NCBI GenBank assembly: GCA_017305715.1
Contig: JAFKKG010000029.1
Coordinates: forward strand, 1-64,000
Length of the DNA: 64,000 nucleotides
DNA from: Hyphomicrobiales bacterium
GTDB taxonomy: Bacteria; Pseudomonadota; Alphaproteobacteria; Rhizobiales; Xanthobacteraceae
Reading direction: 5' to 3'
Every line of letters begins with the position of its first letter. Within the stretch, counting starts at the first letter, position 1. The notes under the pieces are model-generated. The model ran no database searches, had not been told where the DNA came from, and saw only the letters and a list, made by a program, of their open reading frames with translations. A program made the position numbers and the translations under genes. Of this stretch, positions 1 through 64,000 are shown piece after piece.

Positions 1-640
1 CCGGCACCGAGAAGCTGTTGGTGGCGGGGATCAATTCGCCGCAGCGCAGCCCGTAGCCCTGCCGCCGGGTAGTGGCTACGAGCTGTGCGATGCGTTGGGG
101 ATCGCGCGCCAGCGCATTTTCTGGGGCCGGATGCCGGGACAGCCGGTCAATGATGGCATCTCGCTCCTCGTCAGGGCAGAAGGAGACGAAGGCACGGCCC
201 GATGAGGTTTGCAGCAACGGCAGGCGCGTTCCAACCAGCCCATGCTGGATCGAGAAGGGGCTAGTCCGGTGTGTCGACTCACGGACCAGCATCATGTCGG
301 CCTGCAGGGTGTGAAGATCGACCGGCCAGAGGACCTGCTTGCCCAACAGCTCGATCTCCGGCGCGGCGCACTCGCGCACCCAGGCCTCGTCGTTGTAGCC
401 GTCCGAAAGCGAACGAACATAAAGCGTGGGGTGCCAGCTTCCGTCCGATGGGCTGCGCTCGACGAACCCCAGCCCCTCAAGGGTTTCCAGGAGCCGCACC
501 ACCGTTGGGCGCGGCAGATCGAGGCGGCGCGCGATCTGCTGGGGATGGGCCCCTTTGTAGAGCGACAAATCCTGGAGGACGGCCAGACCCCGCTCGATGG
601 CGCGTACTGGAGCGAAATTGCGACGACGGGCGGTGCCCAT
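1..640 (-). CDS. IclR-family transcriptional regulator (3' end cut by window)
   Basis: The reverse strand is open from an ATG at 638-640 to the window edge, about 213 residues. The N-terminal 60 residues form a winged helix-turn-helix (RAIERGLAVLQDL, then a recognition helix near RRLDLPRPTVVRLLETLEG). The effector domain follows, with the typical GRAFVSFCPDEERDAII stretch. This is the IclR layout, of which 250-280 residues are usual, so roughly the last 50 are missing. It is divergent from the transporter operon starting at 756 and is its probable local regulator. The family binds small aromatic or carboxylic effectors; the effector here is unknown. Confidence 0.88.
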   Translation of the reverse strand, partial: MGTARRRNFAPVRAIERGLAVLQDLSLYKGAHPQQIARRLDLPRPTVVRLLETLEGLGFVERSPSDGSWHPTLYVRSLSDGYNDEAWVRECAAPEIELLGKQVLWPVDLHTLQADMMLVRESTHRTSPFSIQHGLVGTRLPLLQTSSGRAFVSFCPDEERDAIIDRLSRHPAPENALARDPQRIAQLVATTRRQGYGLRCGELIPATNSFSVP

Positions 641-668
641 GAGAAACTGAATGTGTGAGGGAAAAACC

Positions 669-683
669 GTTCAACAGGTGAAC
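669..683. promoter_or_regulatory. Inverted repeat in the iclR/ABC divergent promoter
   Basis: GTTCA-N5-TGAAC is a perfect 5-bp inverted repeat in the 115-bp gap between the divergent IclR gene and the binding-protein gene. IclR-family proteins bind short palindromes of this size, so it is a candidate operator. The short arms make chance a real possibility. Confidence 0.35.
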
Positions 684-755
684 TCTAGCCTGAAATGAGT
701 TGATGTTGAAAGCAACAATATTTCAAACAGCGGCGAATTCGTTGGGAGGTCGCTC

Positions 756-1949
756 ATGAAAATCAATCGTCGAAATCTGCTTTTGTCCGGTGCCGCGATG
801 CTCGCTGCCACCACTGGCGCCATTCCATACCTGCGCACCGCTAGCCATGCGGCAGGAAGCAAACCGCTCAAACTCGGCTGGTTTGCCGCGCTCTCGGGCC
901 CCTATGCCACCGGCGCGCTGGCCCAGGATGCCGGCCACCGGGCGGCGGTGGCCGAACTGAATGCCAAGGGCGGCGTTCTCGGTCGCCCGCTGGGACTCGT
1001 GACGCGCGACACCGTGGCCGATCCCGGCAAGGCCGTGAACTTCGTGCAGGAACTGCTGTTCTCGGAAAAGGTCGACGTGCTCTTCGGTCCCAACACGTCG
1101 GGCGAAGCCATGCCGATCCGCGATTTCATCGCCGAGGCCAACACGATCAACATGCCCACAGCCTTGATCGACCATGTGATTGATCCGAAGAAATATCCGT
1201 CGATCCTCCGCGTCGGCGGTTCGGCCGGCCAGCAGATCGAGGCGGGCATCATGTTCGCGCTCGATCGCTACAAGAGGCAGAAGATCGCGCTGTTCGTGGA
1301 CAACCTGTCCTACGGCGTACTCTGCCGTGATCTTGCGCTGGCCAAGATGAAGGCGCGCAACATCGCGCCGATCTATGTAGGTACACTGGATGCAAACAAG
1401 GTCGATCTCGGCGACGATATCATCAAGGCGCGCGACAGCGGCGCGGATGTGCTGCTGGTATGGTCGGCCTCGTCGTCATTCATGGCGCGCGTGCTGACGG
1501 CACGCGGCGAGCAAAAATGGGATGTCCCCGCGATCTGCGCGCCGATCGCGCTCAACGCGCAGATCGCCGATCTCGTCAAGAAGGACTACCTGAAGGGTGC
1601 CGTCGGCGTGGGCTTCCATCATCTCGCGGTGGACGGCGAAGGCAAGTTCGCGGCCGGCATCGAGAGGCTTGTCGTCGATCAGGCAGTGATCCTGGGGCCG
1701 CAACTGAAGAATGGCATCACCTGGATCCTGCTGGGCTATGCCTCGACCCTCCTTTGGGCCCGTGCGGTCGAGATCGCAAAGACATCCGAAACCGACGCAG
1801 TCATCCAGGCTCTGGAATCAATGGGCACCACGGAAACACTGTTCGGAAAGGTGGCGTTCGGTCCCGGCAACCGCGAGGGTCTTTCGATGGACGAGTACGC
1901 GCTGTTCGCCATCGCTTCGTTCCGCAACGGCGGTTTCTCGCTCGCGTGA
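756..1949 (+). CDS. Branched-chain-type ABC transporter periplasmic binding protein
   Basis: A 397-residue type I periplasmic binding protein of the LivJ/LivK superfamily. The N-terminus carries a twin-arginine-like signal (NRRNLLLSG then a hydrophobic stretch, cleavage probably near residue 32), so export may be by Tat. The mature part opens with LKLGWFAALSGPYATGALAQ, the usual ligand-fold start. An SD (GGGAGG) precedes the ATG. It is first in an operon with two permeases and two ATPases at 2005-5405. In this family ligands range from branched-chain amino acids to aromatic acids and amides; the substrate cannot be read from sequence. Confidence 0.9.
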   Translation: MKINRRNLLLSGAAMLAATTGAIPYLRTASHAAGSKPLKLGWFAALSGPYATGALAQDAGHRAAVAELNAKGGVLGRPLGLVTRDTVADPGKAVNFVQELLFSEKVDVLFGPNTSGEAMPIRDFIAEANTINMPTALIDHVIDPKKYPSILRVGGSAGQQIEAGIMFALDRYKRQKIALFVDNLSYGVLCRDLALAKMKARNIAPIYVGTLDANKVDLGDDIIKARDSGADVLLVWSASSSFMARVLTARGEQKWDVPAICAPIALNAQIADLVKKDYLKGAVGVGFHHLAVDGEGKFAAGIERLVVDQAVILGPQLKNGITWILLGYASTLLWARAVEIAKTSETDAVIQALESMGTTETLFGKVAFGPGNREGLSMDEYALFAIASFRNGGFSLA

Positions 1950-2004
1950 ACCGTCGTTGCTTCACAAGGCGCCCTGCGCTGGCTCTGGTTTGGAGGAGCA
2001 TTTC

Positions 2005-2862
2005 ATGCTCATCGTTCTGATTTCGGGGATCGCGCTGGGCTGCCTCTATGCCACGGTGGCCCTGAGCTACAACGTCATGTACTCCACCTCGAAGGTGCTC
2101 AGCATGGGCACCGGGCAGTTCGCCATGGTCGGCGGCATTGTGGGTGCCTGGACGCTCGGCGACCTCGGATGGCCGATCTGGGCGTCGCTGCCGCTGGTTG
2201 CGGCTGTCGGGCTCGCTTTTGGCTGGTTGACCGAATTCATTGCAATTCGCCGCACCATGAACGGCAGCGATGATCATCTCTGGATTCTCTCGACGCTCGC
2301 AGTCTCGATTATAGTGCAGCAGGCCATGGCGCTGTGGTGGGGTACCGAACCGCGTCCCTTTCCGCGGTTGATTCCGCAGGACTATGCCGGCATCGTTGAC
2401 CAGAAGTATTGGTTGCCGATCGTTACCGCCTTTTTCATGGCAGGCGCACTGGCGCTCTTCTATCGCAAGACTGCGATCGGCAAGATTTTCGTGGCGCTGT
2501 CCGACGACACCTTTGCCGTCAGTGCGCGCGGAATATCCGCAATCCGGATGCGTTCGCTGTCTTACGCGATCGCCGGCGCGATCGGAACGCTGGCCGGCTT
2601 CGTCACGGGTCAACTCACCTACGCTTACTTTGCCCTCGGGCTTTCGCTGACCTTGAACGGGTTCATCGCACTCACCATCGGCGGCATCGGTTCCGACATC
2701 GGCGCGCTCGCGGGCGGCATCATCTTCGGCGTGGTGACCACCTTAGTGGCCTATGTCTTCGGTTCCGAATTCCAGCAGACCATCGCGGTAGGGACGCTAG
2801 TCATCCTTCTGACCATGATCCCGTCGGGACTGTTCGGCAAGAAGCGGGTGCGTCAGGTATGA
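2005..2862 (+). CDS. livH: ABC transporter permease, LivH family
   Basis: Inner-membrane permease of 285 residues with about eight hydrophobic segments. ATG 2005 is chosen because TGGAGGAG lies just upstream and the protein then starts like LivH (MLIVLISGIALGCLYATVAL). The same frame is open far upstream through the binding-protein gene, but that part is a shadow. LivH-type conserved stretches are visible (LSMGTGQFAMVGG; ALTIGGIGSDIGALAGGII). It pairs with the LivM-type permease that overlaps its stop codon. Confidence 0.9.
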   Translation: MLIVLISGIALGCLYATVALSYNVMYSTSKVLSMGTGQFAMVGGIVGAWTLGDLGWPIWASLPLVAAVGLAFGWLTEFIAIRRTMNGSDDHLWILSTLAVSIIVQQAMALWWGTEPRPFPRLIPQDYAGIVDQKYWLPIVTAFFMAGALALFYRKTAIGKIFVALSDDTFAVSARGISAIRMRSLSYAIAGAIGTLAGFVTGQLTYAYFALGLSLTLNGFIALTIGGIGSDIGALAGGIIFGVVTTLVAYVFGSEFQQTIAVGTLVILLTMIPSGLFGKKRVRQV

Positions 2863-3869
2863 TTCTCAGATCACATCAGGGCCTCCTGCTGGCCGTCGTC
2901 GGCGTCGGCCTCGCCATTGCCTTCCCCAATCTCGTCAGCGACCGCTACATCTTGCGGATCGGCGAGATGGTCCTTGTCTATTGGATCATTGTCGCGGGGC
3001 TCAATCTTCTGGTGGGCTACACGGGGCTGATGTCGATCGGCCATGTGGGATTGCTTTCGATCGGCGGCTACGGCTTCGCCATCCTCGCCGGCAAGCTCGG
3101 ACTGGATCCGTTCGTGGCGCTCGCCTGTTCGGGCGCTCTTACCGCGGTCGCGGCTGGAGTGCTCTGTCTGCCCTCGCTGCGCCTGCCGGGGTTCTATTTC
3201 GCGTTGGCGACCATCGCCTTCGCGCTGATCATGGTCGAGCTAGCGCTCGGTTTCTCGGGATTGACCGGTGGCACGGTGGGGCTGTCGGTCCCTGCCTTTC
3301 CCGCTCCCTTCAGGCGCACGATCGGCGAATACTGGCTGGCGCTCGGGATCGCGGTTGTGGTCACCGCGATGACCTGGAACATCGCACACAGCATGTGGGG
3401 CCGTGCGATGATCTCCGTCCGCGACAGCGATGTCGCGGCCCAGAGCATGGCGGTCTCAATCTTCCGCACCAAGCTCACCGTCTTCCTGTTCTCGGGATTT
3501 TGTGCCGGCATTGCAGGTGCACTCTTTGCGCGGGCGCAGAGCCATATCACTCCGGAGGCCTTCAACTTCGACCTGTCGCTGATGTTCTTCACGGCCATCA
3601 TCATCGGCGGCCGCGGTTCAATCGTCGGCCCGATGCTGGGCACTCTGCTCCTTGCCGTGATCCCCGATGTCTTTGCCTCGATGCAGCGTTACACGGCGTT
3701 CTTCTACGGGGGCATCCTGCTCCTGGTCGTCTTGGCCATTCCGCAGGGATTGGGCGTTTGGGTGCGCGAGCATCTTGGTCGCGCCGGCGAGCGCGGAGAA
3801 ACGGATCGCCGTGGTGCCGAGGCCCCGAACATGGCGACCCTCAGCGCCCTTCTGCGGGAGAATGACTGA
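2859..3869 (+). CDS. livM: ABC transporter permease, LivM family
   Basis: Second inner-membrane permease, 336 residues. ATG 2859 overlaps the livH stop as ATGA, indicating translational coupling. The LivM landmarks are LNLLVGYTGLMSIGHVGLLSIGGYGF near residue 50 and the C-terminal FFTAIIIGGRGSIVGPMLGTLL cytoplasmic coupling region. The C-terminal tail after the last membrane segment is rich in charged residues. It forms the translocation pore with LivH and is energised by the two downstream ATPases. Confidence 0.9.
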   Translation: MILRSHQGLLLAVVGVGLAIAFPNLVSDRYILRIGEMVLVYWIIVAGLNLLVGYTGLMSIGHVGLLSIGGYGFAILAGKLGLDPFVALACSGALTAVAAGVLCLPSLRLPGFYFALATIAFALIMVELALGFSGLTGGTVGLSVPAFPAPFRRTIGEYWLALGIAVVVTAMTWNIAHSMWGRAMISVRDSDVAAQSMAVSIFRTKLTVFLFSGFCAGIAGALFARAQSHITPEAFNFDLSLMFFTAIIIGGRGSIVGPMLGTLLLAVIPDVFASMQRYTAFFYGGILLLVVLAIPQGLGVWVREHLGRAGERGETDRRGAEAPNMATLSALLREND

Positions 3870-4673
3870 ATGCACGCGATTCATCCCGATGCACGCCATA
3901 GCGTGGTGGCGCTCGGTTCCGACACGCTCGCGGTCCGCCACGTCTCGAAGACGTTCGGCGGATTGAAGGCGGTCAGCGACGTGTCGCTCGCGATCCGCGC
4001 TGGTCAGATTCACGGCCTGATTGGGCCGAACGGCTCCGGCAAGACGACCATGCTCAACCTCGTGAGCGGCTACTACGCCATCGATGAGGGATCGGTGATG
4101 CTGTGTGGGCAGGAGATGAGCCCGCTCGATGTCCGTTCCCGCGCCCGCGCAGGCATCGCGCGCACCTTCCAGAAGCCGCGGCTGCTGCCCTCGCTCACCG
4201 TGCTCGATAACGTCATGCTTGGTGGCTGGGGTGGAGTACGAGCCGGATTTCTCGAGACCGCAATGAGCTTGCCGCGACCGCGGCGGGAGGAGCGGCAGCT
4301 TCGCGAACGCGCGCGGGCTCTGCTTGACGCCTCCGGTCTCGGCAAGCTGGCCCAGCGTCGCTGCGAGTATCTCGAGCACGCGGAGCGACGATTTCTCGAG
4401 ATCGTTCGCGCACTCATGATCCGGCCGAAGATTCTGTTGCTCGATGAACCTGCGGGCGGTCTGACCGGACTGGAGATCGACTATTTGGGCCAGATCATCC
4501 GTTCCGTCGCCGACGCCGGCATCGGCGTGATGCTGGTCGAACATCATACAGACTTCGTCTTCAGACTGAGCGATCACGTGACGGTGCTGAATTTGGGTAG
4601 GACCCTGGCGGAGGGTACTCCCGACGCGGTGCGCAACGACGCCGAGGTCATCCGCGTCTATCTCGGGAGCTAA
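3870..4673 (+). CDS. livG: ABC transporter ATPase, LivG family, with altered signature motif
   Basis: ATP-binding subunit of 267 residues whose start codon directly follows the livM stop. Walker A is GPNGSGKTT (residues 52-60) and Walker B is ILLLDEPAGG (about 189-198), with the switch histidine in VEHHTDF. The ABC signature, usually a G-Q or G-E centred motif in LivG, reads LEHAERRFLEI at about residue 168, so the key glycine is alanine. The paired LivF has a normal LSGGQ, so the dimer could keep one fully canonical composite site. Confidence 0.88.
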   Translation: MHAIHPDARHSVVALGSDTLAVRHVSKTFGGLKAVSDVSLAIRAGQIHGLIGPNGSGKTTMLNLVSGYYAIDEGSVMLCGQEMSPLDVRSRARAGIARTFQKPRLLPSLTVLDNVMLGGWGGVRAGFLETAMSLPRPRREERQLRERARALLDASGLGKLAQRRCEYLEHAERRFLEIVRALMIRPKILLLDEPAGGLTGLEIDYLGQIIRSVADAGIGVMLVEHHTDFVFRLSDHVTVLNLGRTLAEGTPDAVRNDAEVIRVYLGS

Positions 4674-4676
4674 GGC

Positions 4677-5405
4677 ATGGCGAAAAAGAAGGGCGCGGCA
4701 CTGCTCGAGATTTCCGATCTCGACGTCTCCTATGGCAAGGCCCCGGTTGTGATCGGCGCCTCGCTCGTGGTCCATGAGGGTGAGTTTCATGCGATCCTCG
4801 GCCGCAACGGCGCAGGCAAGAGCACCATGCTTCACGCGGTCTCCGGTTTGATCGCCAAGCGTGGTGGACGGGTTCGCTTCGACGGGAAGGACATCACTTC
4901 GTCCAGTCCGGAGAAGATCGTGGAATTGGGCCTGATCCAGGTCCTCGAAGGTCACCGGATATTTCCCTCGCTCTCGCTGCAGGACAATCTGGATGTTGCT
5001 GCCTATCCGATCAGAAGGCGAGGAAAACGGGTCGACTACGAACGCATCTACCGGCTCTTTCCCGAGCTCGCCGCCAAGCGCAACGATCCAGCCTCGTCGC
5101 TTTCAGGGGGGCAGCAACAGATCCTCGCTGTGGGCCAAGGTATCCTGGCCGAGCCGCGGCTATTGATCCTGGACGAGCCGTCGGGTGGCCTCGCGCCTAT
5201 CGTCGTCGATCGAATCCTGGACGTCGCGGCTCAGCTCGCGCACGAAGGCGCTGCGATCATTCTGGTAGAGCAATTGGTCGAAAAGGCCCTCCGCCGCGCC
5301 GACACGGCGTGCGTGATGGATACCGGGCGCATCGTTCATCAGGGCACCGCCGAGGAAATGGCATCGAGCTCGGTCGTGCGCGAAATCTATCTGGGCCACG
5401 GCTGA
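4677..5405 (+). CDS. livF: ABC transporter ATPase, LivF family
   Basis: Second ATPase, 242 residues. Walker A GRNGAGKST (residues 42-50), signature LSGGQ (about 141-145), Walker B LLILDEPSGG, and the family-typical VEQLVEKAL after the switch region. It begins three bases after the livG stop and ends the transporter operon. Cytoplasmic; it drives uptake with LivG through the LivH/LivM pore. Confidence 0.9.
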   Translation: MAKKKGAALLEISDLDVSYGKAPVVIGASLVVHEGEFHAILGRNGAGKSTMLHAVSGLIAKRGGRVRFDGKDITSSSPEKIVELGLIQVLEGHRIFPSLSLQDNLDVAAYPIRRRGKRVDYERIYRLFPELAAKRNDPASSLSGGQQQILAVGQGILAEPRLLILDEPSGGLAPIVVDRILDVAAQLAHEGAAIILVEQLVEKALRRADTACVMDTGRIVHQGTAEEMASSSVVREIYLGHG

Positions 5406-5519
5406 CGAGGTCGCGGCCAAGGCTCCCACTCCCGATGAGCGGCTGAGCGTCGTGCTGAATCACAACGGGCGAGAGACGCCAGCCTCCGCTCGAACATCGT
5501 TGGCTTGAGGAAGAAGAAC

Positions 5520-6314
5520 ATGTCACAGTCGAATGCACTCGCGCGTTATCACGGCAAGGCGGCTCTGGTCACCGGTGGCCTCGGGGCTATGGGCCTCGCC
5601 ATCGGGCGCCGCCTTACCGAGGAAGGGGCCGAGGTCTATCTCGCCGATGTCACCACCGAGGATGGCGGCCGTATCGCGGAGGCCTATGCAGGACTCGTCC
5701 AACCCCACGTATTGCAACTGGACGTGACTTCTGCCGAAAGCTGGAGCGCGGCAATGGCCTCAATTCTCGCGACGAGCGGCGGGCTGCACCTCCTGATCAA
5801 CAACGCCGGAGTGATTACGCCGGTGCCACAGCCGATCGCCGATGTTCCGCTGGAGGAATTTCACCGCGTGCTGAAGGTGAATCTCGATGGTGTGCTGCTG
5901 GGGACCCAGGCTGCGCTGAAGGTGATGAAGCGAGGCGTTGGCGCGGCCATCGTGAACCTGGGTTCGCTCGCTGCATACACGGGGTCGGCGGACAACGGCA
6001 CTTATGGTGTTTCCAAGGGAGCGGTGCGCGCGCTCACGAAGCATTCTGCACTGTCGGCCGCGCGCAATGGTCATGACGTGCGCATCAACGTGGTGCATCC
6101 GGGCTATGTCTGGACGCCGCTAGTGGCGGCGAAAGCTGCTGGCCAGTTTGGTAGCGAGCCGGCTGCGCGCGATGCCTTCTCGAAAATGAACCCATCCGGT
6201 CGCATTGTGGAGCCGTCCGATGTAGCGGCCGCTATTGCCTTTCTGGGCTCGCAGGATGCGCGCATGATTCATGGCGCAGATCTGGTGATCGACGGTGGCA
6301 GGCTGATTCAGTGA
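5520..6314 (+). CDS. Short-chain dehydrogenase/reductase (SDR)
   Basis: Classical SDR of 264 residues, NAD(P)-dependent. The Rossmann motif VTGGLGAMGLAIG sits near residue 17, NNAG near residue 95, and the active-site serine and YGVSK tetrad lie in NLGSLAAYTGSADNGTYGVSK. ATG 5520 is preferred over an in-frame TTG at 5505 because a GAGGAAGAAG SD sits between them. It follows livF by 114 bp in the same direction and probably processes the imported compound or its first product. Substrate unknown. Confidence 0.88.
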   Translation: MSQSNALARYHGKAALVTGGLGAMGLAIGRRLTEEGAEVYLADVTTEDGGRIAEAYAGLVQPHVLQLDVTSAESWSAAMASILATSGGLHLLINNAGVITPVPQPIADVPLEEFHRVLKVNLDGVLLGTQAALKVMKRGVGAAIVNLGSLAAYTGSADNGTYGVSKGAVRALTKHSALSAARNGHDVRINVVHPGYVWTPLVAAKAAGQFGSEPAARDAFSKMNPSGRIVEPSDVAAAIAFLGSQDARMIHGADLVIDGGRLIQ

Positions 6315-6465
6315 GGCAATGCTCCCGATGCATCATCCCTAAGCGATCTCGGCGCCCGCGTCGCAAGGCGGTGCCGTAGGGAAATTCGCGGAAGAGGCGT
6401 CAGACGCGATTCGATCCATTTACAGGTGTAACTGCGAGACGCGCGGCCATGGTTGGCGCGCCCAG

Positions 6466-7473
6466 CTATAGCAGCATCAGCTGGGCAAGCTGAGCCTTGT
6501 CCGATATCTCCAGCTTTTCGTAAATGCGCCGCAAGTGGTGGCGAACTGTCGCTGGCGAAATGGCAAGACGAAGGGCGATCTCCTTGTAGGAATCTCCCTT
6601 GGCGAAGGCGCTGGCGATCGCCTGCTCCCGGTTGGACAGGAAGTCAGCCGGCGCTCTCTTGCTGACTAACAGCAGAACCCAGTCGCGAACTCCAGACGCT
6701 TTGACGACGAGTCGATTGCCAGTGAAGGACGAACTGTGCCGCTGACAGACCCGGATAAGGGCCGCCGGCAAGGCAGGGCTTCGCCAGTCGGGCCATTCTT
6801 CCCGCATGAGCTCTGCAAAGCCCGGCGCCGCGTCATGCACAACGCCCTTGCGATCAGCTAGGGCCACTAGAAATCCCAGATCCATTCTGGACATGCGCAA
6901 TTGGGAAATCTGCGTGATACGATTGTAGCTCCAGCAGGCGAATAGGTGCGGGACGATCAATTGAGTAAGCAGGCGGTCTTCTTCCGTGAACCGACGATCC
7001 TTGTCCTTGCGGTAGAGGACGAGAAAGGTGAGGATATTCACGTTGCGGTTCAGGTCGAACGTAAACAAGAGGTGTCGAATGCCGAGGACTTCGGTGACCG
7101 CCCTTATCTGTGGCGCATCGGTGAAGAATTCCGGTAGCTCGCAATTGAGCGTGTGCCCGGGACCCTTGCTCACCATCCGAATCATATTTGGATCGTGCCG
7201 AACACTTTCCCAAAGCTCGCCGAAATCGGCCGGGAGTCTGTAGGTGTAGGAGTTGTGCACATCGAAGGCCCGAATCGCGGTGGCCGACATCCCCCACCAT
7301 GCCGAGTCGAAAGAAACGTGCTCGGATAGCAGGTCGAGAGCCTGCTCTTGGAAACGCTCCATGGGCGCTGCCAACGCAGCACGATGCAGGTCGAATACGA
7401 ATCTGCTGAAGCTTTCGACGTATTCGATGTCCTGAAGCACTCCCGGATTCCTCAGTTTTTTGCGCCGCAGCAC
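6466..7473 (-). CDS. LuxR-type helix-turn-helix regulator
   Basis: A protein of up to 335 residues with a C-terminal LuxR/GerE DNA-binding domain (about 272-330; the core is LSNREQAIASAFAKGDSYKEI followed by ISPATVRHHLRRIYEKLEI). The N-terminal 250 residues match no domain I can name. They begin with an alpha-helical segment and are presumably a sensor. GTG 7473 gives the longest form; a GTG at 7440 with AGGA upstream is an alternative start. It is divergent from the acyl-CoA dehydrogenase operon at 7721 and likely controls it. It shares its architecture with the second LuxR-type gene at 16527. Confidence 0.8.
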   Translation of the reverse strand: MLRRKKLRNPGVLQDIEYVESFSRFVFDLHRAALAAPMERFQEQALDLLSEHVSFDSAWWGMSATAIRAFDVHNSYTYRLPADFGELWESVRHDPNMIRMVSKGPGHTLNCELPEFFTDAPQIRAVTEVLGIRHLLFTFDLNRNVNILTFLVLYRKDKDRRFTEEDRLLTQLIVPHLFACWSYNRITQISQLRMSRMDLGFLVALADRKGVVHDAAPGFAELMREEWPDWRSPALPAALIRVCQRHSSSFTGNRLVVKASGVRDWVLLLVSKRAPADFLSNREQAIASAFAKGDSYKEIALRLAISPATVRHHLRRIYEKLEISDKAQLAQLMLL

Positions 7474-7720
7474 AAGATGCGTTCATTTGAACGATATCGG
7501 ATGCTGCCGTTCGTCCGATTATAGGGGCGATCACCGCCCGTCGCCAGAGAATGTGGCGGGCTAGGTAGGCAGTGCCGGTGCCCGCTACGGAGGGGAAGCC
7601 TGGAAGGAGAATGAAGATCGCGGTTGGCCTGTAGCGAAACACGTGTCGATTCAGCGGCGGCGTTGCCTGCCGCGGCTACGGCATCCTCTTCAGTAAAATA
7701 GAGAAAGTCGGGAGGGAAAT

Positions 7721-8989
7721 ATGTTTGTATTTGACAAGATGCCGGATCCTGTTCTCGGCCTAGGCGGCCTCGAGCCAGGACTCTCCACCGAAGAAAAGGC
7801 GGTGCAAGGCGCGGCGCATCAGTTTGCAAGGGAGGTCATGCGGCCAATTGGCGTCGCCCTGGACAAGATGACGCCCGAAGAGGTGATTGCACACAGCTCG
7901 CCTATTTGGAGCTACCTGAAGCAGATCAAAGATAGCGGTCTTCTTGATCTCAAGGCGCTCGCTGCGATGTCCGCGCAAGAAAAAGCGCGCATGATGCCTC
8001 TCATCTTTGAAGAACTGGGCTGGGGGGACTCGGGCCTTACCATTGCGGCAATCGCCCTTTCTTTCCCCGCATTCGCTGCCGGGATGAGCGGCAATCCGGA
8101 ACTCATTGAAGAGTTCGGGTCGTCGCTCGGTTGCTGGGTGGGCACGCAACCCGACCGCGGCAGCGACGCTGTTGACTGGGACGCAACCGAGGTTCATCCG
8201 GGCGCGCGTCAGCCTCGCGGCAATCTCAACGCAAAGGTTGTCGGAGACCAAGTGGTTGTCAACGGCCAGAGCGCGGCATGGGTGAGCGCCGGCCCCCTCG
8301 CGCAAAGCGCCTTTGTTTGCTGCCAATGCGACTACGGCGACGGACTTTGGGACGCCCAGGGCCGCCCGAACCTGATCAACGTCCTGGTTCCCTTCGACCA
8401 CCGGGTAACCAAGGGCAAGCCGCTCAACAAGCTCGGGCAGCGGGCGTTGCCTCAGGGCGAAATCTTCTTCAACGAAGTCGTGCTTTCCAAGAAGTACATT
8501 ATGAACGGGCGCGACACCGCGGCCGGCGGCCTCTTCGGCATCGTCACCTTCGCCAACATGGACATGGCGATGACGTTTACCGGCGTCGCTCGCGCCGCAT
8601 TTGAGCATGCGCTCGCGTACGTGCACGAGCGCAAGCAGGGCGGTGTCGCCCTCATCAATCATCAAAGCGTTCGCGCCCGCATCTTCAACATGTGGCGAAA
8701 AGTCGAGACCGCGCGCGCCCTTACGCGCCGGGTCGTCGACTTCAATTTCGGATCGAACGGCCCGCATCTGCTTGCTTCGATAACAGGGAAAACCTTCGTC
8801 ACTCAGACGGCCGTCGAGGTCGCAAATGAGGCTTTGCAGCTCTTCGGCGGCAATGGGCTGGCGAAAGACTACCCTCTGGAAAAGCTTTTGCGTGACGCCA
8901 CTGCCTCACTCATTGAAGACGGAGAGAACAATCTCCTCTCCCTCAAAGGCGCGACATGGCTCAGCAAGTGGTACCAACACCACTCCTGA
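7721..8989 (+). CDS. Acyl-CoA dehydrogenase family flavoprotein
   Basis: 422 residues with the acyl-CoA dehydrogenase fold: N-terminal helical domain (LSTEEKAVQGAAHQFAREVM), a central beta domain, and a C-terminal helical domain containing EALQLFGGNGLAKDYPLEKL and LRDATASLIEDGENNLL. In the medium-chain enzymes the last segment carries the catalytic glutamate in a YEGT context; here the equivalent stretch is IEDGEN, so a glutamate is available. A strong GGGAGGGA SD precedes the ATG. First gene of a CoA-ester operon with a thiolase, an oxidoreductase, a ligase and an SDR. FAD-dependent alpha,beta-dehydrogenation of an acyl-CoA is the expected reaction. Confidence 0.85.
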   Translation: MFVFDKMPDPVLGLGGLEPGLSTEEKAVQGAAHQFAREVMRPIGVALDKMTPEEVIAHSSPIWSYLKQIKDSGLLDLKALAAMSAQEKARMMPLIFEELGWGDSGLTIAAIALSFPAFAAGMSGNPELIEEFGSSLGCWVGTQPDRGSDAVDWDATEVHPGARQPRGNLNAKVVGDQVVVNGQSAAWVSAGPLAQSAFVCCQCDYGDGLWDAQGRPNLINVLVPFDHRVTKGKPLNKLGQRALPQGEIFFNEVVLSKKYIMNGRDTAAGGLFGIVTFANMDMAMTFTGVARAAFEHALAYVHERKQGGVALINHQSVRARIFNMWRKVETARALTRRVVDFNFGSNGPHLLASITGKTFVTQTAVEVANEALQLFGGNGLAKDYPLEKLLRDATASLIEDGENNLLSLKGATWLSKWYQHHS

Positions 8990-9026
8990 GCCCCCATAAC
9001 GTCAAAAAAAACGAGAGTGAGCTCAA

Positions 9027-10214
9027 ATGGAACCGGTGATCATCGCTGGCGTCGGGATGATTCCCTTCACCAAGCCAGGAGCAAGCGAGTCATATGACAT
9101 CATGGGGGCCAGGGCAGCGAAGGCCGCTCTCGGTCACGCAGGGCTCGAATATCCGCAAGTTCAGATGGCGTATGCGAGCTATGTGTACGGCGACTCGTGC
9201 TCGGGGCAGGCTGCTCTCTACCACGTTGGCATGACCGGGATCCCGATCGTCAACGTCAACAACATGTGCAGCAGCGGTTCTAGCGCGTTTGCCATGGCGA
9301 CACAGGCGATCCGAACCGGGATGGCCGATTGCGTGCTCGCGGTTGGTTTCGAGCAGATGGTTCCCGGCGCGCTCGACTCCATCTTCCCCGATCGACCAGG
9401 CCCTCAGCAAAGGCATATCGACCTTATCGCAAGAGTGATGAAGCTCACGCCCGACGAGCGTAAGATCCCGCCGGCATTGCAGGTGTTCGGCAGTCAGGTT
9501 GATCTGCTCAGGACGCATTATGGTGTTAGCGACCGGGCGCTTGCTCGAATAACGGTGAAGGCGCACAGGCACGCGCAAAACAGCCCGTTCGCGATCTTCA
9601 AGAACCCTCTGAACGAGGAAGACGTTATCGCGTCGCCGGACTTGCTCCGCGGGTTGCGCAAATTGCACGCCTGCCCGCCGAGCTGCGGCGCCGCAAGCGT
9701 GATCATATGCACTCCTGCGTTCGCGAGGAAGCACGGCATTCGCGACGATGTCAGACTCGCGGGCCAGGGCTGGGTTTCCGACCGCGCTGACGGCTTCGGC
9801 GATGACCTTCTTGACACCACCTTCGTCGGACTCACCAAGGACGCGGCGCATCGCGCGTACGAGGAGGCCGCCGTCGATCCACGAGACGTGGACGTGATCG
9901 AATTGCATGACTGCTTCTCAAGCAATGAGATCATTTCCTACTACGGCCTCGGACTATGCGATCTCGACGACGCAGAGCGGTTCGTCATGGACGACCAGAA
10001 CACCTACGGCGGGACATTTGTCGTCAATCCATCGGGCGGGCTTCTTTCAAAGGGGCATCCACTCGGCGCCACGGGACTGGCCCAGATTACTGAACTAACC
10101 TGGCAACTGCGCGGCGAGGCGCAAAGGCGCCAAGTCGAAAACGCGCGAGTCGCGCTCCAGCATAACGTCGGCTTGGGAAGTGCGGCCTTCGTGAACATTC
10201 TGAAGAAAGTTTAG
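9027..10214 (+). CDS. Thiolase family protein, SCP-x type
   Basis: 395-residue thiolase-fold protein. The nucleophilic cysteine is Cys81 in NNMCSSGSSAF. HDCFSSNE and GGLLSKGHPLGATGLAQ mark the SCP-x/lipid-carrier subfamily. The C-terminal region reads ALQHNVGLGSAAF, so the second catalytic cysteine of classical thiolases is absent, as is usual in this subfamily. SCP-x-type thiolases cleave branched or steroid-side-chain 3-ketoacyl-CoA. It lies 37 bp after the acyl-CoA dehydrogenase, so the two are likely consecutive steps. Confidence 0.87.
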   Translation: MEPVIIAGVGMIPFTKPGASESYDIMGARAAKAALGHAGLEYPQVQMAYASYVYGDSCSGQAALYHVGMTGIPIVNVNNMCSSGSSAFAMATQAIRTGMADCVLAVGFEQMVPGALDSIFPDRPGPQQRHIDLIARVMKLTPDERKIPPALQVFGSQVDLLRTHYGVSDRALARITVKAHRHAQNSPFAIFKNPLNEEDVIASPDLLRGLRKLHACPPSCGAASVIICTPAFARKHGIRDDVRLAGQGWVSDRADGFGDDLLDTTFVGLTKDAAHRAYEEAAVDPRDVDVIELHDCFSSNEIISYYGLGLCDLDDAERFVMDDQNTYGGTFVVNPSGGLLSKGHPLGATGLAQITELTWQLRGEAQRRQVENARVALQHNVGLGSAAFVNILKKV

Positions 10215-10271
10215 GGGATCGTCGTCCGGCGGGAGCGGAAGATCGAACATACCGTTCAAGGGAGGTAGTTT

Positions 10272-11378
10272 ATGAAGAAGCCTGTCGTCGTGTGCGGAGC
10301 CAGCGGCTACACCGCAAAACTGATCATCGAGTTTCTTCGCAGTTTTCAGGTTCCATTCATTGCAGCCGGGCGAAATCGCGACCGCGTCGAAGCCGCAATG
10401 AAGTTGATTCCGGGCATTGAAACGGCCGACTACGAAATCGCCGAGCTGCCCACCGACGTCGCTGATCTCAAGAAGCTCTTCGCGGGCTCGAAGGTCGTTT
10501 GCAACACGGTCGGGCCATTCGTTCAGCATGCAGAACCGACGATCCAAGCAGCGCTGGAGGCAGGGTGCCACTACCTGGACACTACCAATGAGCAGAATTA
10601 CATGATGCCGATGCGCGATAAATATGGCGCGGAATTCGCTCGGAAGCAGCTGTTGCTCGCGCCGAGCACCGCGCATATGTGCACCATCATGGAGACGGCG
10701 GCGGAGGCGTGCCTTGCAGAGTCCGAGGTCGATACGATCGAGGGCGTCTGCATCGTTAGTGGCACGCCGACGCCCGGCTCGACACAAACCTTCATTCAGA
10801 GCGTGACCGCCGAAGAGCGGTATCTGGAAGGCGGCGTATTGCAGCTATGGCGTCCATGCCACAGCGCAGAAGTCAGGGTGCCGTTCACCGACCGCACGCT
10901 CCTGGCTCTGCCTTGGGGCGGCTCCGGTCTTCCGCTCTGGTATCAGGACGATCCGAGAGTGCAGAGCGTGAGGACAATGGCTGCATTCACCAATCGCGAT
11001 CTGATGGAAGGCGTGCTCAAGATCTACAGTCATTATCACGCGAACCTTAGGCAATTGCCCGAAGACGGGCAACGCGAAGCGTTGGCTCGGATCGCCGCCG
11101 GCATGCAGCCGGGCGCGCCGCCTCGTGAGAATCCCATGATCCACCGCAACTGGGACACGATCATCGGCTCAAGCACCACGAAGACGGTCCGCTACACGAT
11201 CTACAGCCACTGCGGTTATCAGATTACCGGCCTTCTACAAGCATTCGCTGCGAACTGGCTGATCAAGCATCCGCCGCGCGCTTTCGGCTTCCAGGGCGCG
11301 GCTCATGCCTTCGGGTATGAACGCATCCTGAGTGTGCTCGAGAAGTTCGGTTACGGGAAGCTTGTGAGGGGCAATTGA
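10272..11378 (+). CDS. Saccharopine-dehydrogenase-like NAD(P)-binding protein (DUF5938-like)
   Basis: 368 residues beginning with a Rossmann nucleotide-binding motif (VVVCGASGYTAKLIIEFL) and continuing like the saccharopine dehydrogenase/trans-acting enoyl reductase superfamily (CNTVGPFVQHAEPTIQAALE, then GCHYLDTTNEQ). The C-terminal half is of the DUF5938 kind and has no recognised catalytic motif. AAGGGAGG lies just upstream of the start. It sits inside a CoA-ester catabolic operon, so a redox step on a pathway intermediate is inferred. The substrate is unknown. Confidence 0.75.
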   Translation: MKKPVVVCGASGYTAKLIIEFLRSFQVPFIAAGRNRDRVEAAMKLIPGIETADYEIAELPTDVADLKKLFAGSKVVCNTVGPFVQHAEPTIQAALEAGCHYLDTTNEQNYMMPMRDKYGAEFARKQLLLAPSTAHMCTIMETAAEACLAESEVDTIEGVCIVSGTPTPGSTQTFIQSVTAEERYLEGGVLQLWRPCHSAEVRVPFTDRTLLALPWGGSGLPLWYQDDPRVQSVRTMAAFTNRDLMEGVLKIYSHYHANLRQLPEDGQREALARIAAGMQPGAPPRENPMIHRNWDTIIGSSTTKTVRYTIYSHCGYQITGLLQAFAANWLIKHPPRAFGFQGAAHAFGYERILSVLEKFGYGKLVRGN

Positions 11379-12952
11379 CCGAAATGTCTATGATCGATTT
11401 CTTCGATTACGCTTGCGCCAATTGGCCAAACAACGAGTTCATCGTCTTCGGAGAGACGAAGATCTCATACGCCGAGGCGCAGGTGACGACCCGCCAAATT
11501 GCAAACGGGCTTGCGTCCCTCGGTTGCTCCAAAGGCGCAAAGGCGGCCGTGTTGTCGGGCAACGATCCGATTGCATGGCTGACCGTTCTCTCGATATGGC
11601 GAGCCGGAATGACATACGTCCCGCTCAATCCGCGGGACCCAATGGCCCACAATGCATCGTTGCTGAAGCAATTCGACTGCGATGTCCTCTTCTTCCAACC
11701 GGAAATTGCGGGCGAGCTGTCAAAACATAAGGCGGAACTGGATCATATCAAACACTTCGTTTCGCTGGGAAAGACGACCGACCTCATCTCGGACGCGCGT
11801 TTGCTGGACGAGTTCGTTGCCAGCCAACCGACCTCGTCCGAAAGCGTTGCAGTTGCGATGGACGACGTATGCATCATCACGCCGACGGGCGGGACGACCG
11901 GAAAGCCAAAAGGCGTCATGATGACGAACCGCAACCTGCAAATGATGTTCGCGAACTGGCTCCAGTTCATGCCCTATTTGCCAGGCGAATTCCCGGTCGC
12001 GCTGCTCGCCGCGCCGATCACTCATGCGGCAGGACCGCTCTCCATGCTGAGCACCCTTCGCGGCGGGAAAGTCGTAGTCATGTCGCGTGTCGACCCGATC
12101 GCCATCCTCGACACGATCCAGGAGCTGGGGGTCACCGAGCTATTCCTGCCGCCTACTGCAATCTACAGCCTGCTCGATACCCCCGGCGTGGACTCCAGAG
12201 ACTACAGCTCGCTCAAGTATTTCATCTACGCGGCTGCGCCGATGGCGCCGGAGAAGCTTAGGCGCGCCCTTGCAACCTTCGGACCGGTCATGATGCAAGG
12301 CTATGGGCAATCCGAGGCGACTGGCGCCATCAGCTGCCTTCGCCCGGAAGATCACCTAGCAAATGGCGAATTTGCATCCGAAGAGCGCCTGTCGTCTTGC
12401 GGCCGCGTATTTCCGCTTGTCCGGGTGACCATTCGCGACGAAGCGAACAATGAGTTGCCCAACGGCGAAACCGGCGAGATCTGCGTCGCCGGCGATAATG
12501 TGATGAAGGGCTACTACAACGACAAGGAACGCACCGATGAGGCGTTGGTCGACGGATGGCTCCGTACCGGGGATGTCGGTCATTTCGACAAGGACAATTT
12601 CCTCCATATCACGGACCGAAAGAAGGACATGATCGTCACGGGCGGGTACAATGTCTATTCCGCCGAGATCGAACGCGTCATCAACGGGATCGCAGGCGTG
12701 TTTGAATGCGCGGTGATCGGAGTTCCTGATGAGAGATGGGGCGAAGCGGTCACAGCCGTCATCCAGCTTGGGGGCGGCGCGACTCTCACAGCCGACGCCA
12801 TTATCGCCGAGTGCAGGGACAAGCTCGGTCCCGTGAAGACGCCCAAGAACGTCGAATTCGTCGAACGCCTGCCGCGAAGCATCGTCGGAAAAGTCCTGAA
12901 ACGTGAGCTTCGTGCCGCGTACTGGGACGGAAAAGCCCGAAACGTGAACTGA
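11375..12952 (+). CDS. Acyl-CoA synthetase (AMP-forming, ANL superfamily)
   Basis: 525 residues. All ANL motifs are present: the phosphate loop TPTGGTTGKPKG (about residue 170), YGQSEAT, the GWLRTGDVG hinge aspartate region, and the C-terminal catalytic lysine in RSIVGKVLKREL. The TTG start overlaps the preceding stop by four bases; an ATG nine bases downstream (11384) is an equally good start. It activates a carboxylic acid as its CoA thioester in the cytoplasm, feeding the dehydrogenase and thiolase of this operon. Closest in style to medium/long-chain or cyclohexanecarboxylate-type ligases. Confidence 0.88.
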   Translation: MTEMSMIDFFDYACANWPNNEFIVFGETKISYAEAQVTTRQIANGLASLGCSKGAKAAVLSGNDPIAWLTVLSIWRAGMTYVPLNPRDPMAHNASLLKQFDCDVLFFQPEIAGELSKHKAELDHIKHFVSLGKTTDLISDARLLDEFVASQPTSSESVAVAMDDVCIITPTGGTTGKPKGVMMTNRNLQMMFANWLQFMPYLPGEFPVALLAAPITHAAGPLSMLSTLRGGKVVVMSRVDPIAILDTIQELGVTELFLPPTAIYSLLDTPGVDSRDYSSLKYFIYAAAPMAPEKLRRALATFGPVMMQGYGQSEATGAISCLRPEDHLANGEFASEERLSSCGRVFPLVRVTIRDEANNELPNGETGEICVAGDNVMKGYYNDKERTDEALVDGWLRTGDVGHFDKDNFLHITDRKKDMIVTGGYNVYSAEIERVINGIAGVFECAVIGVPDERWGEAVTAVIQLGGGATLTADAIIAECRDKLGPVKTPKNVEFVERLPRSIVGKVLKRELRAAYWDGKARNVN

Positions 12953-13006
12953 CGACCAGGACGTGCGCTCGCGGCGGCAGTTCGAGCGAAAGACAGGAGC
13001 GATGGC

Positions 13007-13819
13007 GTGGAATCTGATTTCAGCATCGACAAGAAGGTGGTGGCGATCACCGGAGCGGCGTCCGGGATTGGAAGGGCTTTGGCCGTCCGAATGGCAGGGG
13101 CTGGCAGCCGGCTTGCGCTGGCGGACGTCGACCTGGCGGGCCTCCAGGAGACGTTGTCGTTGTTGCCGGGAGGCGTAGACGCGCGCGTGTATCCTGTTGA
13201 TGTTTCGTCTAGAGATGCCGTTTTCAATTTCGCCGACGATGTCGTTCGTGATTTCGGCGCCGTTGACTATGTGATCAACAATGCCGGGACTGCCTTCCTC
13301 GCGACTTTTGAACACATCACGCTCGAGCAGATAGATAGAATCATCGCAGTGAACCTTTGGGGCGTCATTTACGGTTCCAAGGCCTTCCTGGAAAAGATGC
13401 TCCCGCGGCGCAACGGTTGTATCGTCAACATATCCAGCGTGTTCGGCCTTCTCGCCACGCCGTGCTCGGTCGCCTATACGATTTCGAAATTCGGGGTGCG
13501 CGGCCTGACCGAAACGCTCTGGCAGGAACTTGACGGCACCGGAGTGCGCGCCGTACTCGTCCATCCGGGCGGCATCAATACCAATATTTCGAACGGCTCA
13601 AAGGCGGCTTACGACGCCGACTTCGAACGCAAGGTCATGAAAGCGAACTTGGCGCAGATGACAACTGCGCCGGACAACTGCGCCGAACAGATCGTGCAAG
13701 GACTGCTGCGCGGTCACAAACGGCTCCTTGTCGGCAACAGTGCGAAGACGCTGCACGTAATCTCTCGGCTCTTACCGAATTCGTACGGCTACCTGATCAA
13801 GAAGAAGCTCGGATTCTAG
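13007..13819 (+). CDS. Short-chain dehydrogenase/reductase
   Basis: 270-residue SDR with ITGAASGIGRALAV near residue 12, INNAG near residue 90, the active-site serine in NISSVFG and the YTISK tetrad. The GTG at 13007 is the start in frame; an ATG at 13002 is out of frame. The C-terminal extension (SRLLPNSYGYLIKKKLGF) resembles acetoin-dehydrogenase-like SDRs. Last clear gene of the CoA operon, likely oxidising a hydroxyacyl or alcohol intermediate. Confidence 0.85.
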   Translation: MESDFSIDKKVVAITGAASGIGRALAVRMAGAGSRLALADVDLAGLQETLSLLPGGVDARVYPVDVSSRDAVFNFADDVVRDFGAVDYVINNAGTAFLATFEHITLEQIDRIIAVNLWGVIYGSKAFLEKMLPRRNGCIVNISSVFGLLATPCSVAYTISKFGVRGLTETLWQELDGTGVRAVLVHPGGINTNISNGSKAAYDADFERKVMKANLAQMTTAPDNCAEQIVQGLLRGHKRLLVGNSAKTLHVISRLLPNSYGYLIKKKLGF

Positions 13820-14244
13820 AGTCTAGGCAGTGGCCATCGCGAGGGGTCAGGGGCAGTGGGCGCAGAATCTCAGCGTTTTCAAGTGCGCTCCAACAAGAAG
13901 AAGAGGGAGACGTGATAGCGATATATCGACGTCCGAGACGGTACTTTGCCGGCGAACCGTCAATTCCCGAGTGTGTCACGGCTCCGAATATTGCCCCGTT
14001 TCGTCTTCCAACATGCACCCCGGCTCCTCATTGCGCTAATTCGAAATGCATCCAGGCGCTTACTGCATACCGGGCGGGGTCAGTGTTGGACGCCGGTCGT
14101 GGAGGCAAAAGCCGCGCCGATCCACAGCCCTTATGACACGAAAGGTGTGGCTCGAGGGCTTACAGTGAGCCCGATTACCCCAAACGACTATCGAAGCCTG
14201 GCTCAACGTCGCGCAACTTCGGTGCAGACCCTCATGTGACCTTT
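13820..14244. other. 425-bp gap between SDR and P450 genes, with one weak small ORF
   Basis: The gap separates two converging genes. The only candidate is a 74-codon frame from GTG 13912 to 14136 on the plus strand, preceded by a good purine-rich SD (AAGAAGAGGGAG). It encodes several cysteines and prolines but resembles nothing I recognise. It could be a small gene, a decayed gene end, or chance. No terminator hairpin with a T-run was seen. Confidence 0.4.
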
Positions 14245-16416
14245 CTAAAGGTCGAGTTTGAGAATCCTTGATTGGGATCGCGAACAGCACACGGCGATCA
14301 CTTCATTCGAGGCTTTCTCGGTATCGGTCAGCACCATATCACGGTGGTCCGGACGGCCCTCGATGACCTTTGCGACACAGGTTCCGCATACACCGGTTTG
14401 ACATGCCGTCTCCACTTCAATGCCTTCGCGTTGGAGAGCAGAGAGTATCGTTTCGGTACAGCCAACCTCGATTGACAGGCCGGAGCGAGTTGCAACAACG
14501 GTGAAGGGCGAACCCGTCGTGTCGATTTCCGCTCCGAAATGCTCTTGGTGAAAACGCTCTTTCGTCACGCCGACACGGCGCGTTGCTTCTTCAATGAACG
14601 CCATATATCCGCGCGGTCCGCAAACGTAGACATGGCAATCGCTGTTCGCTGAACGCAGGATATTCTCCGCATCGAGAAGCTTTCCGTCCTGCTCATCGTC
14701 GATATGGAGGACGATCTTGTCGCGGAACGGCAAAGCGTCGAGTTCTCTCGAAAATGGAATCCGTAGACGTGAACGTGCGGAAATGTGCCACGTAAACGCG
14801 CGGCCCAATTCGTGGAGACGCCACGCCATCGCCAGCAACGGTGTCAATCCTATCCCGCCGGAAAAGAGCAGGATGGAATTCGCCTCCTCATTCAGCGGGA
14901 AGTGATTGCGGGGTATGCCGATCTGGATCTTTGAGCCGACTTGATACTTACGGTGAACTTCGACGGAGCCCCCGCGCGATTTCGCTTCTTTCTGTACTGC
15001 AATCAGGTACGTCTTCTCGCTGACACGCCCGGTCAATGAATACTGACGTACGAGACCTGAACGAACGTGCAGGTCGATATGCGCCCCAGGGGCCCATAGG
15101 GGAAGAGCCGTGTCTCCATCAGCCGCAACAGCCAGGGAGATAATACCGTCCCCAATCTCGCGGCGCTCGACGACGCGTGCTTGTATGAGTTGAGAGCGAG
15201 CCTGCTGCGGCTGTGCGCGATCGGATTTCGGCGTCACGGTCCCGGCTCCGCGCTGAAATCGAGCAGGAAGCGATTTGAAGGCATAGATCGTGTTGTTCAG
15301 GGCGACTGTCGGTTCGCCGGTGTGTATCCGCTCCACCCGAGGGAGCATGGCTTTCAGCAGAGCGACCATTTCGAGTTGCGCCAGGTGCATTCCGACGCAC
15401 ATATGGATACCACTTCCGAATCCGAGATGTCGCTTTGGATTTCGGGTCACGCGGAACGTATCCGGTTCGTCGAATACACGCTCGTCTCGATTGGCGGATG
15501 CATAAAGCACCATGACGCGCGCGCCCTGTTCGACCGTGTGGTCACCGACTTGGACATCTCGCGTTGCATGCCGTGAGAATGATCGGATAGGCGCACCGAG
15601 CCGTACGGCTTCATTGACCGCGTTCGTGAGTAGATCAGGCCGCTTCCGCAGACTGGTCCACTCGTCGGGATTCTTGGATAGTTGCCAGATTAGTTGGCCG
15701 GTCGCCGATATCGTGGTGTCAAGGCTCGGATTGATGTAGTCTCGGATGCAGAACGGTGCGAGTTCGGCGGAAAGAGCGCCATCGTCGACCAGTTCGTGTA
15801 TTCGACGTGTCCAGCTTCCTTCCTTTAGGTCGCTTCGCTTTGCATGCTTATTGATGAAGTCGCGCTGCTCGAGGAAGATGCGGAGTGCCTTCTGACCGCG
15901 GGGGTTTTGAACTCCCAAGAGATCGAAGGCCGCGCCACCCCAGCGCAACATGTTCTCTTTTCCGAAGTCGGGGAGTCCAACCAGGTCGCGAACGACGGTA
16001 AGCGGAAGATGCGACGCGAGATCCGCCATCACATCGAAGTCACCCTGTTCGATGAGCCGGTCGATGAGATCTTCCGCCAAGGCCTCGATCAGCGGCCGTA
16101 CCTCTTCTAGCGCGCCCGGTAAGAGTGGCGCAGCCATTGCGGAGCGGATGGCGCTGTGTCGCTCTCCATCGGAGGCGATCGAGTTCCCCTGCATCAGATC
16201 GCATGCAGTCTTATCGGCCGCGACCCCGCGGCCGCTGCAGAAGGTCTCAGGATCCCGAAGACAGTCTGCGACTTCCTGATATCGGGTCAGCGCGTAATTG
16301 CCGTGTCGCGGCAGCCATACGAGCGGTCCCAGCTTCCGCATCGCGACATAGTGCGGCCATGGTTCACGGATGAATTCGTCCGAATAGAAATCGACGTCAT
16401 AGCTGGGAGCTGCCAT
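14245..16416 (-). CDS. Self-sufficient cytochrome P450: P450 fused to FMN/NAD(P)H/2Fe-2S reductase
   Basis: 723 residues in two modules. Residues 1-390 are a P450: ExxR is EAVR (269-272) and the heme loop is FGSGIHMCVG with Cys340. The I-helix reads NPSLDTT (229-235), keeping the acid-alcohol pair but with Pro-Ser where Ala/Gly-Gly is usual. Residues 405-723 are a phthalate-dioxygenase-reductase-type module: flavin motif RQYS (457-460), nucleotide loop SGGIGLTPLL, and a plant-type 2Fe-2S centre with Cys672, 677, 680 and 710. This is the class VII (CYP116B/P450RhF) arrangement, slightly shorter than its roughly 770-780 residues. The P450 half reads more like CYP199-type aromatic-acid enzymes. 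Divergent from the LuxR-type gene at 16527. Confidence 0.9.
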   Translation of the reverse strand: MAAPSYDVDFYSDEFIREPWPHYVAMRKLGPLVWLPRHGNYALTRYQEVADCLRDPETFCSGRGVAADKTACDLMQGNSIASDGERHSAIRSAMAAPLLPGALEEVRPLIEALAEDLIDRLIEQGDFDVMADLASHLPLTVVRDLVGLPDFGKENMLRWGGAAFDLLGVQNPRGQKALRIFLEQRDFINKHAKRSDLKEGSWTRRIHELVDDGALSAELAPFCIRDYINPSLDTTISATGQLIWQLSKNPDEWTSLRKRPDLLTNAVNEAVRLGAPIRSFSRHATRDVQVGDHTVEQGARVMVLYASANRDERVFDEPDTFRVTRNPKRHLGFGSGIHMCVGMHLAQLEMVALLKAMLPRVERIHTGEPTVALNNTIYAFKSLPARFQRGAGTVTPKSDRAQPQQARSQLIQARVVERREIGDGIISLAVAADGDTALPLWAPGAHIDLHVRSGLVRQYSLTGRVSEKTYLIAVQKEAKSRGGSVEVHRKYQVGSKIQIGIPRNHFPLNEEANSILLFSGGIGLTPLLAMAWRLHELGRAFTWHISARSRLRIPFSRELDALPFRDKIVLHIDDEQDGKLLDAENILRSANSDCHVYVCGPRGYMAFIEEATRRVGVTKERFHQEHFGAEIDTTGSPFTVVATRSGLSIEVGCTETILSALQREGIEVETACQTGVCGTCVAKVIEGRPDHRDMVLTDTEKASNEVIAVCCSRSQSRILKLDL

Positions 16417-16518
16417 TTGTTTCCTCTTCCGTCGAGTCTTGGGCGCTGACGGGCGAGCGGCGGATCGTCATCTTCCGGCGCGTCGAGGCTCTGGAATACG
16501 GCCCTGTTGCGTCGTAGT

Positions 16519-16540
16519 CTGTCATTATGATTGATGACAG
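16519..16540. promoter_or_regulatory. Inverted repeat enclosing the start codon of the LuxR-type gene
   Basis: CTGTCAT-N8-ATGACAG is a perfect 7-bp inverted repeat. Its spacer contains the ATG (16527-16529) of the downstream regulator, and there is no obvious SD. It lies in the short divergent promoter between the P450 gene and the regulator, so it could be an autoregulatory operator or an RNA hairpin hiding the start. Confidence 0.45.
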
Positions 16541-17357
16541 ATCGAAGGATCCGGAGCAGGACGCCCTCGCGCACTGCATCCTCGCCATCGGGACGCCGAC
16601 GTTCTACCGCGCGTTGCTGCGATTTGGTCAGGTTGTATGCGGATTCGAGCATCTCAGTGTTTTCGGGTTCACACCTGCATTCGAACCCCGCATCGCGGTT
16701 CTCGAAGGGCTGGATGACCCGAGCATTACGAGTCTGTCCGCGCAGTCCTACATGGGGTTCGGCTACCATAGCTCCGATCCGGCGCCCGCGCTAATACGCG
16801 AACTGGGACACGCCGCCGACGCACCAGCCGTTCTATCGTTATGGGCGCGGGACATCAAAGACGCTGCATATCGTCGCGGGATATACGAAAAGTGGGGGCT
16901 CGATGGCCGAGTGTCGCTCATCGGCAGGGCTGGCGGGCATTGGCGTTCCGTCAATTTCTACAAGCATGTGCAGAAAGGGGGGCTGACGGAGGAGGACGTC
17001 GTAGCTCTGGCGAAAAGAGCTCAGGTGTTATTTGCCGCTGAAACGCGGCATCTTGCGTTGAGCGAACGTCAGTCGTCGCCAACCGGCGCTACCGTTCCAT
17101 CACTCGATTTGCTTCAAGATCTTCTGACGACGATAGCGCCCACGCTGAGCCCGCGCGAAACGGAAGTCTGCGCGCGAGCGCTGCAGGGGATGACGGGAGA
17201 GGGTACCGCGCTCGATCTCAAGATTAGCGATGCGACGGTCGCGACTCTCAGGCGACGAGCATACGCAAAGCTTCATATATCAAATCTGAATGAGCTGTTC
17301 GCGCTCTGCTTGTCGGCGGCCGCCCAGAGTGCACGGCGCGAAAACGATACGGTATAA
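16527..17357 (+). CDS. LuxR-type helix-turn-helix regulator, divergent from the P450
   Basis: 276 residues. The C-terminal GerE domain (about 195-265) has LSPRETEVCARALQGMTGEG and SDATVATLRRRAYAKLHI. The recognition helix differs from the common TVKxHxxxIxxKL pattern: it has TVATLRRRAYAKL. The N-terminal 180 residues are an unnamed domain, plausibly a ligand sensor. Because the P450 gene starts only 110 bp away on the other strand, P450 control is the best guess. The start codon lies inside an inverted repeat. Confidence 0.8.
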   Translation: MIDDRSKDPEQDALAHCILAIGTPTFYRALLRFGQVVCGFEHLSVFGFTPAFEPRIAVLEGLDDPSITSLSAQSYMGFGYHSSDPAPALIRELGHAADAPAVLSLWARDIKDAAYRRGIYEKWGLDGRVSLIGRAGGHWRSVNFYKHVQKGGLTEEDVVALAKRAQVLFAAETRHLALSERQSSPTGATVPSLDLLQDLLTTIAPTLSPRETEVCARALQGMTGEGTALDLKISDATVATLRRRAYAKLHISNLNELFALCLSAAAQSARRENDTV

Positions 17358-17405
17358 CGGCCTTCGATGTTCGGACGATCGTGACGGAGCTCGGGAAACG
17401 CGTAG

Positions 17406-18218
17406 CTAGTCTGATGCGGACCCGTTGCCGCCCGAGAGTGTCGTGGCTGTGTCGACGACGATCTGCGCGAGCGCTTTTTCAGAAATTGGAGGCGGGCGCG
17501 ATGACGAATACGCAAGGACCAAGCTGCCTAAAGCGGTTCGATCGCGGTCGAAGACGGGTGCGGCAATTCCCGTTACATCCGGATCAAGTTCGTTTCGGGA
17601 GATGTAGTATCCCCGACGGCGGGTTTCCTGAAGAAGCGCTTTGAATTCATCCCAGTTGGCGGCAATACGTTTCAGGTCTGGATCGCCTTCGTGCCGTTCG
17701 AAAATTCGTTTGAGCTGGCGGCGATCGAGCACCGACAGAATGGCGCGCGCCTGGGAGCCGCGAAAGAGCGGCATCGGCCGACCTCTCGTGAAAATCAAAT
17801 CGAGCGGTTCCCGACCGACTGCGTGAAAAACGTTCACGATGGTTTCGTTGTAAATATTACAAAGAAGGACATTGCAGCCGGTTGTTTCCGCGAGACGTCG
17901 CAGGACGTCTTCGCTCGCGTGCATGATCGGATCGCACGACCGGATGATGAATTCGAGTTCAATCACCTTCGGGCCCAGAACGTATAGCCCCGTTCGGCGT
18001 GACAGCAGGCCGGACTCGCAGAGTTCTCCCAAATAGCGATAGGCGGTCGGTTCGCTCGCTCCAATCAGCTGAGCCACTTCTTCGACCGTGAGAGCGGGCC
18101 GGCTGACCGAAAAGGCGTTGAGGACGAGGGACATACGCCCCAGCACCGAAGCCTCTCCCGGTCTTGGCGACACCCCGCGCGCGGCTTTGAAATCTTCAGA
18201 TTTCGACATTTTTATCAT
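17406..18218 (-). CDS. IclR-family transcriptional regulator
   Basis: 270 residues. The winged helix-turn-helix (about 25-85) contains LTVEEVAQLIGASEPTAYRYL. The effector domain (95-265) includes RGRPMPLFRGSQARAIL and DVTGIAAPVFDRDRTALGSL, as in IclR regulators of aromatic catabolism. ATG 18218 is the longest start; ATG 18209 is an alternative. Divergent from the binding-protein gene at 18314 and the likely regulator of the second transporter/monooxygenase operon. Confidence 0.88.
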   Translation of the reverse strand: MIKMSKSEDFKAARGVSPRPGEASVLGRMSLVLNAFSVSRPALTVEEVAQLIGASEPTAYRYLGELCESGLLSRRTGLYVLGPKVIELEFIIRSCDPIMHASEDVLRRLAETTGCNVLLCNIYNETIVNVFHAVGREPLDLIFTRGRPMPLFRGSQARAILSVLDRRQLKRIFERHEGDPDLKRIAANWDEFKALLQETRRRGYYISRNELDPDVTGIAAPVFDRDRTALGSLVLAYSSSRPPPISEKALAQIVVDTATTLSGGNGSASD

Positions 18219-18268
18219 ATAACGAGGTAATTGACGTTGTATCAGGACTAGGATAGCAGATTTATCAT
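18211..18268. promoter_or_regulatory. Two TTTATCAT repeats, 50 bp apart, in the iclR/transporter promoter
   Basis: TTTATCAT occurs at 18211-18218 (over the IclR start codon) and again at 18261-18268. They are direct repeats with start-to-start spacing of 50 bp, about five helical turns, in an AT-rich stretch of the 95-bp divergent promoter. That geometry suits a dimer or tetramer of the IclR protein bridging two sites. No binding evidence beyond position. Confidence 0.35.
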
Positions 18269-18313
18269 TATTTGCGAAAGCGCCGCAACGACGGCCATAC
18301 GGGAGGAGTTACC

Positions 18314-19468
18314 ATGAAATTCATTGCACACCTTGCTGCTGCGATTACCGCAATGGTATGGGCCTCGGCAGCATTCGCCGATATCAACATCGGCGTCATC
18401 CTGTCCTTGACCGGTCCTGCGGCCTCTCTTGGTATCCCGGCGCGGAACACGGTTGAATTGTGGCCCAAGGAGATCGCCGGCCACAAAATCAATGTCACGA
18501 TCCTCGACGACGCCTCCGATCCGGGTGCAGCGACAACAGCCGCCCGCAAGCTCACCGCGGAAAACAAGGTCGACGTGATTGTGGGTCCTTCGATCACGCC
18601 CACATCGCTGGCCATCATGCAAGTGGCGGAGGAGACGGGTACGCCCGTCCTTACCCTCGCAGGCGGCGGCGCCATTATCGAGCCGATGACCGGACCGCGC
18701 CGCTGGATGTTCAAGATGCCGCCCAGCGAGGTCATTCCGCTACAGATGATTCTCGACGACATGCGGAGATCCAAGAAGACCAAACTCGCCATTGTGGCGG
18801 TAGGCAGCGCTTACGGCCAAACGTTTCTCGATGTCGCGAAAAGCCTTGTTGAGAAATACGGTGTTTCGATCACGGTAACGGAACGCTTCAACCCGACGGA
18901 TCCCAGTTTCGCTTCGCAGGCGTTGAAGATCCTAGCTGCGGCACCGGATGCCGTCTTTATCGCAGCAACAGGAACACCCGGCGCAACCCCGCAAATCGAA
19001 CTCAAGCGACGCGGATTTGTCGGGGCAACATATCAAACACAGGCGATCGCCAATTCCGACTTTTTACGGGTCGGCGGAAAAGAGGTTGAGGGAGCGCTGC
19101 TTCCAGTGTCGCCGCTCCTTGTTGCGGAGCAACTGCCAGATACGAACTCGGTAAAGACCGTGGCGCTCAATTACCTGAAAATGTACGAGGGCAAGTTTGG
19201 CCCGCAGTCTCGCTCGCTCTTCGGCGGGATGGCATGGGATTCACTCCTTTTCATCCAGGCCGCGCTGAAAGACGGCTCCGTGAAGGTCGCTTCGGGTACT
19301 CCGGAATTCCGTACGGCACTACGGGATCGCCTCGAGCAGATCAAGGACCTCGTCGTGACGCAAGGCGTCTACACCTTGTCTCCGACTGATCATAACGGTG
19401 CTGATGACCGTAGTCAGGTGATGGTCCGGATCGAAAATGGCGGCTGGCGCTACGTCGAGCCCAAGTGA
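18314..19468 (+). CDS. Branched-chain-type ABC transporter periplasmic binding protein
   Basis: 384-residue type I periplasmic binding protein with a Sec signal peptide (MKFIAHLAAAITAMVWASAAFA, cut after about residue 22) and mature start DINIGVILSLTGPAASLGIP. ATG 18314 is chosen over the frame opening at 18272 because GGGAGGAG precedes it and the signal peptide begins there. It starts a six-gene operon with a monooxygenase, a DUF2783 protein, LivH, a LivM-LivG fusion and LivF. The presence of the monooxygenase suggests an aromatic ligand. Confidence 0.9.
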   Translation: MKFIAHLAAAITAMVWASAAFADINIGVILSLTGPAASLGIPARNTVELWPKEIAGHKINVTILDDASDPGAATTAARKLTAENKVDVIVGPSITPTSLAIMQVAEETGTPVLTLAGGGAIIEPMTGPRRWMFKMPPSEVIPLQMILDDMRRSKKTKLAIVAVGSAYGQTFLDVAKSLVEKYGVSITVTERFNPTDPSFASQALKILAAAPDAVFIAATGTPGATPQIELKRRGFVGATYQTQAIANSDFLRVGGKEVEGALLPVSPLLVAEQLPDTNSVKTVALNYLKMYEGKFGPQSRSLFGGMAWDSLLFIQAALKDGSVKVASGTPEFRTALRDRLEQIKDLVVTQGVYTLSPTDHNGADDRSQVMVRIENGGWRYVEPK

Positions 19469-19495
19469 TCCCCGTCCAATCCTGGACGATCAAAG

Positions 19496-21223
19496 GTGTT
19501 TGTAGTGGAAAGCACAGTTCCCAATTTTGTGCATACGACACATCCTGTCACCGTTCCGCCGCTGGCAAATGGCCGGGAAATCGCACGGCGGCCGGTGCTG
19601 ATAGCCGGCGGCGGTCCTGTGGGCCTTGCGGTTGCGCTTGCTCTCGCAAACCGCGGGATTGCGGTCCTCGTCGTCGAGGCAGATCAAACGGTATGTGCCG
19701 GCAGCCGAGCAATCTGCCTGTCCCGTCGTACGCTCGAAATCCTTGAACGTTTGGGCGCTCTTACGCCGTTTCAGGAAAAAGGCTTGCCTTGGACGGGTGG
19801 ACGAAGTTTCCACCGGTCCGATGAAGTACTTCACTTCACCATGCCGAACGACAGGGATCAGCGGCTCGCGCCGATGACGAATTTGCAGCAGTACTATATC
19901 GAGCAATTCCTGCTCGATGCCGCTGCCAAATGCGATCCTAATCTTCTCGAAGTGAGGTGGGGGACGCGCGTCGACGGGCTGCATCAGGGCCGGGATGGTG
20001 TGGTCGTCGAACTTGCCACCGACACGGTCTCGTATGCGACCGAATGCGACTTCCTGGTCGCATGCGACGGGGCGCGAAGTCGGGTGCGACAAGCCGTCGG
20101 ACTCCGGATGAACGGTACGTCGTACGAGGGCCGATACGTCATCGTCGATATCGAGATCGATCTCGATCTTCCCACCGAGCGGTTGGCTTGGTTCGATCCG
20201 CCCAGCAATCCTGGTCGCACCATGCTGATGCACAAGCAGCCGGACAATATCTGGCGGCTCGACTATCAGCTTCATCCCACGGAAGATTCGGAGGAGATGA
20301 TCCGCGAAGACAGGGTGACGCCCGTCGTTGCTGCGCATCTTGCGATGATAGGAATTGATCGCCCGTGGCGACTGATCTGGACTAGCATGTACCGCGCGGC
20401 TGCAGTGTCTCTGGATAGCTACCGAAGTGATCGCGTTATTTTCGCCGGTGACGCGGCTCATTTGGTTCCCATCTTCGGGGTTAGAGGACTGAACAGCGGC
20501 TTTGACGACGCCTTCAATCTCGGTTGGAAGCTTGCGAGCGTTATTTCTGGATGTTCGCCCGACACGATTCTCGACACCTACAGCTTGGAACGTCGGCGCG
20601 CCTGGGAAGTAAACGTCACCAGTGCAATGAAGAGCACCGAATTCATGGCGCCGCCATCGCGCGGTTACGGGTTGATGCGAGACGCGGTGCTCTCGTTGGC
20701 CAAGGATCATCCCGCGATCGCGACGCTGATCGATCCCCGCCAATCCGCCCCGATCGCCTACGAAGGGTCGCGTTTGAACACCATTACACGTGACGAGAGC
20801 TCGTTCAAAGCCGGGCCTCGACCGGGCTCACCTCCCTTGGAGTGCCCGCTCATCGTCAACGGGAAGAAACGCTACCTTACCAGCGTTCTCGGCAGCGATT
20901 TCACGCTGGTTTGGAGTGGCGAAGGTGATTTGCCGTCGATGATAACGAACGAACTGCATTGCGCGATCAATCGGGGCCTGTCTGTCGTTCTGGTTACGAT
21001 CGGAGCAGCCTGGCCCTTGTCCGGGATCGTGGGTCAATTGCAGGCCTTGCGCGCCGAGGTCGTCGAGGGGCGTTTCACGGAACTATATGATGCGGCTCCT
21101 TCTGCCGCGTATCTCTTCAGGCCGGACGGGCATGTCTGTGCGCGCTGGCGCACTCTGCGACCGGGTGATCTATCCAGCGCAATTGATGCCGCGCTTGGCT
21201 GCGGAAAGGCCGACCGTTCATGA
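19496..21223 (+). CDS. FAD-dependent monooxygenase (PheA/TfdB/MhpA family)
   Basis: 575 residues. The dinucleotide-binding motif VLIAGGGPVGLAVALAL lies near residue 35. The second FAD motif, VIFAGDAAHLVPIFGVRGLN, lies near residue 320 and is followed by DDAFNLGWKLA. The C-terminal thioredoxin-like domain typical of phenol hydroxylase-type enzymes is present. GTG 19496 gives a roughly 30-residue leader before the FAD domain; GTG 19505 is possible. It would hydroxylate a phenolic or hydroxyaromatic acid with NAD(P)H and O2. It lies inside the transporter operon, and its stop overlaps the DUF2783 gene by four bases. Confidence 0.88.
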   Translation: MFVVESTVPNFVHTTHPVTVPPLANGREIARRPVLIAGGGPVGLAVALALANRGIAVLVVEADQTVCAGSRAICLSRRTLEILERLGALTPFQEKGLPWTGGRSFHRSDEVLHFTMPNDRDQRLAPMTNLQQYYIEQFLLDAAAKCDPNLLEVRWGTRVDGLHQGRDGVVVELATDTVSYATECDFLVACDGARSRVRQAVGLRMNGTSYEGRYVIVDIEIDLDLPTERLAWFDPPSNPGRTMLMHKQPDNIWRLDYQLHPTEDSEEMIREDRVTPVVAAHLAMIGIDRPWRLIWTSMYRAAAVSLDSYRSDRVIFAGDAAHLVPIFGVRGLNSGFDDAFNLGWKLASVISGCSPDTILDTYSLERRRAWEVNVTSAMKSTEFMAPPSRGYGLMRDAVLSLAKDHPAIATLIDPRQSAPIAYEGSRLNTITRDESSFKAGPRPGSPPLECPLIVNGKKRYLTSVLGSDFTLVWSGEGDLPSMITNELHCAINRGLSVVLVTIGAAWPLSGIVGQLQALRAEVVEGRFTELYDAAPSAAYLFRPDGHVCARWRTLRPGDLSSAIDAALGCGKADRS

Positions 21224-21432
21224 GTGTCTGGAGCCGGGATGAGCGCGAACGCGCTTACACGAACCTTTGTGATGCCGTGACGGCGGCTGGTGAAGACGAA
21301 GAGTCGTTGTTCCTTTCGCGTCTATGCCTCTTGCTGATGGAAGAGCTTGGCGACGCCGAAAAGTTCGAAGGAATACTAGCGCAAGCCCAACTCCAAAGTG
21401 ACAAAGGTCTCAGTCGGAGCGCTACGGAATGA
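21220..21432 (+). CDS. Small DUF2783-type protein
   Basis: 70 residues, mostly helical and acidic (LCDAVTAAGEDEESLFLSRL, then LLLMEELGDAEKFEGILAQA). The pattern matches the short DUF2783 family as I remember it, which is often found beside FAD monooxygenases. Both ends overlap neighbours by four bases (ATGA at each junction), tying its translation to the monooxygenase and to LivH. Function unknown; a small partner or stability factor of the monooxygenase is an inference from position. Confidence 0.7.
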   Translation: MSVWSRDERERAYTNLCDAVTAAGEDEESLFLSRLCLLLMEELGDAEKFEGILAQAQLQSDKGLSRSATE

Positions 21433-22472
21433 ACGGCAACATAGCGCTGCTTCTGATTCAGGATGGCCTTACCGTCGGCGCGATTTATGCACTCCTGGCG
21501 GTGGCCCTTGTCCTGGTTTTTACGGTCACGAGAATCATCTTCATTCCACAGGGTGAATTCGTTTCGTTCGGTGCCCTGACGCTCGCCGCATTGCAGACGG
21601 GGCAGGTGCCCAAGACGATATGGCTTCTGATCGCTCTCGCTTGTCTGGTCGCGGTTCGAGATTCCGTTCGGTGCATTCGCTCAGGAGAGGGATTGCGTGC
21701 TGCGCGCGGCATTCTCGTGAATGTCGTGGTATCGTTTGTGGTCTGTGGCCTCGTATACGTGCTGGCGCCTCTCCAGTTTCCGCTTTGGGCGGATGCGATC
21801 ATATCGGTCGTGGTCGTCGTGTTCATCGGTATCACGCTTTACCGACTGGCGTTCGAGCCTCTTCAGAGTGCCAGCATCCTGGTTCTGCTGATCGCTGCGG
21901 TCGGAGTTCATCTCGCCCTTACCGGCCTTGGCTTGGCTATGTTCGGGGCAGAAGGCTCCAGGACGCCGCCGATGTTCGATTTTCAAGGCCAACTCGGGCC
22001 GCTGCAAATCGGTGGTCAAAGCATCGCGATCTTTGTATCGGCAAGTGTCGCGATGGCAGCGCTATCTTTCTTTTTCGGCGCGACCCTCGGTGGAAAGGCC
22101 CTAAGGGCTACCGCAGCAAATCGCGTGGGGGCACGTCTGCTCGGCATACGAACGGCGCGGGCTGGTACACTTGCATTCGGCCTCGCCGCCGCACTCGGCG
22201 CGGCATCAGGCGTGCTGATCTCTCCGCTCTCCACGATCTATTACGATACCGGGTTTCTAATAGGTCTGAAGGGGTTCATTGCGGCGGTGATCGGAGGGCT
22301 CGTGAGCTATCCCCTTGCGGCCGTGGGAGCGCTCGCCATCGGATTGCTCGAGAGTTTTACGACTTTCGAAACGAGCAAACTCAAAGACGTCATCGTCTTT
22401 GCGCTCATCCTACCCGTCCTTTTGCTTGTGTCGTTCACACATCGTAGCAGCGGTGAGGAGCAAAACAATTGA
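21429..22472 (+). CDS. livH: ABC transporter permease, LivH family
   Basis: 347-residue inner-membrane permease, longer than the 285 residues of the first LivH here. It has LivH landmarks (QDGLTVGAIYALLAVALVLV; FIPQGEFVSFGALTLAAL; GLKGFIAAVIGGLVSYPLAA). The extra length is an insertion of two hydrophobic segments around residues 90-140, which is seen in some family members. It overlaps DUF2783 upstream and the LivM-LivG fusion downstream by four bases each. Confidence 0.88.
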   Translation: MNGNIALLLIQDGLTVGAIYALLAVALVLVFTVTRIIFIPQGEFVSFGALTLAALQTGQVPKTIWLLIALACLVAVRDSVRCIRSGEGLRAARGILVNVVVSFVVCGLVYVLAPLQFPLWADAIISVVVVVFIGITLYRLAFEPLQSASILVLLIAAVGVHLALTGLGLAMFGAEGSRTPPMFDFQGQLGPLQIGGQSIAIFVSASVAMAALSFFFGATLGGKALRATAANRVGARLLGIRTARAGTLAFGLAAALGAASGVLISPLSTIYYDTGFLIGLKGFIAAVIGGLVSYPLAAVGALAIGLLESFTTFETSKLKDVIVFALILPVLLLVSFTHRSSGEEQNN

Positions 22473-24265
22473 TCAGATCGTTTCGACAAGTTGGTCTTGA
22501 AACGTACGGCATTCTTGCTCTTGCCGGCGTCACGGTTGTCGTGCCGTTTCTGCCCATCTCGGAGTTTTGGGTAACGCTCGGCAATTATATTGGCATTTCC
22601 GCGCTCGTGGCGATCGGTCTGGTTCTTCTTACGGGTGCCGCCGGCATCACCTCATTTGGCCAGGCTGCGTTCGTCGGCATCGGTGCATACACGACGGCCT
22701 ACCTGACGACGGCACATGATGCGTCGGCTTGGCTTGGTCTCATTGCAGGACTTTGCGCCACGGGCGTTACAGCCGTCGTGCTCGGTGAACTGACGATGCG
22801 ATTGTCGGGGCATTTTCTTCCTCTTGGCACCTTGGCATGGGGATTGGCGTTGTACTTTCTGGCCGGAAATCTTGATTTCCTGGGTGGATACGACGGGATG
22901 ACCGGAATTCCTCCCATCCAATTGGGTCCGATCGCGCTTGATAAGGGACGACGCATATTCTGGCTGATATGGGCAATCGTGCTGATTGCGATCATCATCA
23001 CCGGAAACCTCATGCGGTCGCGGTCAGGTCGGGCTCTCCGGGCGCTTAAGGAAAGCGGAGCGCTTGCCGAGTCGATGGGCGTGAATACCGCTCGCGAAAA
23101 GCTCAAGGTCTTTGTCACTGCCGCGTTGCTCGCAAGCGTTGCCGGCTGGTTGTTTGCCCATATGCAGCGAACCGTGAACCCGACGCCATTTTCGGCGATG
23201 GCGAGTATCGAATACCTGTTGATGGCCGTCATCGGCGGATTAAGCTCCGTTTGGGGTGGATTGATCGGAGCGGCCGCAGTCCTGATTCTGAAAGATCTGC
23301 TTCAGCGATTGCTGCCGGTACTTTCTGCGCCGGTCGGCACTTATGAGATCGTGGTCTTTGGTGCGATCCTTGTCATACTCCTACAGTATTCGGCGCAGGG
23401 AATATGGGGCCTTTTAGTCCGCGCCTGTCGGCGACAGTCCAAGCCGCAAAGCGCTCCGTCGGTTACTTCCGCGAGTCTCCTCGACCATCGATCCAAGCCG
23501 AGGGTGGGTGAGCCAATCCTTCAGATCGAGGCCGTTCGACGAACGTTCGGCGGCCTCGTTGCGGTCAATGATGTGAGCTTTGGGGTTCGCGCTGGCGAGA
23601 TCGTCGGATTGATCGGTCCCAACGGAGCTGGAAAAAGCACGCTCTTTAATCTCGTGTCCGGAGCGTTGGCGCCGGTCAGCGGAACAGTCTCGCTGCTCGG
23701 AGACCGCAGGTACAAGCGAGGTGCGCGGCAAGTCGCGACTCTCGGTGTCTCCCGTTCCTTTCAGCATGTGAAGATGGATGCCGAGATGACCGTGCTGGAG
23801 AATGTAGCGCTCGGAGCTCATCTCCGCGGCAACAGGGGCCATTTGAGCGCGATGCTGGGCCTTGACCGAAAGGAAGAACGCGCGATCCACATGGAGGCGC
23901 GGCGTCAGTTGAGTGCGCTCGGGCTAAGTGATTTCGACGGCCATCCCGCCGGGGCTCTCGCGCTCGGGCAGCAACGCTTGATGGAGATCGCGCGCGCTCT
24001 TGCGGGGGATCCCATTCTTCTTCTCCTCGATGAACCTGCTGCGGGTTTGCGCCACGCCGAGAAGCAGGAGTTGGCCGCCGTGCTCAACCGAGTGCGCGCG
24101 GAAGGTTTAGCAATTCTGCTCGTTGAGCATGACATGGAGTTGGTAATGGGTCTGGCTGATCGACTGATCGTGCTCGACTTCGGTACCAAGATTGCCGAAG
24201 GCGTTCCAGATGACGTGCGTCGTGAACCGCGTGTCCTGGAGGCCTATCTCGGGAGTGTCGCGTGA
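22469..24265 (+). CDS. LivM-LivG fusion: permease joined to ABC ATPase
   Basis: 598 residues. The first 330 are a LivM-type permease (GAAGITSFGQAAFVGIGAYTT; IEYLLMAVIGGLSSVWGGLIG). A 20-residue linker leads to a LivG-type ATPase from about residue 350, with Walker A GPNGAGKST near 383, signature LALGQQRLMEIARAL and Walker B ILLLLDEPAAG. The TTG start overlaps the livH stop by four bases. Such fusions are known in the family. The neighbouring transporter at 0.7-5.4 kb keeps the two proteins separate, so the two systems are not recent duplicates. Confidence 0.88.
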   Translation: MIRSFRQVGLETYGILALAGVTVVVPFLPISEFWVTLGNYIGISALVAIGLVLLTGAAGITSFGQAAFVGIGAYTTAYLTTAHDASAWLGLIAGLCATGVTAVVLGELTMRLSGHFLPLGTLAWGLALYFLAGNLDFLGGYDGMTGIPPIQLGPIALDKGRRIFWLIWAIVLIAIIITGNLMRSRSGRALRALKESGALAESMGVNTAREKLKVFVTAALLASVAGWLFAHMQRTVNPTPFSAMASIEYLLMAVIGGLSSVWGGLIGAAAVLILKDLLQRLLPVLSAPVGTYEIVVFGAILVILLQYSAQGIWGLLVRACRRQSKPQSAPSVTSASLLDHRSKPRVGEPILQIEAVRRTFGGLVAVNDVSFGVRAGEIVGLIGPNGAGKSTLFNLVSGALAPVSGTVSLLGDRRYKRGARQVATLGVSRSFQHVKMDAEMTVLENVALGAHLRGNRGHLSAMLGLDRKEERAIHMEARRQLSALGLSDFDGHPAGALALGQQRLMEIARALAGDPILLLLDEPAAGLRHAEKQELAAVLNRVRAEGLAILLVEHDMELVMGLADRLIVLDFGTKIAEGVPDDVRREPRVLEAYLGSVA

Positions 24266-24996
24266 CAAGCCATCTGCTTAGTCTGCAAGATGTTACGATC
24301 AAGTACGGCCAGATCGAAGCCGTCCATCGAGCGTCACTTGATGTTCCAGCCGGAGCGATTACGAGCATAATCGGACCCAACGGAGCCGGGAAGAGCACAA
24401 CCCTGAGCGCCATATCTGGTCTCCTGCGTTGTACCGGGCATCTCCGCTTCGATGGCCAGCAACTTCACCATCAAACGGTGGAAGATCGGGTCGATGCGGG
24501 CCTGATTTTCGTCCCCGAGCGACGCGAGTTGTTCACGTCCATGACAGTCGCTGATAACCTTCAGCTCGGTAGCTATCGATTCCGGCGCGAGTCGTCCGGT
24601 CGGCGGACTGCGGATCTGGAAGCCGTCTACGCATTGTTTCCGCGGCTCAGGGAGCGCCAGGCGCAACTTGCCGGCACGCTATCTGGCGGGGAACGCCAGA
24701 TGCTGGCGATCGGCCGCGCCTTGATGTGTCGTCCAAAGCTGCTCATGCTCGATGAGCCGAGCTTGGGGCTGGCTCCTCGCATTGTGAAAGAGATCTTTCA
24801 GATCATCAGCCAATTGCGCGCGAAGGGCGTAGCCGTGCTGTTGGTCGAACAAAACGCAAGAGCAGCGCTTGAAATCGCGGATACGGCCTATGTCCTCGAA
24901 AGAGGAACGATCGTCATGAACGGGGCGGCCCGAACGTTGGCATCGGATCCAAAGCTTATCGATACATATCTCGGGCTCCCGAGTGAGGCGCGATGA
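24262..24996 (+). CDS. livF: ABC transporter ATPase, LivF family
   Basis: 244 residues; GTG start overlapping the fusion stop by four bases. Walker A GPNGAGKST near residue 40, signature LSGGERQMLAIGRAL, Walker B LLMLDEPSLGLAP, and the LivF-typical VEQNARAALEIADTAYVLE. Last gene of the second uptake operon and the end of the catabolic island before the degraded mobile-element remnants. Confidence 0.9.
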   Translation: MTSHLLSLQDVTIKYGQIEAVHRASLDVPAGAITSIIGPNGAGKSTTLSAISGLLRCTGHLRFDGQQLHHQTVEDRVDAGLIFVPERRELFTSMTVADNLQLGSYRFRRESSGRRTADLEAVYALFPRLRERQAQLAGTLSGGERQMLAIGRALMCRPKLLMLDEPSLGLAPRIVKEIFQIISQLRAKGVAVLLVEQNARAALEIADTAYVLERGTIVMNGAARTLASDPKLIDTYLGLPSEAR

Positions 24997-25312
24997 CCGC
25001 TTTTAGGTCTGGAGCAAGGGACGGACAGCGAAAGGCCACGCAGTCGCTTGCGCGCTGTGCTCGTTGACCACTAGTTGGATTCGCCAGTGAACCACACTCA
25101 TGTACGCCATCATTGTTGATGACATACCAAAAAACTGTCGACCATTTATCCTGCGCAATCGCAGTTTTCGCGTGCCAATCTGCCGATTGTGAGAAGCGCT
25201 TCAGTCAACGGTGGGAAGTGAACCGGATGCGTTGATCGAAGCCCGGGTTGAGCGAGGCATCCTGGCTTATAGCGGCGACGCGCAGATCGATGGCGTTCCG
25301 GGCACCTCGGCG

Positions 25313-25360
25313 CCGATTCAATTAGCGTTCCTGGAGCGGTTCACCGATTAATTGAATCGG
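25313..25360. repeat. 12-bp inverted repeat at the recombinase truncation point
   Basis: CCGATTCAATTA (25313-25324) and TAATTGAATCGG (25349-25360) are perfect inverted repeats separated by 24 bp. On the minus strand the recombinase similarity stops just before this point. It may be a junction left by an insertion or deletion, or a hairpin; no target-site duplication was identified. Confidence 0.4.
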
Positions 25361-25507
25361 GGGACCGGCTTTGTAAGCCTCACAGGCCTCTCGTTGAGCG
25401 CGGAGGGAATTGAACGCTTGCTCCAATCCGTGTTTGGTCGATTTACGAGTGTATGTTGCGCAGCGAAGTGGTCTGGTCGATTCAACCCGCATCGCCGTCG
25501 CTCCCAT
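25322..25507 (-). pseudogene. Serine recombinase, N-terminal remnant
   Basis: Sixty-one codons whose middle ([20 protein letters not shown] then [13 protein letters not shown]) matches the start of the large serine recombinases of rhizobial mobile elements, including the catalytic serine in RKST. The catalytic domain should continue for another 120 residues and the protein for 400-500, but similarity ends near 25365. A degraded DUF2924 gene lies directly upstream on the same strand, the usual partner order in such elements. Confidence 0.65.
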
Positions 25508-25802
25508 CCGCGGAGCCAGCAGATCTCAATCCGAAAAACCGTGGACCATTCCATCTTGTGCCGGTGATAGCGGTCGCGATCTCAGACAGGCTGGCGAAGG
25601 TTTTGCCGTCGTAGGCAAGGCCTTTATCGAGCACCCGGAATCGGTAGGTTCGTCGATTCCAGGTCTGGACGAGTTTGGAGCCCGGTTTGATCCGCCGCGG
25701 CGGTACCGGCGAGCGTCGGGCTTGGCTGCGGCGGCCTTGAACAGCTCCCGATAGCGCTTCCGAAGCTCGAGGATAAGGACACCTTCCGTTTTCGAGCTTC
25801 AC
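25482..25802 (-). pseudogene. DUF2924 gene remnant, frameshifted
   Basis: The C-terminal half is clear DUF2924: RIKPGSKLVQTWNRRTYRFR, then a conserved core ending ITGTRWNGPRFFGL. Upstream, the conserved N-terminal-like stretch ELRKRYRELFKAAAAKPDA is in a different minus-strand frame (around 25710-25775), so the gene has a frameshift near 25700. DUF2924 genes usually sit immediately before a serine recombinase, as here. Non-functional. Confidence 0.6.
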
Positions 25803-25844
25803 CTCTATCAGCCTTCTGAAAACGGCTGTCTGGCGTGCTCCGAT

Positions 25845-27059
25845 CTATACGCCGGCCGCAACCACGGCTGACACTGGCCCACGCCGCCACCATGGACCGG
25901 CGCGACCAAGGATGAGGATTGAAACAATCAGCGTGGCGCCGAGCCCCGTCGGCTTGTCCGTGAAGTAACAGGCGATGAGAACGAGTGCGCCGCCCAGTGC
26001 CGGAAGTTCATAGCTGCGAAAGCCGGTCTTCAATCCAATGCGGACCAGGAAGGCGACGGGAATGGCGAGCACCACCATGTCGTAGATGGCGATATAGGGC
26101 GTGACCAGCAGTGTCCCTGCGGCAAGAGCGGCGGCCTTCAAGGGGTAGGATACGCGGCTTCGCCATATCAGCGCCACCACCACCGCAACGGACGTGGTGA
26201 GGACAATCTGGAATGTCCAGGCAAGCTGTTCGGCGCCGCCGAGATAACGCACCATCGCGTAGATGCTCTGCAGTTTCCACCATGTTGCCTTGCCGTCGGT
26301 CAGAATGTCTTGCGAGGATTTCGGCAACCAGTGGAAGAACGCCAACCAACTCTCGGTGCCGAAGGCGAGCCACGAAACGGCGAACATCGCGCTCGCCGTC
26401 ACGCTGGCGCTGATGAACACGCGCCAATGCCCGGCTACGATCAGCACGATCGGAAACAGCAGCCCGTATTGCGGTTTGTACGTCAATAGCCCAAGGCATA
26501 TCCCCGCAAGCACCTGACGTATCGGGATCAGATACAGGGTGCCGCCGATGAGCGCGGCGGTGAGGAACCCGTTCTGTCCGACAATCGCATTGATGAAAAC
26601 CATTGGAGAGGCGAGCGCGAGCAGAACACCGAAGTTGCGACCGACGATCGCGCGCATGACGGCAACATAGGGCACAAGGCTGGCAAGAACCCAGCCGAGA
26701 TACGCCACAGAATAGGGCAACAGCGCCAGCACGCATGCGACAAAGAAAAACGGCGGGGGGTAGTGCCAGGGAAAATTGCCTGCAAAATCCTGGCCGAGTC
26801 TCGCGACCTCGATCCGCTTCAGGATGTCCCAGTCAAAGGCTTGCGCCGGTAGGCCATCCAGCGCGAGACGCCCGGCGCTCCAGAAGCTGATGAAGTCCGC
26901 CGGGATCCCGAGGCCGTTCCGATCATAGATCCACGCGCCCACAAAATACGCCACTGGAAAAACCGTCAGGTTCATCGCGCACAAGGCAAAACATACCTTG
27001 CGGAGCAGTGCAGGGACCTCGATGGGCACCGGCGCGATTTTGAGGGTGGAGGCGGCCAT
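25845..27059 (-). CDS. DUF2029/GT87-type membrane glycosyltransferase
   Basis: 404-residue polytopic membrane protein with about ten hydrophobic segments. The family-typical early loop is FISFWSAGRLALDGLPAQAFD, followed by FPWHYPPPFFFVACVLALLPY. GT87 enzymes use polyprenyl-phosphate sugars and act at the outer face of the inner membrane. ATG 27059 is chosen because GAGGA sits six bases upstream. Divergent from the Tad pilus locus; a role in pilin or surface glycosylation is possible but only positional. Confidence 0.82.
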   Translation of the reverse strand: MAASTLKIAPVPIEVPALLRKVCFALCAMNLTVFPVAYFVGAWIYDRNGLGIPADFISFWSAGRLALDGLPAQAFDWDILKRIEVARLGQDFAGNFPWHYPPPFFFVACVLALLPYSVAYLGWVLASLVPYVAVMRAIVGRNFGVLLALASPMVFINAIVGQNGFLTAALIGGTLYLIPIRQVLAGICLGLLTYKPQYGLLFPIVLIVAGHWRVFISASVTASAMFAVSWLAFGTESWLAFFHWLPKSSQDILTDGKATWWKLQSIYAMVRYLGGAEQLAWTFQIVLTTSVAVVVALIWRSRVSYPLKAAALAAGTLLVTPYIAIYDMVVLAIPVAFLVRIGLKTGFRSYELPALGGALVLIACYFTDKPTGLGATLIVSILILGRAGPWWRRGPVSAVVAAGV

Positions 27060-27220
27060 GCACAATCCTCGATGGAGATTTCTGCCCCGGAATAGCGGCT
27101 GCCCCCGGAATACTACGGTACGGAAATCGGTGTTATAGTAAGGTTAATAGAGGATTAAAGGACACACCCAATACGAAAATCCGAGACTCTTTGGTCATAA
27201 TGATTGTAAATAGCCTCAGT

Positions 27221-27236
27221 TGGCAGCGGGCTTGCA
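27221..27236 (+). promoter_or_regulatory. Sigma-54-like promoter upstream of the first pilin
   Basis: TGGCAGCGGGCTTGCA fits the sigma-54 consensus: GG at 27222-27223 and GC at 27234-27235 are separated by exactly ten bases, with the usual TGGCA and TTGCA contexts. The start codon is 60 bp downstream, giving a leader of about 50 nt. The match is good, but the activator site was not identified. Confidence 0.5.
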
Positions 27237-27295
27237 TAGCCAACGGTTGTTACGACGTTTGCTACATTTAATCGTGTAAAAGAGGATTATCACCT

Positions 27296-27508
27296 ATGTT
27301 GAAAGCTTATATTAAGACGACGGAAACCCTGAAGAACCTGCGCGCGGATACGGCCGGCGTGGTGTCATTCGAGTACGTCATCGTGGCTGCTTGTATCGTC
27401 GCCGCCGTGGCTGCCGCGTTCGGTACTGCCGGCGCTGGTCCGATCTTCACCTCGCTGAGTGGTGCGATCACCGCGATCGCCGCCAAGGTCACTTCCGCCG
27501 TAACCTGA
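27296..27508 (+). CDS. Flp/Fap-type pilin 1
   Basis: 70-residue class IVb prepilin, the major Tad pilus subunit. The leader is cut after Gly21 (TAG/VVSFEYV), with Glu at +5 and Tyr at +6 as in Flp pilins, then a 20-residue hydrophobic stem. The mature pilin is about 49 residues. CpaA, encoded downstream, is the expected processing peptidase. About 58 of 70 positions match the second pilin. A sigma-54-like promoter lies upstream. Confidence 0.93.
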   Translation: MLKAYIKTTETLKNLRADTAGVVSFEYVIVAACIVAAVAAAFGTAGAGPIFTSLSGAITAIAAKVTSAVT

Positions 27509-27616
27509 CGCTAGGGGTGTTGCCACGTATCGCAGCAAGGTTGCATGGCCAACGGCGTTGCGACGCGCGCAATGCTTTGGAAAAAACTGCGATACTTTAA
27601 ACAAGGGATTTTTCCT

Positions 27617-27829
27617 ATGTTGAAGTCCTATATTAGGACCACCGAAGCCGTGAAGCGGTTGCGCGCGGACACGGACGGCGTGGTCTCGTTCGAGTACGTG
27701 ATCGTCGCGGCTTGTATCGTCGCCGCGGTGGCTGCAGCGTTCGGTACCGGCGGTGCTGGTCCGATCGTCGACTCACTGACTGCTGCGATCACAGCGATCG
27801 CCGCCAAAGTCACGTCCGCTGTAAGCTGA
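27617..27829 (+). CDS. Flp/Fap-type pilin 2
   Basis: 70-residue prepilin almost identical in plan to pilin 1. Processing site TDG/VVSFEYV, with Glu+5 and Tyr+6 retained. Differences cluster in the leader and in the C-terminal part (PIFTSLSGA against PIVDSLTAA). The frame is open 24 codons further upstream, but ATG 27617 aligns with pilin 1. The 108-bp spacer before it contains a copy of sequence found upstream of pilin 1, so the duplication included part of the leader. Confidence 0.92.
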   Translation: MLKSYIRTTEAVKRLRADTDGVVSFEYVIVAACIVAAVAAAFGTGGAGPIVDSLTAAITAIAAKVTSAVS

Positions 27830-27832
27830 TAA

Positions 27833-27881
27833 GGGCATCTGCCCCCCCGGGGGGGCATTGCAAAGTGCCCCCCACTTTTTT
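27833..27881 (+). terminator. Rho-independent terminator with competing hairpin between pilins and cpaA
   Basis: Immediately after pilin 2. GGGGGGCA (27850-27857) pairs with TGCCCCCC (27866-27873) across an 8-nt loop and is followed by ACTTTTTT (27874-27881): a textbook intrinsic terminator. The same G-run can instead pair with the C-run just upstream in the palindrome TGCCCCCCCGGGGGGGCA (27840-27857), and GGGC/GCCC at 27833-27844 gives a third option. Partial termination here would keep pilin mRNA far above that of the assembly genes. Confidence 0.75.
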
Positions 27882-27921
27882 GAACATGCATTTGATGCCC
27901 TCTTTTTGAGGCATGTATTTT

Positions 27922-28428
27922 ATGAGTTGGATTGCTCCCATAGCCTCGTTTTTGGCGATACTGTTGTTGTTGTATGTCGCAATGATCGATATCGCGACGC
28001 GATCGATCCGGAATGAAATTTGTCTGGCTTTGGCGCTGATCGGAATCGCCGGTCAATTTGCCAGCCCGAAACAGATCGCTGAATCGCTGGTTGCCGCAAC
28101 AATCCTGTTCCTGCTGCTGCTGGTCATCTACCAGCGAAGAATGATTGGCGGCGGCGACGTCAAGCTGCTGGTCGCATTGGCGGTTGGCCTGCCGTTGATG
28201 GGCGTATTCAAGTTGTTGACCGTAACGGCGCTGGCCGGCGGCGTTCTTGCCCTGGTGCACCTGCTGATGCGCGTGCTGCCATATCCCAAGCTAGCGCCCG
28301 CGGGATCGTCGTTCCTGCGCCGCGTCTACGCGATCGAACGCTGGCGCCATTTGCGACACGCACCGCTGCCCTACGGGGTCGCGATCGCGTGCGGTGGTAT
28401 CTGGACCGTTTTCAGCCAAGGATTTTGA
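27922..28428 (+). CDS. cpaA: Prepilin peptidase CpaA/TadV
   Basis: 168-residue polytopic aspartyl protease of the inner membrane that cleaves Flp prepilins. The first catalytic Asp is in YVAMIDIATRSIRNE and the second is in the GGGDVKLL motif. ATG 27922 is preferred because GAGG lies ten bases upstream; an in-frame ATG at 27913 abuts a small hairpin (27896-27913). Its last codons lie in a 12-bp tandem repeat that also provides the SD of cpaB. Confidence 0.9.
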   Translation: MSWIAPIASFLAILLLLYVAMIDIATRSIRNEICLALALIGIAGQFASPKQIAESLVAATILFLLLLVIYQRRMIGGGDVKLLVALAVGLPLMGVFKLLTVTALAGGVLALVHLLMRVLPYPKLAPAGSSFLRRVYAIERWRHLRHAPLPYGVAIACGGIWTVFSQGF

Positions 28429-28440
28429 CAAGGATTTTGA
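28417..28440 (+). repeat. Tandem 12-bp duplication carrying the cpaB ribosome-binding site
   Basis: CAAGGATTTTGA occurs twice without a gap. The first copy contains the cpaA stop codon and the second places AAGGA seven bases before the cpaB ATG. A slipped duplication that doubled the SD is the simple explanation. Confidence 0.8.
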
Positions 28441-28441
28441 C

Positions 28442-29332
28442 ATGTCATCCACTTTGCGCCTTTCAATTATCCTGGTGCTGTTGCTCGCAGCCATCGCGCT
28501 CGGACTTATTGCCTACAACATGAATCTGCCGAAAGAGCAGGTGGTAGAGGCCCCGGTCGTAAAGGTCGCCGAGAGGGCGCCGGAGCCTGTCGCCTTCGAG
28601 TATTTTGTCGCGGCGCATCCGCTGCCGCGAGGGACGCTGGCCCGCGATGACGATTTCACGGTACGCTCGGTGCCGTCGTTGGAAGGCATTCCAGCAGGAG
28701 CAATTCGCAATACGGCCGATGCCAAGATCGGCCTTCGCGGGTCTCTGGTTCGCAACTTCCTCGACACCGGCAGCACGGTCACGGCAAAGGACATATTGCG
28801 CCCGCAAGAGCGGGGTTTTCTCGCCAGCGTCCTGGCGCCGGACAGCCGGGCCATCAGCATCAACGTCGATGCTGCGTCTGGTGTCTCGGGCCTGATCTGG
28901 CCGGGTGACCGTGTCGATGTCGTGTTGACCCAGGAGACGACGGCGACCGCCGACAAGAAGACTCCGGATCAACAGCACGGCACCATGAGCGAAACAGTCG
29001 CCCACAACGTTCGAGTCGTCGCGATCGACCAGGAGATTGTGCAAGGAGGCCGGGCCAACAACGCGGCGGCCGGCAAGGTAGCGCAGACCGTCTCGTTGGA
29101 ACTCGCTTCGGACCAGGTCAAGAAAGTCACAGTCGCGGCGCAACTCGGAAAGCTCTCTTTGGCCGTACGGTCCGCGGTGGATCGACAGGATACAGGAGAC
29201 TCGGACACGACGGTGGTGGTTTATGCCCGCAACAACGGCACGAAGTATTCGGTCAGGAAAGACGGTGCAGGGAGCACGCGCACTCTGTTGAGCAGCGATG
29301 CGTCGCCGGGCGTTTCAGCGCCACGCCGGTAA
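28442..29332 (+). CDS. cpaB: Tad pilus assembly protein CpaB/RcpC
   Basis: 296 residues. One N-terminal membrane anchor (about 5-25), then a SAF domain (about 55-120; FEYFVAAHPLPRGTLARDDD) and the RcpC/CpaB C-terminal domain (ISINVDAASGVSGLIWPGDR; VSLELASDQVKKVTVAAQLG). CpaB works in the periplasm with the outer-membrane secretin CpaC. ATG 28442 has a good SD; the open frame from 28394 lies inside cpaA and is a shadow. Confidence 0.92.
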   Translation: MSSTLRLSIILVLLLAAIALGLIAYNMNLPKEQVVEAPVVKVAERAPEPVAFEYFVAAHPLPRGTLARDDDFTVRSVPSLEGIPAGAIRNTADAKIGLRGSLVRNFLDTGSTVTAKDILRPQERGFLASVLAPDSRAISINVDAASGVSGLIWPGDRVDVVLTQETTATADKKTPDQQHGTMSETVAHNVRVVAIDQEIVQGGRANNAAAGKVAQTVSLELASDQVKKVTVAAQLGKLSLAVRSAVDRQDTGDSDTTVVVYARNNGTKYSVRKDGAGSTRTLLSSDASPGVSAPRR

Positions 29333-29344
29333 GGGAGGCTGTGA

Positions 29345-30550
29345 GTGAGTGTTAGCATGGCAGTAGTCAGTCCACCCGAAGCATCTGCTTCTGCTTTAAC
29401 GCGCAACCGAATTGTCTGTTTCGTGGATGACGAACTCAGCGCAGCGGCGCTGCGCAAGGGGCTCGAAGGCAGCAACCTGGCGATCAAGCGCGGTACGATC
29501 CGCAATGCCATACGGATGCTCGAAACCGACACTGAACTATCCGCATTGGTGGTGGACATCAGCGGAATCGATGATCCATTTACCGAGCTGGAGAGGCTGG
29601 CCAGCGTCTGCCCGCCTGACGTCCTCGTGGCTGTCATTGGTGAGAGCAGGGAGATCATTTTCTATCGCGAACTGATGGAAATCGGTTTGAGCGAGTACCT
29701 TCCGAAGCCGCTCACGCGCGATATGGTACTGGACCAGTTGCGCCCGAAGCTGTTGAGCGACGTGGCGCCCGGTGCGGCCGATCGTGACCGTGGTGGACAC
29801 GTGATCTCGATCTGCGGTGCGCAGGGTGGCGCCGGGGCGACCAGCATCGCCATCAATCTCGCACTGCAACTGGCCGAAACCACCAAGGCCAAGGTCGCGC
29901 TGCTCGACCTTCACCTCCAAAACGGTGAAACAGCCGTGATGCTGGGTCTTCGGCCCGGGCCGGGGCTGCGCATCGCGCTGGAAAACCCGATGCGGGCGGA
30001 CACCTTGTTCCTCGAGCGCGCGGCCATTGAGGTCAACGAGCGCGTTTGCCTGATTTCCGCCGATGAGGATCTGGATGCGCAACTGGACATCACTGAAGCG
30101 GGAGTGAGGCATGTGCTGGGCCTGCTCCGCCAGCGCTTCAATTACATCGTCGTCGACATACCCGTCCCGTTTCCGCCATCCATCCATCCGGTGATCACGC
30201 TGTCCCGCCACGTGCTGGTGGTGCTGGAGGCGGAGGTGACCGGACTTCGCAATGCCCATGCACTGCGCGCCGCCGTCACCAACATCGCCGGCAAGGATCG
30301 GGTCTTCACGTTGCTCAATCGGGCCGATCGTCCCGGTGGCCTCCCCAGAGCCACGATTGCCAAGGCCCTCGGCGCCGAACCGGACATGGTGATTCCTGAT
30401 CTCGGGAAGGGAATGACCCAGGCGGTCAATCTCGGAATCCCGGCACTGAAGCATGTGTCACGACTGCGACGCCACCTCGCCCCGATCGTACGGGAGATTG
30501 CCGGTGTCGGCGCCGAGCGGAAGGGATGGTTGAGGAGGCTGTTCGGGTGA
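29345..30550 (+). CDS. cpaE: Tad pilus ATPase/polar localiser CpaE/TadZ
   Basis: 401 residues. The N-terminal 130 form a receiver-like domain (VCFVDDELSAAALRKGLEG), followed by a MinD/ParA-type ATPase with deviant Walker A GAQGGAGATSIAINLALQL and VDIPVPFPPSIHPVITLSRH. TadZ proteins place the machine, often at a pole. GTG 29345 is supported by GGGAGG six bases upstream; ATG 29357 is the alternative. Overlaps cpaF by four bases if cpaF starts at GTG 30547. Confidence 0.9.
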   Translation: MSVSMAVVSPPEASASALTRNRIVCFVDDELSAAALRKGLEGSNLAIKRGTIRNAIRMLETDTELSALVVDISGIDDPFTELERLASVCPPDVLVAVIGESREIIFYRELMEIGLSEYLPKPLTRDMVLDQLRPKLLSDVAPGAADRDRGGHVISICGAQGGAGATSIAINLALQLAETTKAKVALLDLHLQNGETAVMLGLRPGPGLRIALENPMRADTLFLERAAIEVNERVCLISADEDLDAQLDITEAGVRHVLGLLRQRFNYIVVDIPVPFPPSIHPVITLSRHVLVVLEAEVTGLRNAHALRAAVTNIAGKDRVFTLLNRADRPGGLPRATIAKALGAEPDMVIPDLGKGMTQAVNLGIPALKHVSRLRRHLAPIVREIAGVGAERKGWLRRLFG

Positions 30551-32043
30551 CGAAAAGATTCGGTACGCGCGAACGCGACGGCATACCAACTCGTTTTCCT
30601 GTGTCGATGCCAAGCTTGCCTACATCGATGCCTGGCCCGGCCGTGTCGACGCCTAGCTTGGTTGCGTCGGCGCCTGGCTTGGTTGCGTCTGCGCCTGGCT
30701 TGGTCGCGCCGACGCCCGGTTTGGCTGCACCGGCGCCAGCCTTGCCTGCGTCGACGTCGAGGCGCGACGAACCTCCTGCTCCTCATCACCCCGTGATGTC
30801 GGCTTCACTGCGCGAGCGTGTCATTGAGCAGATTGAGCCGGCGGTGGCCGCGACTGTTTCGCGCGATGTTCTTCGGCGGCAGATCGAGGATATCATCCAT
30901 GGCATCGCCAACAAAGATCGGCTGGAGCTGTCAGGTCGCGAGCAATTCCAGCTAGCGGACGAGATTGCGGACGACATGACCAGCTACGGGCCGCTCCGTC
31001 CGCTTCTGCTGGATGAATCGATCAACGACATCATGGTCAACGGACCGAATAACGTTTATGTCGAACGAAACGGCAGGCTGGAACGGTTCGCCGTACGATT
31101 CCGCGACAATGATCATATCGCCTCGGTGGCGCAGAAGATCGCCGCCCAGGTCGGACGACGCGTTGACGAATCCAGTCCGATGGTGGATTGCCGCTTGCCG
31201 GACGGCAGCCGGGTCAACATCATCTTCCCGCCGCTGGCGATCCATAGCCCCTGCATCTCGATCCGAAAATTTCCAAGTCGCCGCCTGGACATGGACGGAA
31301 TGATCGCAAACGGCTCACTGACCCCCGCCATGGGACAGTTGCTGGAGATCGCCGGCAGGTGCCGGCTCAATGTTCTGGTCTCTGGCGGTACTGGTTCCGG
31401 CAAGACGACGCTGTTGAACGCCATCAGTCAGTATATCGATCACAATGAACGCATCGTCACGATCGAGGACGCGGCAGAGTTGCAGCTTCAACAGCCGCAT
31501 GTGATCAGCCTGGAGACCCGGCCTCCGAGTCTCGAAGGCACCGGGCAGGTGACGCAGCGCGATCTGGTGTGGAATGCGCTGCGAATGCGTCCCGACCGGA
31601 TCGTCGTAGGCGAGGTGCGCGGCCCTGAAGCGTTTGACATGCTGCAGGCGATGAACACCGGCCATGATGGTTCGATCTCCACGGTGCATGCCAACAGCGC
31701 CCGCGACGCGCTGACCCGTGTTGAAAACATGGTGCAGATGGGACAGGTCAATCTGCCGCTGCGGGCGATCCGGTCCCAGATCGTGGCTGCGCTGGATCTC
31801 ATCGTACAGGTAGAACGCATGCGGGATGGACAGCGTCGCGTTATCCAGATCACCGAGGTGATCGGCCTGGAGGGCGATGTGATCACCACCAACGACATCG
31901 CCGTGTTCGAGTACAAGGACGAAGATGTTCACGGGCGGATAACGGGCACCTACAGGTCCACCCAGGCAATCCCGAAGTTCAAGACCCGTCTTTCCTATTT
32001 TGGGCTCGATCGCACCTGGGCCGAGGCCATGAGGCAGATATAG
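30547..32043 (+). CDS. cpaF: Tad pilus secretion ATPase CpaF/TadA
   Basis: 498-residue hexameric GspE-family ATPase that powers pilus extension (and retraction in some Tad systems). Walker [13 protein letters not shown], Asp box ([12 protein letters not shown]), Walker B region [16 protein letters not shown] and [12 protein letters not shown] 30547 is chosen: GAGGAGG lies eight bases upstream and the codon overlaps the cpaE stop. The first 80 residues are a Pro/Ala/Ser/Val/Leu-rich repeat (variants of VASAPGL and VAPTPGL) unlike the rest; the conserved protein begins near residue 85. Confidence 0.93.
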
Positions 32044-32972
32044 TGTCGCAGTATTTGACCATCGTCGTCCTGGTGCTGCTGGTATGCGCAGCAGCCATCA
32101 CGTTGTGGCTCGACGCCCGGCAACGACGCGTGGATCGTCAACTGGCGATTGCTCTGCCAACCGCGCGTCTGGTCAGCGGGCCTTCCATTCGTCGGCAACA
32201 GGCGGGGACTCGAGGGCGGTTTCTCCACCGCGTGGCCAATTACCGGCCTGAAACAAGCTACGCCTGGCACCCTTCGTATGTGCTGCTGGCCGGTGTCATC
32301 GCGGCTGCGGCCGTCTTCTATGCCAATCGCCCCTTGGGATTTTCCGCTTCCTACGTGTCTCTCGCGGCCGCGATTGTAGCCATCATGGTGGTGCGAGGTC
32401 TGTTTGGATGGCAGCAACGTCGCCTCGCCAATCAGCTTTTTCGGCAGTTGCCTGACACCATCCAGATGGTGACGAGTACGGTTCGATCCGGACTGCCCGT
32501 GAACGAAGCGTTCCGCACCATCGCCAAGGAGATGCCGCAACCAACAGCCGGGCAATTTGCGATCGTATGCAGCGAATTGAACCTGGGCAGACCTCCGGAG
32601 GAAGCCATAGAAGCGGTCTATCAACGTACCCGGGTGGCAGAATATGGAATGTTTGCGGTGACGCTGGGAGTCCAGTTGAAATCCGGTGGCAGTCTGACCG
32701 AAACCCTGCAGACACTGGGAGACACCGTGAGCCAGCGTGTTGCGCTGGCGGCTCGCGCGAAGGCGCTGGCGGGAGAGGTGATCTTTTCCTCCCGCGCACT
32801 TTCGTTGTCGCCCGTCATTATTGGCGGATTACTGTATTTGCTTAATCCGCAGTCCGTCGATCTGCTGTTCTCCGATCCGACCGGAAACATGCTCCTCGCC
32901 TATGCAATTGGCTCGGTGATTATCGGATCCCTGGTGATACGCTGGATGGTCAAAAGGGAAACAGAACTATGA
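32043..32972 (+). CDS. tadB: Tad pilus inner-membrane platform protein TadB
   Basis: 309 residues; GTG start sharing one base with the cpaF stop. Type II secretion F domain (LPDTIQMVTSTVRSGLPVNE, then ELNLGRPPEEAIEAV), with membrane segments at the N-terminus, near residues 80-120 and at the C-terminus. TadB and TadC form the inner-membrane platform driven by CpaF. Confidence 0.92.
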   Translation: MSQYLTIVVLVLLVCAAAITLWLDARQRRVDRQLAIALPTARLVSGPSIRRQQAGTRGRFLHRVANYRPETSYAWHPSYVLLAGVIAAAAVFYANRPLGFSASYVSLAAAIVAIMVVRGLFGWQQRRLANQLFRQLPDTIQMVTSTVRSGLPVNEAFRTIAKEMPQPTAGQFAIVCSELNLGRPPEEAIEAVYQRTRVAEYGMFAVTLGVQLKSGGSLTETLQTLGDTVSQRVALAARAKALAGEVIFSSRALSLSPVIIGGLLYLLNPQSVDLLFSDPTGNMLLAYAIGSVIIGSLVIRWMVKRETEL

Positions 32973-33874
32973 GTTGGGGTCTTGGTATGGTGGCCTTCGC
33001 CATAGCGGCCGCGGCTGCGACCTGCGTGTTGATCATTCACGAAATACACGCCCGTGCGTTGAACATGCGGGTGTCCAATGCCGTGATGGGTGTGCCAACC
33101 AAGACAGCTCCCATCAAGGATATGACCGGTTGGTTTTCATCGCTGGGCTCGCGGTATCGGCGCTTCTACGCTGAGGAAAATCTGGAACAACTGCGAACGA
33201 TCCTTCAGTCGGCAGGTCTGAATCATCACCGAACCTTGCCGATCTGGATCGGGGTCAAAACTGTCAGCATGTTCTTGATCCCGGTCCTTGCGTTTTGTCT
33301 TGCGCAGCTTTTTGGGAAGCCACTGATGGACGCGCTGATCTTCACGCTCATCGGCGTGGTGATCGGAATCATGGGGCCGCGATTGATTCTGTTGGTGCTG
33401 AGACGGCGTTTTGATGCGGCCGTTCGGCTAGGTACACCGGATACCATCGACTTGCTGGTTGTGTGCAGCGAAGCGGGAATGGGACTGGAGAGCGGATTGG
33501 AACGAGTGGCCGAAGAAATGAACCAGACCAATCCTGCCATGGCCGGGGCTTTGTACGATCTTCTCGATGATCTCAGGATATTGCCAAATCGCAGCGACGC
33601 ATTCGAGAAGTTCGGAGCCAGGTCGGAGGGACTTCGCCGGTTTGGCACCATGGTCAGCCAAAGCCTGCAATACGGAACGCCGTTGAGTCAGGCTCTGCGC
33701 GGCATCGCCGTCGACCTTCGACGAGAACGTATTACCAAGCTGGAAGAAAAAGCGCACAAATTAGGCGCCAAACTGACTATTCCAATGGTGTTGTTCCTGC
33801 TTCCAGCGATGTTCGTCATTTTGGGTGGAAGCCCGTTTTTGCACCTCATTCGAACGTTCTCGAGCATAAAGTAA
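32969..33874 (+). CDS. tadC: Tad pilus inner-membrane platform protein TadC
   Basis: 301 residues, overlapping the tadB stop by four bases. Type II secretion F domain (TPDTIDLLVVCSEAGMGLES; FGTMVSQSLQYGTPLSQALR) with three to four membrane segments and a C-terminal anchor (IPMVLFLLPAMFVILGGSPF). Partner of TadB. Confidence 0.92.
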   Translation: MSWGLGMVAFAIAAAAATCVLIIHEIHARALNMRVSNAVMGVPTKTAPIKDMTGWFSSLGSRYRRFYAEENLEQLRTILQSAGLNHHRTLPIWIGVKTVSMFLIPVLAFCLAQLFGKPLMDALIFTLIGVVIGIMGPRLILLVLRRRFDAAVRLGTPDTIDLLVVCSEAGMGLESGLERVAEEMNQTNPAMAGALYDLLDDLRILPNRSDAFEKFGARSEGLRRFGTMVSQSLQYGTPLSQALRGIAVDLRRERITKLEEKAHKLGAKLTIPMVLFLLPAMFVILGGSPFLHLIRTFSSIK

Positions 33875-33956
33875 CGAAGCGATGAGCAGGGTTACAGTGC
33901 TGAACTACCGATTGATCTTGGCGATCGGATCTTTGATCGCCCTTCGAGGCAGGTTG

Positions 33957-34394
33957 ATGAGCAAGAAAGGTTCTTTCATCGCGGATCAGCGCGGCGCCGT
34001 CGCGTTTGAGATGCCGTTGATTTTTGGTATCCTGATCATTAGCCTGCTTCTGCCGATTGCCGACGTCGCGATCGCCGGCTTCCAGTACATATCCGCGTGG
34101 CAGGCGTTGCGCGCTTTTGGGCAATCGATCCAGTACTCTACGCCGCCTGACGTTACGGACGCATCGAACTGGACGTCGGCCGCAGTCGCCAAGGCTGATT
34201 CCAAGTATCCGATTTCCAATTTTCAGATCATTTGCGGTGAGAGCAGCGCAGTGTGCTCCGCGGCCAACAATCTTCCGCCCAGATACTATTCATACACGAC
34301 ATCAGTCACGCTGACGCCCATGGTGCTGACTTCGGTCTTGTGTCCGGGCGGCTCGTGTACGTACACGCTGCCTTACTCGGAACGGTTTCAATAG
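33957..34394 (+). CDS. TadE-like minor pilin
   Basis: 145-residue pseudopilin. The processing site is RG/AVAFEMP, with Glu at +5, followed by a hydrophobic stem. The C-terminal periplasmic part has four cysteines (CGESSAVC, CPGGSC) that could form disulfides. ATG 33957 with GAGG upstream is preferred; an in-frame ATG at 33882 would add 25 residues that do not look like a prepilin leader. In Tad systems TadE/TadF pseudopilins are cut by the prepilin peptidase and aid assembly. Confidence 0.82.
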   Translation: MSKKGSFIADQRGAVAFEMPLIFGILIISLLLPIADVAIAGFQYISAWQALRAFGQSIQYSTPPDVTDASNWTSAAVAKADSKYPISNFQIICGESSAVCSAANNLPPRYYSYTTSVTLTPMVLTSVLCPGGSCTYTLPYSERFQ

Positions 34395-34402
34395 GAGTAT
34401 TC

Positions 34403-35716
34403 ATGCGCAATTTGCTCCGCAACTGTCGAGGTTCAGTCGCATTCGCAACCGTCGTCGCCCTGGTGCCGTTGATCGGAGCGATCGCACTCGGGGCCGAGGC
34501 GGGGTCGTGGTACGTCACCAAGCAACACGCGCAGAATGCTGCGGATGCCGCGGCTTATTCGGGCGCCCTGCGTGTGGCGTGTTCGCGTTCCGGCGGTATC
34601 GGCTGCGATACGGCGCAGGATTATGTCTGGCGGAGCAAGCAATTTGCCGCACAGCAATCGTTCTGCAACGCCGGCGACACCACTGCCTATCCTGGCGCCC
34701 GCTGTCTGACCAATGCGACAGGAACCTCGCAGAGCGTCCAGGTTGATCAGGGCACCTATGCTGGCGGCGCCTGGACCAGCGGGGCGTCTGGAAGTTTCGT
34801 TCGCGTCGTTGCCAGTCAGCAACAGCCGGCTTACCTGACATCATTGCTCGGGTTGTCCACTCTGAACATAACCGCGACCGCCATTGCCAAAGTGCAGAGT
34901 GTGGCGACACCGCCATGCGCGCTAGCGTTGACGGGTTCTATCAGTTTCCAGGGCAGCCCGAATATCAACGCGCCTAACTGCGGCATGGCCACGAATAGTG
35001 CGGCCGCGAATGCGCTGAACTTTACCGGTGGCGGGATGAGCATGAATCTTGGCTCGCTTTCGTCTGTCGGCGGCTGCACGGGCGCCGCACAGTTCTGTAA
35101 CACTGCCCTGACCTACACGGCAGCGCCGATCACCAATCCCTTTTCGCCGCTCGACGGGGTTACGTTGCCGACGCTCGCGAATTGCTCCGGTGGCAATCTG
35201 GTCGCCTACAGTGCAGCGACCCCGTGCAAGAACAACAATTATACCTTGACGGGAAACACAGACGTCGTTTTGCCTGGCGGCGTCTACTTCATTTCCGGGA
35301 CCTTGAGCCTCAAGGGTAACGCATCGCTCAAGGGAACGGCACTGTTCATCCTGTTGCCCGGGGCGAGCTTCAGCATGAAAGGCTCGGGCACGATCATCAT
35401 GACTGGCAATACGACGGTGACAACCGCGCAGCTTCCGCCCGTCCTTCAGCCTTACGCCAACCTGCTCGCCAACATGAGTATCTATGATCGCGACACTGCG
35501 GCGGTGACCTTTGGAGGCAACAGCCAAGTCACCTTCAATGGGACCATGTATCTCCCAAACGCGGCTGTGACGTTTCAGGGCAATCCGACAGTGAATGGCT
35601 GTGGCGAGTTGATCGCCAAGTCGATCGCGTTCAACGGCAATGCCACTTTCGACAGTACGGGATGCCCAAACGCAGTGAAGTTGCCTAGCAACCAGTTTGT
35701 GCAATTGGTGAAGTGA
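34403..35716 (+). CDS. TadG-like pilus-associated protein with beta-helix-like C-terminus
   Basis: 437 residues. N-terminus CRGSVAFATVVALVPLIGAI is a TadG-type (von Willebrand/Flp-like) membrane stem without the +5 glutamate. It is followed by the usual QHAQNAADAAAYSGAL helix. From about residue 180 the chain is rich in Gly, Asn, Thr and Ser, with short repeats (GGVYFISGTLSLKGNASLKG; FGGNSQVTFNGTMYLPN; FQGNPTVNGCG) suggesting a right-handed beta-helix or bactofilin-like coil. The open frame from 34253 is a shadow; ATG 34403 has AGGAG upstream. Possibly a surface adhesin or tip component. Confidence 0.82.
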   Translation: MRNLLRNCRGSVAFATVVALVPLIGAIALGAEAGSWYVTKQHAQNAADAAAYSGALRVACSRSGGIGCDTAQDYVWRSKQFAAQQSFCNAGDTTAYPGARCLTNATGTSQSVQVDQGTYAGGAWTSGASGSFVRVVASQQQPAYLTSLLGLSTLNITATAIAKVQSVATPPCALALTGSISFQGSPNINAPNCGMATNSAAANALNFTGGGMSMNLGSLSSVGGCTGAAQFCNTALTYTAAPITNPFSPLDGVTLPTLANCSGGNLVAYSAATPCKNNNYTLTGNTDVVLPGGVYFISGTLSLKGNASLKGTALFILLPGASFSMKGSGTIIMTGNTTVTTAQLPPVLQPYANLLANMSIYDRDTAAVTFGGNSQVTFNGTMYLPNAAVTFQGNPTVNGCGELIAKSIAFNGNATFDSTGCPNAVKLPSNQFVQLVK

Positions 35717-36126
35717 TGAGAAAGCTCGATCAGCGCGGCGTTGCGGCGCTGGAATTTTGCTTGGTCGCGGTGCCGCTTTTCACGTTGATGTTCGCCATCT
35801 TCGATCTGGGACGGTACGCCATCACCATGCAGTCATTGCGGGCGCTCGCGAATGCCGGCTCCCGGACATGGATGATCAATGACTGCTACGTAGGTAGCGT
35901 AATTAAGAAACTTGCGCCCACCTGTAGCGGTGACCCCCTGCCAACAGACGCGGCCAAACAGGATGCTGCCCCGTTCTTGTATTCCGCCGGTCTGGCGCCG
36001 ACGCTGAGCACGTCTTCCGCGGGCTCTGCACTTACTGTTACCGCGTCTGTAAATTTCAGCATGATCATGCCGATTTGGGGATCAACATTGAACAACCCGA
36101 CCGCGTCTACCAAAATTCCCTTCTAA
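35716..36126 (+). CDS. TadE-like minor pilin 2
   Basis: 136-residue pseudopilin starting QRG/VAALEFCLV (Glu at +5) with a hydrophobic stem to about residue 30. ATG 35716 shares one base with the stop of the upstream gene; GTG 35713 is the alternative. Two cysteines lie in the periplasmic part (NDCY and PTCSGD). It completes the pseudopilin trio. Confidence 0.85.
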   Translation: MRKLDQRGVAALEFCLVAVPLFTLMFAIFDLGRYAITMQSLRALANAGSRTWMINDCYVGSVIKKLAPTCSGDPLPTDAAKQDAAPFLYSAGLAPTLSTSSAGSALTVTASVNFSMIMPIWGSTLNNPTASTKIPF

Positions 36127-36582
36127 CAAGCACCATTCCGGACAGCGTCCGGATGACGAGCGAGCTAGCTCCGGGATGTCTGATGTATCTTATGCACTCA
36201 AAGGGGCATTGGGCCGGTGGGGCCTCGGCTATTGGCAGCGACCGCGGTCAAAGCGGTACCGGAAGCCAATCCAAGGCAGGCCTGGAAAGTGGTGCTCGCT
36301 GGCAACATCGGGGAGTTTTCTCTGGTGTTACCGCGGCCCTTCGGGGGTCTTTCCTTGCAAAGGACGTGCGTAACGGATGATGATTTTCACATATTCGGAA
36401 GGCGGAAGCGACGACGGGGCGGTTCGATTTTTTCCTGGAGATCGCGCGTCCGGAAAAGAATTGCGAAGGTAACGATTTGTCATCGGACAGGCAGTAAGCT
36501 CTGCGACGTGGTGCGCGGAAGGGGAGTTACTGGGGCGCTGCTGAATTGAGGGCAGCTGTGAATTGCGGCGAGGGGATATTGA
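36127..36582. other. 456-bp non-coding gap inside the Tad locus
   Basis: No convincing gene. A 7-bp stem with 3-nt loop, TCCGGAC-AGC-GTCCGGA, lies at 36137-36153, eleven bases after the TadE-like stop, but has no T-run. Short frames here (for example 36075-36380) lack SD sequences and family-like composition. The gap probably carries the promoter of cpaC and so splits the locus into two units. Confidence 0.5.
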
Positions 36583-38244
36583 ATGAGGGGTGGTCGCGTT
36601 TCGTGTACGGCTGGAAGCAGGCTTTTCGCCTTGGGCGGGATCGTGCTCGGCGCTGCGCTTGCTTCGATCGGCTGCGCTGACCGCGCGGAGGCTGCGGATC
36701 GGCGGGGCTCTTCCGGCGGCGTCTTCGTCAGCGAAATGACCGACGTCCAGCGCGTCAAGGTGATCCTCAACAAGTCACGCACCTTCAGGGTTGATACCGC
36801 CTTTTCCACGATCGTGGCGGGCTCGCCCGACATCGCCGACGTGAAATCGCTGAGCGATCACCTGATTTACATCCAGGGCAAGCAGACCGGCACCACCAAC
36901 GTCATCCTGTTCGACAGTTCGATGAAGCAGATCGGCATCCTCGATGTCGAGGTGGCGATCGATACCGGCAATCTCCAGCAGAACATCCAGTCCTCGACCG
37001 GCACCCGCGGCATTCGCGTCTCCTCGGCGGAAGGCCAGGTGGTGTTGAGCGGGACCGCCACGGATGCCGTGGCCGCCGAGCGCGCCATGTCGATTGCCGC
37101 CGGTAGCGTCCCGAAGGGCGGCACGGTCGTCAACGCCATGAATGTGACGGGACCGCAGCAGGTCATGCTGGAGGTGCGTTTCCTCGAGGTCGCCCGTACT
37201 GCCGGTAGGGACCTTGGCGTCAACCTGTATGCGGCCAATGCAAACGGTACTAATGTCGGGAACACAGGGCTTGGTGGTGCAACTGCCGGAACGGTCAGAC
37301 AACCGATCGGTGGTATTAATACGGTCCCAAACCCGGCTGGCAATGTTGGTGGTACGCCTGTCGGCGCTTCGCCTACTGGCAGTCTTCCGATACTCGGAAC
37401 ATTGGGAACCCTCATTGGTACCGCAGGCGGCGTAGCACCGGTACCGTTTGCAAGTTTGTTGACCAGTATCATTCGAACGAGTGGCGGCGGTTCGGTGGAT
37501 TTGCTGGTCACCGCATTGGAAACGAAAGGGTTGGTTCGGCGCCTGGCCGAGCCGAATCTGATGGCGCTGTCGGGTGATGCCGCGCGGTTCCTGGCCGGCG
37601 GTGAGTTTCCGGTGCCGATACCTAACACGACATCGACCGGTGTTCCCACGATCACGATCGACTACAAGAAGTTCGGTGTCGAACTGGCCTTCGTCCCCAC
37701 CGTTCTCTCGCGCGGCGTGATCAACCTCCGGGTCGAGCCGTCGGTCAGTGAGCTTGATTTCGCCAATGCGGTGACAATTCAGGGAACGACGGTCCCGGCG
37801 TTGACCGTCCGCAACGCGCGGACCACCGTCGAGCTGCGCGATGGACAGAGCTTTGCGATCGCCGGCCTGCTGCAGACCCGCAACCGGCAGGACGTTTCAC
37901 AACTACCCTGGATCGGCTCGGTGCCGGTGCTTGGGGCGCTGTTCCGCTCTTCGTCCTACCAGCAGGAGGAAACCGATCTGGTAATCATCGTGACGCCGCG
38001 GCTGGTGGCGCCGGCGGTGCCGGGGCAGCGATTAGCCTCGCCACTGGACTCCCGCCTGCCGCCCAATGACGTCGATTTCTTCCTCAACGGTCAGATGGAA
38101 GTACGCAAACGCTACAATGATTACGTCAATTCCGGCGGCGAGGTGAAGGGACCGTACGGCCACATGATCGCCCCCGACGTCCGCCTGTCCAATCCGCCGC
38201 CCGCTGCCCTCTCGGATCAGCCGGTCGTCAAGTCACTCAACTGA
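36583..38244 (+). CDS. cpaC: Tad pilus outer-membrane secretin CpaC/RcpA
   Basis: 553-residue secretin with a signal peptide (about 1-36). Domains: periplasmic N domain (VILNKSRTFRVDTAFSTIVA), BON-like region, then the secretin core (RRLAEPNLMALSGDAARFLA; FPVPIPNTTSTGVPTITIDY; LPWIGSVPVLGALFRSSSYQ). A Gly/Thr/Asn/Pro-rich stretch of about 65 residues (215-280) is inserted before the core. It would form the outer-membrane channel for the pilus. In most tad operons it sits next to cpaB; here it follows the pseudopilins. Confidence 0.92.
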   Translation: MRGGRVSCTAGSRLFALGGIVLGAALASIGCADRAEAADRRGSSGGVFVSEMTDVQRVKVILNKSRTFRVDTAFSTIVAGSPDIADVKSLSDHLIYIQGKQTGTTNVILFDSSMKQIGILDVEVAIDTGNLQQNIQSSTGTRGIRVSSAEGQVVLSGTATDAVAAERAMSIAAGSVPKGGTVVNAMNVTGPQQVMLEVRFLEVARTAGRDLGVNLYAANANGTNVGNTGLGGATAGTVRQPIGGINTVPNPAGNVGGTPVGASPTGSLPILGTLGTLIGTAGGVAPVPFASLLTSIIRTSGGGSVDLLVTALETKGLVRRLAEPNLMALSGDAARFLAGGEFPVPIPNTTSTGVPTITIDYKKFGVELAFVPTVLSRGVINLRVEPSVSELDFANAVTIQGTTVPALTVRNARTTVELRDGQSFAIAGLLQTRNRQDVSQLPWIGSVPVLGALFRSSSYQQEETDLVIIVTPRLVAPAVPGQRLASPLDSRLPPNDVDFFLNGQMEVRKRYNDYVNSGGEVKGPYGHMIAPDVRLSNPPPAALSDQPVVKSLN

Positions 38245-38254
38245 GGAAGCGAGA

Positions 38255-38668
38255 ATGACCGTGAGGTATCTAGCTCTTCTGGCTCCGTTGTTGCTGGGCG
38301 GCTGCTATGGTCTCGCAGGCCACGATGAAGTCGATCGCTATTTCCAGCGCTCCGATACCATCACGATGAGCGCCGGCGATGCCAAGCAGGTTAACGCTGT
38401 CACTCATACGATTCACCCCTGGCCACGGTATGTCACTGATCGCAGGATCGCGTATGACGCGCGACGCGTGGGTACCGCGGTGACACGCTATGGCAATACG
38501 CAGCGTCCGGTGGACCAGCTTCCCGACGTCAGCGAACCGGGTAAGGCGTTGGGCCAAGCGCCTCCCGTCACCCGGATTATCAGCGTAAATGGATTGGGGA
38601 CGGGGACGTCTTCTGGCGTATCGGTGCCGGTCGGCGGAGCAGCCGTCGGAGGTACAGAGGGCAATTAA
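38255..38668 (+). CDS. Small lipoprotein of the Tad locus (CpaD position)
   Basis: 137 residues with lipobox LLGGC (Cys17), so a lipoprotein. The middle is conserved-looking (YFQRSDTITMSAGDAKQVNA; HTIHPWPRYVTDRRIAYDAR) and the tail is Gly/Ser/Val-rich. It occupies the place of CpaD after cpaC but is much shorter (CpaD is about 220-270 residues) and I cannot confirm homology. It may help the secretin assemble. Confidence 0.7.
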   Translation: MTVRYLALLAPLLLGGCYGLAGHDEVDRYFQRSDTITMSAGDAKQVNAVTHTIHPWPRYVTDRRIAYDARRVGTAVTRYGNTQRPVDQLPDVSEPGKALGQAPPVTRIISVNGLGTGTSSGVSVPVGGAAVGGTEGN

Positions 38669-38852
38669 GGGAGTCTCGAATTGGAGCGTATCAGCCCTTC
38701 GCGGATCTCGTGGCCTCGGTGCTCTTCGGGATGGAGATGGGACGTCTGGTCTTAGTGCGAACAGGCCTTTTTGCCTGCTCATGACAAGGTAATTTGATTG
38801 ATATTTCGAACGGTGCAGTAAGTCCGCTGGGGCCGGCGAGGGGACAAGGGTT

Positions 38853-39389
38853 ATGCGGCGTGTATTTCTAGTTTTGATTTATTGCTGTCTGGGGGTAGGC
38901 CTTGCAGCGTGCGACCAAACGACCAGGGACGCCGCCATCGTTGCCCCCGTGGACGCCGGCGGTCCCGACCCCGTTCAGGAGCCCACCGACGTCAAATACT
39001 ATCCCTCCGACGAGCCGGTTCGGATGGGACTGGAGCAATTCAACCGCGGCAATTACGGGATCTCGCAGCGCTATTTCAAGGATGCGGTCGAGAAGTCGCC
39101 GAGAGACGTCACCGCCTGGATCGGGTTGGCAGCAAGCTATGATCGGTTGCGTCGCTTTGACCTTGCCGATCAGGCCTATTCGCAAGCGATCCGCCTGGGG
39201 GGCGAAACCGTTCAAGTCCTCAACGATCAGGGATATTCGTACATGCTGCGCGGCAATCTGAGTGCAGCGCGGCGGAAGTTCGAGAAGGCATACGCGCTCG
39301 ATCCGACCAATCCGGTGATCGTCAACAACCTTGAGCTTCTTAACGGCAGCCGGCGGTTCATTGAACGGCCGCCCAATAACCAGCCATAG
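38853..39389 (+). CDS. tadD: TadD-like TPR lipoprotein
   Basis: 178 residues, lipobox LAAC (Cys20). Three tetratricopeptide units follow from about residue 55 (FNRGNYGISQRYFKDAVEKS; AWIGLAASYDRLRRFDLADQ; DQGYSYMLRGNLSAARRKFE). TadD proteins are lipoproteins needed for secretin and pilus biogenesis. It lies 184 bp after the small lipoprotein in the same direction. Confidence 0.85.
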   Translation: MRRVFLVLIYCCLGVGLAACDQTTRDAAIVAPVDAGGPDPVQEPTDVKYYPSDEPVRMGLEQFNRGNYGISQRYFKDAVEKSPRDVTAWIGLAASYDRLRRFDLADQAYSQAIRLGGETVQVLNDQGYSYMLRGNLSAARRKFEKAYALDPTNPVIVNNLELLNGSRRFIERPPNNQP

Positions 39390-39485
39390 ATTTGGCCGTA
39401 ATGGCTTGATTCCTATCTATATTTCAGGGCCGGGCGCGTGCCACGGGCCGGGGAACCTTTAAGACGGGCTAAACGTTTTTGACGT

Positions 39486-40103
39486 ATGGCTCGTCATATG
39501 AACCGGCTTTTCAAGCTGCAATTTCTCGGGCCATTCGCGCTTTTTGCCGCCGCGCTATGCGCCGAACTGGCGGCGCGTGCCCTTCAATATGCGCCGAACT
39601 CCGAACTCCTGTGGTTCATCAATCTCAAGATGTTCGGCATCTTTCAGCGAAGCGACGCAACGTTGAGCTATTTCATTCCGATCGATGGGTTTCAGTTCTT
39701 CGGGCTTGCACTGCCGATCTTCGCGCTTGCCTGCTTTGGGCTCGCAGCCCGGTCCAGGCCGCTTTTCACGGTCGCAACTCATTTGAGCGTGGCCTATGCG
39801 TTGTTTGTGGCTATGTCCTGGAAGATGATCGCACCCGGCATTACGGAGGCATCGCTCGGACCCATTTCGGTCTCGTCGGGCTTTGGCGCGATCCCGTCGG
39901 GCGCTGGCCTCTACGTGATGGCGACCATTTTGGGGGCTTGCCTGCTGTCCTTTGCGGTCACGCACCTGCTCTATTTCCTCGCTGTAGGAAGGGAAATCAG
40001 GGCGCTCGTAAGTATCGTCCGCGACCTGTCCCGTTCGCGTCGCGACAATCGCTCATCCTTCCTCTTCGAACTGCGTAGGCGGATCGCCACGCCTGCGGCG
40101 TAG
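39486..40103 (+). CDS. Polytopic membrane protein of unknown function
   Basis: 205 residues with four hydrophobic segments (about 10-28, 70-90, 95-112, 150-175) and a basic C-terminal tail (RSRRDNRSSFLFELRRR). An alternative ATG is 39504. I do not recognise the family. It lies about 100 bp after tadD on the same strand, so it may belong to the pilus locus, but nothing in the sequence shows that. Confidence 0.65.
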   Translation: MARHMNRLFKLQFLGPFALFAAALCAELAARALQYAPNSELLWFINLKMFGIFQRSDATLSYFIPIDGFQFFGLALPIFALACFGLAARSRPLFTVATHLSVAYALFVAMSWKMIAPGITEASLGPISVSSGFGAIPSGAGLYVMATILGACLLSFAVTHLLYFLAVGREIRALVSIVRDLSRSRRDNRSSFLFELRRRIATPAA

Positions 40104-40449
40104 GACGGTCCGGAGCTTTCACGACGCACCTGCGGCGACGGCAACCAGGAGAATCCAGGATCAATTGGCCCGCGTCATTTCCGAAGCTTCCGAGCAAAAT
40201 ACGCGGCTCAGGATTGTCGCGGCTTCGCCCCGGCCGGCAGCTCCCGCAACGCGCAAGCCGGTGCAGACACCCTCGTCGCCTCAGGTCCCGGGCCAGCCGA
40301 AGGCGGAAAAACCAAGATTGTCGTCGGCGTCGCGGCCGTCGGCGCCCGCTCGTTAGGCGAGCGCCTTCACAGGTAAGTCGGTCGACCACAACCTTTGCTT
40401 TCGGCAAGGGAGACCTCTGCTTCTGAGCACACGTCTCTGGATCCGCAGC
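40104..40449. other. 346-bp gap with a weak 63-codon ORF
   Basis: A TTG-started frame at 40165-40356 encodes a basic Pro/Ala/Ser-rich peptide (RPAAPATRKPVQTPSSPQVP). An AGGAG lies about 12 bases upstream. The composition resembles a detached C-terminal tail more than a protein. Nothing else is visible; the gap lies between converging genes. Confidence 0.35.
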
Positions 40450-41589
40450 TTACTTGGGTGGCAAGACAAAGTCGGCCTGCCGGCTATCGCGTCTCAGAAT
40501 GATGATTGACCCGTTGCGGGTCGTAAACCTTGCCCCGAGCAATTTCGGTATCTTCTCCATGAGCTGGGACGGCAGTGGAATCGTTGCAATTCCGACCGTG
40601 TCTCCGACATTGATCGCGGGTGCAGGCGTGGCTGAGGCCGGGGCGGGCTTGATAAAATCCCGGATCAATCGAGTTTCTTCCGGTGTCAGATCAAGCGCGG
40701 CTTGCTCGATTCGAGGGAGTGGGGCGCTCCTGTTCGCGTCAGCACCGGGTCTGTCCTGCACCTCCTTTTGCTGCTCGGCATTCTGCTTTGCTTTCTCCAA
40801 AAGATCCGCTCTGGCGGCGCGTTCCCTAAGAGGGGAGAGTTCGCGCTGGAGGGTTGCGACTTCTGATTTCAGGGATCTGATCTGGGTGAGAGCAATCACG
40901 GCTCCTGCGCAGATCACGATGACGAGCAGCGTAAGAAGCGCGATGGCTGCGCCGCTCGCATCTCCGGTCTGTCGTGGTCCGGTTCTGATGTTCACTGCAT
41001 CCTGCTCCAGATGACGCCGCCAGATGGTCCGTGCCTGTTGAAGTTTGACAGAAATTATCGACGAAGACCTCCTTCGCCCGGGTATCTCCGGTTCGGGGGC
41101 TCTGGCGCCTGGACCGGTCTCGTCCCATACCAGAAAGGCTGGCGCGTCTGCCGGCATTGGTTCTGGGGCCACAGCGGCGATAGGCTTGCTGGCCGGCGGT
41201 TCGGCATCGCTGGTCGAGGCGGCGTGTTCGGCTTCTACTCCGTCGGAATCGGGATCGGAATTGTCGCCACGCGGTTCAAGACCAAAGATTTTCTGACGTT
41301 CCTCTGTGCCGATGAGATCGTCGATCAACTTCAGTGAAGGGGCAGGCGGAAGACCGGCCGAAGTTTCGATCGCCTTCAACGCCGATCGGCCGACCTCGGT
41401 GATTTGCAGCCAATTACCGTCCTGGATCAGGAGCCCGGACTGAAAAATGTCGATGCCGTCAAGCGCGGAATAGATATGTCCATCGGCGTCGAGAGCATGT
41501 TGCTCGACCAGGCTGGCAAGTTCCTCGAGCGTCGCGCGGCCGTCGGCTCGCGTGGCTAAAACAGATAGGATCGCGAGTTTGAATTGCAC
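40450..41589 (-). CDS. Membrane-anchored protein: winged-helix-like head, coiled coil
   Basis: 379 residues. The first 75 look like a winged-helix domain (FKLAILSVLATRADGRATLE; WLQITEVGRSALKAIE). An acidic Pro/Ala-rich linker follows, then one membrane segment at about 212-236 (AIALLTLLVIVICAGAVIAL) and a coiled coil at about 238-275 (IRSLKSEVATLQRELSPLRE). The C-terminal domain ends VLPPK. GTG 41589 with GAGGGA upstream is the start. No family is recognised. A cytoplasmic DNA-binding-like head on a periplasmic coiled coil is a ToxR-like plan, but the linkage is inference. Confidence 0.65.
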   Translation of the reverse strand: MQFKLAILSVLATRADGRATLEELASLVEQHALDADGHIYSALDGIDIFQSGLLIQDGNWLQITEVGRSALKAIETSAGLPPAPSLKLIDDLIGTEERQKIFGLEPRGDNSDPDSDGVEAEHAASTSDAEPPASKPIAAVAPEPMPADAPAFLVWDETGPGARAPEPEIPGRRRSSSIISVKLQQARTIWRRHLEQDAVNIRTGPRQTGDASGAAIALLTLLVIVICAGAVIALTQIRSLKSEVATLQRELSPLRERAARADLLEKAKQNAEQQKEVQDRPGADANRSAPLPRIEQAALDLTPEETRLIRDFIKPAPASATPAPAINVGDTVGIATIPLPSQLMEKIPKLLGARFTTRNGSIIILRRDSRQADFVLPPK

Positions 41590-42077
41590 ACTGTCCCTCG
41601 ACGGCGAGCGTTAGCATACCATAGAATCTCTTTTACTCAGGGCCTTGGGGCCTTCGTTTGTTTTGCTCAAATCCTTCCCTGTTGTTCGCCCGGGTTTCCC
41701 CGCAAAATTCCCCGTTGGCCGGGAAGTTCTCAAGAGACCAGTTCATCAACACTGCTTCCCCAGCCAGGCAGCCCGGCGTTCAACGGTGCTCCCAAATAGA
41801 CGCGCGAATAGGCCGGAAATCCCGGCTTTTTCGAAGATTCAATGAGTCTCTGGGCACCCGATCGTTCAACATCGGTGACGAAATCCCGGAAAGTCTCCGC
41901 CCGTTCCGCAACTAAGCTTTTGGCAAATATGGAGTCAGTTTGGCGACTGAAAAGGTTTCACATCAAACCTTTTTCAGTCGCCGGATGCCAGTGTTTTGCG
42001 GCCACACGTCGTTTACGAGCGAGCCGGAGCCTTGCACTGCCTAGGAAGTTTCTCGGTGGGTAATGACGCTCGGGAGG
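41590..42077. other. 488-bp non-coding region with a long hairpin
   Basis: No gene is supported; short frames here have no SD. It carries the promoter of the coiled-coil gene and the 3' flank of the hydrolase gene. Much of it (about 41660-41920) is rich in GGGAA/TTCCC-type short motifs like decayed intergenic repeats common in Bradyrhizobium. A long hairpin is listed separately. Confidence 0.5.
41942..41982. repeat. Long imperfect palindrome (hairpin)
   Basis: GGCGACTGAAAAGGTTT (41942-41958) pairs with AAACCTTTTTCAGTCGCC (41965-41982), 17 pairs with one bulged base and a 6-nt loop. No T-run follows on either strand. It lies about 95 bp past the stop of the hydrolase gene and could act as a 3' mRNA-protecting hairpin or be a palindromic repeat unit. 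Confidence 0.65.
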
Positions 42078-43784
42078 CTAGCTCGGGCGCCCGGGGATCA
42101 CCGGGATCAGCAGAAAGGACTCTCGGCCGGGACCCGTATGAATCGTGGTCTCGCCGCCGAAAATGCCCGGTGGCCGGTCCAGCGCATCATCGTGCAGCCA
42201 CGGACCCGACCCGCCATAGGGCGAGTCTGCATGCGGCGACGGACGGCTGAAATCGTGACCGCGGATGTCGAGCGACAGACGATATCCGGCCGGCAACACA
42301 ATGCAGGTCGGCCAGATTTCGACATCCAGCTCATAAATCTCGCCCGGAACCAGCGGCTGCTTTTCATCATGGGTGTGATAGGGCTGAAATGGCGTGGAAC
42401 GTTGCTTGCAGAGCTTTCGATGCGATGCCCGCAGCCAGCCTTGTGCCAGCGGCGTATGCGGATCGACCGTTCCCCGAAACTCGACCTCGCGACCGTCGGG
42501 CGAAAAGGCCTGCAACGTCACGAACAAATCGGCGTCCACCGTCGATGACGAAATGAACAGCTTCAGCGCCAGCGGCCCGGTGATTTCCGTTTCCGCATCG
42601 AGCGGCGCCGACATCCAGCACACATGATCGGCCATGGCCGTGAACTTCGTTTGGCCATCCCGCGTGGCGGGCTGCCAATTCAACGACTTGCTCCCGGCGT
42701 CGAGGAACAGCTTTGTCCACTGCGTCCGCGAGAGTGGCCATTCGTTCTCTTTCCGCAGTTCGACGTCGTCGGTGAAGGGCTTGCGCAGGTTGAGCCATAC
42801 GGGCGCTTCCTCGTCCCAGCCATTGTCCTGACCTTTGAGAAAATGGTCGAAGAACCGCTTCTGAAGCTGCAATCCATAGTCGAGATAGAACCATTCCTCG
42901 TGACGGCCTGGATGACCGTCCAGCCACTTCTGCTTTGAGGCGGCATGCGTGAACGCCGCAAAGTTTCCGCGCGGATGCAGCCCAAAACCCGCCCAGCTTG
43001 CGGCGCTGACGAAGGGGGTGATCACCTTCGACCAATCCGGAGAACGGCCTTGATACCATCCGTCCTCCATTTCTCTCGCCTGTACGTTTGCAAGCGTTGC
43101 ATAACGGTTCGAGGCCAACTGCGTTTCCGACAGTTTCTCGGGTCCGGTAGAGGATTGATCCAGCCAGGGATCATCGGGGGCGGCCGGATTGCCATGCTGA
43201 ACCGAAAGCACCTGACGCGGATACCAGGACTCGATGAACTTGTTGGACAGGATGCCGCCGTGGCGAAACACGTCGCGATAGGAATCGGCCGCGCCTTCCC
43301 ACGGAATCATCGCCGCAAGATGCGGCGGCTGCAGCGCGGCAACGCGCCATTGATTCATGGCGTAGTAGGAGATCCCGTTCAGCCCGACCTTGCCGTTTGA
43401 CCAGTCCCGCGTGCCGGCCCATTCGATGGCGTGGTAAAAGTCGAGCGTTTCGCGTTCGGAGAAGATGTCGAGATAACCCGGAGAACGCCCGGCGCCGCGC
43501 GAGTCGACGCGAATGACGGCATAGCCCCACGCGACCCAGATTTCGGGGTCGACGGTCTCCCATGCCAGCCACCGGTGTTTCGAACCCGCCAGCAGATCGG
43601 GGTGGTGCTGGATCATCCAGTCCCAACTATGTTTGTAATGGTGATCCTGATACTTCACGCCCTTGCCGTAGGGGCCCATCGTCATGATAACGGGCGCGGG
43701 CGCGGAACTATCGGGACGATAGACATCGGCGCGAAGCTGCAGTCCGTCGTCCATTGCGATGGGAACGTCACGTTCGATAATCAT
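42078..43784 (-). CDS. CocE/NonD-type alpha/beta hydrolase
   Basis: 568 residues of the cocaine esterase/X-Pro dipeptidyl-peptidase group. The catalytic serine lies in LNGISYYAMNQWRVAAL. The N-terminal domain begins IIERDVPIAMDDGLQLRADV, and a C-terminal jelly-roll domain follows (about 340-568; HVCWMSAPLDAETEITGPLA). Perfect SD (GGAGGG) before ATG 43784. It hydrolyses an ester or amide. It lies 66 bp after a Bug-type binding protein gene on the same strand, suggesting uptake and hydrolysis of the same ester-like compound. Confidence 0.87.
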   Translation of the reverse strand: MIIERDVPIAMDDGLQLRADVYRPDSSAPAPVIMTMGPYGKGVKYQDHHYKHSWDWMIQHHPDLLAGSKHRWLAWETVDPEIWVAWGYAVIRVDSRGAGRSPGYLDIFSERETLDFYHAIEWAGTRDWSNGKVGLNGISYYAMNQWRVAALQPPHLAAMIPWEGAADSYRDVFRHGGILSNKFIESWYPRQVLSVQHGNPAAPDDPWLDQSSTGPEKLSETQLASNRYATLANVQAREMEDGWYQGRSPDWSKVITPFVSAASWAGFGLHPRGNFAAFTHAASKQKWLDGHPGRHEEWFYLDYGLQLQKRFFDHFLKGQDNGWDEEAPVWLNLRKPFTDDVELRKENEWPLSRTQWTKLFLDAGSKSLNWQPATRDGQTKFTAMADHVCWMSAPLDAETEITGPLALKLFISSSTVDADLFVTLQAFSPDGREVEFRGTVDPHTPLAQGWLRASHRKLCKQRSTPFQPYHTHDEKQPLVPGEIYELDVEIWPTCIVLPAGYRLSLDIRGHDFSRPSPHADSPYGGSGPWLHDDALDRPPGIFGGETTIHTGPGRESFLLIPVIPGRPS

Positions 43785-43850
43785 GGATTACCCTCCGTTT
43801 TCAGGGATGTTGCACCAGGGACTGATCAGTGTCGGCCACGTTTGCGGCGA

Positions 43851-44813
43851 TTACTCCGTGGTTACGCCGGACTCATCGACGAGGGCCCTCCATTGCGCGA
43901 TCAGCGAGCGGAATAGCGCGGGAAACTCCTCCACCCGTTCCGATGCCGGATCGATACCGAGATCGAGCAACTGGCGGCGAAACTCCGGATCGGCCATCGC
44001 CTTGGAGAATGCGCCGGCCAATTTGTCGATGATGGCTTGCGGCGTTCCGGCCGGCGCGACAAAGACCTGGAAGCCTCTGGCCTGCGAAAAGCCTTCTACT
44101 TTCTGCGAAGACAATGTCGGCCACCCGGGATAGGCGGCGCTGCTTTCAGGGCCGGTTATTCCGATGAGCGTAACCTGCCCCTGTTCGACGTACGGCTTGG
44201 CCGAGACGACGATCGCCAGTTCTATTTCGCCGGCGATGAGCGCCTGCATGGCGGCAGCCTCGCCCTTGTAGGGCACGTGCACGATATCGACGCCGTTGCG
44301 CTTCTTCAGCACCTCGCCAAACAAATGCCCTGCCGACCCGTGTCCAAAGGTGCCGTAGCTCATCTTGCCTGGATGCGCGCGCGCATAGGCTAGCAGTTCC
44401 TGCGCATTCTTGACGGGCAGCTTCTTCGAAGCGACCAGCGCGAGTTGAGTCTCGCCGACGCGCAGGATCGGGGCAAAATCCCTGATCGGATCGTAGGCAA
44501 GCTTCTTGTTCAGCGCGGGCAGCACGCCATGCGTCGTTCCATTCGTCAGCAGTATCGTGTAGCCGTCAGGTGGCGCGCGCATCACGTAAGAGCCGCCGAT
44601 CGCGCCGCTCGCTCCCGGCTTGTTCTCGACAATGATGGTGCCGCGCAGCTCCGTGGCCGCCTTGTTCGCAACAACCCGCGCGATGATGTCGGACACCCCG
44701 CCGGGCGCACTCGGAGCGATGATGGTGATCGGTCGCGTGGGGAATTCCTGTGCGGTGCATGGCAGGACCATCGCGCACAAACAAGCCGCGGCCGCAATTT
44801 GCCTGAGCGCCAT
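43851..44813 (-). CDS. Bug/TctC-family periplasmic solute-binding protein
   Basis: 320 residues with a Sec signal (MALRQIAAAACLCAMVLPCTA) and typical Bug stretches (FPTRPITIIAPSAPGGVSDI; VENKPGASGAIGG; DGYTILLTNGTTHGV). ATG 44813 is preferred: GGGAGG lies just upstream; ATG 44825 overlaps that SD. Bug proteins bind carboxylates for tripartite carriers or as sensors. No TctA/TctB is nearby, as is common for orphan Bugs. Divergent from LysR 44943. Confidence 0.88.
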   Translation of the reverse strand: MALRQIAAAACLCAMVLPCTAQEFPTRPITIIAPSAPGGVSDIIARVVANKAATELRGTIIVENKPGASGAIGGSYVMRAPPDGYTILLTNGTTHGVLPALNKKLAYDPIRDFAPILRVGETQLALVASKKLPVKNAQELLAYARAHPGKMSYGTFGHGSAGHLFGEVLKKRNGVDIVHVPYKGEAAAMQALIAGEIELAIVVSAKPYVEQGQVTLIGITGPESSAAYPGWPTLSSQKVEGFSQARGFQVFVAPAGTPQAIIDKLAGAFSKAMADPEFRRQLLDLGIDPASERVEEFPALFRSLIAQWRALVDESGVTTE

Positions 44814-44895
44814 GTTTCCTCCCATGAATTCTGCGCGGATCTGGATGTCCGTGCTGACGGGGCGGACATGAGCAGCATTTCAGCTATGTTAAAAA

Positions 44896-44908
44896 TAGTA
44901 ATTACTGA
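44896..44908. promoter_or_regulatory. LysR-type T-N11-A site with perfect palindrome
   Basis: TAGTAATTACTGA fits T-N11-A and contains the perfect 10-bp palindrome AGTAATTACT (44897-44906). It lies 35 bp before the LysR start and 83 bp before the Bug gene on the other strand, where a LysR regulator should bind. Confidence 0.55.
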
Positions 44909-44942
44909 TTACAGCGATAGCGAAGCATGATATCTGGACGGC

Positions 44943-45866
44943 ATGGACCTCATCTCCCTTCGTTACTTCGTCGAGATCATCCGCCACCGCAGCCTTTCAA
45001 GGGCGGCGATATCGCTCGGCATCGTTCAGCCCGCGCTCACCCGGCGTGTCAAGTTGCTGGAAGAACAGCTGGGCGTGGAGTTGTTGACGCGGCACCGGCG
45101 CGGGGTTGAGGCGACGGAAGCCGGTCTTCTCGTCCTCGAACGGGCGGAGCTCATGCTCCGCATGGCGCAGCAGCTGGAAACTGAGGTTCGCTCACAGGGG
45201 GCCGAACCGGCCGGACCGGTGGGATTTGCCTTTCCCCCATCCGTGGGCATCCTGTTCGTCGGAAAAATACTGTCGGCGTGTGCCGCGCGCTATCCACGCA
45301 TCAAGCTATACCTGCACGAGGACTTCTCTCCGGCCGTTCGCGACGGCCTGTTGTCTGGCCGCATTGACATCGGCATCATGACTTCAGAACTTGGACATCC
45401 CGATCTCATCAGCAAGCCATTGTTCAAGGAAGCGATGTGGCTGATTGCGAGACCTCAGGACTGGCCCTTCAAATCGCGTCGCATCAAGCCGGGCAATCTC
45501 GACGATATCCCGCTTGTGCTCGGCAGCTTTACGCGGGAGATGCTGGAGCGGCTGCAGACGCGATCGGCGTTTCGCCCTCGCGTTGTTGCGGAACTCGATT
45601 CCTACACCCTCGTGATCGAATCGATTCGCGCCGGCGCCGGGTTTGCCGTCGTTCCGTCCTCCGCGGTCGATCGCCAGTTGAAGGAGAAGGAATTCGTCGG
45701 TGCACCGATCGAGGGTTTCGAAGTCACGCGAACCCTGTTTCGTCATCGCGATCGGCCGCCGACCAGGGCAAGCCTTGTCTTGACGGACCTGATCACCGAA
45801 CAGGTCTCCCGCGTGGTTTCCGCGCATCCGGACCGGTTTCGTCGGTTCGTTTCCCCGTCAAAGTAA
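44943..45866 (+). CDS. LysR-family transcriptional regulator
   Basis: 307 residues. The N-terminal winged helix-turn-helix is classic (LRYFVEIIRHRSLSRAAISL, LTRRVKLLEEQLGVELLTRH). The effector domain from about residue 90 starts GPVGFAFPPSVGILFVGKIL. Divergent from the Bug/CocE-hydrolase pair and therefore its probable activator. Confidence 0.9.
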   Translation: MDLISLRYFVEIIRHRSLSRAAISLGIVQPALTRRVKLLEEQLGVELLTRHRRGVEATEAGLLVLERAELMLRMAQQLETEVRSQGAEPAGPVGFAFPPSVGILFVGKILSACAARYPRIKLYLHEDFSPAVRDGLLSGRIDIGIMTSELGHPDLISKPLFKEAMWLIARPQDWPFKSRRIKPGNLDDIPLVLGSFTREMLERLQTRSAFRPRVVAELDSYTLVIESIRAGAGFAVVPSSAVDRQLKEKEFVGAPIEGFEVTRTLFRHRDRPPTRASLVLTDLITEQVSRVVSAHPDRFRRFVSPSK

Positions 45867-45971
45867 GGTGCCGGGAAGCGCACCATCAAATTTCGGCCGC
45901 TCCATTGACGCCGCCGGGCGGAGACACGACATATCCTTGCCTCGATCCAGGTCCCGGCCCAGGAAGCAAAT

Positions 45972-47165
45972 ATGAACGCGCCGCCAAACATCGAACCCGT
46001 CACCGCGCCCGGCGACGTCGTGCACTGGCTGACCAACGGCACCCGCGATGAGCGTTTCATCGACAATATTTTCGCTGAAATGAGCATCCGGCTCCAGCAG
46101 GCGGGCATTCCGCTCAAGCGCGCAACGCTTCATGTCCTGATCCACCATCCGCAATGGCTCGGCGCCCGGATCATGTGGGAAGACGGGATGCGCGAGGCCG
46201 TGGTGGAGAGGGTAGACTACGATGTCCGGGAGCGGTCCGAATATATCGGCAGTCCCGCCAACGAAATCCATGACGGCGCCGCCGAGGTGCGCGAGAATCT
46301 GGCGCGCGATTCCACGCTGGGGCGCCAGCACGCCGTCTATGACGAGATGCGGGCGAAAGGCCTGACCGACTATGTAGCCTGGCCGCTGTACCATACGCTC
46401 GGCAAGCGCCATATCGTGACGTTTGCAACCGACCGATCCGGCGGTTTCGACGATGCCCATATCGCCGCCCTGCAAAAACTGCTGCCGGTGTTGGCGCTGG
46501 TCAGCGAAATCCGGATCAAGAATCGCCTGGCGCGCACGCTGCTGGAAACCTATGTGGGCTCGCACGCCGGCGATCTCATCCTGGCCGGCGCCACCAGGCG
46601 CGGCAGCGGCACGACGGTGCGCGCCGCCATCATGATCTGCGACCTGCGCGATTTCACCAAGATCTCCGACAATTGGCCGCGCGACGACGTCATCGAACTA
46701 TTGAACGGCTATTTCGACGCGATGTCGGAGCCGATTGCCCGGCATGGCGGCGAAATACTGAAATTCATCGGCGACGGTCTGCTCGCCATCTTTCCGCTCA
46801 GCGAGCCCAAAGCCTGCGCCAATCTGCTGCATGCCGTGACGGAGGCCCGTCAGGCCATGGCGGCGCTGAACGAGGAGAACGGCAAAACCGGTCGCGCGCC
46901 GCTGAACTACGGCATCGGTGTCCATGTCGGCGACGTCATGTACGGCAATATCGGCTCGCGCAGCCGGCTCGATTTCACCGTGATCGGCCCGGCGGTCAAC
47001 ATGGCTTCGCGCCTCGAAGCCCTCACCAAGCAATTGGGCAAACCGGTGTTGCTGTCGCGCGCATTCGCCGAAATCGTCGAAGGCGAGTTCGAACTCGAAC
47101 GCGTCGGCGAATATCCGGTGCGCGGCTTCAACGACCCGATCGAGCTGTTCGCCTACCACGGCTGA
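45972..47165 (+). CDS. Class III adenylate/guanylate cyclase
   Basis: 397 residues. The C-terminal catalytic domain (about 205-395) has the metal aspartates in MICDLRDFTKIS and FIGDGLLAIF, and the purine/transition-state region DFTVIGPAVNMASRLEAL with Asn and Arg. The N-terminal 200 residues are soluble and sensor-like but not assigned. SD AGGA lies before ATG 45972. Rhizobia carry many such cyclases. The gene stands alone between two catabolic modules. Confidence 0.88.
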   Translation: MNAPPNIEPVTAPGDVVHWLTNGTRDERFIDNIFAEMSIRLQQAGIPLKRATLHVLIHHPQWLGARIMWEDGMREAVVERVDYDVRERSEYIGSPANEIHDGAAEVRENLARDSTLGRQHAVYDEMRAKGLTDYVAWPLYHTLGKRHIVTFATDRSGGFDDAHIAALQKLLPVLALVSEIRIKNRLARTLLETYVGSHAGDLILAGATRRGSGTTVRAAIMICDLRDFTKISDNWPRDDVIELLNGYFDAMSEPIARHGGEILKFIGDGLLAIFPLSEPKACANLLHAVTEARQAMAALNEENGKTGRAPLNYGIGVHVGDVMYGNIGSRSRLDFTVIGPAVNMASRLEALTKQLGKPVLLSRAFAEIVEGEFELERVGEYPVRGFNDPIELFAYHG

Positions 47166-47207
47166 ATGCCGCACGCGTGAGCGCGCGGACACGCTTCGCC
47201 GCGAATC

Positions 47208-48206
47208 TCAGCCGAACTTGATTCCGGTTTCCTCGATCGTGCGCCGCCACACTTCGCGGTCGCCGACGAACCATGCATTGTAATCGGCGGCGCGGCGCCA
47301 TTTCGGAACCTCCGCGGCCAATTCGTCGAGCTTGGCGATGATGGCCGGGTCGCTGGTGACGGCGTCGAACTCCGTCCGCAGCCTGGCGACGATCGGATCG
47401 GGCGTGCCGCGCGGAACGAGCGCGGCGTAGCCGCCGCTGGCGGTAAAGCCGGGGAAGCCCGATTCAATGAACGTCGGAACATCGGGCAGTTGCGGTCGCC
47501 GCGCCGGGCTGGTGATCGCAAGCGGCACCATCGTGCCGGCCGCAAAATACTGGATCAGGCCCGGATCGAGCACGGAAACGCCGACATCCACGGTGTCGCC
47601 GAGCAGCGCGGTCAGCGTGCCTCCGGACTGGAATGGGATGTTCTGACCCTCGACCTTCGCCAGCTTCAAGAGCCGCTCCCAGGTCAGGTGCAACTGGCTG
47701 CCGATGCCGCCATTGGCGAAGCGAACCGCGCCGGGCTCCGCGCGCATCTTGGCCAGAAGCTCGGCCAGCGTCGCGACGCCGAGGCCCTTGCGGGTGAACA
47801 GCACGAAACTGCAATCCGAAAAGCAGCCGATCGGCGTGAAGTCTTCGAAGGAATATTGGATGTTCTTGTAGAGGAACGGGTTGCAGGCGAACAGGCTGCC
47901 CGCCGCCCATAAAATCGTGTAGCCGTCCGCCGGTGCGCGTGCGGCCTGGGCCGCGCCGATCGTGCCGCCGGCCCCGCCGCGGTTCTCGACGACGAGCCGC
48001 TGCCCGAGCCGCGCGCTCATCGGCTCGGCGAAAATCCGCGCATGCAGATCGGGCGCGGTGCCGGTCGCCGGGTAAGGCACCAGCAATTTGACGTAGCGCT
48101 TCGGGTAGGCTTCATCGCTCGCCCACGCGCCTTCGCCGGCCGGCAGCGCCGTTGTTGCGGCGCCTGCCGCCAGAGCACCCAAAAATTCGCGTCGAGAGAT
48201 ACCCAT
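47208..48206 (-). CDS. Bug/TctC-family periplasmic solute-binding protein (Tat signal)
   Basis: 332 residues. Twin-arginine signal SRREFLGALAAGAATTALPA, then Bug landmarks (VENRGGAGGTIGAAQAARAP; ADGYTILWAAGSLFACNPFL). The SD AGGAGG lies within the end of the hydrolase gene upstream. Third gene of an operon with a FAD monooxygenase and an alpha/beta hydrolase, so the ligand is probably an aromatic or ester precursor. Confidence 0.88.
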   Translation of the reverse strand: MGISRREFLGALAAGAATTALPAGEGAWASDEAYPKRYVKLLVPYPATGTAPDLHARIFAEPMSARLGQRLVVENRGGAGGTIGAAQAARAPADGYTILWAAGSLFACNPFLYKNIQYSFEDFTPIGCFSDCSFVLFTRKGLGVATLAELLAKMRAEPGAVRFANGGIGSQLHLTWERLLKLAKVEGQNIPFQSGGTLTALLGDTVDVGVSVLDPGLIQYFAAGTMVPLAITSPARRPQLPDVPTFIESGFPGFTASGGYAALVPRGTPDPIVARLRTEFDAVTSDPAIIAKLDELAAEVPKWRRAADYNAWFVGDREVWRRTIEETGIKFG

Positions 48207-48212
48207 CTGCCG

Positions 48213-48992
48213 CTACCTCCTTGCGCTGAAAAACCCTTCAATGATCTGCGCGGTCGCTTCCGGCGCCTGCACGCTGCCGACATGGCCGACGCCTTCGAGC
48301 GCGTGCCGTTCGGCGCCTGGAATTTCGTCTGCGATCGACAGGCTGTGCGCGGGCGGGATCAAGCCGTCCTCGGCGCCGACCAGAACCAGCGTCGGGCTGG
48401 TGATCGCGGAGATGTCGAGATCGTAGCGGCGGCGGAGCAGGCCGGCGCGCCTTGCAGCCTGTTCCGGGGAGCGCGGGCTGCGCAGCGATGCGAACAGGCC
48501 GGGATGCTCCCTCAGATGCGCGGCCGGAAAGAAATGCGCGGCCAGCGCATCGGCATTGGCGACCGGGTCGGCGCGCAGCGTGGCGAGCCGCGCGGCCCTT
48601 TCGGGCGCAAAATCGGTCATCACCTGGCCGGCGCGGATGGCGCTGGAAAGGATCAGGCGGTCGACGCGATCGGGGTGGCGCACCGCAAGCTGCTGCGCGA
48701 TGACGCTGCCGAGCGAGGTGCCGAACACATGCGCGCGGGAAAGGCCGAGCGCTGCGATGAACCCGGCCGCGTCATCGGCGAGTTGCTCGATCTGGTATTC
48801 ATCCGTGCCGTTGCGTGTGCGGCCGGAATCGCGCTGGTCGTAGGCGAGGCAGCGCCAACGTGTCGAAAGCCGTGGGACCAGGCGGTCGAACATCGTGTTG
48901 TCCGCCTCGGCGCCATGGATCAGCACGATGGCAGGGCCCGCGCCGTGCTCGGCATAGAACGTCTCGATTCCATCGTGGGCGATATCTGGCAT
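48213..48992 (-). CDS. Alpha/beta-fold hydrolase
   Basis: 259 residues. Nucleophile serine in FGTSLGSVIAQQ, acid in GAEDGLIPPAHS, histidine in LEGVGHVG, and the oxyanion region VLIHGAEADNTMFD. Similar in plan to 3-oxoadipate enol-lactonase and ring-cleavage hydrolases. Its ATG shares one base with the stop of the upstream monooxygenase gene, so they are co-translated. Confidence 0.87.
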   Translation of the reverse strand: MPDIAHDGIETFYAEHGAGPAIVLIHGAEADNTMFDRLVPRLSTRWRCLAYDQRDSGRTRNGTDEYQIEQLADDAAGFIAALGLSRAHVFGTSLGSVIAQQLAVRHPDRVDRLILSSAIRAGQVMTDFAPERAARLATLRADPVANADALAAHFFPAAHLREHPGLFASLRSPRSPEQAARRAGLLRRRYDLDISAITSPTLVLVGAEDGLIPPAHSLSIADEIPGAERHALEGVGHVGSVQAPEATAQIIEGFFSARR

Positions 48993-50590
48993 CAGGCGAA
49001 CAATCCCTGGATGGCTTTTTGCAAATGCCGTTCCGGATCAGCCGGCAGGTATGGGCAACGCCACGCGACATGTCCGTCGGGCCGCACCAGCACCGCGCCG
49101 CGCGGTCCCATATGCAGGCCGGCGTCGCGGCCGTCGCGCGGCAGCTGCCGCAGCGCCAGCGGCGTCCGGCCGCGCTGCGCGACATTGCGTCCGGCTTCCA
49201 TCCATTCCTGCCCGGCCGTCCCGGCGACCAGCGTCAGTTCGGTATCGAACCAGTCGAGCGTCGATTTCTGCCGTGACGGATCGAGCCAGATGTGCGGAAA
49301 GCGACCACCGGGCCGGTCGCTCGGCGTGTAGACGCGCGGCTGGACCGGCGTCGGCGCCGTGCCGTCCGGCAGCAGGGCGCCGTCTTCGTAACGGAATCCG
49401 AGCGATTGGCCGATGCTGTGCAGATGGTTGTCGAAATCCTCCATCCAGAACGCGATCCAGTCCTGGTCGCCGGATCGCAGCGCCTTCTCCATGGTCTCGA
49501 TGCGAATGCGATTGCCGAGGCTGAAATCGGCATTCGATTGCGCGACCGGCCGCCGTTCGGCGTCGTAGCTGTCGAGCAGCCGCGCATCGGCCTGGCCGCG
49601 CAGCACGAAGGCCAGCTTCCAGGCGAGGTTATGGGCATCCTGCACCCCGGAGTTCAGGCCGTAGCCGCCGGTCGGTGGAAAGCGGTGTGCGGCGTCGCCG
49701 ACCAGGAAGACGCGGTTCTTGCGAAAATTCTCGGCGACCTGCCGGCTCATCCGCCACACCGAACGGCTGATCATCTTGATCGGGAGATCGGGAATGCCGG
49801 TCTGCTTGCGAATGCGCTCGATGGTGGGGCCTTCCTCGGGCAGTTCGCGGCGCTCGTCGTTCGGGCCGCCGATCTGGGTCAGGCTGAGCCAGCGGTCGCG
49901 GCCGTTGGTGTTGAGGATGGTGCTCGCGGGAATGCCGGGCTCATCCAGGAAGACGCGGCAACCGGCGATGTCACGCGCCCGCGCGACATGCGACATGTCG
50001 CCGTGCCAGTAATCGTTCGACATCACGGCGAGGCAGGCCGGGCCGATCATCGATAGTCCGACGTCGCGCCGCATCTGGCTCGCCGCGCCGTCGGCGGCGA
50101 TCAGATAGCTTGCGCGCCAGCGCTTCTCTTCGCCGGTCGCGACGTTGCGGGTGCGGATAAAGACGTGATCGCTGGCTTCCTCGAGGTCGAAGGCCTCGGT
50201 GCCGTAGAGCACGGTGGTGGTCGCGGAACCCTCGATCTTGCGAAAGATCTCCTCCTCGACGACGTCCTGCGAGACCATGCTCTTCCAGCTCGGGCTGTGC
50301 CCGAGGTTCGGCTCCGGCGTGGTCCGCCCCAATTCTTCGCCCGCAAAGGTTTTCGCGCAGACCCAGACGTCGGCGTGCGGCGGCAGGCCGCGCTCGCGGA
50401 TCGGCTCCTCGACGCCCCATTGCCGGAACAGCTCCATGCTGCGGACGAAGCAGCCGCGGGATTTCGGATGGGTCGTGGTGCCCTCGCTGCGCTCGGCGAC
50501 GACGCAGGGAATGCCGAAGCGATGCAGCAGCAAGCCCATGGCAAGGCCCACAGGCCCGCCGCCAACGATGAATACCGATGTCTCGTTCAT
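48992..50590 (-). CDS. FAD-dependent aromatic monooxygenase (PheA/MhpA family)
   Basis: 532 residues. FAD motif VFIVGGGPVGLAMGLLLHRF at the N-terminus, the DG-type region LIAADGAASQMRRDVG, and VFLVGDAAHRFPPTGGYGLN. A C-terminal thioredoxin-like domain follows (about 410-530). ATG 50590 with GGAGG upstream is chosen over the frame opening at 50641. First gene of the monooxygenase-hydrolase-Bug operon; hydroxylation then hydrolytic cleavage of an aromatic acid is the natural reading. Confidence 0.88.
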   Translation of the reverse strand: MNETSVFIVGGGPVGLAMGLLLHRFGIPCVVAERSEGTTTHPKSRGCFVRSMELFRQWGVEEPIRERGLPPHADVWVCAKTFAGEELGRTTPEPNLGHSPSWKSMVSQDVVEEEIFRKIEGSATTTVLYGTEAFDLEEASDHVFIRTRNVATGEEKRWRASYLIAADGAASQMRRDVGLSMIGPACLAVMSNDYWHGDMSHVARARDIAGCRVFLDEPGIPASTILNTNGRDRWLSLTQIGGPNDERRELPEEGPTIERIRKQTGIPDLPIKMISRSVWRMSRQVAENFRKNRVFLVGDAAHRFPPTGGYGLNSGVQDAHNLAWKLAFVLRGQADARLLDSYDAERRPVAQSNADFSLGNRIRIETMEKALRSGDQDWIAFWMEDFDNHLHSIGQSLGFRYEDGALLPDGTAPTPVQPRVYTPSDRPGGRFPHIWLDPSRQKSTLDWFDTELTLVAGTAGQEWMEAGRNVAQRGRTPLALRQLPRDGRDAGLHMGPRGAVLVRPDGHVAWRCPYLPADPERHLQKAIQGLFA

Positions 50591-50633
50591 GCCGCCTCCG
50601 CTCACTGTCGATGCATCGTGCGCGTCTTGAACG

Positions 50634-50681
50634 CATCTCACAAATAGAATAAAGACATCCGCTCGATCACATTGTGAGATG
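50634..50681. promoter_or_regulatory. 10-bp inverted repeat and nested palindrome in the LysR/monooxygenase promoter
   Basis: CATCTCACAA (50634-50643) and TTGTGAGATG (50672-50681) are perfect inverted repeats with centres 38 bp apart. The right arm overlaps the palindrome TCACA-T-TGTGA (50667-50677). They fill the 95-bp divergent promoter; the right copy ends four bases before the LysR ATG. Two half-sites at this spacing suit a tetrameric LysR regulator. Confidence 0.6.
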
Positions 50682-50685
50682 GCCG

Positions 50686-51675
50686 ATGGACCTGCGGCAG
50701 CTGCGCTATTTCAAGGCGGTTGCGGATTGCGGCGGCTTCAGCGCCGCGGCCGCGGTGCTGCGCATCGCGCAATCGGCGCTGTCGCGCCAGGTGGCCCTGC
50801 TCGAGGCGGAATGCGGCGGCGCGTTGTTCGAACGCGGCGTGCATGGCGTCGCACTGACGCCGTCAGGCCGCGTGCTGTTGCAGCGCGCGTCCTTTTTGAT
50901 GCAGCAGGTCGAGGAGGCGCGCAGCGAGGTTCAGGCCGAGAACGCCAATCCCCGCGGCACCGTCCGGCTCGGTTCGACACCGAGCGTCGGTGAATTGCTG
51001 TATCAGCCGCTCACCGCCCGCTTCCTGGTTCGCTTTCCGCGGGTGCGGCTGCAACTGATCGAGGCGATCACCCCGGATCCGTTGACCAGCCTGATGAATG
51101 GCGAGCTCGATCTGGCGATCGTGGCGCGGCCCGCCTCGACCGATGGCGTCCTTTTCACACCGCTGTTCCACGAGCAGTTCTGCGTGTTCGGTCCGGCCGG
51201 CGCGCGCGAACTGCCGTCGGGAGAGGTGCATGTCGAGGCGCTCTTGGGATTGCCGCTGGTGGTGCCGATCGGAATACCGTGGCTGCCGCGGCTGCAAACC
51301 TTGCTCGGCGAGCGCGTTCACAAATTGTGGCCGCGCGTCGAGGTCGTCAGCATGAACTGCATGAAACAGATGGTGCGCGGCGGGATCGGCTTCGGCGTGG
51401 TGCCGAACTGGACCATCCGCCATGAAATCGCCGCGGGTGAATTCGGCGCGGCGAACTTGCGTGGATTGCGTGGCCATCGTGGCCTCGCCATGCCGACCGG
51501 CCGGCCCGTCAGCCGTATCGCCCAGAGCCTCGCGGAAGCCGTGCAGGAGGAGGTCGATGCCATGGTGAAAGCGGGTATTCTCGCAGCTACGGTTGAAAGA
51601 CCCCCGCAGGCCCGTCCATCGCCTCGGCCGCGTCAAAAGCCAGCTCGACCGCTACGCCGTTCGGGTCCTTCATGA
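50686..51675 (+). CDS. LysR-family transcriptional regulator
   Basis: 329 residues from ATG 50686 (MDLRQLRYFKAVADCGGFSA), the usual LysR opening; GTG 50674 would lie inside the operator. The helix-turn-helix is followed by an effector domain from about residue 90 (GTVRLGSTPSVGELLYQPLT). The C-terminus has an unusual basic Pro/Arg-rich tail (RPPQARPSPRPRQKPARPLR). Divergent from the monooxygenase operon, which it likely controls. Its 3' end overlaps the convergent VOC gene by 89 bp. Confidence 0.88.
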   Translation: MDLRQLRYFKAVADCGGFSAAAAVLRIAQSALSRQVALLEAECGGALFERGVHGVALTPSGRVLLQRASFLMQQVEEARSEVQAENANPRGTVRLGSTPSVGELLYQPLTARFLVRFPRVRLQLIEAITPDPLTSLMNGELDLAIVARPASTDGVLFTPLFHEQFCVFGPAGARELPSGEVHVEALLGLPLVVPIGIPWLPRLQTLLGERVHKLWPRVEVVSMNCMKQMVRGGIGFGVVPNWTIRHEIAAGEFGAANLRGLRGHRGLAMPTGRPVSRIAQSLAEAVQEEVDAMVKAGILAATVERPPQARPSPRPRQKPARPLRRSGPS

Positions 51676-52015
51676 ACACCTGCCGCTGGTTGGCGCCGGG
51701 CACGTCGCGGATTTCATGCGCGATCCCGGCGCGGCGCACGCGATCGAGCAGGCTCGCATAGCCGGACGCCATGAAGCCGACATGGTTGACCCGCCCCGAG
51801 CCGGCGGCGCCGGCCTTTTCGTCGGTCATGCCGATGATGTGGACCACGGCCTTTTCGCCGAGATAGAGCCAGGCGCCCGGAAACGGAAAATCGGGGCGGA
51901 ATCCGCGCCTCAACCCGACGATGTTCTCGAAGAAGGTGCAGGTTTCTTCGACCACGGGGGTCTGGATGTTGATGTGGTCGAGGCCTGCGATTTCGACCGT
52001 CTTCGATTGCGGCAT
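51587..52015 (-). CDS. VOC-superfamily (glyoxalase/dioxygenase-fold) protein
   Basis: 142 residues: two beta-alpha-beta-beta-beta units (AGLDHINIQTPVVEETCTFF; GRVNHVGFMASGYASLLDRV), with candidate metal ligands in the first DHINI histidine, the NHVGF histidine and the C-terminal glutamate of VAVELAFD. ATG 52015 with GGAGCC upstream; the frame open to 52078 is less likely. Lyase, isomerase or extradiol-type dioxygenase activity cannot be told apart. Convergent with LysR. Confidence 0.82.
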   Translation of the reverse strand: MPQSKTVEIAGLDHINIQTPVVEETCTFFENIVGLRRGFRPDFPFPGAWLYLGEKAVVHIIGMTDEKAGAAGSGRVNHVGFMASGYASLLDRVRRAGIAHEIRDVPGANQRQVFMKDPNGVAVELAFDAAEAMDGPAGVFQP

Positions 52016-52160
52016 CTTGGCTCCTGGCGTGGTAATTATGCTGGAGACAATCTCGCCGTGACGGTTGCAAAAGGCCAATACAGTCTCAAGATGCGCGCGA
52101 TCACCAAACGAGATGATTTCACCCGAAATATCTCCGGTGCTTCGGCGAGGAGGTGAGCGG

Positions 52161-54500
52161 TTGCGCGAGCGTTACCAAGGTCAGTCCCTGAACCGGCTGG
52201 AGGATCATCGCTTCCTCACCGGGCGCGGGACCTATGTCGCCAATGATCACGTGGCAAACGCGCTGCACGCCCATGTGGTCCGCTCGACCCATGCTTTCGC
52301 GCGTATCGTCAAGCTCGATCTGGACGCTGCGCGCGCACTTCCCGGCGTCGTGGCGGTGCTGTCCGAGGCCGACCTCGCCGCCGACGGGATCGGCGATCTG
52401 CCCTGCGTCACCGTGATCGATGCGGTCGAGCCGATCATCGCGCCGCCGCGCCCGGCGCTGGCGCGGGGCTTCGTACGGCATGTCGGCGATCCCGTCGTGC
52501 TGATTGTCGCCGAAACGCTGGAGGCGGCGGTCGCGGCCGGCGAGGCGGTCGACATCGCCTATGAGCCGCAGCCCTGCGTCACCGTGGCCACCGCCGCGCT
52601 GAGGCCGGACGCCCCGCTGTTATGGAAGGAGGCGCCGGGTAACTCCGCGTTCCTGTTCCACAAGGGCGATGCAGCGGCCGTGGCCGCGGCGATGGCGTGG
52701 GCCGCGCATGTCGTCGAATGCGACCTCTTCAACAATCGCGTGGTGGCCGCCCCCCTGGAGACCCGCGCGGCGATCGGCTTCCATGACCGCAAGAGCGATC
52801 AATTTCTGCTGTCGGTGACCGGCCAGGCCGTTCACGATACCCGCAAGGTGCTCGCGGGCGCCGTTTTCAAAATTCCGCTCGAGCGCCTGCGCGTGGTGGT
52901 GCCCGATGTCGGCGGCGGCTTCGGGATGAAGAACTACGTCTATCCCGAATATGCGCTGGTGCTATGGGCGGCCAGAAAGCTCGGCCGTCCGGTGCGCTGG
53001 GTCTGCGAACGCAGCGAGGATTTCGTCAGTTCGGCGCACGGCCGGGATTTCTTTTCCCGCGCGCGGCTCGGGCTCGACAGCGATGGCCGGTTTCTCGCGC
53101 TCGACGTGAGGGCGGTCGCCAATATGGGCGCCTATCTGTCGACCAGCGGCCCGATCAGCTCCACCAATGCGGCCGGCAGCGCGATCGGCGGCGTCTATGA
53201 CATCCCCGCGGTGTTTTACGAGGTGCGCGGCGCCTTCACCAACACGCCGCCGATCGACGCCTATCGCGGCGCCGGCAAGCCGGAAGCCAATTATCTGATC
53301 GAGCGGCTGGTGAACCTTGCCGCGGCCAAAACCGGGATCGATGCGGTCAAACTGCGCCGCCGCAACATCGTCAGCAAATTTCCGCATCGCACGGCGATGG
53401 GCATGAAGATTGACGGCGGGCGCTTCAAGGCGAACCTCAACGACGCGATCGTACTCGCCGATCGCGAGGGCTTTCGCAAGCGGCGCAGGCAGGCGAGCAA
53501 AGCCGGCCTGCTGCGCGGTCTCGGGATTGCCTGCTTTCTCGAGACCTCCCGCGGCGTGCCGCTCGAAATGGCACGGGCCGCGTTCGAGGCTGACGGCACG
53601 GTGTCGCTCGCGGTCGGTACCCAGTCCAACGGTCAGGGACATGAAACCGCCTATCCGCAGGTCGCAGCCGACATGCTCGGCTTGCCGATCGATGTCTTCC
53701 GCTTCCGGCAGGGCGACACGGATTTTCTGCCCGGCGGTAACGGCCATGGCGGGGCGCGTTCGATGCATATGGGCGGCACCGCGCTGGTCATGTCGTTGCG
53801 AAAACTGATCGAGAAGGGAAAGCTGATCGCAGCGCATCTGTTGCAAGCGCCGGCCGATCAGGTGGCTTTCGTCGACGGCCGCTTTGTCGTGCGGGGGACG
53901 GGGCGCGCGATCGAGATCGGCAAGGTGGCCGATGCCGCGCGGGATGCCGCCAATCTGCCGGAAGGAATGATTCCGGGGCTCGAAGGAAGCGCGACCAACT
54001 CCTCCGACCTCTATAATTTTCCGAACGGGTGCCATGTCGCGGAAGTCGAGATCGATCCCGACACCGGCGTGGTGCGGCTCGATCGCTACACCATCGTCGA
54101 TGATTTCGGCAGCCTCATCAATCCGCGCCTGGCGCTCGGCCAGGTGCATGGCGGCGTGGTGCAGGGCATCGGGCAGTCGCTGCTGGAGCACGTGGTGTTC
54201 GATCCCGAGGGGCAGTTGCTCAGCGGCTCCTTCATGGACTACACGCTGCCGCGCGCGCAGGACCTGCCGAATTTCGCCGGCGGCCTCAATCCATCGGCGC
54301 CCACCGCATCGAACCCGCTCGGCGTCAAAGGCACCGGGCAGGCCGGCAGCATCGCAGCGCCCCAGACCATCATGAACGCGGTGCTCGATGCGTTGTCGCC
54401 GCTCGGCATCGATGAACTGGACATGCCGGCAACGCCCTATCTGGTGTGGAGCGCCATCCAGGCGGCGCGCGCACGAACGTCGGGGCAGGTTGCGAAATGA
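52161..54500 (+). CDS. Molybdenum hydroxylase large subunit (xanthine dehydrogenase/CoxL family)
   Basis: 779 residues. TTG 52161 is chosen because GAGGAGGTGA lies four bases upstream and the product then begins MRERYQGQSLNRLEDHRFLT, as in this family; upstream in-frame ATGs (52113, 52065) lack an SD. Domains: aldehyde oxidase a/b hammerhead (1-130), then the molybdopterin-binding domain with GGGFGMKNYVYPEYALVLWA. The active-site loop AYRGAGKPEANY is of form II (aldehyde-oxidase-like), not the AYRCSFR of CO dehydrogenase. No 2Fe-2S or FAD subunit is adjacent. Its stop overlaps dgoK by four bases. Confidence 0.87.
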   Translation: MRERYQGQSLNRLEDHRFLTGRGTYVANDHVANALHAHVVRSTHAFARIVKLDLDAARALPGVVAVLSEADLAADGIGDLPCVTVIDAVEPIIAPPRPALARGFVRHVGDPVVLIVAETLEAAVAAGEAVDIAYEPQPCVTVATAALRPDAPLLWKEAPGNSAFLFHKGDAAAVAAAMAWAAHVVECDLFNNRVVAAPLETRAAIGFHDRKSDQFLLSVTGQAVHDTRKVLAGAVFKIPLERLRVVVPDVGGGFGMKNYVYPEYALVLWAARKLGRPVRWVCERSEDFVSSAHGRDFFSRARLGLDSDGRFLALDVRAVANMGAYLSTSGPISSTNAAGSAIGGVYDIPAVFYEVRGAFTNTPPIDAYRGAGKPEANYLIERLVNLAAAKTGIDAVKLRRRNIVSKFPHRTAMGMKIDGGRFKANLNDAIVLADREGFRKRRRQASKAGLLRGLGIACFLETSRGVPLEMARAAFEADGTVSLAVGTQSNGQGHETAYPQVAADMLGLPIDVFRFRQGDTDFLPGGNGHGGARSMHMGGTALVMSLRKLIEKGKLIAAHLLQAPADQVAFVDGRFVVRGTGRAIEIGKVADAARDAANLPEGMIPGLEGSATNSSDLYNFPNGCHVAEVEIDPDTGVVRLDRYTIVDDFGSLINPRLALGQVHGGVVQGIGQSLLEHVVFDPEGQLLSGSFMDYTLPRAQDLPNFAGGLNPSAPTASNPLGVKGTGQAGSIAAPQTIMNAVLDALSPLGIDELDMPATPYLVWSAIQAARARTSGQVAK

Positions 54501-55405
54501 GCCAGGCCGCCTACGCCGCCGTCGATTGGGGGACCAGCAGTTTCCGGCTCTGGCTGATGAACCCGGCTGGCGACGTGCTGGCGGAAAGGCGCAGCGCGGA
54601 GGGCATGATGGCGGCGGCCAAAGCCGGTTTTGCCGCCGTGCTGCAATCGCATCTCGATGCTGTGAGCGCCGCCGAGAATTTACCGGTCGTGATCTGCGGC
54701 ATGGCGGGGGCTCGCCAGGGATGGGTCGAGGCCGGATATATCGACACGCCGGCACATCTCGCAGCTATTTTGCAACGTGCCGTCCCGGTCTCCGGACAGT
54801 CACGTGATATCCGGATTCTTCCGGGTATCGCGCAGCGCGATCCCGCGGCGCCGGACGTGATGCGGGGTGAAGAAACCCAATTGCTCGGTGCGCTCGGCGC
54901 CGAGGGCGAGGCGCTGGTCTGCATGCCCGGCACCCATTCGAAATGGGCGCAGGTGCGCGGCGGAACGGTCGAGCGCTTCACGACATTCATGACCGGCGAA
55001 CTCTTCAGCGCGGTGTCGCAAGCGACGATCCTGTCACTGGCGGTCGCCAATGCCGATGAAGCCGTCGACACCGCGGCATTCAAGTCGGCGGTGTCAGCCG
55101 CTTTTGCAGCACCGGCATCGGCCGCAAACCTGCTGTTTCAGGTGCGCTCGGGTCAGCTGCTGTTTGGCGGCGGTCCCGCCGCGGCCCGCGAGAAAATATC
55201 GGGAACCCTGATCGGCCTCGAATTGGCGGCGGGCCTCGCCGGACATAGTTCCGTGCGCGGCGTCACATTGGTGGCGTCGGGAAGATTGCAAGAATTGTAT
55301 CTGTCGGCATTCGCCACGCTTTCGGTTGCGGTCCAATCGATCGATTCCGACGATGCGGTTCGCTGCGGCCTTGCCTTGGCCGCCAAGACCATTTGGAAAT
55401 TGTAG
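54497..55405 (+). CDS. dgoK: 2-dehydro-3-deoxygalactonokinase
   Basis: 302 residues. DWGTSSFRLW (ATP/sugar motif near the N-terminus), VICGMAGARQGWVEA, and CMPGTHSKWAQV define the DgoK family. It phosphorylates 2-keto-3-deoxy-galactonate to the 6-phosphate. ATG 54497 overlaps the stop of the molybdenum hydroxylase as ATGA. The next gene is the matching aldolase. Confidence 0.9.
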   Translation: MSQAAYAAVDWGTSSFRLWLMNPAGDVLAERRSAEGMMAAAKAGFAAVLQSHLDAVSAAENLPVVICGMAGARQGWVEAGYIDTPAHLAAILQRAVPVSGQSRDIRILPGIAQRDPAAPDVMRGEETQLLGALGAEGEALVCMPGTHSKWAQVRGGTVERFTTFMTGELFSAVSQATILSLAVANADEAVDTAAFKSAVSAAFAAPASAANLLFQVRSGQLLFGGGPAAAREKISGTLIGLELAAGLAGHSSVRGVTLVASGRLQELYLSAFATLSVAVQSIDSDDAVRCGLALAAKTIWKL

Positions 55406-55416
55406 GGTGTCAACGC

Positions 55417-56055
55417 ATGAATCCTGTTCCATTCCCGCCGATGAAGCGTCCGCTGGTCGCGATCCTGCGCGGCATCAAACCCGACGAGGTCGAGGGCATC
55501 GTCGACGGGCTGATCGAGAGCGGCATGACGGCGATCGAGATCCCGCTCAATTCGCCGGATCCGTTCAGCTCGATCGCGATCGCCGTGAAGAAGGCGCCGG
55601 CGGAAATCCTGATCGGTGCGGGCACCGTGCTGACACCGGAAGATGTCGAGCGGCTCCATGATGTCGGCGGGCGGCTGATGGTGTCCCCGAATGTCGACCC
55701 CGAGGTCATCGCCAGCGCCTGGGACCGCGGCATGGTCACGATGCCCGGCGTGTTTACGGCGACGGAGGCCTTGCTGGCGGCCAAATCGGGCGCTTCTGCG
55801 CTGAAATTCTTTCCGGCCGGTATCCTTGGCGCATCGGGGATCACGGCGATCCGCGCCGTTCTTCCGGCGAACCTGATGATCGCCGCCGTGGGCGGAATAT
55901 CCGACAGCAATTTCGGGGATTACACCAGGGCCGGCATTCATGCGTTCGGCCTCGGCACCAGTCTCTACAAGCCTGGCATGACAGCGGCCGAAGTCGCGGA
56001 ACGCGCCGAGGCAACGATCCGCGCGTATGATGTGGCGATGCAGGGATCGAAATAG
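55417..56055 (+). CDS. dgoA: 2-dehydro-3-deoxy-6-phosphogalactonate aldolase
   Basis: 212-residue class I aldolase of the KDPG/KDPGal family. Catalytic glutamate region GMTAIEIPLN and Schiff-base lysine in ALKFFPAGILG; MVSPNVDPEV is family-typical. It splits KDPGal to pyruvate and glyceraldehyde 3-phosphate. ATG 55417 is preferred over 55393, which lies inside dgoK. Completes galactonate breakdown with dgoK. Confidence 0.9.
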   Translation: MNPVPFPPMKRPLVAILRGIKPDEVEGIVDGLIESGMTAIEIPLNSPDPFSSIAIAVKKAPAEILIGAGTVLTPEDVERLHDVGGRLMVSPNVDPEVIASAWDRGMVTMPGVFTATEALLAAKSGASALKFFPAGILGASGITAIRAVLPANLMIAAVGGISDSNFGDYTRAGIHAFGLGTSLYKPGMTAAEVAERAEATIRAYDVAMQGSK

Positions 56056-56068
56056 TTCGGCGCCACGA

Positions 56069-57802
56069 CTACGGCGTCACGCGGCTTAGTTCGCCAGGCT
56101 GCTTTGGATCGCTGCGACTGAAGCGCCAGATCGATCGCTCGGGGAACGCCTTGCGCAACGCGGCGGCGTCCGCGCCTGCGCGTGCGTAGAGCACGGCGGC
56201 GTCCATCGATGGCGGGTTGCGCGCAAGGTCCCAGCTATGCAGTCCCGGGCCGTCGGTGTCGTCCAGAATCACGACCGCGTTCCCGGTCACGGCTTGTGTC
56301 ACCAGCCTGAACGGCTCCTGGCGCGAAAACACCTGGCGCTGAAAACCGGTCAGCACCAGCGGCCAGGTGCCAAGAAGGAACAGCAGGCAGGTGATCGAGG
56401 CGAGCGGCAGCATCGCCCGCTCGATCGGCCGCTCCAGCCGCGCCATGACGGAAGGCAGCGCCGAGACGATGGTGACGATCATCAGGGGAAACGCATCGAA
56501 ATAATAACGGGGGCCGTACCGGTTGCCGCCGAGATCTGCGAAGGCGACATAGGCGAGCACGAAGCCGGGAAAGATCAGGTCGTAAAAGGCGAGTTTGCGG
56601 TCCCTGAGTTTGAGCACCAGGCAAATGCCGTAGGCGATCAGCAGGACCGGAGAGGTCCACGATGCCAGTTCGACCAGGCGGTCCACGGTCACGCCCACGC
56701 CATTCAGAATCCGCGACGGTTCGAGCCCCACGAAGATTTCCGACATTTCCGGGTTGTCGATGACGAAATAGGCGCTGCGGAACGGGCTGCCGGTGATCTG
56801 ATAGTGGTAGATCATCAGCAGCGCCAGAAACGGAATAAACCCGGCCGCCATGAGTGCGATGATGCGCGGCCATGCAGCCGGCCTCTGCAGCGCCAGCCAC
56901 AGCAGCATGGCCGGCAGCAGCGGCAACACGTCGAAATAGCGCGTCATCGCCAGCCAGCCGGCGATGGCGCCCGCTGCGACCAGTCTGTATCCCCGCACGG
57001 TTTCGCCGCCCGGCAGCAGGCAGAGGCAGAACGACAGGATCAGGAGCGATGAGAATGTATGCGCGAAATAGGAAGCCGCGTTCATGACGTAGAACGGGGT
57101 CAGCGTAAAAAGCGCCACCGCAATGATCGCTGCGAACTGATCGCCGACACGCCTGCAAAGCGCGGATAGCGCCACGACACTGCCGCCTCCCAGCAGCGCG
57201 TTCACCATCCATGCCGGGATGCCCAGCAACAGCCCTGCGGAGAGCACCATCGGCCATCCCGGCGGATACTGGCTGACCCATTTGGATTCGAAAATCCAGG
57301 TGCGGAACGGGATCAGATCCGTCCCCAGCGCCGGCGGGGTTTCCCACAATCGAAATCCGGCAAGCGTATGCGCCTCGAACAAATAGCTGTACTCGTCGCC
57401 GGAATTCGGAAATCGATCCAGCACGAAATAGGCGACCGACAATGGCAGCAGCACGCTGGCCACGACGATCAATGCCGTGCACCAGTTCGTGCGTGCCGCG
57501 ATCCAGGAAACGGTCCGGCCGCTTGTTCGATCGGCTTCGCCGGCAGAGATGATGGCAACGCCGATGGCAATGAGACCGATACAGAGCCCGGTCTGGATCG
57601 CAAACATCCAGCGCAAATCATCCCACGGACCTGCGCAGTGGCCCGCGATCCGGCCGGGGCATGGCGTCAGCCAGAGGGATTTTTGCAGCCACGGCAAAAT
57701 GATTACAAACGCAATGCCCAGTCCCAGCAAAGCGAGCCGGCGGAATCGCGGCGACATCCAGCCTCGTTCGACGAGCAGCACATCAAATTTGTCCGCGTGC
57801 AT
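56069..57802 (-). CDS. GT39/ArnT-like membrane glycosyltransferase
   Basis: 577 residues with about eleven hydrophobic segments. The first periplasmic loop carries the acidic motif FPNSGDEYSYLFEAHTLAGF, typical of GT-C enzymes that use polyprenyl-phosphate sugars. Convergent with dgoA. It may decorate a lipid or surface polymer; substrate unknown. Confidence 0.8.
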   Translation of the reverse strand: MHADKFDVLLVERGWMSPRFRRLALLGLGIAFVIILPWLQKSLWLTPCPGRIAGHCAGPWDDLRWMFAIQTGLCIGLIAIGVAIISAGEADRTSGRTVSWIAARTNWCTALIVVASVLLPLSVAYFVLDRFPNSGDEYSYLFEAHTLAGFRLWETPPALGTDLIPFRTWIFESKWVSQYPPGWPMVLSAGLLLGIPAWMVNALLGGGSVVALSALCRRVGDQFAAIIAVALFTLTPFYVMNAASYFAHTFSSLLILSFCLCLLPGGETVRGYRLVAAGAIAGWLAMTRYFDVLPLLPAMLLWLALQRPAAWPRIIALMAAGFIPFLALLMIYHYQITGSPFRSAYFVIDNPEMSEIFVGLEPSRILNGVGVTVDRLVELASWTSPVLLIAYGICLVLKLRDRKLAFYDLIFPGFVLAYVAFADLGGNRYGPRYYFDAFPLMIVTIVSALPSVMARLERPIERAMLPLASITCLLFLLGTWPLVLTGFQRQVFSRQEPFRLVTQAVTGNAVVILDDTDGPGLHSWDLARNPPSMDAAVLYARAGADAAALRKAFPERSIWRFSRSDPKQPGELSRVTP

Positions 57803-58135
57803 TGCTAGGCCCCTGGCGCGTCACGCGCGATCGCATGCGGGATGCTGCCCTTTGCCTATGCCAGATTCTGTAATGTTCGCTTAAATGGCTCGCGTGATTT
57901 GAAGGGCCTGGGTGGGGCGACGCGTTCGCCGGACCAGGGTTAATACGGCTTTAATTGCAACCCAAGGGCGGCTCGATGCAGTTGAGGGGACTGGCCGCGG
58001 TGAGCGCCTGCCATGGAGGCCGCGCGCCTGGGTGCGGCTGCCTGGAAATATTCCGCAACATAAGGAGCCCTCCAACACAATTTTCCGGCCAGATTGTTCC
58101 ATAGGCAAGTGTCTCCGGGGCCCGGGGAACACGAT
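57803..58135. other. 333-bp intergenic region without visible features
   Basis: Lies between divergent genes and must hold both promoters. No palindrome, T-run terminator or small gene with an SD stood out. Confidence 0.6.
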
Positions 58136-58984
58136 ATGCGGCGATGCCATTTCAATTTCATGTTGAAGCTGTTCTGTGTGAACGCATTCGTGGCGATCCT
58201 TGCCGGTTGCGCCAGCGCGCCGCTGACCACATCCGGATCGCTCATGTCCTATGATGGTTTGGCGCCGGCGGAGGGTATCGTCACGCGATCCAAGTTGCGG
58301 ATAGATAAAGCCGACATACTGGCGGCGAAAAGGGTTGCGATCGTACCGACGTCGTTCGCGGCGGCACGGGCCGAACTGACCGACCAACAGCGGCGCGTGA
58401 TATCAAATGCGGTGGACCGGTCCGTCTGCATCGGCTTGAGCGACCGCTTTGAAATCGTCCCGCCCGGGCAGGGTGCGGATTTGGTCGTTCACGTCACGGT
58501 TACCGATGTCACCGTGACCGATGCCGCCGTCGCGGGCACATCGAAGGTGGCCTCAGCCGTGCCCATGTTCCTCACTGGAGGAGCCTCCCACATCATTGTC
58601 CCGCGCATTCCGTTTGGCATGGGGAGCCTGTCGGTCGAGGCCGAGGCGAGGGACATGCAAGGCCGGCAAAAAGCTGCGTTCGTCTGGGCCCGTGGCGCGG
58701 ATATCCTGACCAGTACGCCGCGCCTTTCGGCATCTGGCGATGCCTATGATCTTGCGGGTGAATTCGGCGCGGATTTCAGCAAATTGATGATCACCGGCGA
58801 GAATCCGTTCGACAAGAAGCTGTCGATGCCGAGCGCGCACCGCGTGCAGTCCGCGCTCGGGGGTAAACCAAAATACGCGGCCTGTGACGCCTTTGGGCGC
58901 ACCGGCGTTCCGGCTTTCCTCAGCGGCAAGATGCTTGGGGCGCCTCCGGAATGGGTCGACGATGCAAAACCGGTCAGCGAATGA
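58136..58984 (+). CDS. DUF3313-like lipoprotein
   Basis: 282 residues with lipobox LAGC (Cys25), so a lipoprotein. The body (SYDGLAPAEGIVTRSKLRID; VVHVTVTDVTVTDAAVAGTS; GSLSVEAEARDMQGRQKAAF) fits the DUF3313 family of unknown function. ATG 58136 gives a complete signal; ATG 58160 is the alternative. It lies about 100 bp before a response regulator and could be its target or neighbour only. Confidence 0.78.
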   Translation: MRRCHFNFMLKLFCVNAFVAILAGCASAPLTTSGSLMSYDGLAPAEGIVTRSKLRIDKADILAAKRVAIVPTSFAAARAELTDQQRRVISNAVDRSVCIGLSDRFEIVPPGQGADLVVHVTVTDVTVTDAAVAGTSKVASAVPMFLTGGASHIIVPRIPFGMGSLSVEAEARDMQGRQKAAFVWARGADILTSTPRLSASGDAYDLAGEFGADFSKLMITGENPFDKKLSMPSAHRVQSALGGKPKYAACDAFGRTGVPAFLSGKMLGAPPEWVDDAKPVSE

Positions 58985-59085
58985 CCAGAAACGCGCCATC
59001 GCCATGCGCGGCTCCGCCATCAAAGCGGCCATAATCCGCCTTCAAGCGTCTTGCAGATGGAACCAGGTATCGGGCAGCGGAGACC

Positions 59086-59802
59086 ATGCAGCACATTTTG
59101 ATTGTCGATGACGATCTGGAAATACGGAAGCTGCTCGGGAGGTACCTGACCGATCAGGACTATCGCGTGTCGCTGGCGTCCGATCGGCGGTCGATGCAGG
59201 ACGTGCTCGTCAACAACGAAATCAGCCTGATCGTGCTCGACGTCCTGCTGCCGGACGGGTCAGGACTCGATATCTGCCGGGACCTTCGCCGTAACGGCTC
59301 CGAAATACCGGTGATCATCCTGACCGCGCTGAAGGAGGATGTGGACAGGATCATCGGGCTCGAGATCGGCGCCGACGATTATCTCGGCAAACCGTTCAAC
59401 CCGCGCGAACTGCTCGCCCGCATTCGCGCCGTGCTGCGCCGAAACCTGACGCAGGAGATACGGCTTTCCCACGTGCTCGAACACCGGTTCGGCAAGTTCA
59501 AGCTCTATCCCGGGGTGCGCCAGGTGCTGGACGAACGCGAAGCGCCGCTCGATCTGACCGGGTCCGAGTTCGACTTGCTTCTGGCGATGGTGAGGCGGCC
59601 CGGCCGGCTATTGTCTCGCGACCAGCTGCTCGAACTGACCAATCGCGGCAGCGAAGCGGTGTTCGACCGATCGGTCGACGTGTTGATGAGCCGGCTGCGG
59701 CGGAAACTCGGCGACAATGAAGAGTTTCAAATGATCAAGACGGTGCGGAACGGCGGCTATCTCTTCTCGGCCCGCGTCGAAACCGTTGGTATCGAATCAT
59801 GA
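59086..59802 (+). CDS. OmpR-family response regulator
   Basis: 238 residues. Receiver domain with the acidic pair VDDD (residues 8-10), phospho-acceptor Asp52 (LIVLDVLLPDGSG) and Lys in LGKPFNP. A winged-helix effector domain follows (about 135-232; LTGSEFDLLLAMVRRPGRLL; VDVLMSRLRRKLGD). It pairs with the histidine kinase that overlaps its stop by four bases. Confidence 0.92.
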   Translation: MQHILIVDDDLEIRKLLGRYLTDQDYRVSLASDRRSMQDVLVNNEISLIVLDVLLPDGSGLDICRDLRRNGSEIPVIILTALKEDVDRIIGLEIGADDYLGKPFNPRELLARIRAVLRRNLTQEIRLSHVLEHRFGKFKLYPGVRQVLDEREAPLDLTGSEFDLLLAMVRRPGRLLSRDQLLELTNRGSEAVFDRSVDVLMSRLRRKLGDNEEFQMIKTVRNGGYLFSARVETVGIES

Positions 59803-61085
59803 ATTCGATACGGGTACGCGTCGCGTTGATGCTGGTCGGCTCCATCCTTTGCGTTGTGGTCCTTTCAACGCTCGTGATGTCGAAGATGGTCATCGATCTC
59901 GTCGAGGGAAATTTTCGGCAAGGATTTGCCGAACGCGTCAGCGCCTTCGCTCCCTCGCTGACCTTCCAGGGAAACGCAGCTGTCTTCCGCATGCAATCGC
60001 AACCGGGGCCGGGTGAAGTCCTCGAAAAGCCGACGGCCGAGGTGAAAGAGTCGTTTCGAAAGCGTGGCGTGCCCTTCGACGTCGTCGTCAAGCAGCCTTC
60101 GCCTGGACGCCAGACGGTTTCGGTCCATATGGGGCCAGGCTGGCTGACCTGGCCCGTTCCGAGCCTCACCCCGCCGCCGCGTGTCTGGTACGGTCTCGCC
60201 GGATGGATGGGCCTCATTGCGATCGGCGTCATCGGCGTCGCGCTCATCGTCGCGCATCAGACCACCAAGCAACTGAAGTTCCTGGAAACGATGGCCAAAG
60301 CCGTTGGCCGCGATGGCATCCTGCCGACAATTCGCGAAGAGGGATCCGCCGAAATCAGGGCCACCGCCCGCGCCCTCAATTTGATGGGCGAAAGCCTGAA
60401 GAACGCCATGGAAACCAGGATGAGGCTGGTCGCCGCGGCCGGACATGATTTGCGAACGCCGATGACGCGCATGCGCCTTCGCGCGGAATTTCTCGGTGAC
60501 GACGAGCGCCCAAAATGGCTGCATGATCTCGATGAGCTGGACAGGATAGCCGACAGCGCCATTCAACTCGTCCGCGAAGAGAGTGTCGGAAAAGGAACCG
60601 AGCCGATCAGGCTCGACGTCCTGGTCGGGCGGGTTTGTCAGGAACTCATACTCATAGGTCTTCCGGTCGAAATTGCAGGCCTTGACCAGGTGACGGTCAG
60701 GATGTCCCCGTTGGCTTTCACGAGAGCATTGAGGAATCTCGTCATCAATGCCGCGACCCATGGCGGCGGCGCGATCGTCAGCGTGGTCGGGAACGGTGAG
60801 ACTGCCTTGGTCATCATCGACGATAACGGCCCCGGGATTCCCGAAAAGGACCTGTCGAGTGTCTTCGAGCCGTTCTTTCGGGTCGATCCGGCGCGGCGGA
60901 AGCATATTCCAGGCGCCGGTCTGGGCCTCGCCATCGCCAAGGAAATCGTCGAGCGGCAGGAAGGCACGCTGATGATCGAGAACCGGAAATCCGGCGGGTT
61001 GAGGCAGACGCTCTCGTTCGCGAGGGAGTTGGCGACATTGCCGGCCGACGCGCCGCCTGTGAAGGCGTTGGTCGCGGCAAGGTAG
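59799..61085 (+). CDS. Sensor histidine kinase
   Basis: 428 residues. Membrane segments about 7-27 and 132-152 flank a periplasmic sensor of about 100 residues. A HAMP region (153-205) leads to the H-box with His216 (AAGHDLRTPMTRMRLRAEFL), then N, G1 and G2 boxes (NLVINAATHGG; IDDNGPGIPEKD; GAGLGLAIAKEIV). Similar in plan to EnvZ/RstB-type kinases. Partner of the regulator upstream; signal unknown. Confidence 0.92.
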   Translation: MNSIRVRVALMLVGSILCVVVLSTLVMSKMVIDLVEGNFRQGFAERVSAFAPSLTFQGNAAVFRMQSQPGPGEVLEKPTAEVKESFRKRGVPFDVVVKQPSPGRQTVSVHMGPGWLTWPVPSLTPPPRVWYGLAGWMGLIAIGVIGVALIVAHQTTKQLKFLETMAKAVGRDGILPTIREEGSAEIRATARALNLMGESLKNAMETRMRLVAAAGHDLRTPMTRMRLRAEFLGDDERPKWLHDLDELDRIADSAIQLVREESVGKGTEPIRLDVLVGRVCQELILIGLPVEIAGLDQVTVRMSPLAFTRALRNLVINAATHGGGAIVSVVGNGETALVIIDDNGPGIPEKDLSSVFEPFFRVDPARRKHIPGAGLGLAIAKEIVERQEGTLMIENRKSGGLRQTLSFARELATLPADAPPVKALVAAR

Positions 61086-61415
61086 AGGTGAAATGCACTC
61101 AGGTTGATCGGCGGGCGGCAGTCTCGCTGCAGCTCTCCCGCTTGCGGGGCGAGACGAGCGAAGTTCGCTCTTAGGCCGGCGCGCTCAACGAGCGCGGCGG
61201 GTGGGAGCTCTCTCCACAATAAGACTCGCGGCGACACCCCACCCGACCCCCGCAAGCGGGAGAGGGCTTCGCCGCTGCCGCCGTCGGCGCGATACGACAC
61301 TGAAGGGCAACCGCCGGTTTGCCGAAGCGAACGCGTGCGTGCCTGGAACGGGCATCGCTGGTATTTTCGCCGCGTCGAAGTTTGTGGCTGGACACCACGC
61401 GTTCCGGGATACGCC
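61086..61415. other. 330-bp gap holding a widely spaced inverted repeat
   Basis: Between the converging kinase and dehydratase genes. Contains a perfect 17-bp inverted repeat (see separate entry) in GC-rich, repeat-like DNA. Long plus-strand frames through here are shadows of the dehydratase. Confidence 0.6.
61134..61264. repeat. REP-like 17-bp inverted repeat
   Basis: CTCTCCCGCTTGCGGGG (61134-61150) and CCCCGCAAGCGGGAGAG (61248-61264) are perfect inverted repeats 97 bp apart; each arm also contains a small CCCGC/GCGGG hairpin. The CTCTCCCGCTTGCGGG word is a familiar intergenic repeat in Bradyrhizobium-type genomes, so this looks like a REP/BIME-type unit. Confidence 0.65.
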
Positions 61416-62960
61416 TCAGGTCACCGGCCCCGGCGTGAACAGCGTCAGATCGTTGTGAATGCCCCAGCGGTCGGACCACACTTTGGTGCGGCCGCTGGCG
61501 ACATCGAGGATCAGTCTGAACAGATCCCAGCCGGTTTCCTCGATGGTGGCTTCGCCGGTGGCGATGCGGCCGGCGTCGAAGTCGATCAGATCCTTCCAGC
61601 GCCGCGCCAGTTCGGTGCGCGTCGATACCTTGATGACGGGGGCGGCGGCGAGCCCATAGGGCGTGCCGCGCCCGGTGGTGAACACCTGCAAGGTCATTCC
61701 GGAAGCGAGCTGCAGCGTGCCGCAGATGAAGTCGCTGGCGGGCGTTGCCGCAAAGATCATGCCTTTCCTGCGCACGCGCTCGCCCGGCGACAGCACGTCG
61801 ACGATCGCGCTGGAGCCGGACTTGACGATCGAGCCCAGGGATTTTTCCACGATATTGGCCAGCCCGCCCTTTTTGTTGCCCGGCGTGGTATTGGCGCTGC
61901 GGTCGGCGTCACCCTTGGCGAGATAGCCGTCATACCAGTCCATTTCGCGGATCAGTGCACGGCCGACGTCTTCGCTCGCGGCGCGCCGCGTCAGCAGGTG
62001 AATGGCGTCGCGCACTTCGGTGACCTCGGAAAACATCACGGCGGCACCGGCGCGCACCAAGAGGTCGGCGGCAAAGCCGAGCGCGGGATTGGCGGTCACG
62101 CCGGAAAAGGCATCCGAGCCGCCGCATTGCAGGCCGATGACGAGGTCGGAAGCGGGACAGGTCTCACGGCGGCGTTTGTCGAGCACGGCCAGGCGCGCAT
62201 CGGCCATCTCCATGATGGCGTCGACGATGGCGCCAAAGCCGTCGAACGCCTCGTCCTGCATCCGCACGACGCTGCTGTCGGTCCCTTCCGGGAGCAGCCG
62301 CTCGGGAACGAGTTTTTCGCAGCCGAGGCCGACGACCATGGCCTCGCCGCCGAAATTCGGATTGAGGGCGAGGTTTTGCAGGGTGCGTATCGGCACGATC
62401 GCGAGCGGCGCATTGATCGCAACGCCGCAGCCGTAATTATGGGTGAGGCCAACGACGTCGTCGACATTGGGATATTTCGGCAGCAGCTCCGCCTTGATGC
62501 GCTTGATCGCAAACTGCAGCGTGCCGGCGACGCATTGCACGCTGGTCGAGATCGCCAGCACGTTCTTGGTGCCCACCGATCCGTCCGCGTTGCGAAAGCC
62601 TTCGAAGGTGTAGCCCTCGAGCGGCGCCTGCGGGGCAGGGACGGCGGTGGCGAGTTCGAGCTTGTCGAGTTCGGGCGGCGTCGGCATCTCGATGTGCGCC
62701 TCGTCAACCCATTCGCCGGCCAGGATCGGCTTTGCGGCGGTGCCGATCACCTCGTTGTAGCGACGGATCGGTGCGCCCTCGGCGATATCAGACAGCGCCA
62801 CCTTGTGGCCCTGCGGCACGAAACCGCGCAGTTCGAGACCGCAGGCAAAACGGCTCTTCGCCGGCAATCCGAGATCGTTGACCACGATCGCCACATTGTC
62901 CCTGGGGTCGAGCCTGATATAGCGCGGCTCATAGGCCTGCGCCGTCGCGGTTGCCGTCAC
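61416..62960 (-). CDS. garD: Galactarate dehydratase (UxaA/GarD family)
   Basis: 514 residues. The N-terminal SAF-like domain (about 1-95) is followed by the dehydratase body with [31 protein letters not shown] and [20 protein letters not shown], the GarD/UxaA signatures. It dehydrates galactarate to 5-keto-4-deoxyglucarate using a metal. GTG 62960 with AGGGAGA upstream is chosen; the frame is open to 62990. With dgoK/dgoA 6 kb away it points to sugar-acid use. Altronate or a related aldarate is a possible alternative substrate. Confidence 0.88.
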
Positions 62961-63146
62961 GAAATTCTCCCTGGATCGCGCCTGCCGCATTCGGCGCCAG
63001 TCCGGACAAGTATAGGCCGCTTTGGCGGATATATGAAGTTCGCGGATGGGGGCGACCGCTTGCTACACGCGTTCGGCCATTGTGAGGAGGCCTGCCGATG
63101 GGTTAGCCTCGCCGCCAAGAAACGCTAAGAGAAAACGGGGAGAAGC

Positions 63147-64000
63147 ATGGGCAAGAAAATAGCGATCGTGGGTGCCGGCGCCGTCGGCGGATATGCCGGC
63201 GCCCATATGGTGCAGGCCGGCGAGGACGTGACCTTCATCGATCCCTGGCCCGAGCATGTCGAGCACATGCGCCAGCACGGCCTGCGCGTCACCCATGCGA
63301 TGGATGTTCCGGAATTCTCCGTCCCGGTGCGCGCGCTGCATATCACCGACGCGCAGCAGCTCGCCCGGGAGGCGCCGGTCGACATCGCCTTCGTGTGCAT
63401 GAAATCCTATGACACCGCCTGGGCCACCATGCTGATCCGGCAATATCTGGCGCCGGACGGCTATGTGGTGTCGCTGCAGAACTGCATGAACGAAGAGACC
63501 ATCGCCGGCATCGTCGGCTGGGGCAAGACGCTCGGCTGCATCGCCAGCAGCATCACGGTCAATCTGCCGGAGCCGGGTCACATCCACCGCGGCGCCGGCA
63601 AGCACGGCGCGGCGCATACGGTGTTCCGCGCCGGCGAAGTGCACGGCCGCATCACGCCGAGGGCAGAGGAAGTCTGCCGCCTGGTCGCCTACACCGACAG
63701 TGCCAAGGTGACCGATAATCTGTGGGGCGAACGCTGGTCGAAACTGGTCGCCAATGTCATGGGCAACGGGTTGTCCGCCTGCACCGGCATGACCGGCGGC
63801 CAGATGCTGGAGAGCGAGCCGGTCCGCCGCTTCTCCACCCGGCTCGGCAGCGAGGCCATCCGCGTCGGGCAGGCGCATGGCTATCAGCTCGAAGAGATAT
63901 TGCATCTGCCGCCGGAGACGATCGCGCAGGCCGGCGAGGGCAATGAAGAGGCGATGCGCGCCTGCGACGCGCAGCGCTTCAAGGACGGCAAGCGCACCTC
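63147..64000 (+). CDS. Ketopantoate reductase-like oxidoreductase (3' end cut by window)
   Basis: The first 284 residues are present. NAD(P) motif KIAIVGAGAVGGYAGAHMVQ, then VSLQNCMNEETIAG and WSKLVANVMGNGLSACTG, with the catalytic lysine in the last stretch. GGGGAG precedes ATG 63147. Fits the ApbA/PanE superfamily (2-dehydropantoate 2-reductase), but many paralogs in catabolic regions act on other 2-keto acids. Divergent from the galactarate dehydratase. Confidence 0.87.
   Translation, partial: MGKKIAIVGAGAVGGYAGAHMVQAGEDVTFIDPWPEHVEHMRQHGLRVTHAMDVPEFSVPVRALHITDAQQLAREAPVDIAFVCMKSYDTAWATMLIRQYLAPDGYVVSLQNCMNEETIAGIVGWGKTLGCIASSITVNLPEPGHIHRGAGKHGAAHTVFRAGEVHGRITPRAEEVCRLVAYTDSAKVTDNLWGERWSKLVANVMGNGLSACTGMTGGQMLESEPVRRFSTRLGSEAIRVGQAHGYQLEEILHLPPETIAQAGEGNEEAMRACDAQRFKDGKRT

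Follow-up and report, generated by a model that had tools for sequence, protein, structure and literature searches.

A P450-reductase fusion of class VII layout with a heme domain from a proline-motif clade related to CYP199A

Excerpts of PMC11889516 and PMC12126322 illustrate class VII self-sufficient P450s by the CYP116 family. In the 64,000-nucleotide stretch of DNA analyzed here (the window), a soil-bacterium gene was described in an earlier note as joining a P450 to a phthalate dioxygenase reductase (PDR)-type module, with a CYP199-like heme domain and an I-helix reading PSLDT. The locus thus raises the question of whether such a fusion, tested here as a class VII layout, arose independently of CYP116B, and whether its I-helix signals a different oxygen-activation chemistry.

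The open reading frame starts with ATG, contains no internal stops and encodes 723 amino acids; a purine-rich stretch that precedes it, ggaagaggaaac, could be a ribosome site. In PDB searches, residues 4-387 matched CYP199A4 (250 bits for the S244D mutant 7n60 and 248 bits for 4dnz and 5kdb), residues 411-723 matched the PDR 2pia (170 bits), and the whole-length matches were the class VII enzymes CYP116B46 and CYP116B5. The Pfam P450 and Fer2 models exceeded their cut-offs, with NAD_binding_1 slightly below (21.6 vs 22); together with the PDB split, they bear out the joining of a P450 to a PDR module. No Pfam flavin-domain model matched the window fusion, so that FMN is predicted from PDR homology. 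The heme, flavin-NAD(P)H and 2Fe-2S domains accordingly lie on one chain in class VII order, the flavin part by homology. Residues common to the window protein and a 52% identical fusion homologue include E269/R272, F333-G334-G336-H338-C340-G342 and P230-S-L-D-T234 in the heme half, and R457-Q-Y-S-L461, G521-I-G-x-T-P526, C599-G-P601 and Cys 672/677/680/710 in the reductase half (Table 1).

An AlphaFold2 model, built on an alignment of 50 sequences drawn from the window and the sampled loci, had a mean pLDDT of 91 and a pTM of 0.68, with low confidence (pLDDT <50) in the linker at residues 398-407; the modelled I-helix, residues 217-248, passes through PSLDT. By E-value, the top Foldseek matches were full-length CYP116B5 and CYP116B46 (TM 0.50-0.51, rmsd 16-20 A), followed by CYP199A4, PbdA and CYP199A2 (rmsd 1.9-2.3 A, 32-34% identity). 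The TM and rmsd values of the former mean that the domain arrangements of the model and of full-length CYP116B do not match, and the arrangement in the predicted model is uncertain.

Table 1. Features of the fusion gene and of its neighbourhood in the window (positions are those of the whole stretch)
Feature	Position	Strand	Evidence
P450-PDR fusion gene, 723 aa	14245..16416	-	intact ORF; PDB, Pfam and structure matches
P450 heme domain, residues 1-388	15253..16416	-	CYP199A4 alignment over 4-387; phylogeny
I-helix motif PSLDT, residues 230-234	15715..15729	-	sequence; helix 217-248 in model; clade-wide
Heme-ligand loop FGSGIHMCVG, residues 333-342, Cys340	15391..15420	-	sequence
Linker, residues 389-409	15190..15252	-	pLDDT <50 at 398-407; 10% identity to 74% orthologue
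PDR module, residues 410-723: flavin, NAD(P)H, C-terminal 2Fe-2S	14248..15189	-	2pia and CYP116B46/B5 reductase matches; Fer2
2Fe-2S ligands C672-x4-C677-x2-C680	14377..14403	-	sequence; Fer2 Pfam match; kept in L002
Fourth 2Fe-2S ligand C710	14287-14289	-	sequence; Fer2 Pfam match; kept in L002
LuxR-type (GerE) regulator, divergent from fusion	16527..17357	+	Pfam; 70% in L151, also beside the fusion there
IclR-type regulator, possible cluster part	17406..18218	-	Pfam; no match in L151 or L152
ABC-transporter substrate-binding protein	18272..19468	+	Pfam Peripla_BP_6; 72% in L151
FAD-dependent aromatic hydroxylase-like monooxygenase	19496..21223	+	Pfam FAD_binding_3; PDB relatives; 66% in L151
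Small ORF	21220..21432	+	54% over 57 aa in L151; no Pfam match
Branched-chain-amino-acid-type ABC permeases and ATPases, 3 genes	21429..24996	+	Pfam; 66-72% in L151

The heme domain was placed with a sample of 113 rows, references included, restricted to P450 matches covering >320 query residues; 18 loci were skipped as repeats of larger loci or near copies (L100 by choice). Removal by hand of 23 of the 113 rows, thinning dense groups, gave a 90-row quick tree, and more careful trees were built from 49 and 36 chosen rows, with L151 and L153 added to the latter. Long-branch warnings were issued for two reductase trees, the 90-row and 49-row heme trees and a quick tree of the L099 and L172 fusions. 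In the 49-row tree, all 34 rows with a proline at the first motif position (the P-motif) formed one clade (99/98), with the motif absent outside it. Within this tree, the window protein and its close kin (lineage A), represented by six fusions, formed a seven-row group with the unfused L052 (100/99). CYP116B was remote (100/100), its junction with L122 bearing the long-branch warning, and CYP199A constituted a separate clade (100/100) with the window heme outside it and related to it. The quick tree agreed, with a P-motif group of 65 rows (SH-aLRT 95) that includes L121, which reads SSLET. The 36-row tree united seven lineage A fusions and L052 (100/98), its forks uniting all P-motif rows standing at <80. 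These trees assign the window heme to a P(S/A)x(D/E)T clade, related to CYP199A and outside CYP116B. A CYP116B heme for this fusion was rejected by all three trees, and the earlier expectation of a non-CYP116B heme was thereby confirmed by the phylogeny that had been proposed as its check.

Its description as CYP199-like also holds, in that CYP199A is nearest among solved structures by both PDB and Foldseek searches. When two unfused members of the clade were used as PDB queries (E <= 1e-55), the best matches were CYP199A chains, and no solved member of the clade was found. P450s are conventionally assigned to one family above 40% identity and to one subfamily above 55%. The window heme, with 32-34% identity to solved CYP199A and 39% to the genome copy L015, falls below both values relative to CYP199A. 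Besides A, an excerpt of PMC8197338 names the CYP199 subfamilies B and J-M. Our comparison covered subfamily A, and a CYP199 name is possible for the window heme, whose clade has no formal name here.

Proline occupied the first motif position in 75 of 115 aligned P450 rows (67 unfused, 8 fusions), as PSLDT in 62, PSLET in five, PALDT and PSIDT in three each, and PSMDT and PSVDS in one each; because the rows were gathered with clade queries, this proportion describes the clade and not the P450 superfamily. In the window's genome, 15 of the 16 Pfam-matched P450s were read, and the fusion was the one among them with proline there. PSLDT does replace the usual (A/G)Gx(D/E)T in the sequence, as had been claimed. 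With 67 of the 75 proline rows unfused, a fusion-specific PSLDT was discarded as a candidate. The window protein also keeps the acid-alcohol pair Asp233-Thr234, which we take to correspond to P450cam 251-252. Given that PSLDT is not tied to fusion and that Asp-Thr is kept, the different oxygen-activation chemistry that the earlier note had drawn from the motif is unsupported. A PSLDT common in the clade had been named beforehand as speaking against that note, and it is common in the heme's own clade. The chemistry of the window fusion is probably ordinary.

Lineage A comprises at least seven full fusions of close kin, the window included, in a collection scan that covered the best 80 of 559 relatives. 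Identity to the window protein is 74% for the fusion of G317 (L151), 52% for that of G049/B. uaiense (L046), 51% for a Pseudorhodoplanes MAG (L045), 49% for a proteobacterial MAG (L047), 46% for an Aquabacterium MAG (L049) and 45% for a betaproteobacterial MAG (L048). The window genome (7.45 Mb) is congeneric with G049. A scan of the genus found a match in 31 of 265 genomes, the window's own included, and a full-length uninterrupted fusion in four, i.e., the window's own, G317, G049 and G270; the threshold used, E <= 1e-100, passes over more distant relatives, for instance a fusion of CYP116B type in G012. At class level (E <= 1e-95), two of 385 genomes matched, these being the window's own and one with an unfused P450. 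As dS was saturated, the window and G317 genes were compared by codon-position identities (80/87/41%). The heme halves were 81% identical, the reductase halves 70% and the 21-residue linkers 10%; both enzymatic halves have been kept and the linker has not. A chance ORF is excluded by the 74% identical full-length orthologue and the codon-position identities, and an assembly artefact by this orthologue and five more lineage A fusions. The unfused P450 L052:4797-6122 sits inside the lineage A hemes as sister to L048/L049, which implies that the fusion was either lost once or made twice. L052 itself may represent reductase loss or a state preceding a second fusion.

For the reductase half, trees were built after L114_15003 (a long branch) and then L137_1 had been removed. 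The CYP116B-type reductases, L099 included, formed a branch of their own (99/98), and lineage A fell inside a 14-row group (84/95). This group also holds PDRs adjoining P450s (L041, L032) and five reductases from Rieske loci (L125-L127, L128 and L043), where Rieske-type ORFs were recognized by a CxH-x15-17-CxxH motif search and not by a profile. Among the sampled unfused reductases, those nearest to lineage A have genes next to those of Rieske-type oxygenases. The lineage A reductases grouped with L125-L127 (82/95) and formed no clade of their own in that tree; one change suffices to unite them in 30% of bootstrap trees, and they stood alone at 79/48 in an earlier tree. Forcing them together with the CYP116B-type reductases, a set that includes L099 with its non-CYP116B heme, was 18-25 log units worse (AU p 0.087 and 0.051). 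A separate origin from the CYP116B reductase is, at these p values, likely. The proposal of an independent fusion lineage is therefore upheld for the heme half by the trees, while for the reductase half a joining with the CYP116B type was unrejected at 5%.

The same clade holds another fusion. G270 encodes an uninterrupted P450-PDR chain (lineage B; L153:9014-11461), 39% identical to the window protein, with P450, flavin, NAD and Fer2 domains by Pfam. Its heme grouped with the unfused L039/L040 (100/100), and union with lineage A was rejected (AU p 2e-35); its reductase half grouped with other Bradyrhizobium PDRs, and union with the lineage A reductases was likewise rejected (p 0.004). With both halves separate from lineage A, the P-motif clade has made this fusion at least two times. 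Further P450-PDR fusions were seen in Marmoricola endophyticus (L099:7680-10175) and on a plasmid of Streptomyces sp. NBC_00841 (L172:1830-4196). Their hemes are neither CYP116B nor P-motif, but a quick tree put their reductase halves on the branch of CYP116B (SH-aLRT 97). Grouping of the L172 heme with CYP116B was rejected (p 0.001), and the window's genome encodes a P450 other than the fusion that shares 50% identity with the L099 heme. These two fusions may reflect an exchange of hemes on a single reductase.

Unfused members of the clade have other partners nearby. A regular-expression search within 5 kb picked up a ferredoxin-like small ORF in 35 of 72 P-motif rows (five of them fusions), and chance must account for some of these matches. 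Such an ORF lies directly downstream in 16 of 67 unfused rows, where it begins on the P450 strand at a distance of 950-1310 bases from the recorded start of the P450 ORF. We inspected nine of the 16 and ran five of the nine through Pfam, which returned ferredoxins in all five. Two unfused P-motif P450s, L041 and L050, adjoin a PDR gene. Judged by gene content, redox partners vary within the P-motif clade between a separate ferredoxin, a neighbouring PDR and a fused PDR. The joining of adjacent genes fits as a route to fusion; the sampled loci contained no direct fusion intermediate for lineage A or B. Side-by-side P450-PDR pairing also occurs with P450s that carry the usual motif (AGIDT and AGHDT), in L032:9796-11988 (G031) and L171:5575-7968 (Cupriavidus necator N-1 plasmid pBB1), where the PDR gene lies directly downstream. 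Two MAG contigs titled Bifidobacterium breve (L061, L091) hold P-motif P450s, and these names may be wrong.

The neighbouring genes bear on the role of the enzyme. The FAD monooxygenase of the window also scored over the NCBIfam NF006002 cut-off. At the G317 locus, the same transporter, FAD-monooxygenase, LuxR and small-ORF genes are present in another order at 54-74% identity, the IclR gene being absent from the G317 stretch taken; among the loci compared, this gene set recurs in G317 only. The neighbourhoods of the remaining lineage A fusions differ, although binding-protein, IclR or FAD-monooxygenase genes recur in some (partly by eye). The FAD-monooxygenase and ABC-transporter genes common to the locus of the orthologue suggest, as neighbours, a role in aromatic catabolism. 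On the other side of the fusion, positions 7721-13819 hold acyl-CoA dehydrogenase, thiolase-like, DUF5938, CoA ligase and SDR genes, which had no match in the G317 stretches around the orthologue and are perhaps a separate pathway.

We consider it probable that the window fusion is a catalytically self-sufficient P450 of the P-motif, CYP199A-related clade, working as follows. A P450 of this clade would have acquired a PDR module by gene fusion, and electrons would pass, as they do in CYP116B, from NAD(P)H through FMN and 2Fe-2S to the heme of the same chain. Cleavage of O2 would follow ordinary thiolate-heme chemistry and involve Asp233-Thr234, and Pro230-Ser231 would alter the shape of the I-helix groove over the heme. 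From the neighbouring genes, the enzyme would most likely hydroxylate or O-dealkylate an aromatic compound imported by the cell, with the nearby FAD monooxygenase then acting on the phenolic product.

Alternatively, the protein might be a divergent CYP116B, with one class VII origin and a heme that was replaced or evolved fast. CYP116B46 and CYP116B5 are the best full-length PDB and Foldseek matches, the AU test leaves the reductase halves inseparable at 5%, and heme replacement seems to occur in L099 and L172 (quick tree). We nevertheless judge this reading quite unlikely, since the heme lies far from the 100/100 CYP116B branch, CYP116B rows read AAHET and not PSLDT, and the lineage A reductases occupy another branch in the best trees. 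It is very unlikely that PSLDT denotes a different oxygen activation, i.e., altered proton delivery, or peroxygenase-like or oxidase behaviour. Asp-Thr is kept, the motif is clade-wide and includes P450s with an adjacent ferredoxin gene, and the fused copies retain a full-length reductase half by alignment; in its favour, Pro-Ser stands for Ala/Gly-Gly at the groove, and the fusion alone among the 15 P450s read in its genome has this proline. A literature search on I-helix proline in P450s yielded nothing usable. A further scenario, in which a clade-wide Pro-Ser changed proton delivery or coupling and relaxed donor demand, allowing a partner swap from ferredoxin to PDR and at least two fusions, so that class VII would be a recurrent design, strikes us as unlikely.

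Doubtful, too, is a reading of the fusion as a CYP199A-like para-methoxybenzoate demethylase with an added reductase, even with CYP199A4/A2 and PbdA as the closest solved heme folds. By alignment, the CYP199A carboxylate contacts Arg, Ser and Ser (PbdA 84, 87 and 237) are unconserved in the window: the loop that bears Arg84 and Ser87 in PbdA lacks three residues here, and Asp226 stands in the Ser237 column. Para-substituted benzoates are hence not a safe substrate guess, and the CYP199-type para-benzoate specificity entertained earlier is doubtful. The Q76 column, which adjoins the gap replacing the CYP199A Arg, has a basic residue in four of the six other lineage A fusions, a point in favour of the demethylase. 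By its title, 7n60 is an engineered CYP199A4 S244D solved with 4-methoxybenzoate, so that an Asp at this position need not bar benzoates, and with the basic residues at the Q76 column carboxylate substrates are conceivable; the genome copies L015 and L021 have Ser there, and a literature search for CYP199A4 S244D gave no matches. The presence in the same genome of a canonical CYP199A-like P450 (L168; G000 contig C40; RSLLSAGLDTT) also counts against such a role for the fusion.

Taking the window fusion, then, as a self-sufficient P450 of the P-motif clade, its architecture is known and its lineage appears to be new. A search of the open-access literature for PDR-fused P450s outside CYP116 returned no such paper among the matches listed, as judged by titles and abstract starts, and the excerpts of PMC11889516, PMC12126322 and PMC8197338 do not describe this lineage. 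The class VII layout has thus been found on another P450 clade, where it was made at least two times. With unfused, side-by-side and fused relatives in one clade, nature provides a series for testing the effect of fusion on coupling and rate; the clade is also a source of new heme domains from which self-sufficient biocatalysts could be built, and it gives a natural panel for the role of a proline in the oxygen-binding groove.

Like CYP116B (P450 RhF, CYP116B5, CYP116B46, CYP116B234), the window protein places heme, FMN/NAD(P)H and 2Fe-2S domains on a single chain with a linker between the halves. It differs in a heme from another clade, with PSLDT in place of AAHET, and in a reductase that lies on another branch in the best trees, although joining was unrejected at 5%. 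Its C-terminal half shares fold, motifs and domain order with PDR 2pia and the reductases encoded beside Rieske-type oxygenases, except that here the PDR is fused to a P450. The CYP199A enzymes (CYP199A2, CYP199A4, PbdA) provide the nearest solved heme fold and form a related clade; their I-helix reads AGLDT vs PSLDT, and the A-G-(L/I)-D-T motif that marks membership is absent from the window. CYP199A P450s use separate redox partners, whereas the window P450 is fused to its own. A comparable system is PbdAB of Rhodococcus jostii RHA1, in which, according to an excerpt of PMC11530827, a CYP199A P450 works with NADH and a separate flavin/Fe-S reductase, PbdB. A reductase of this kind would also drive the P450 of the window fusion; in PbdAB, the two are separate proteins and PbdA has the CYP199A active site.
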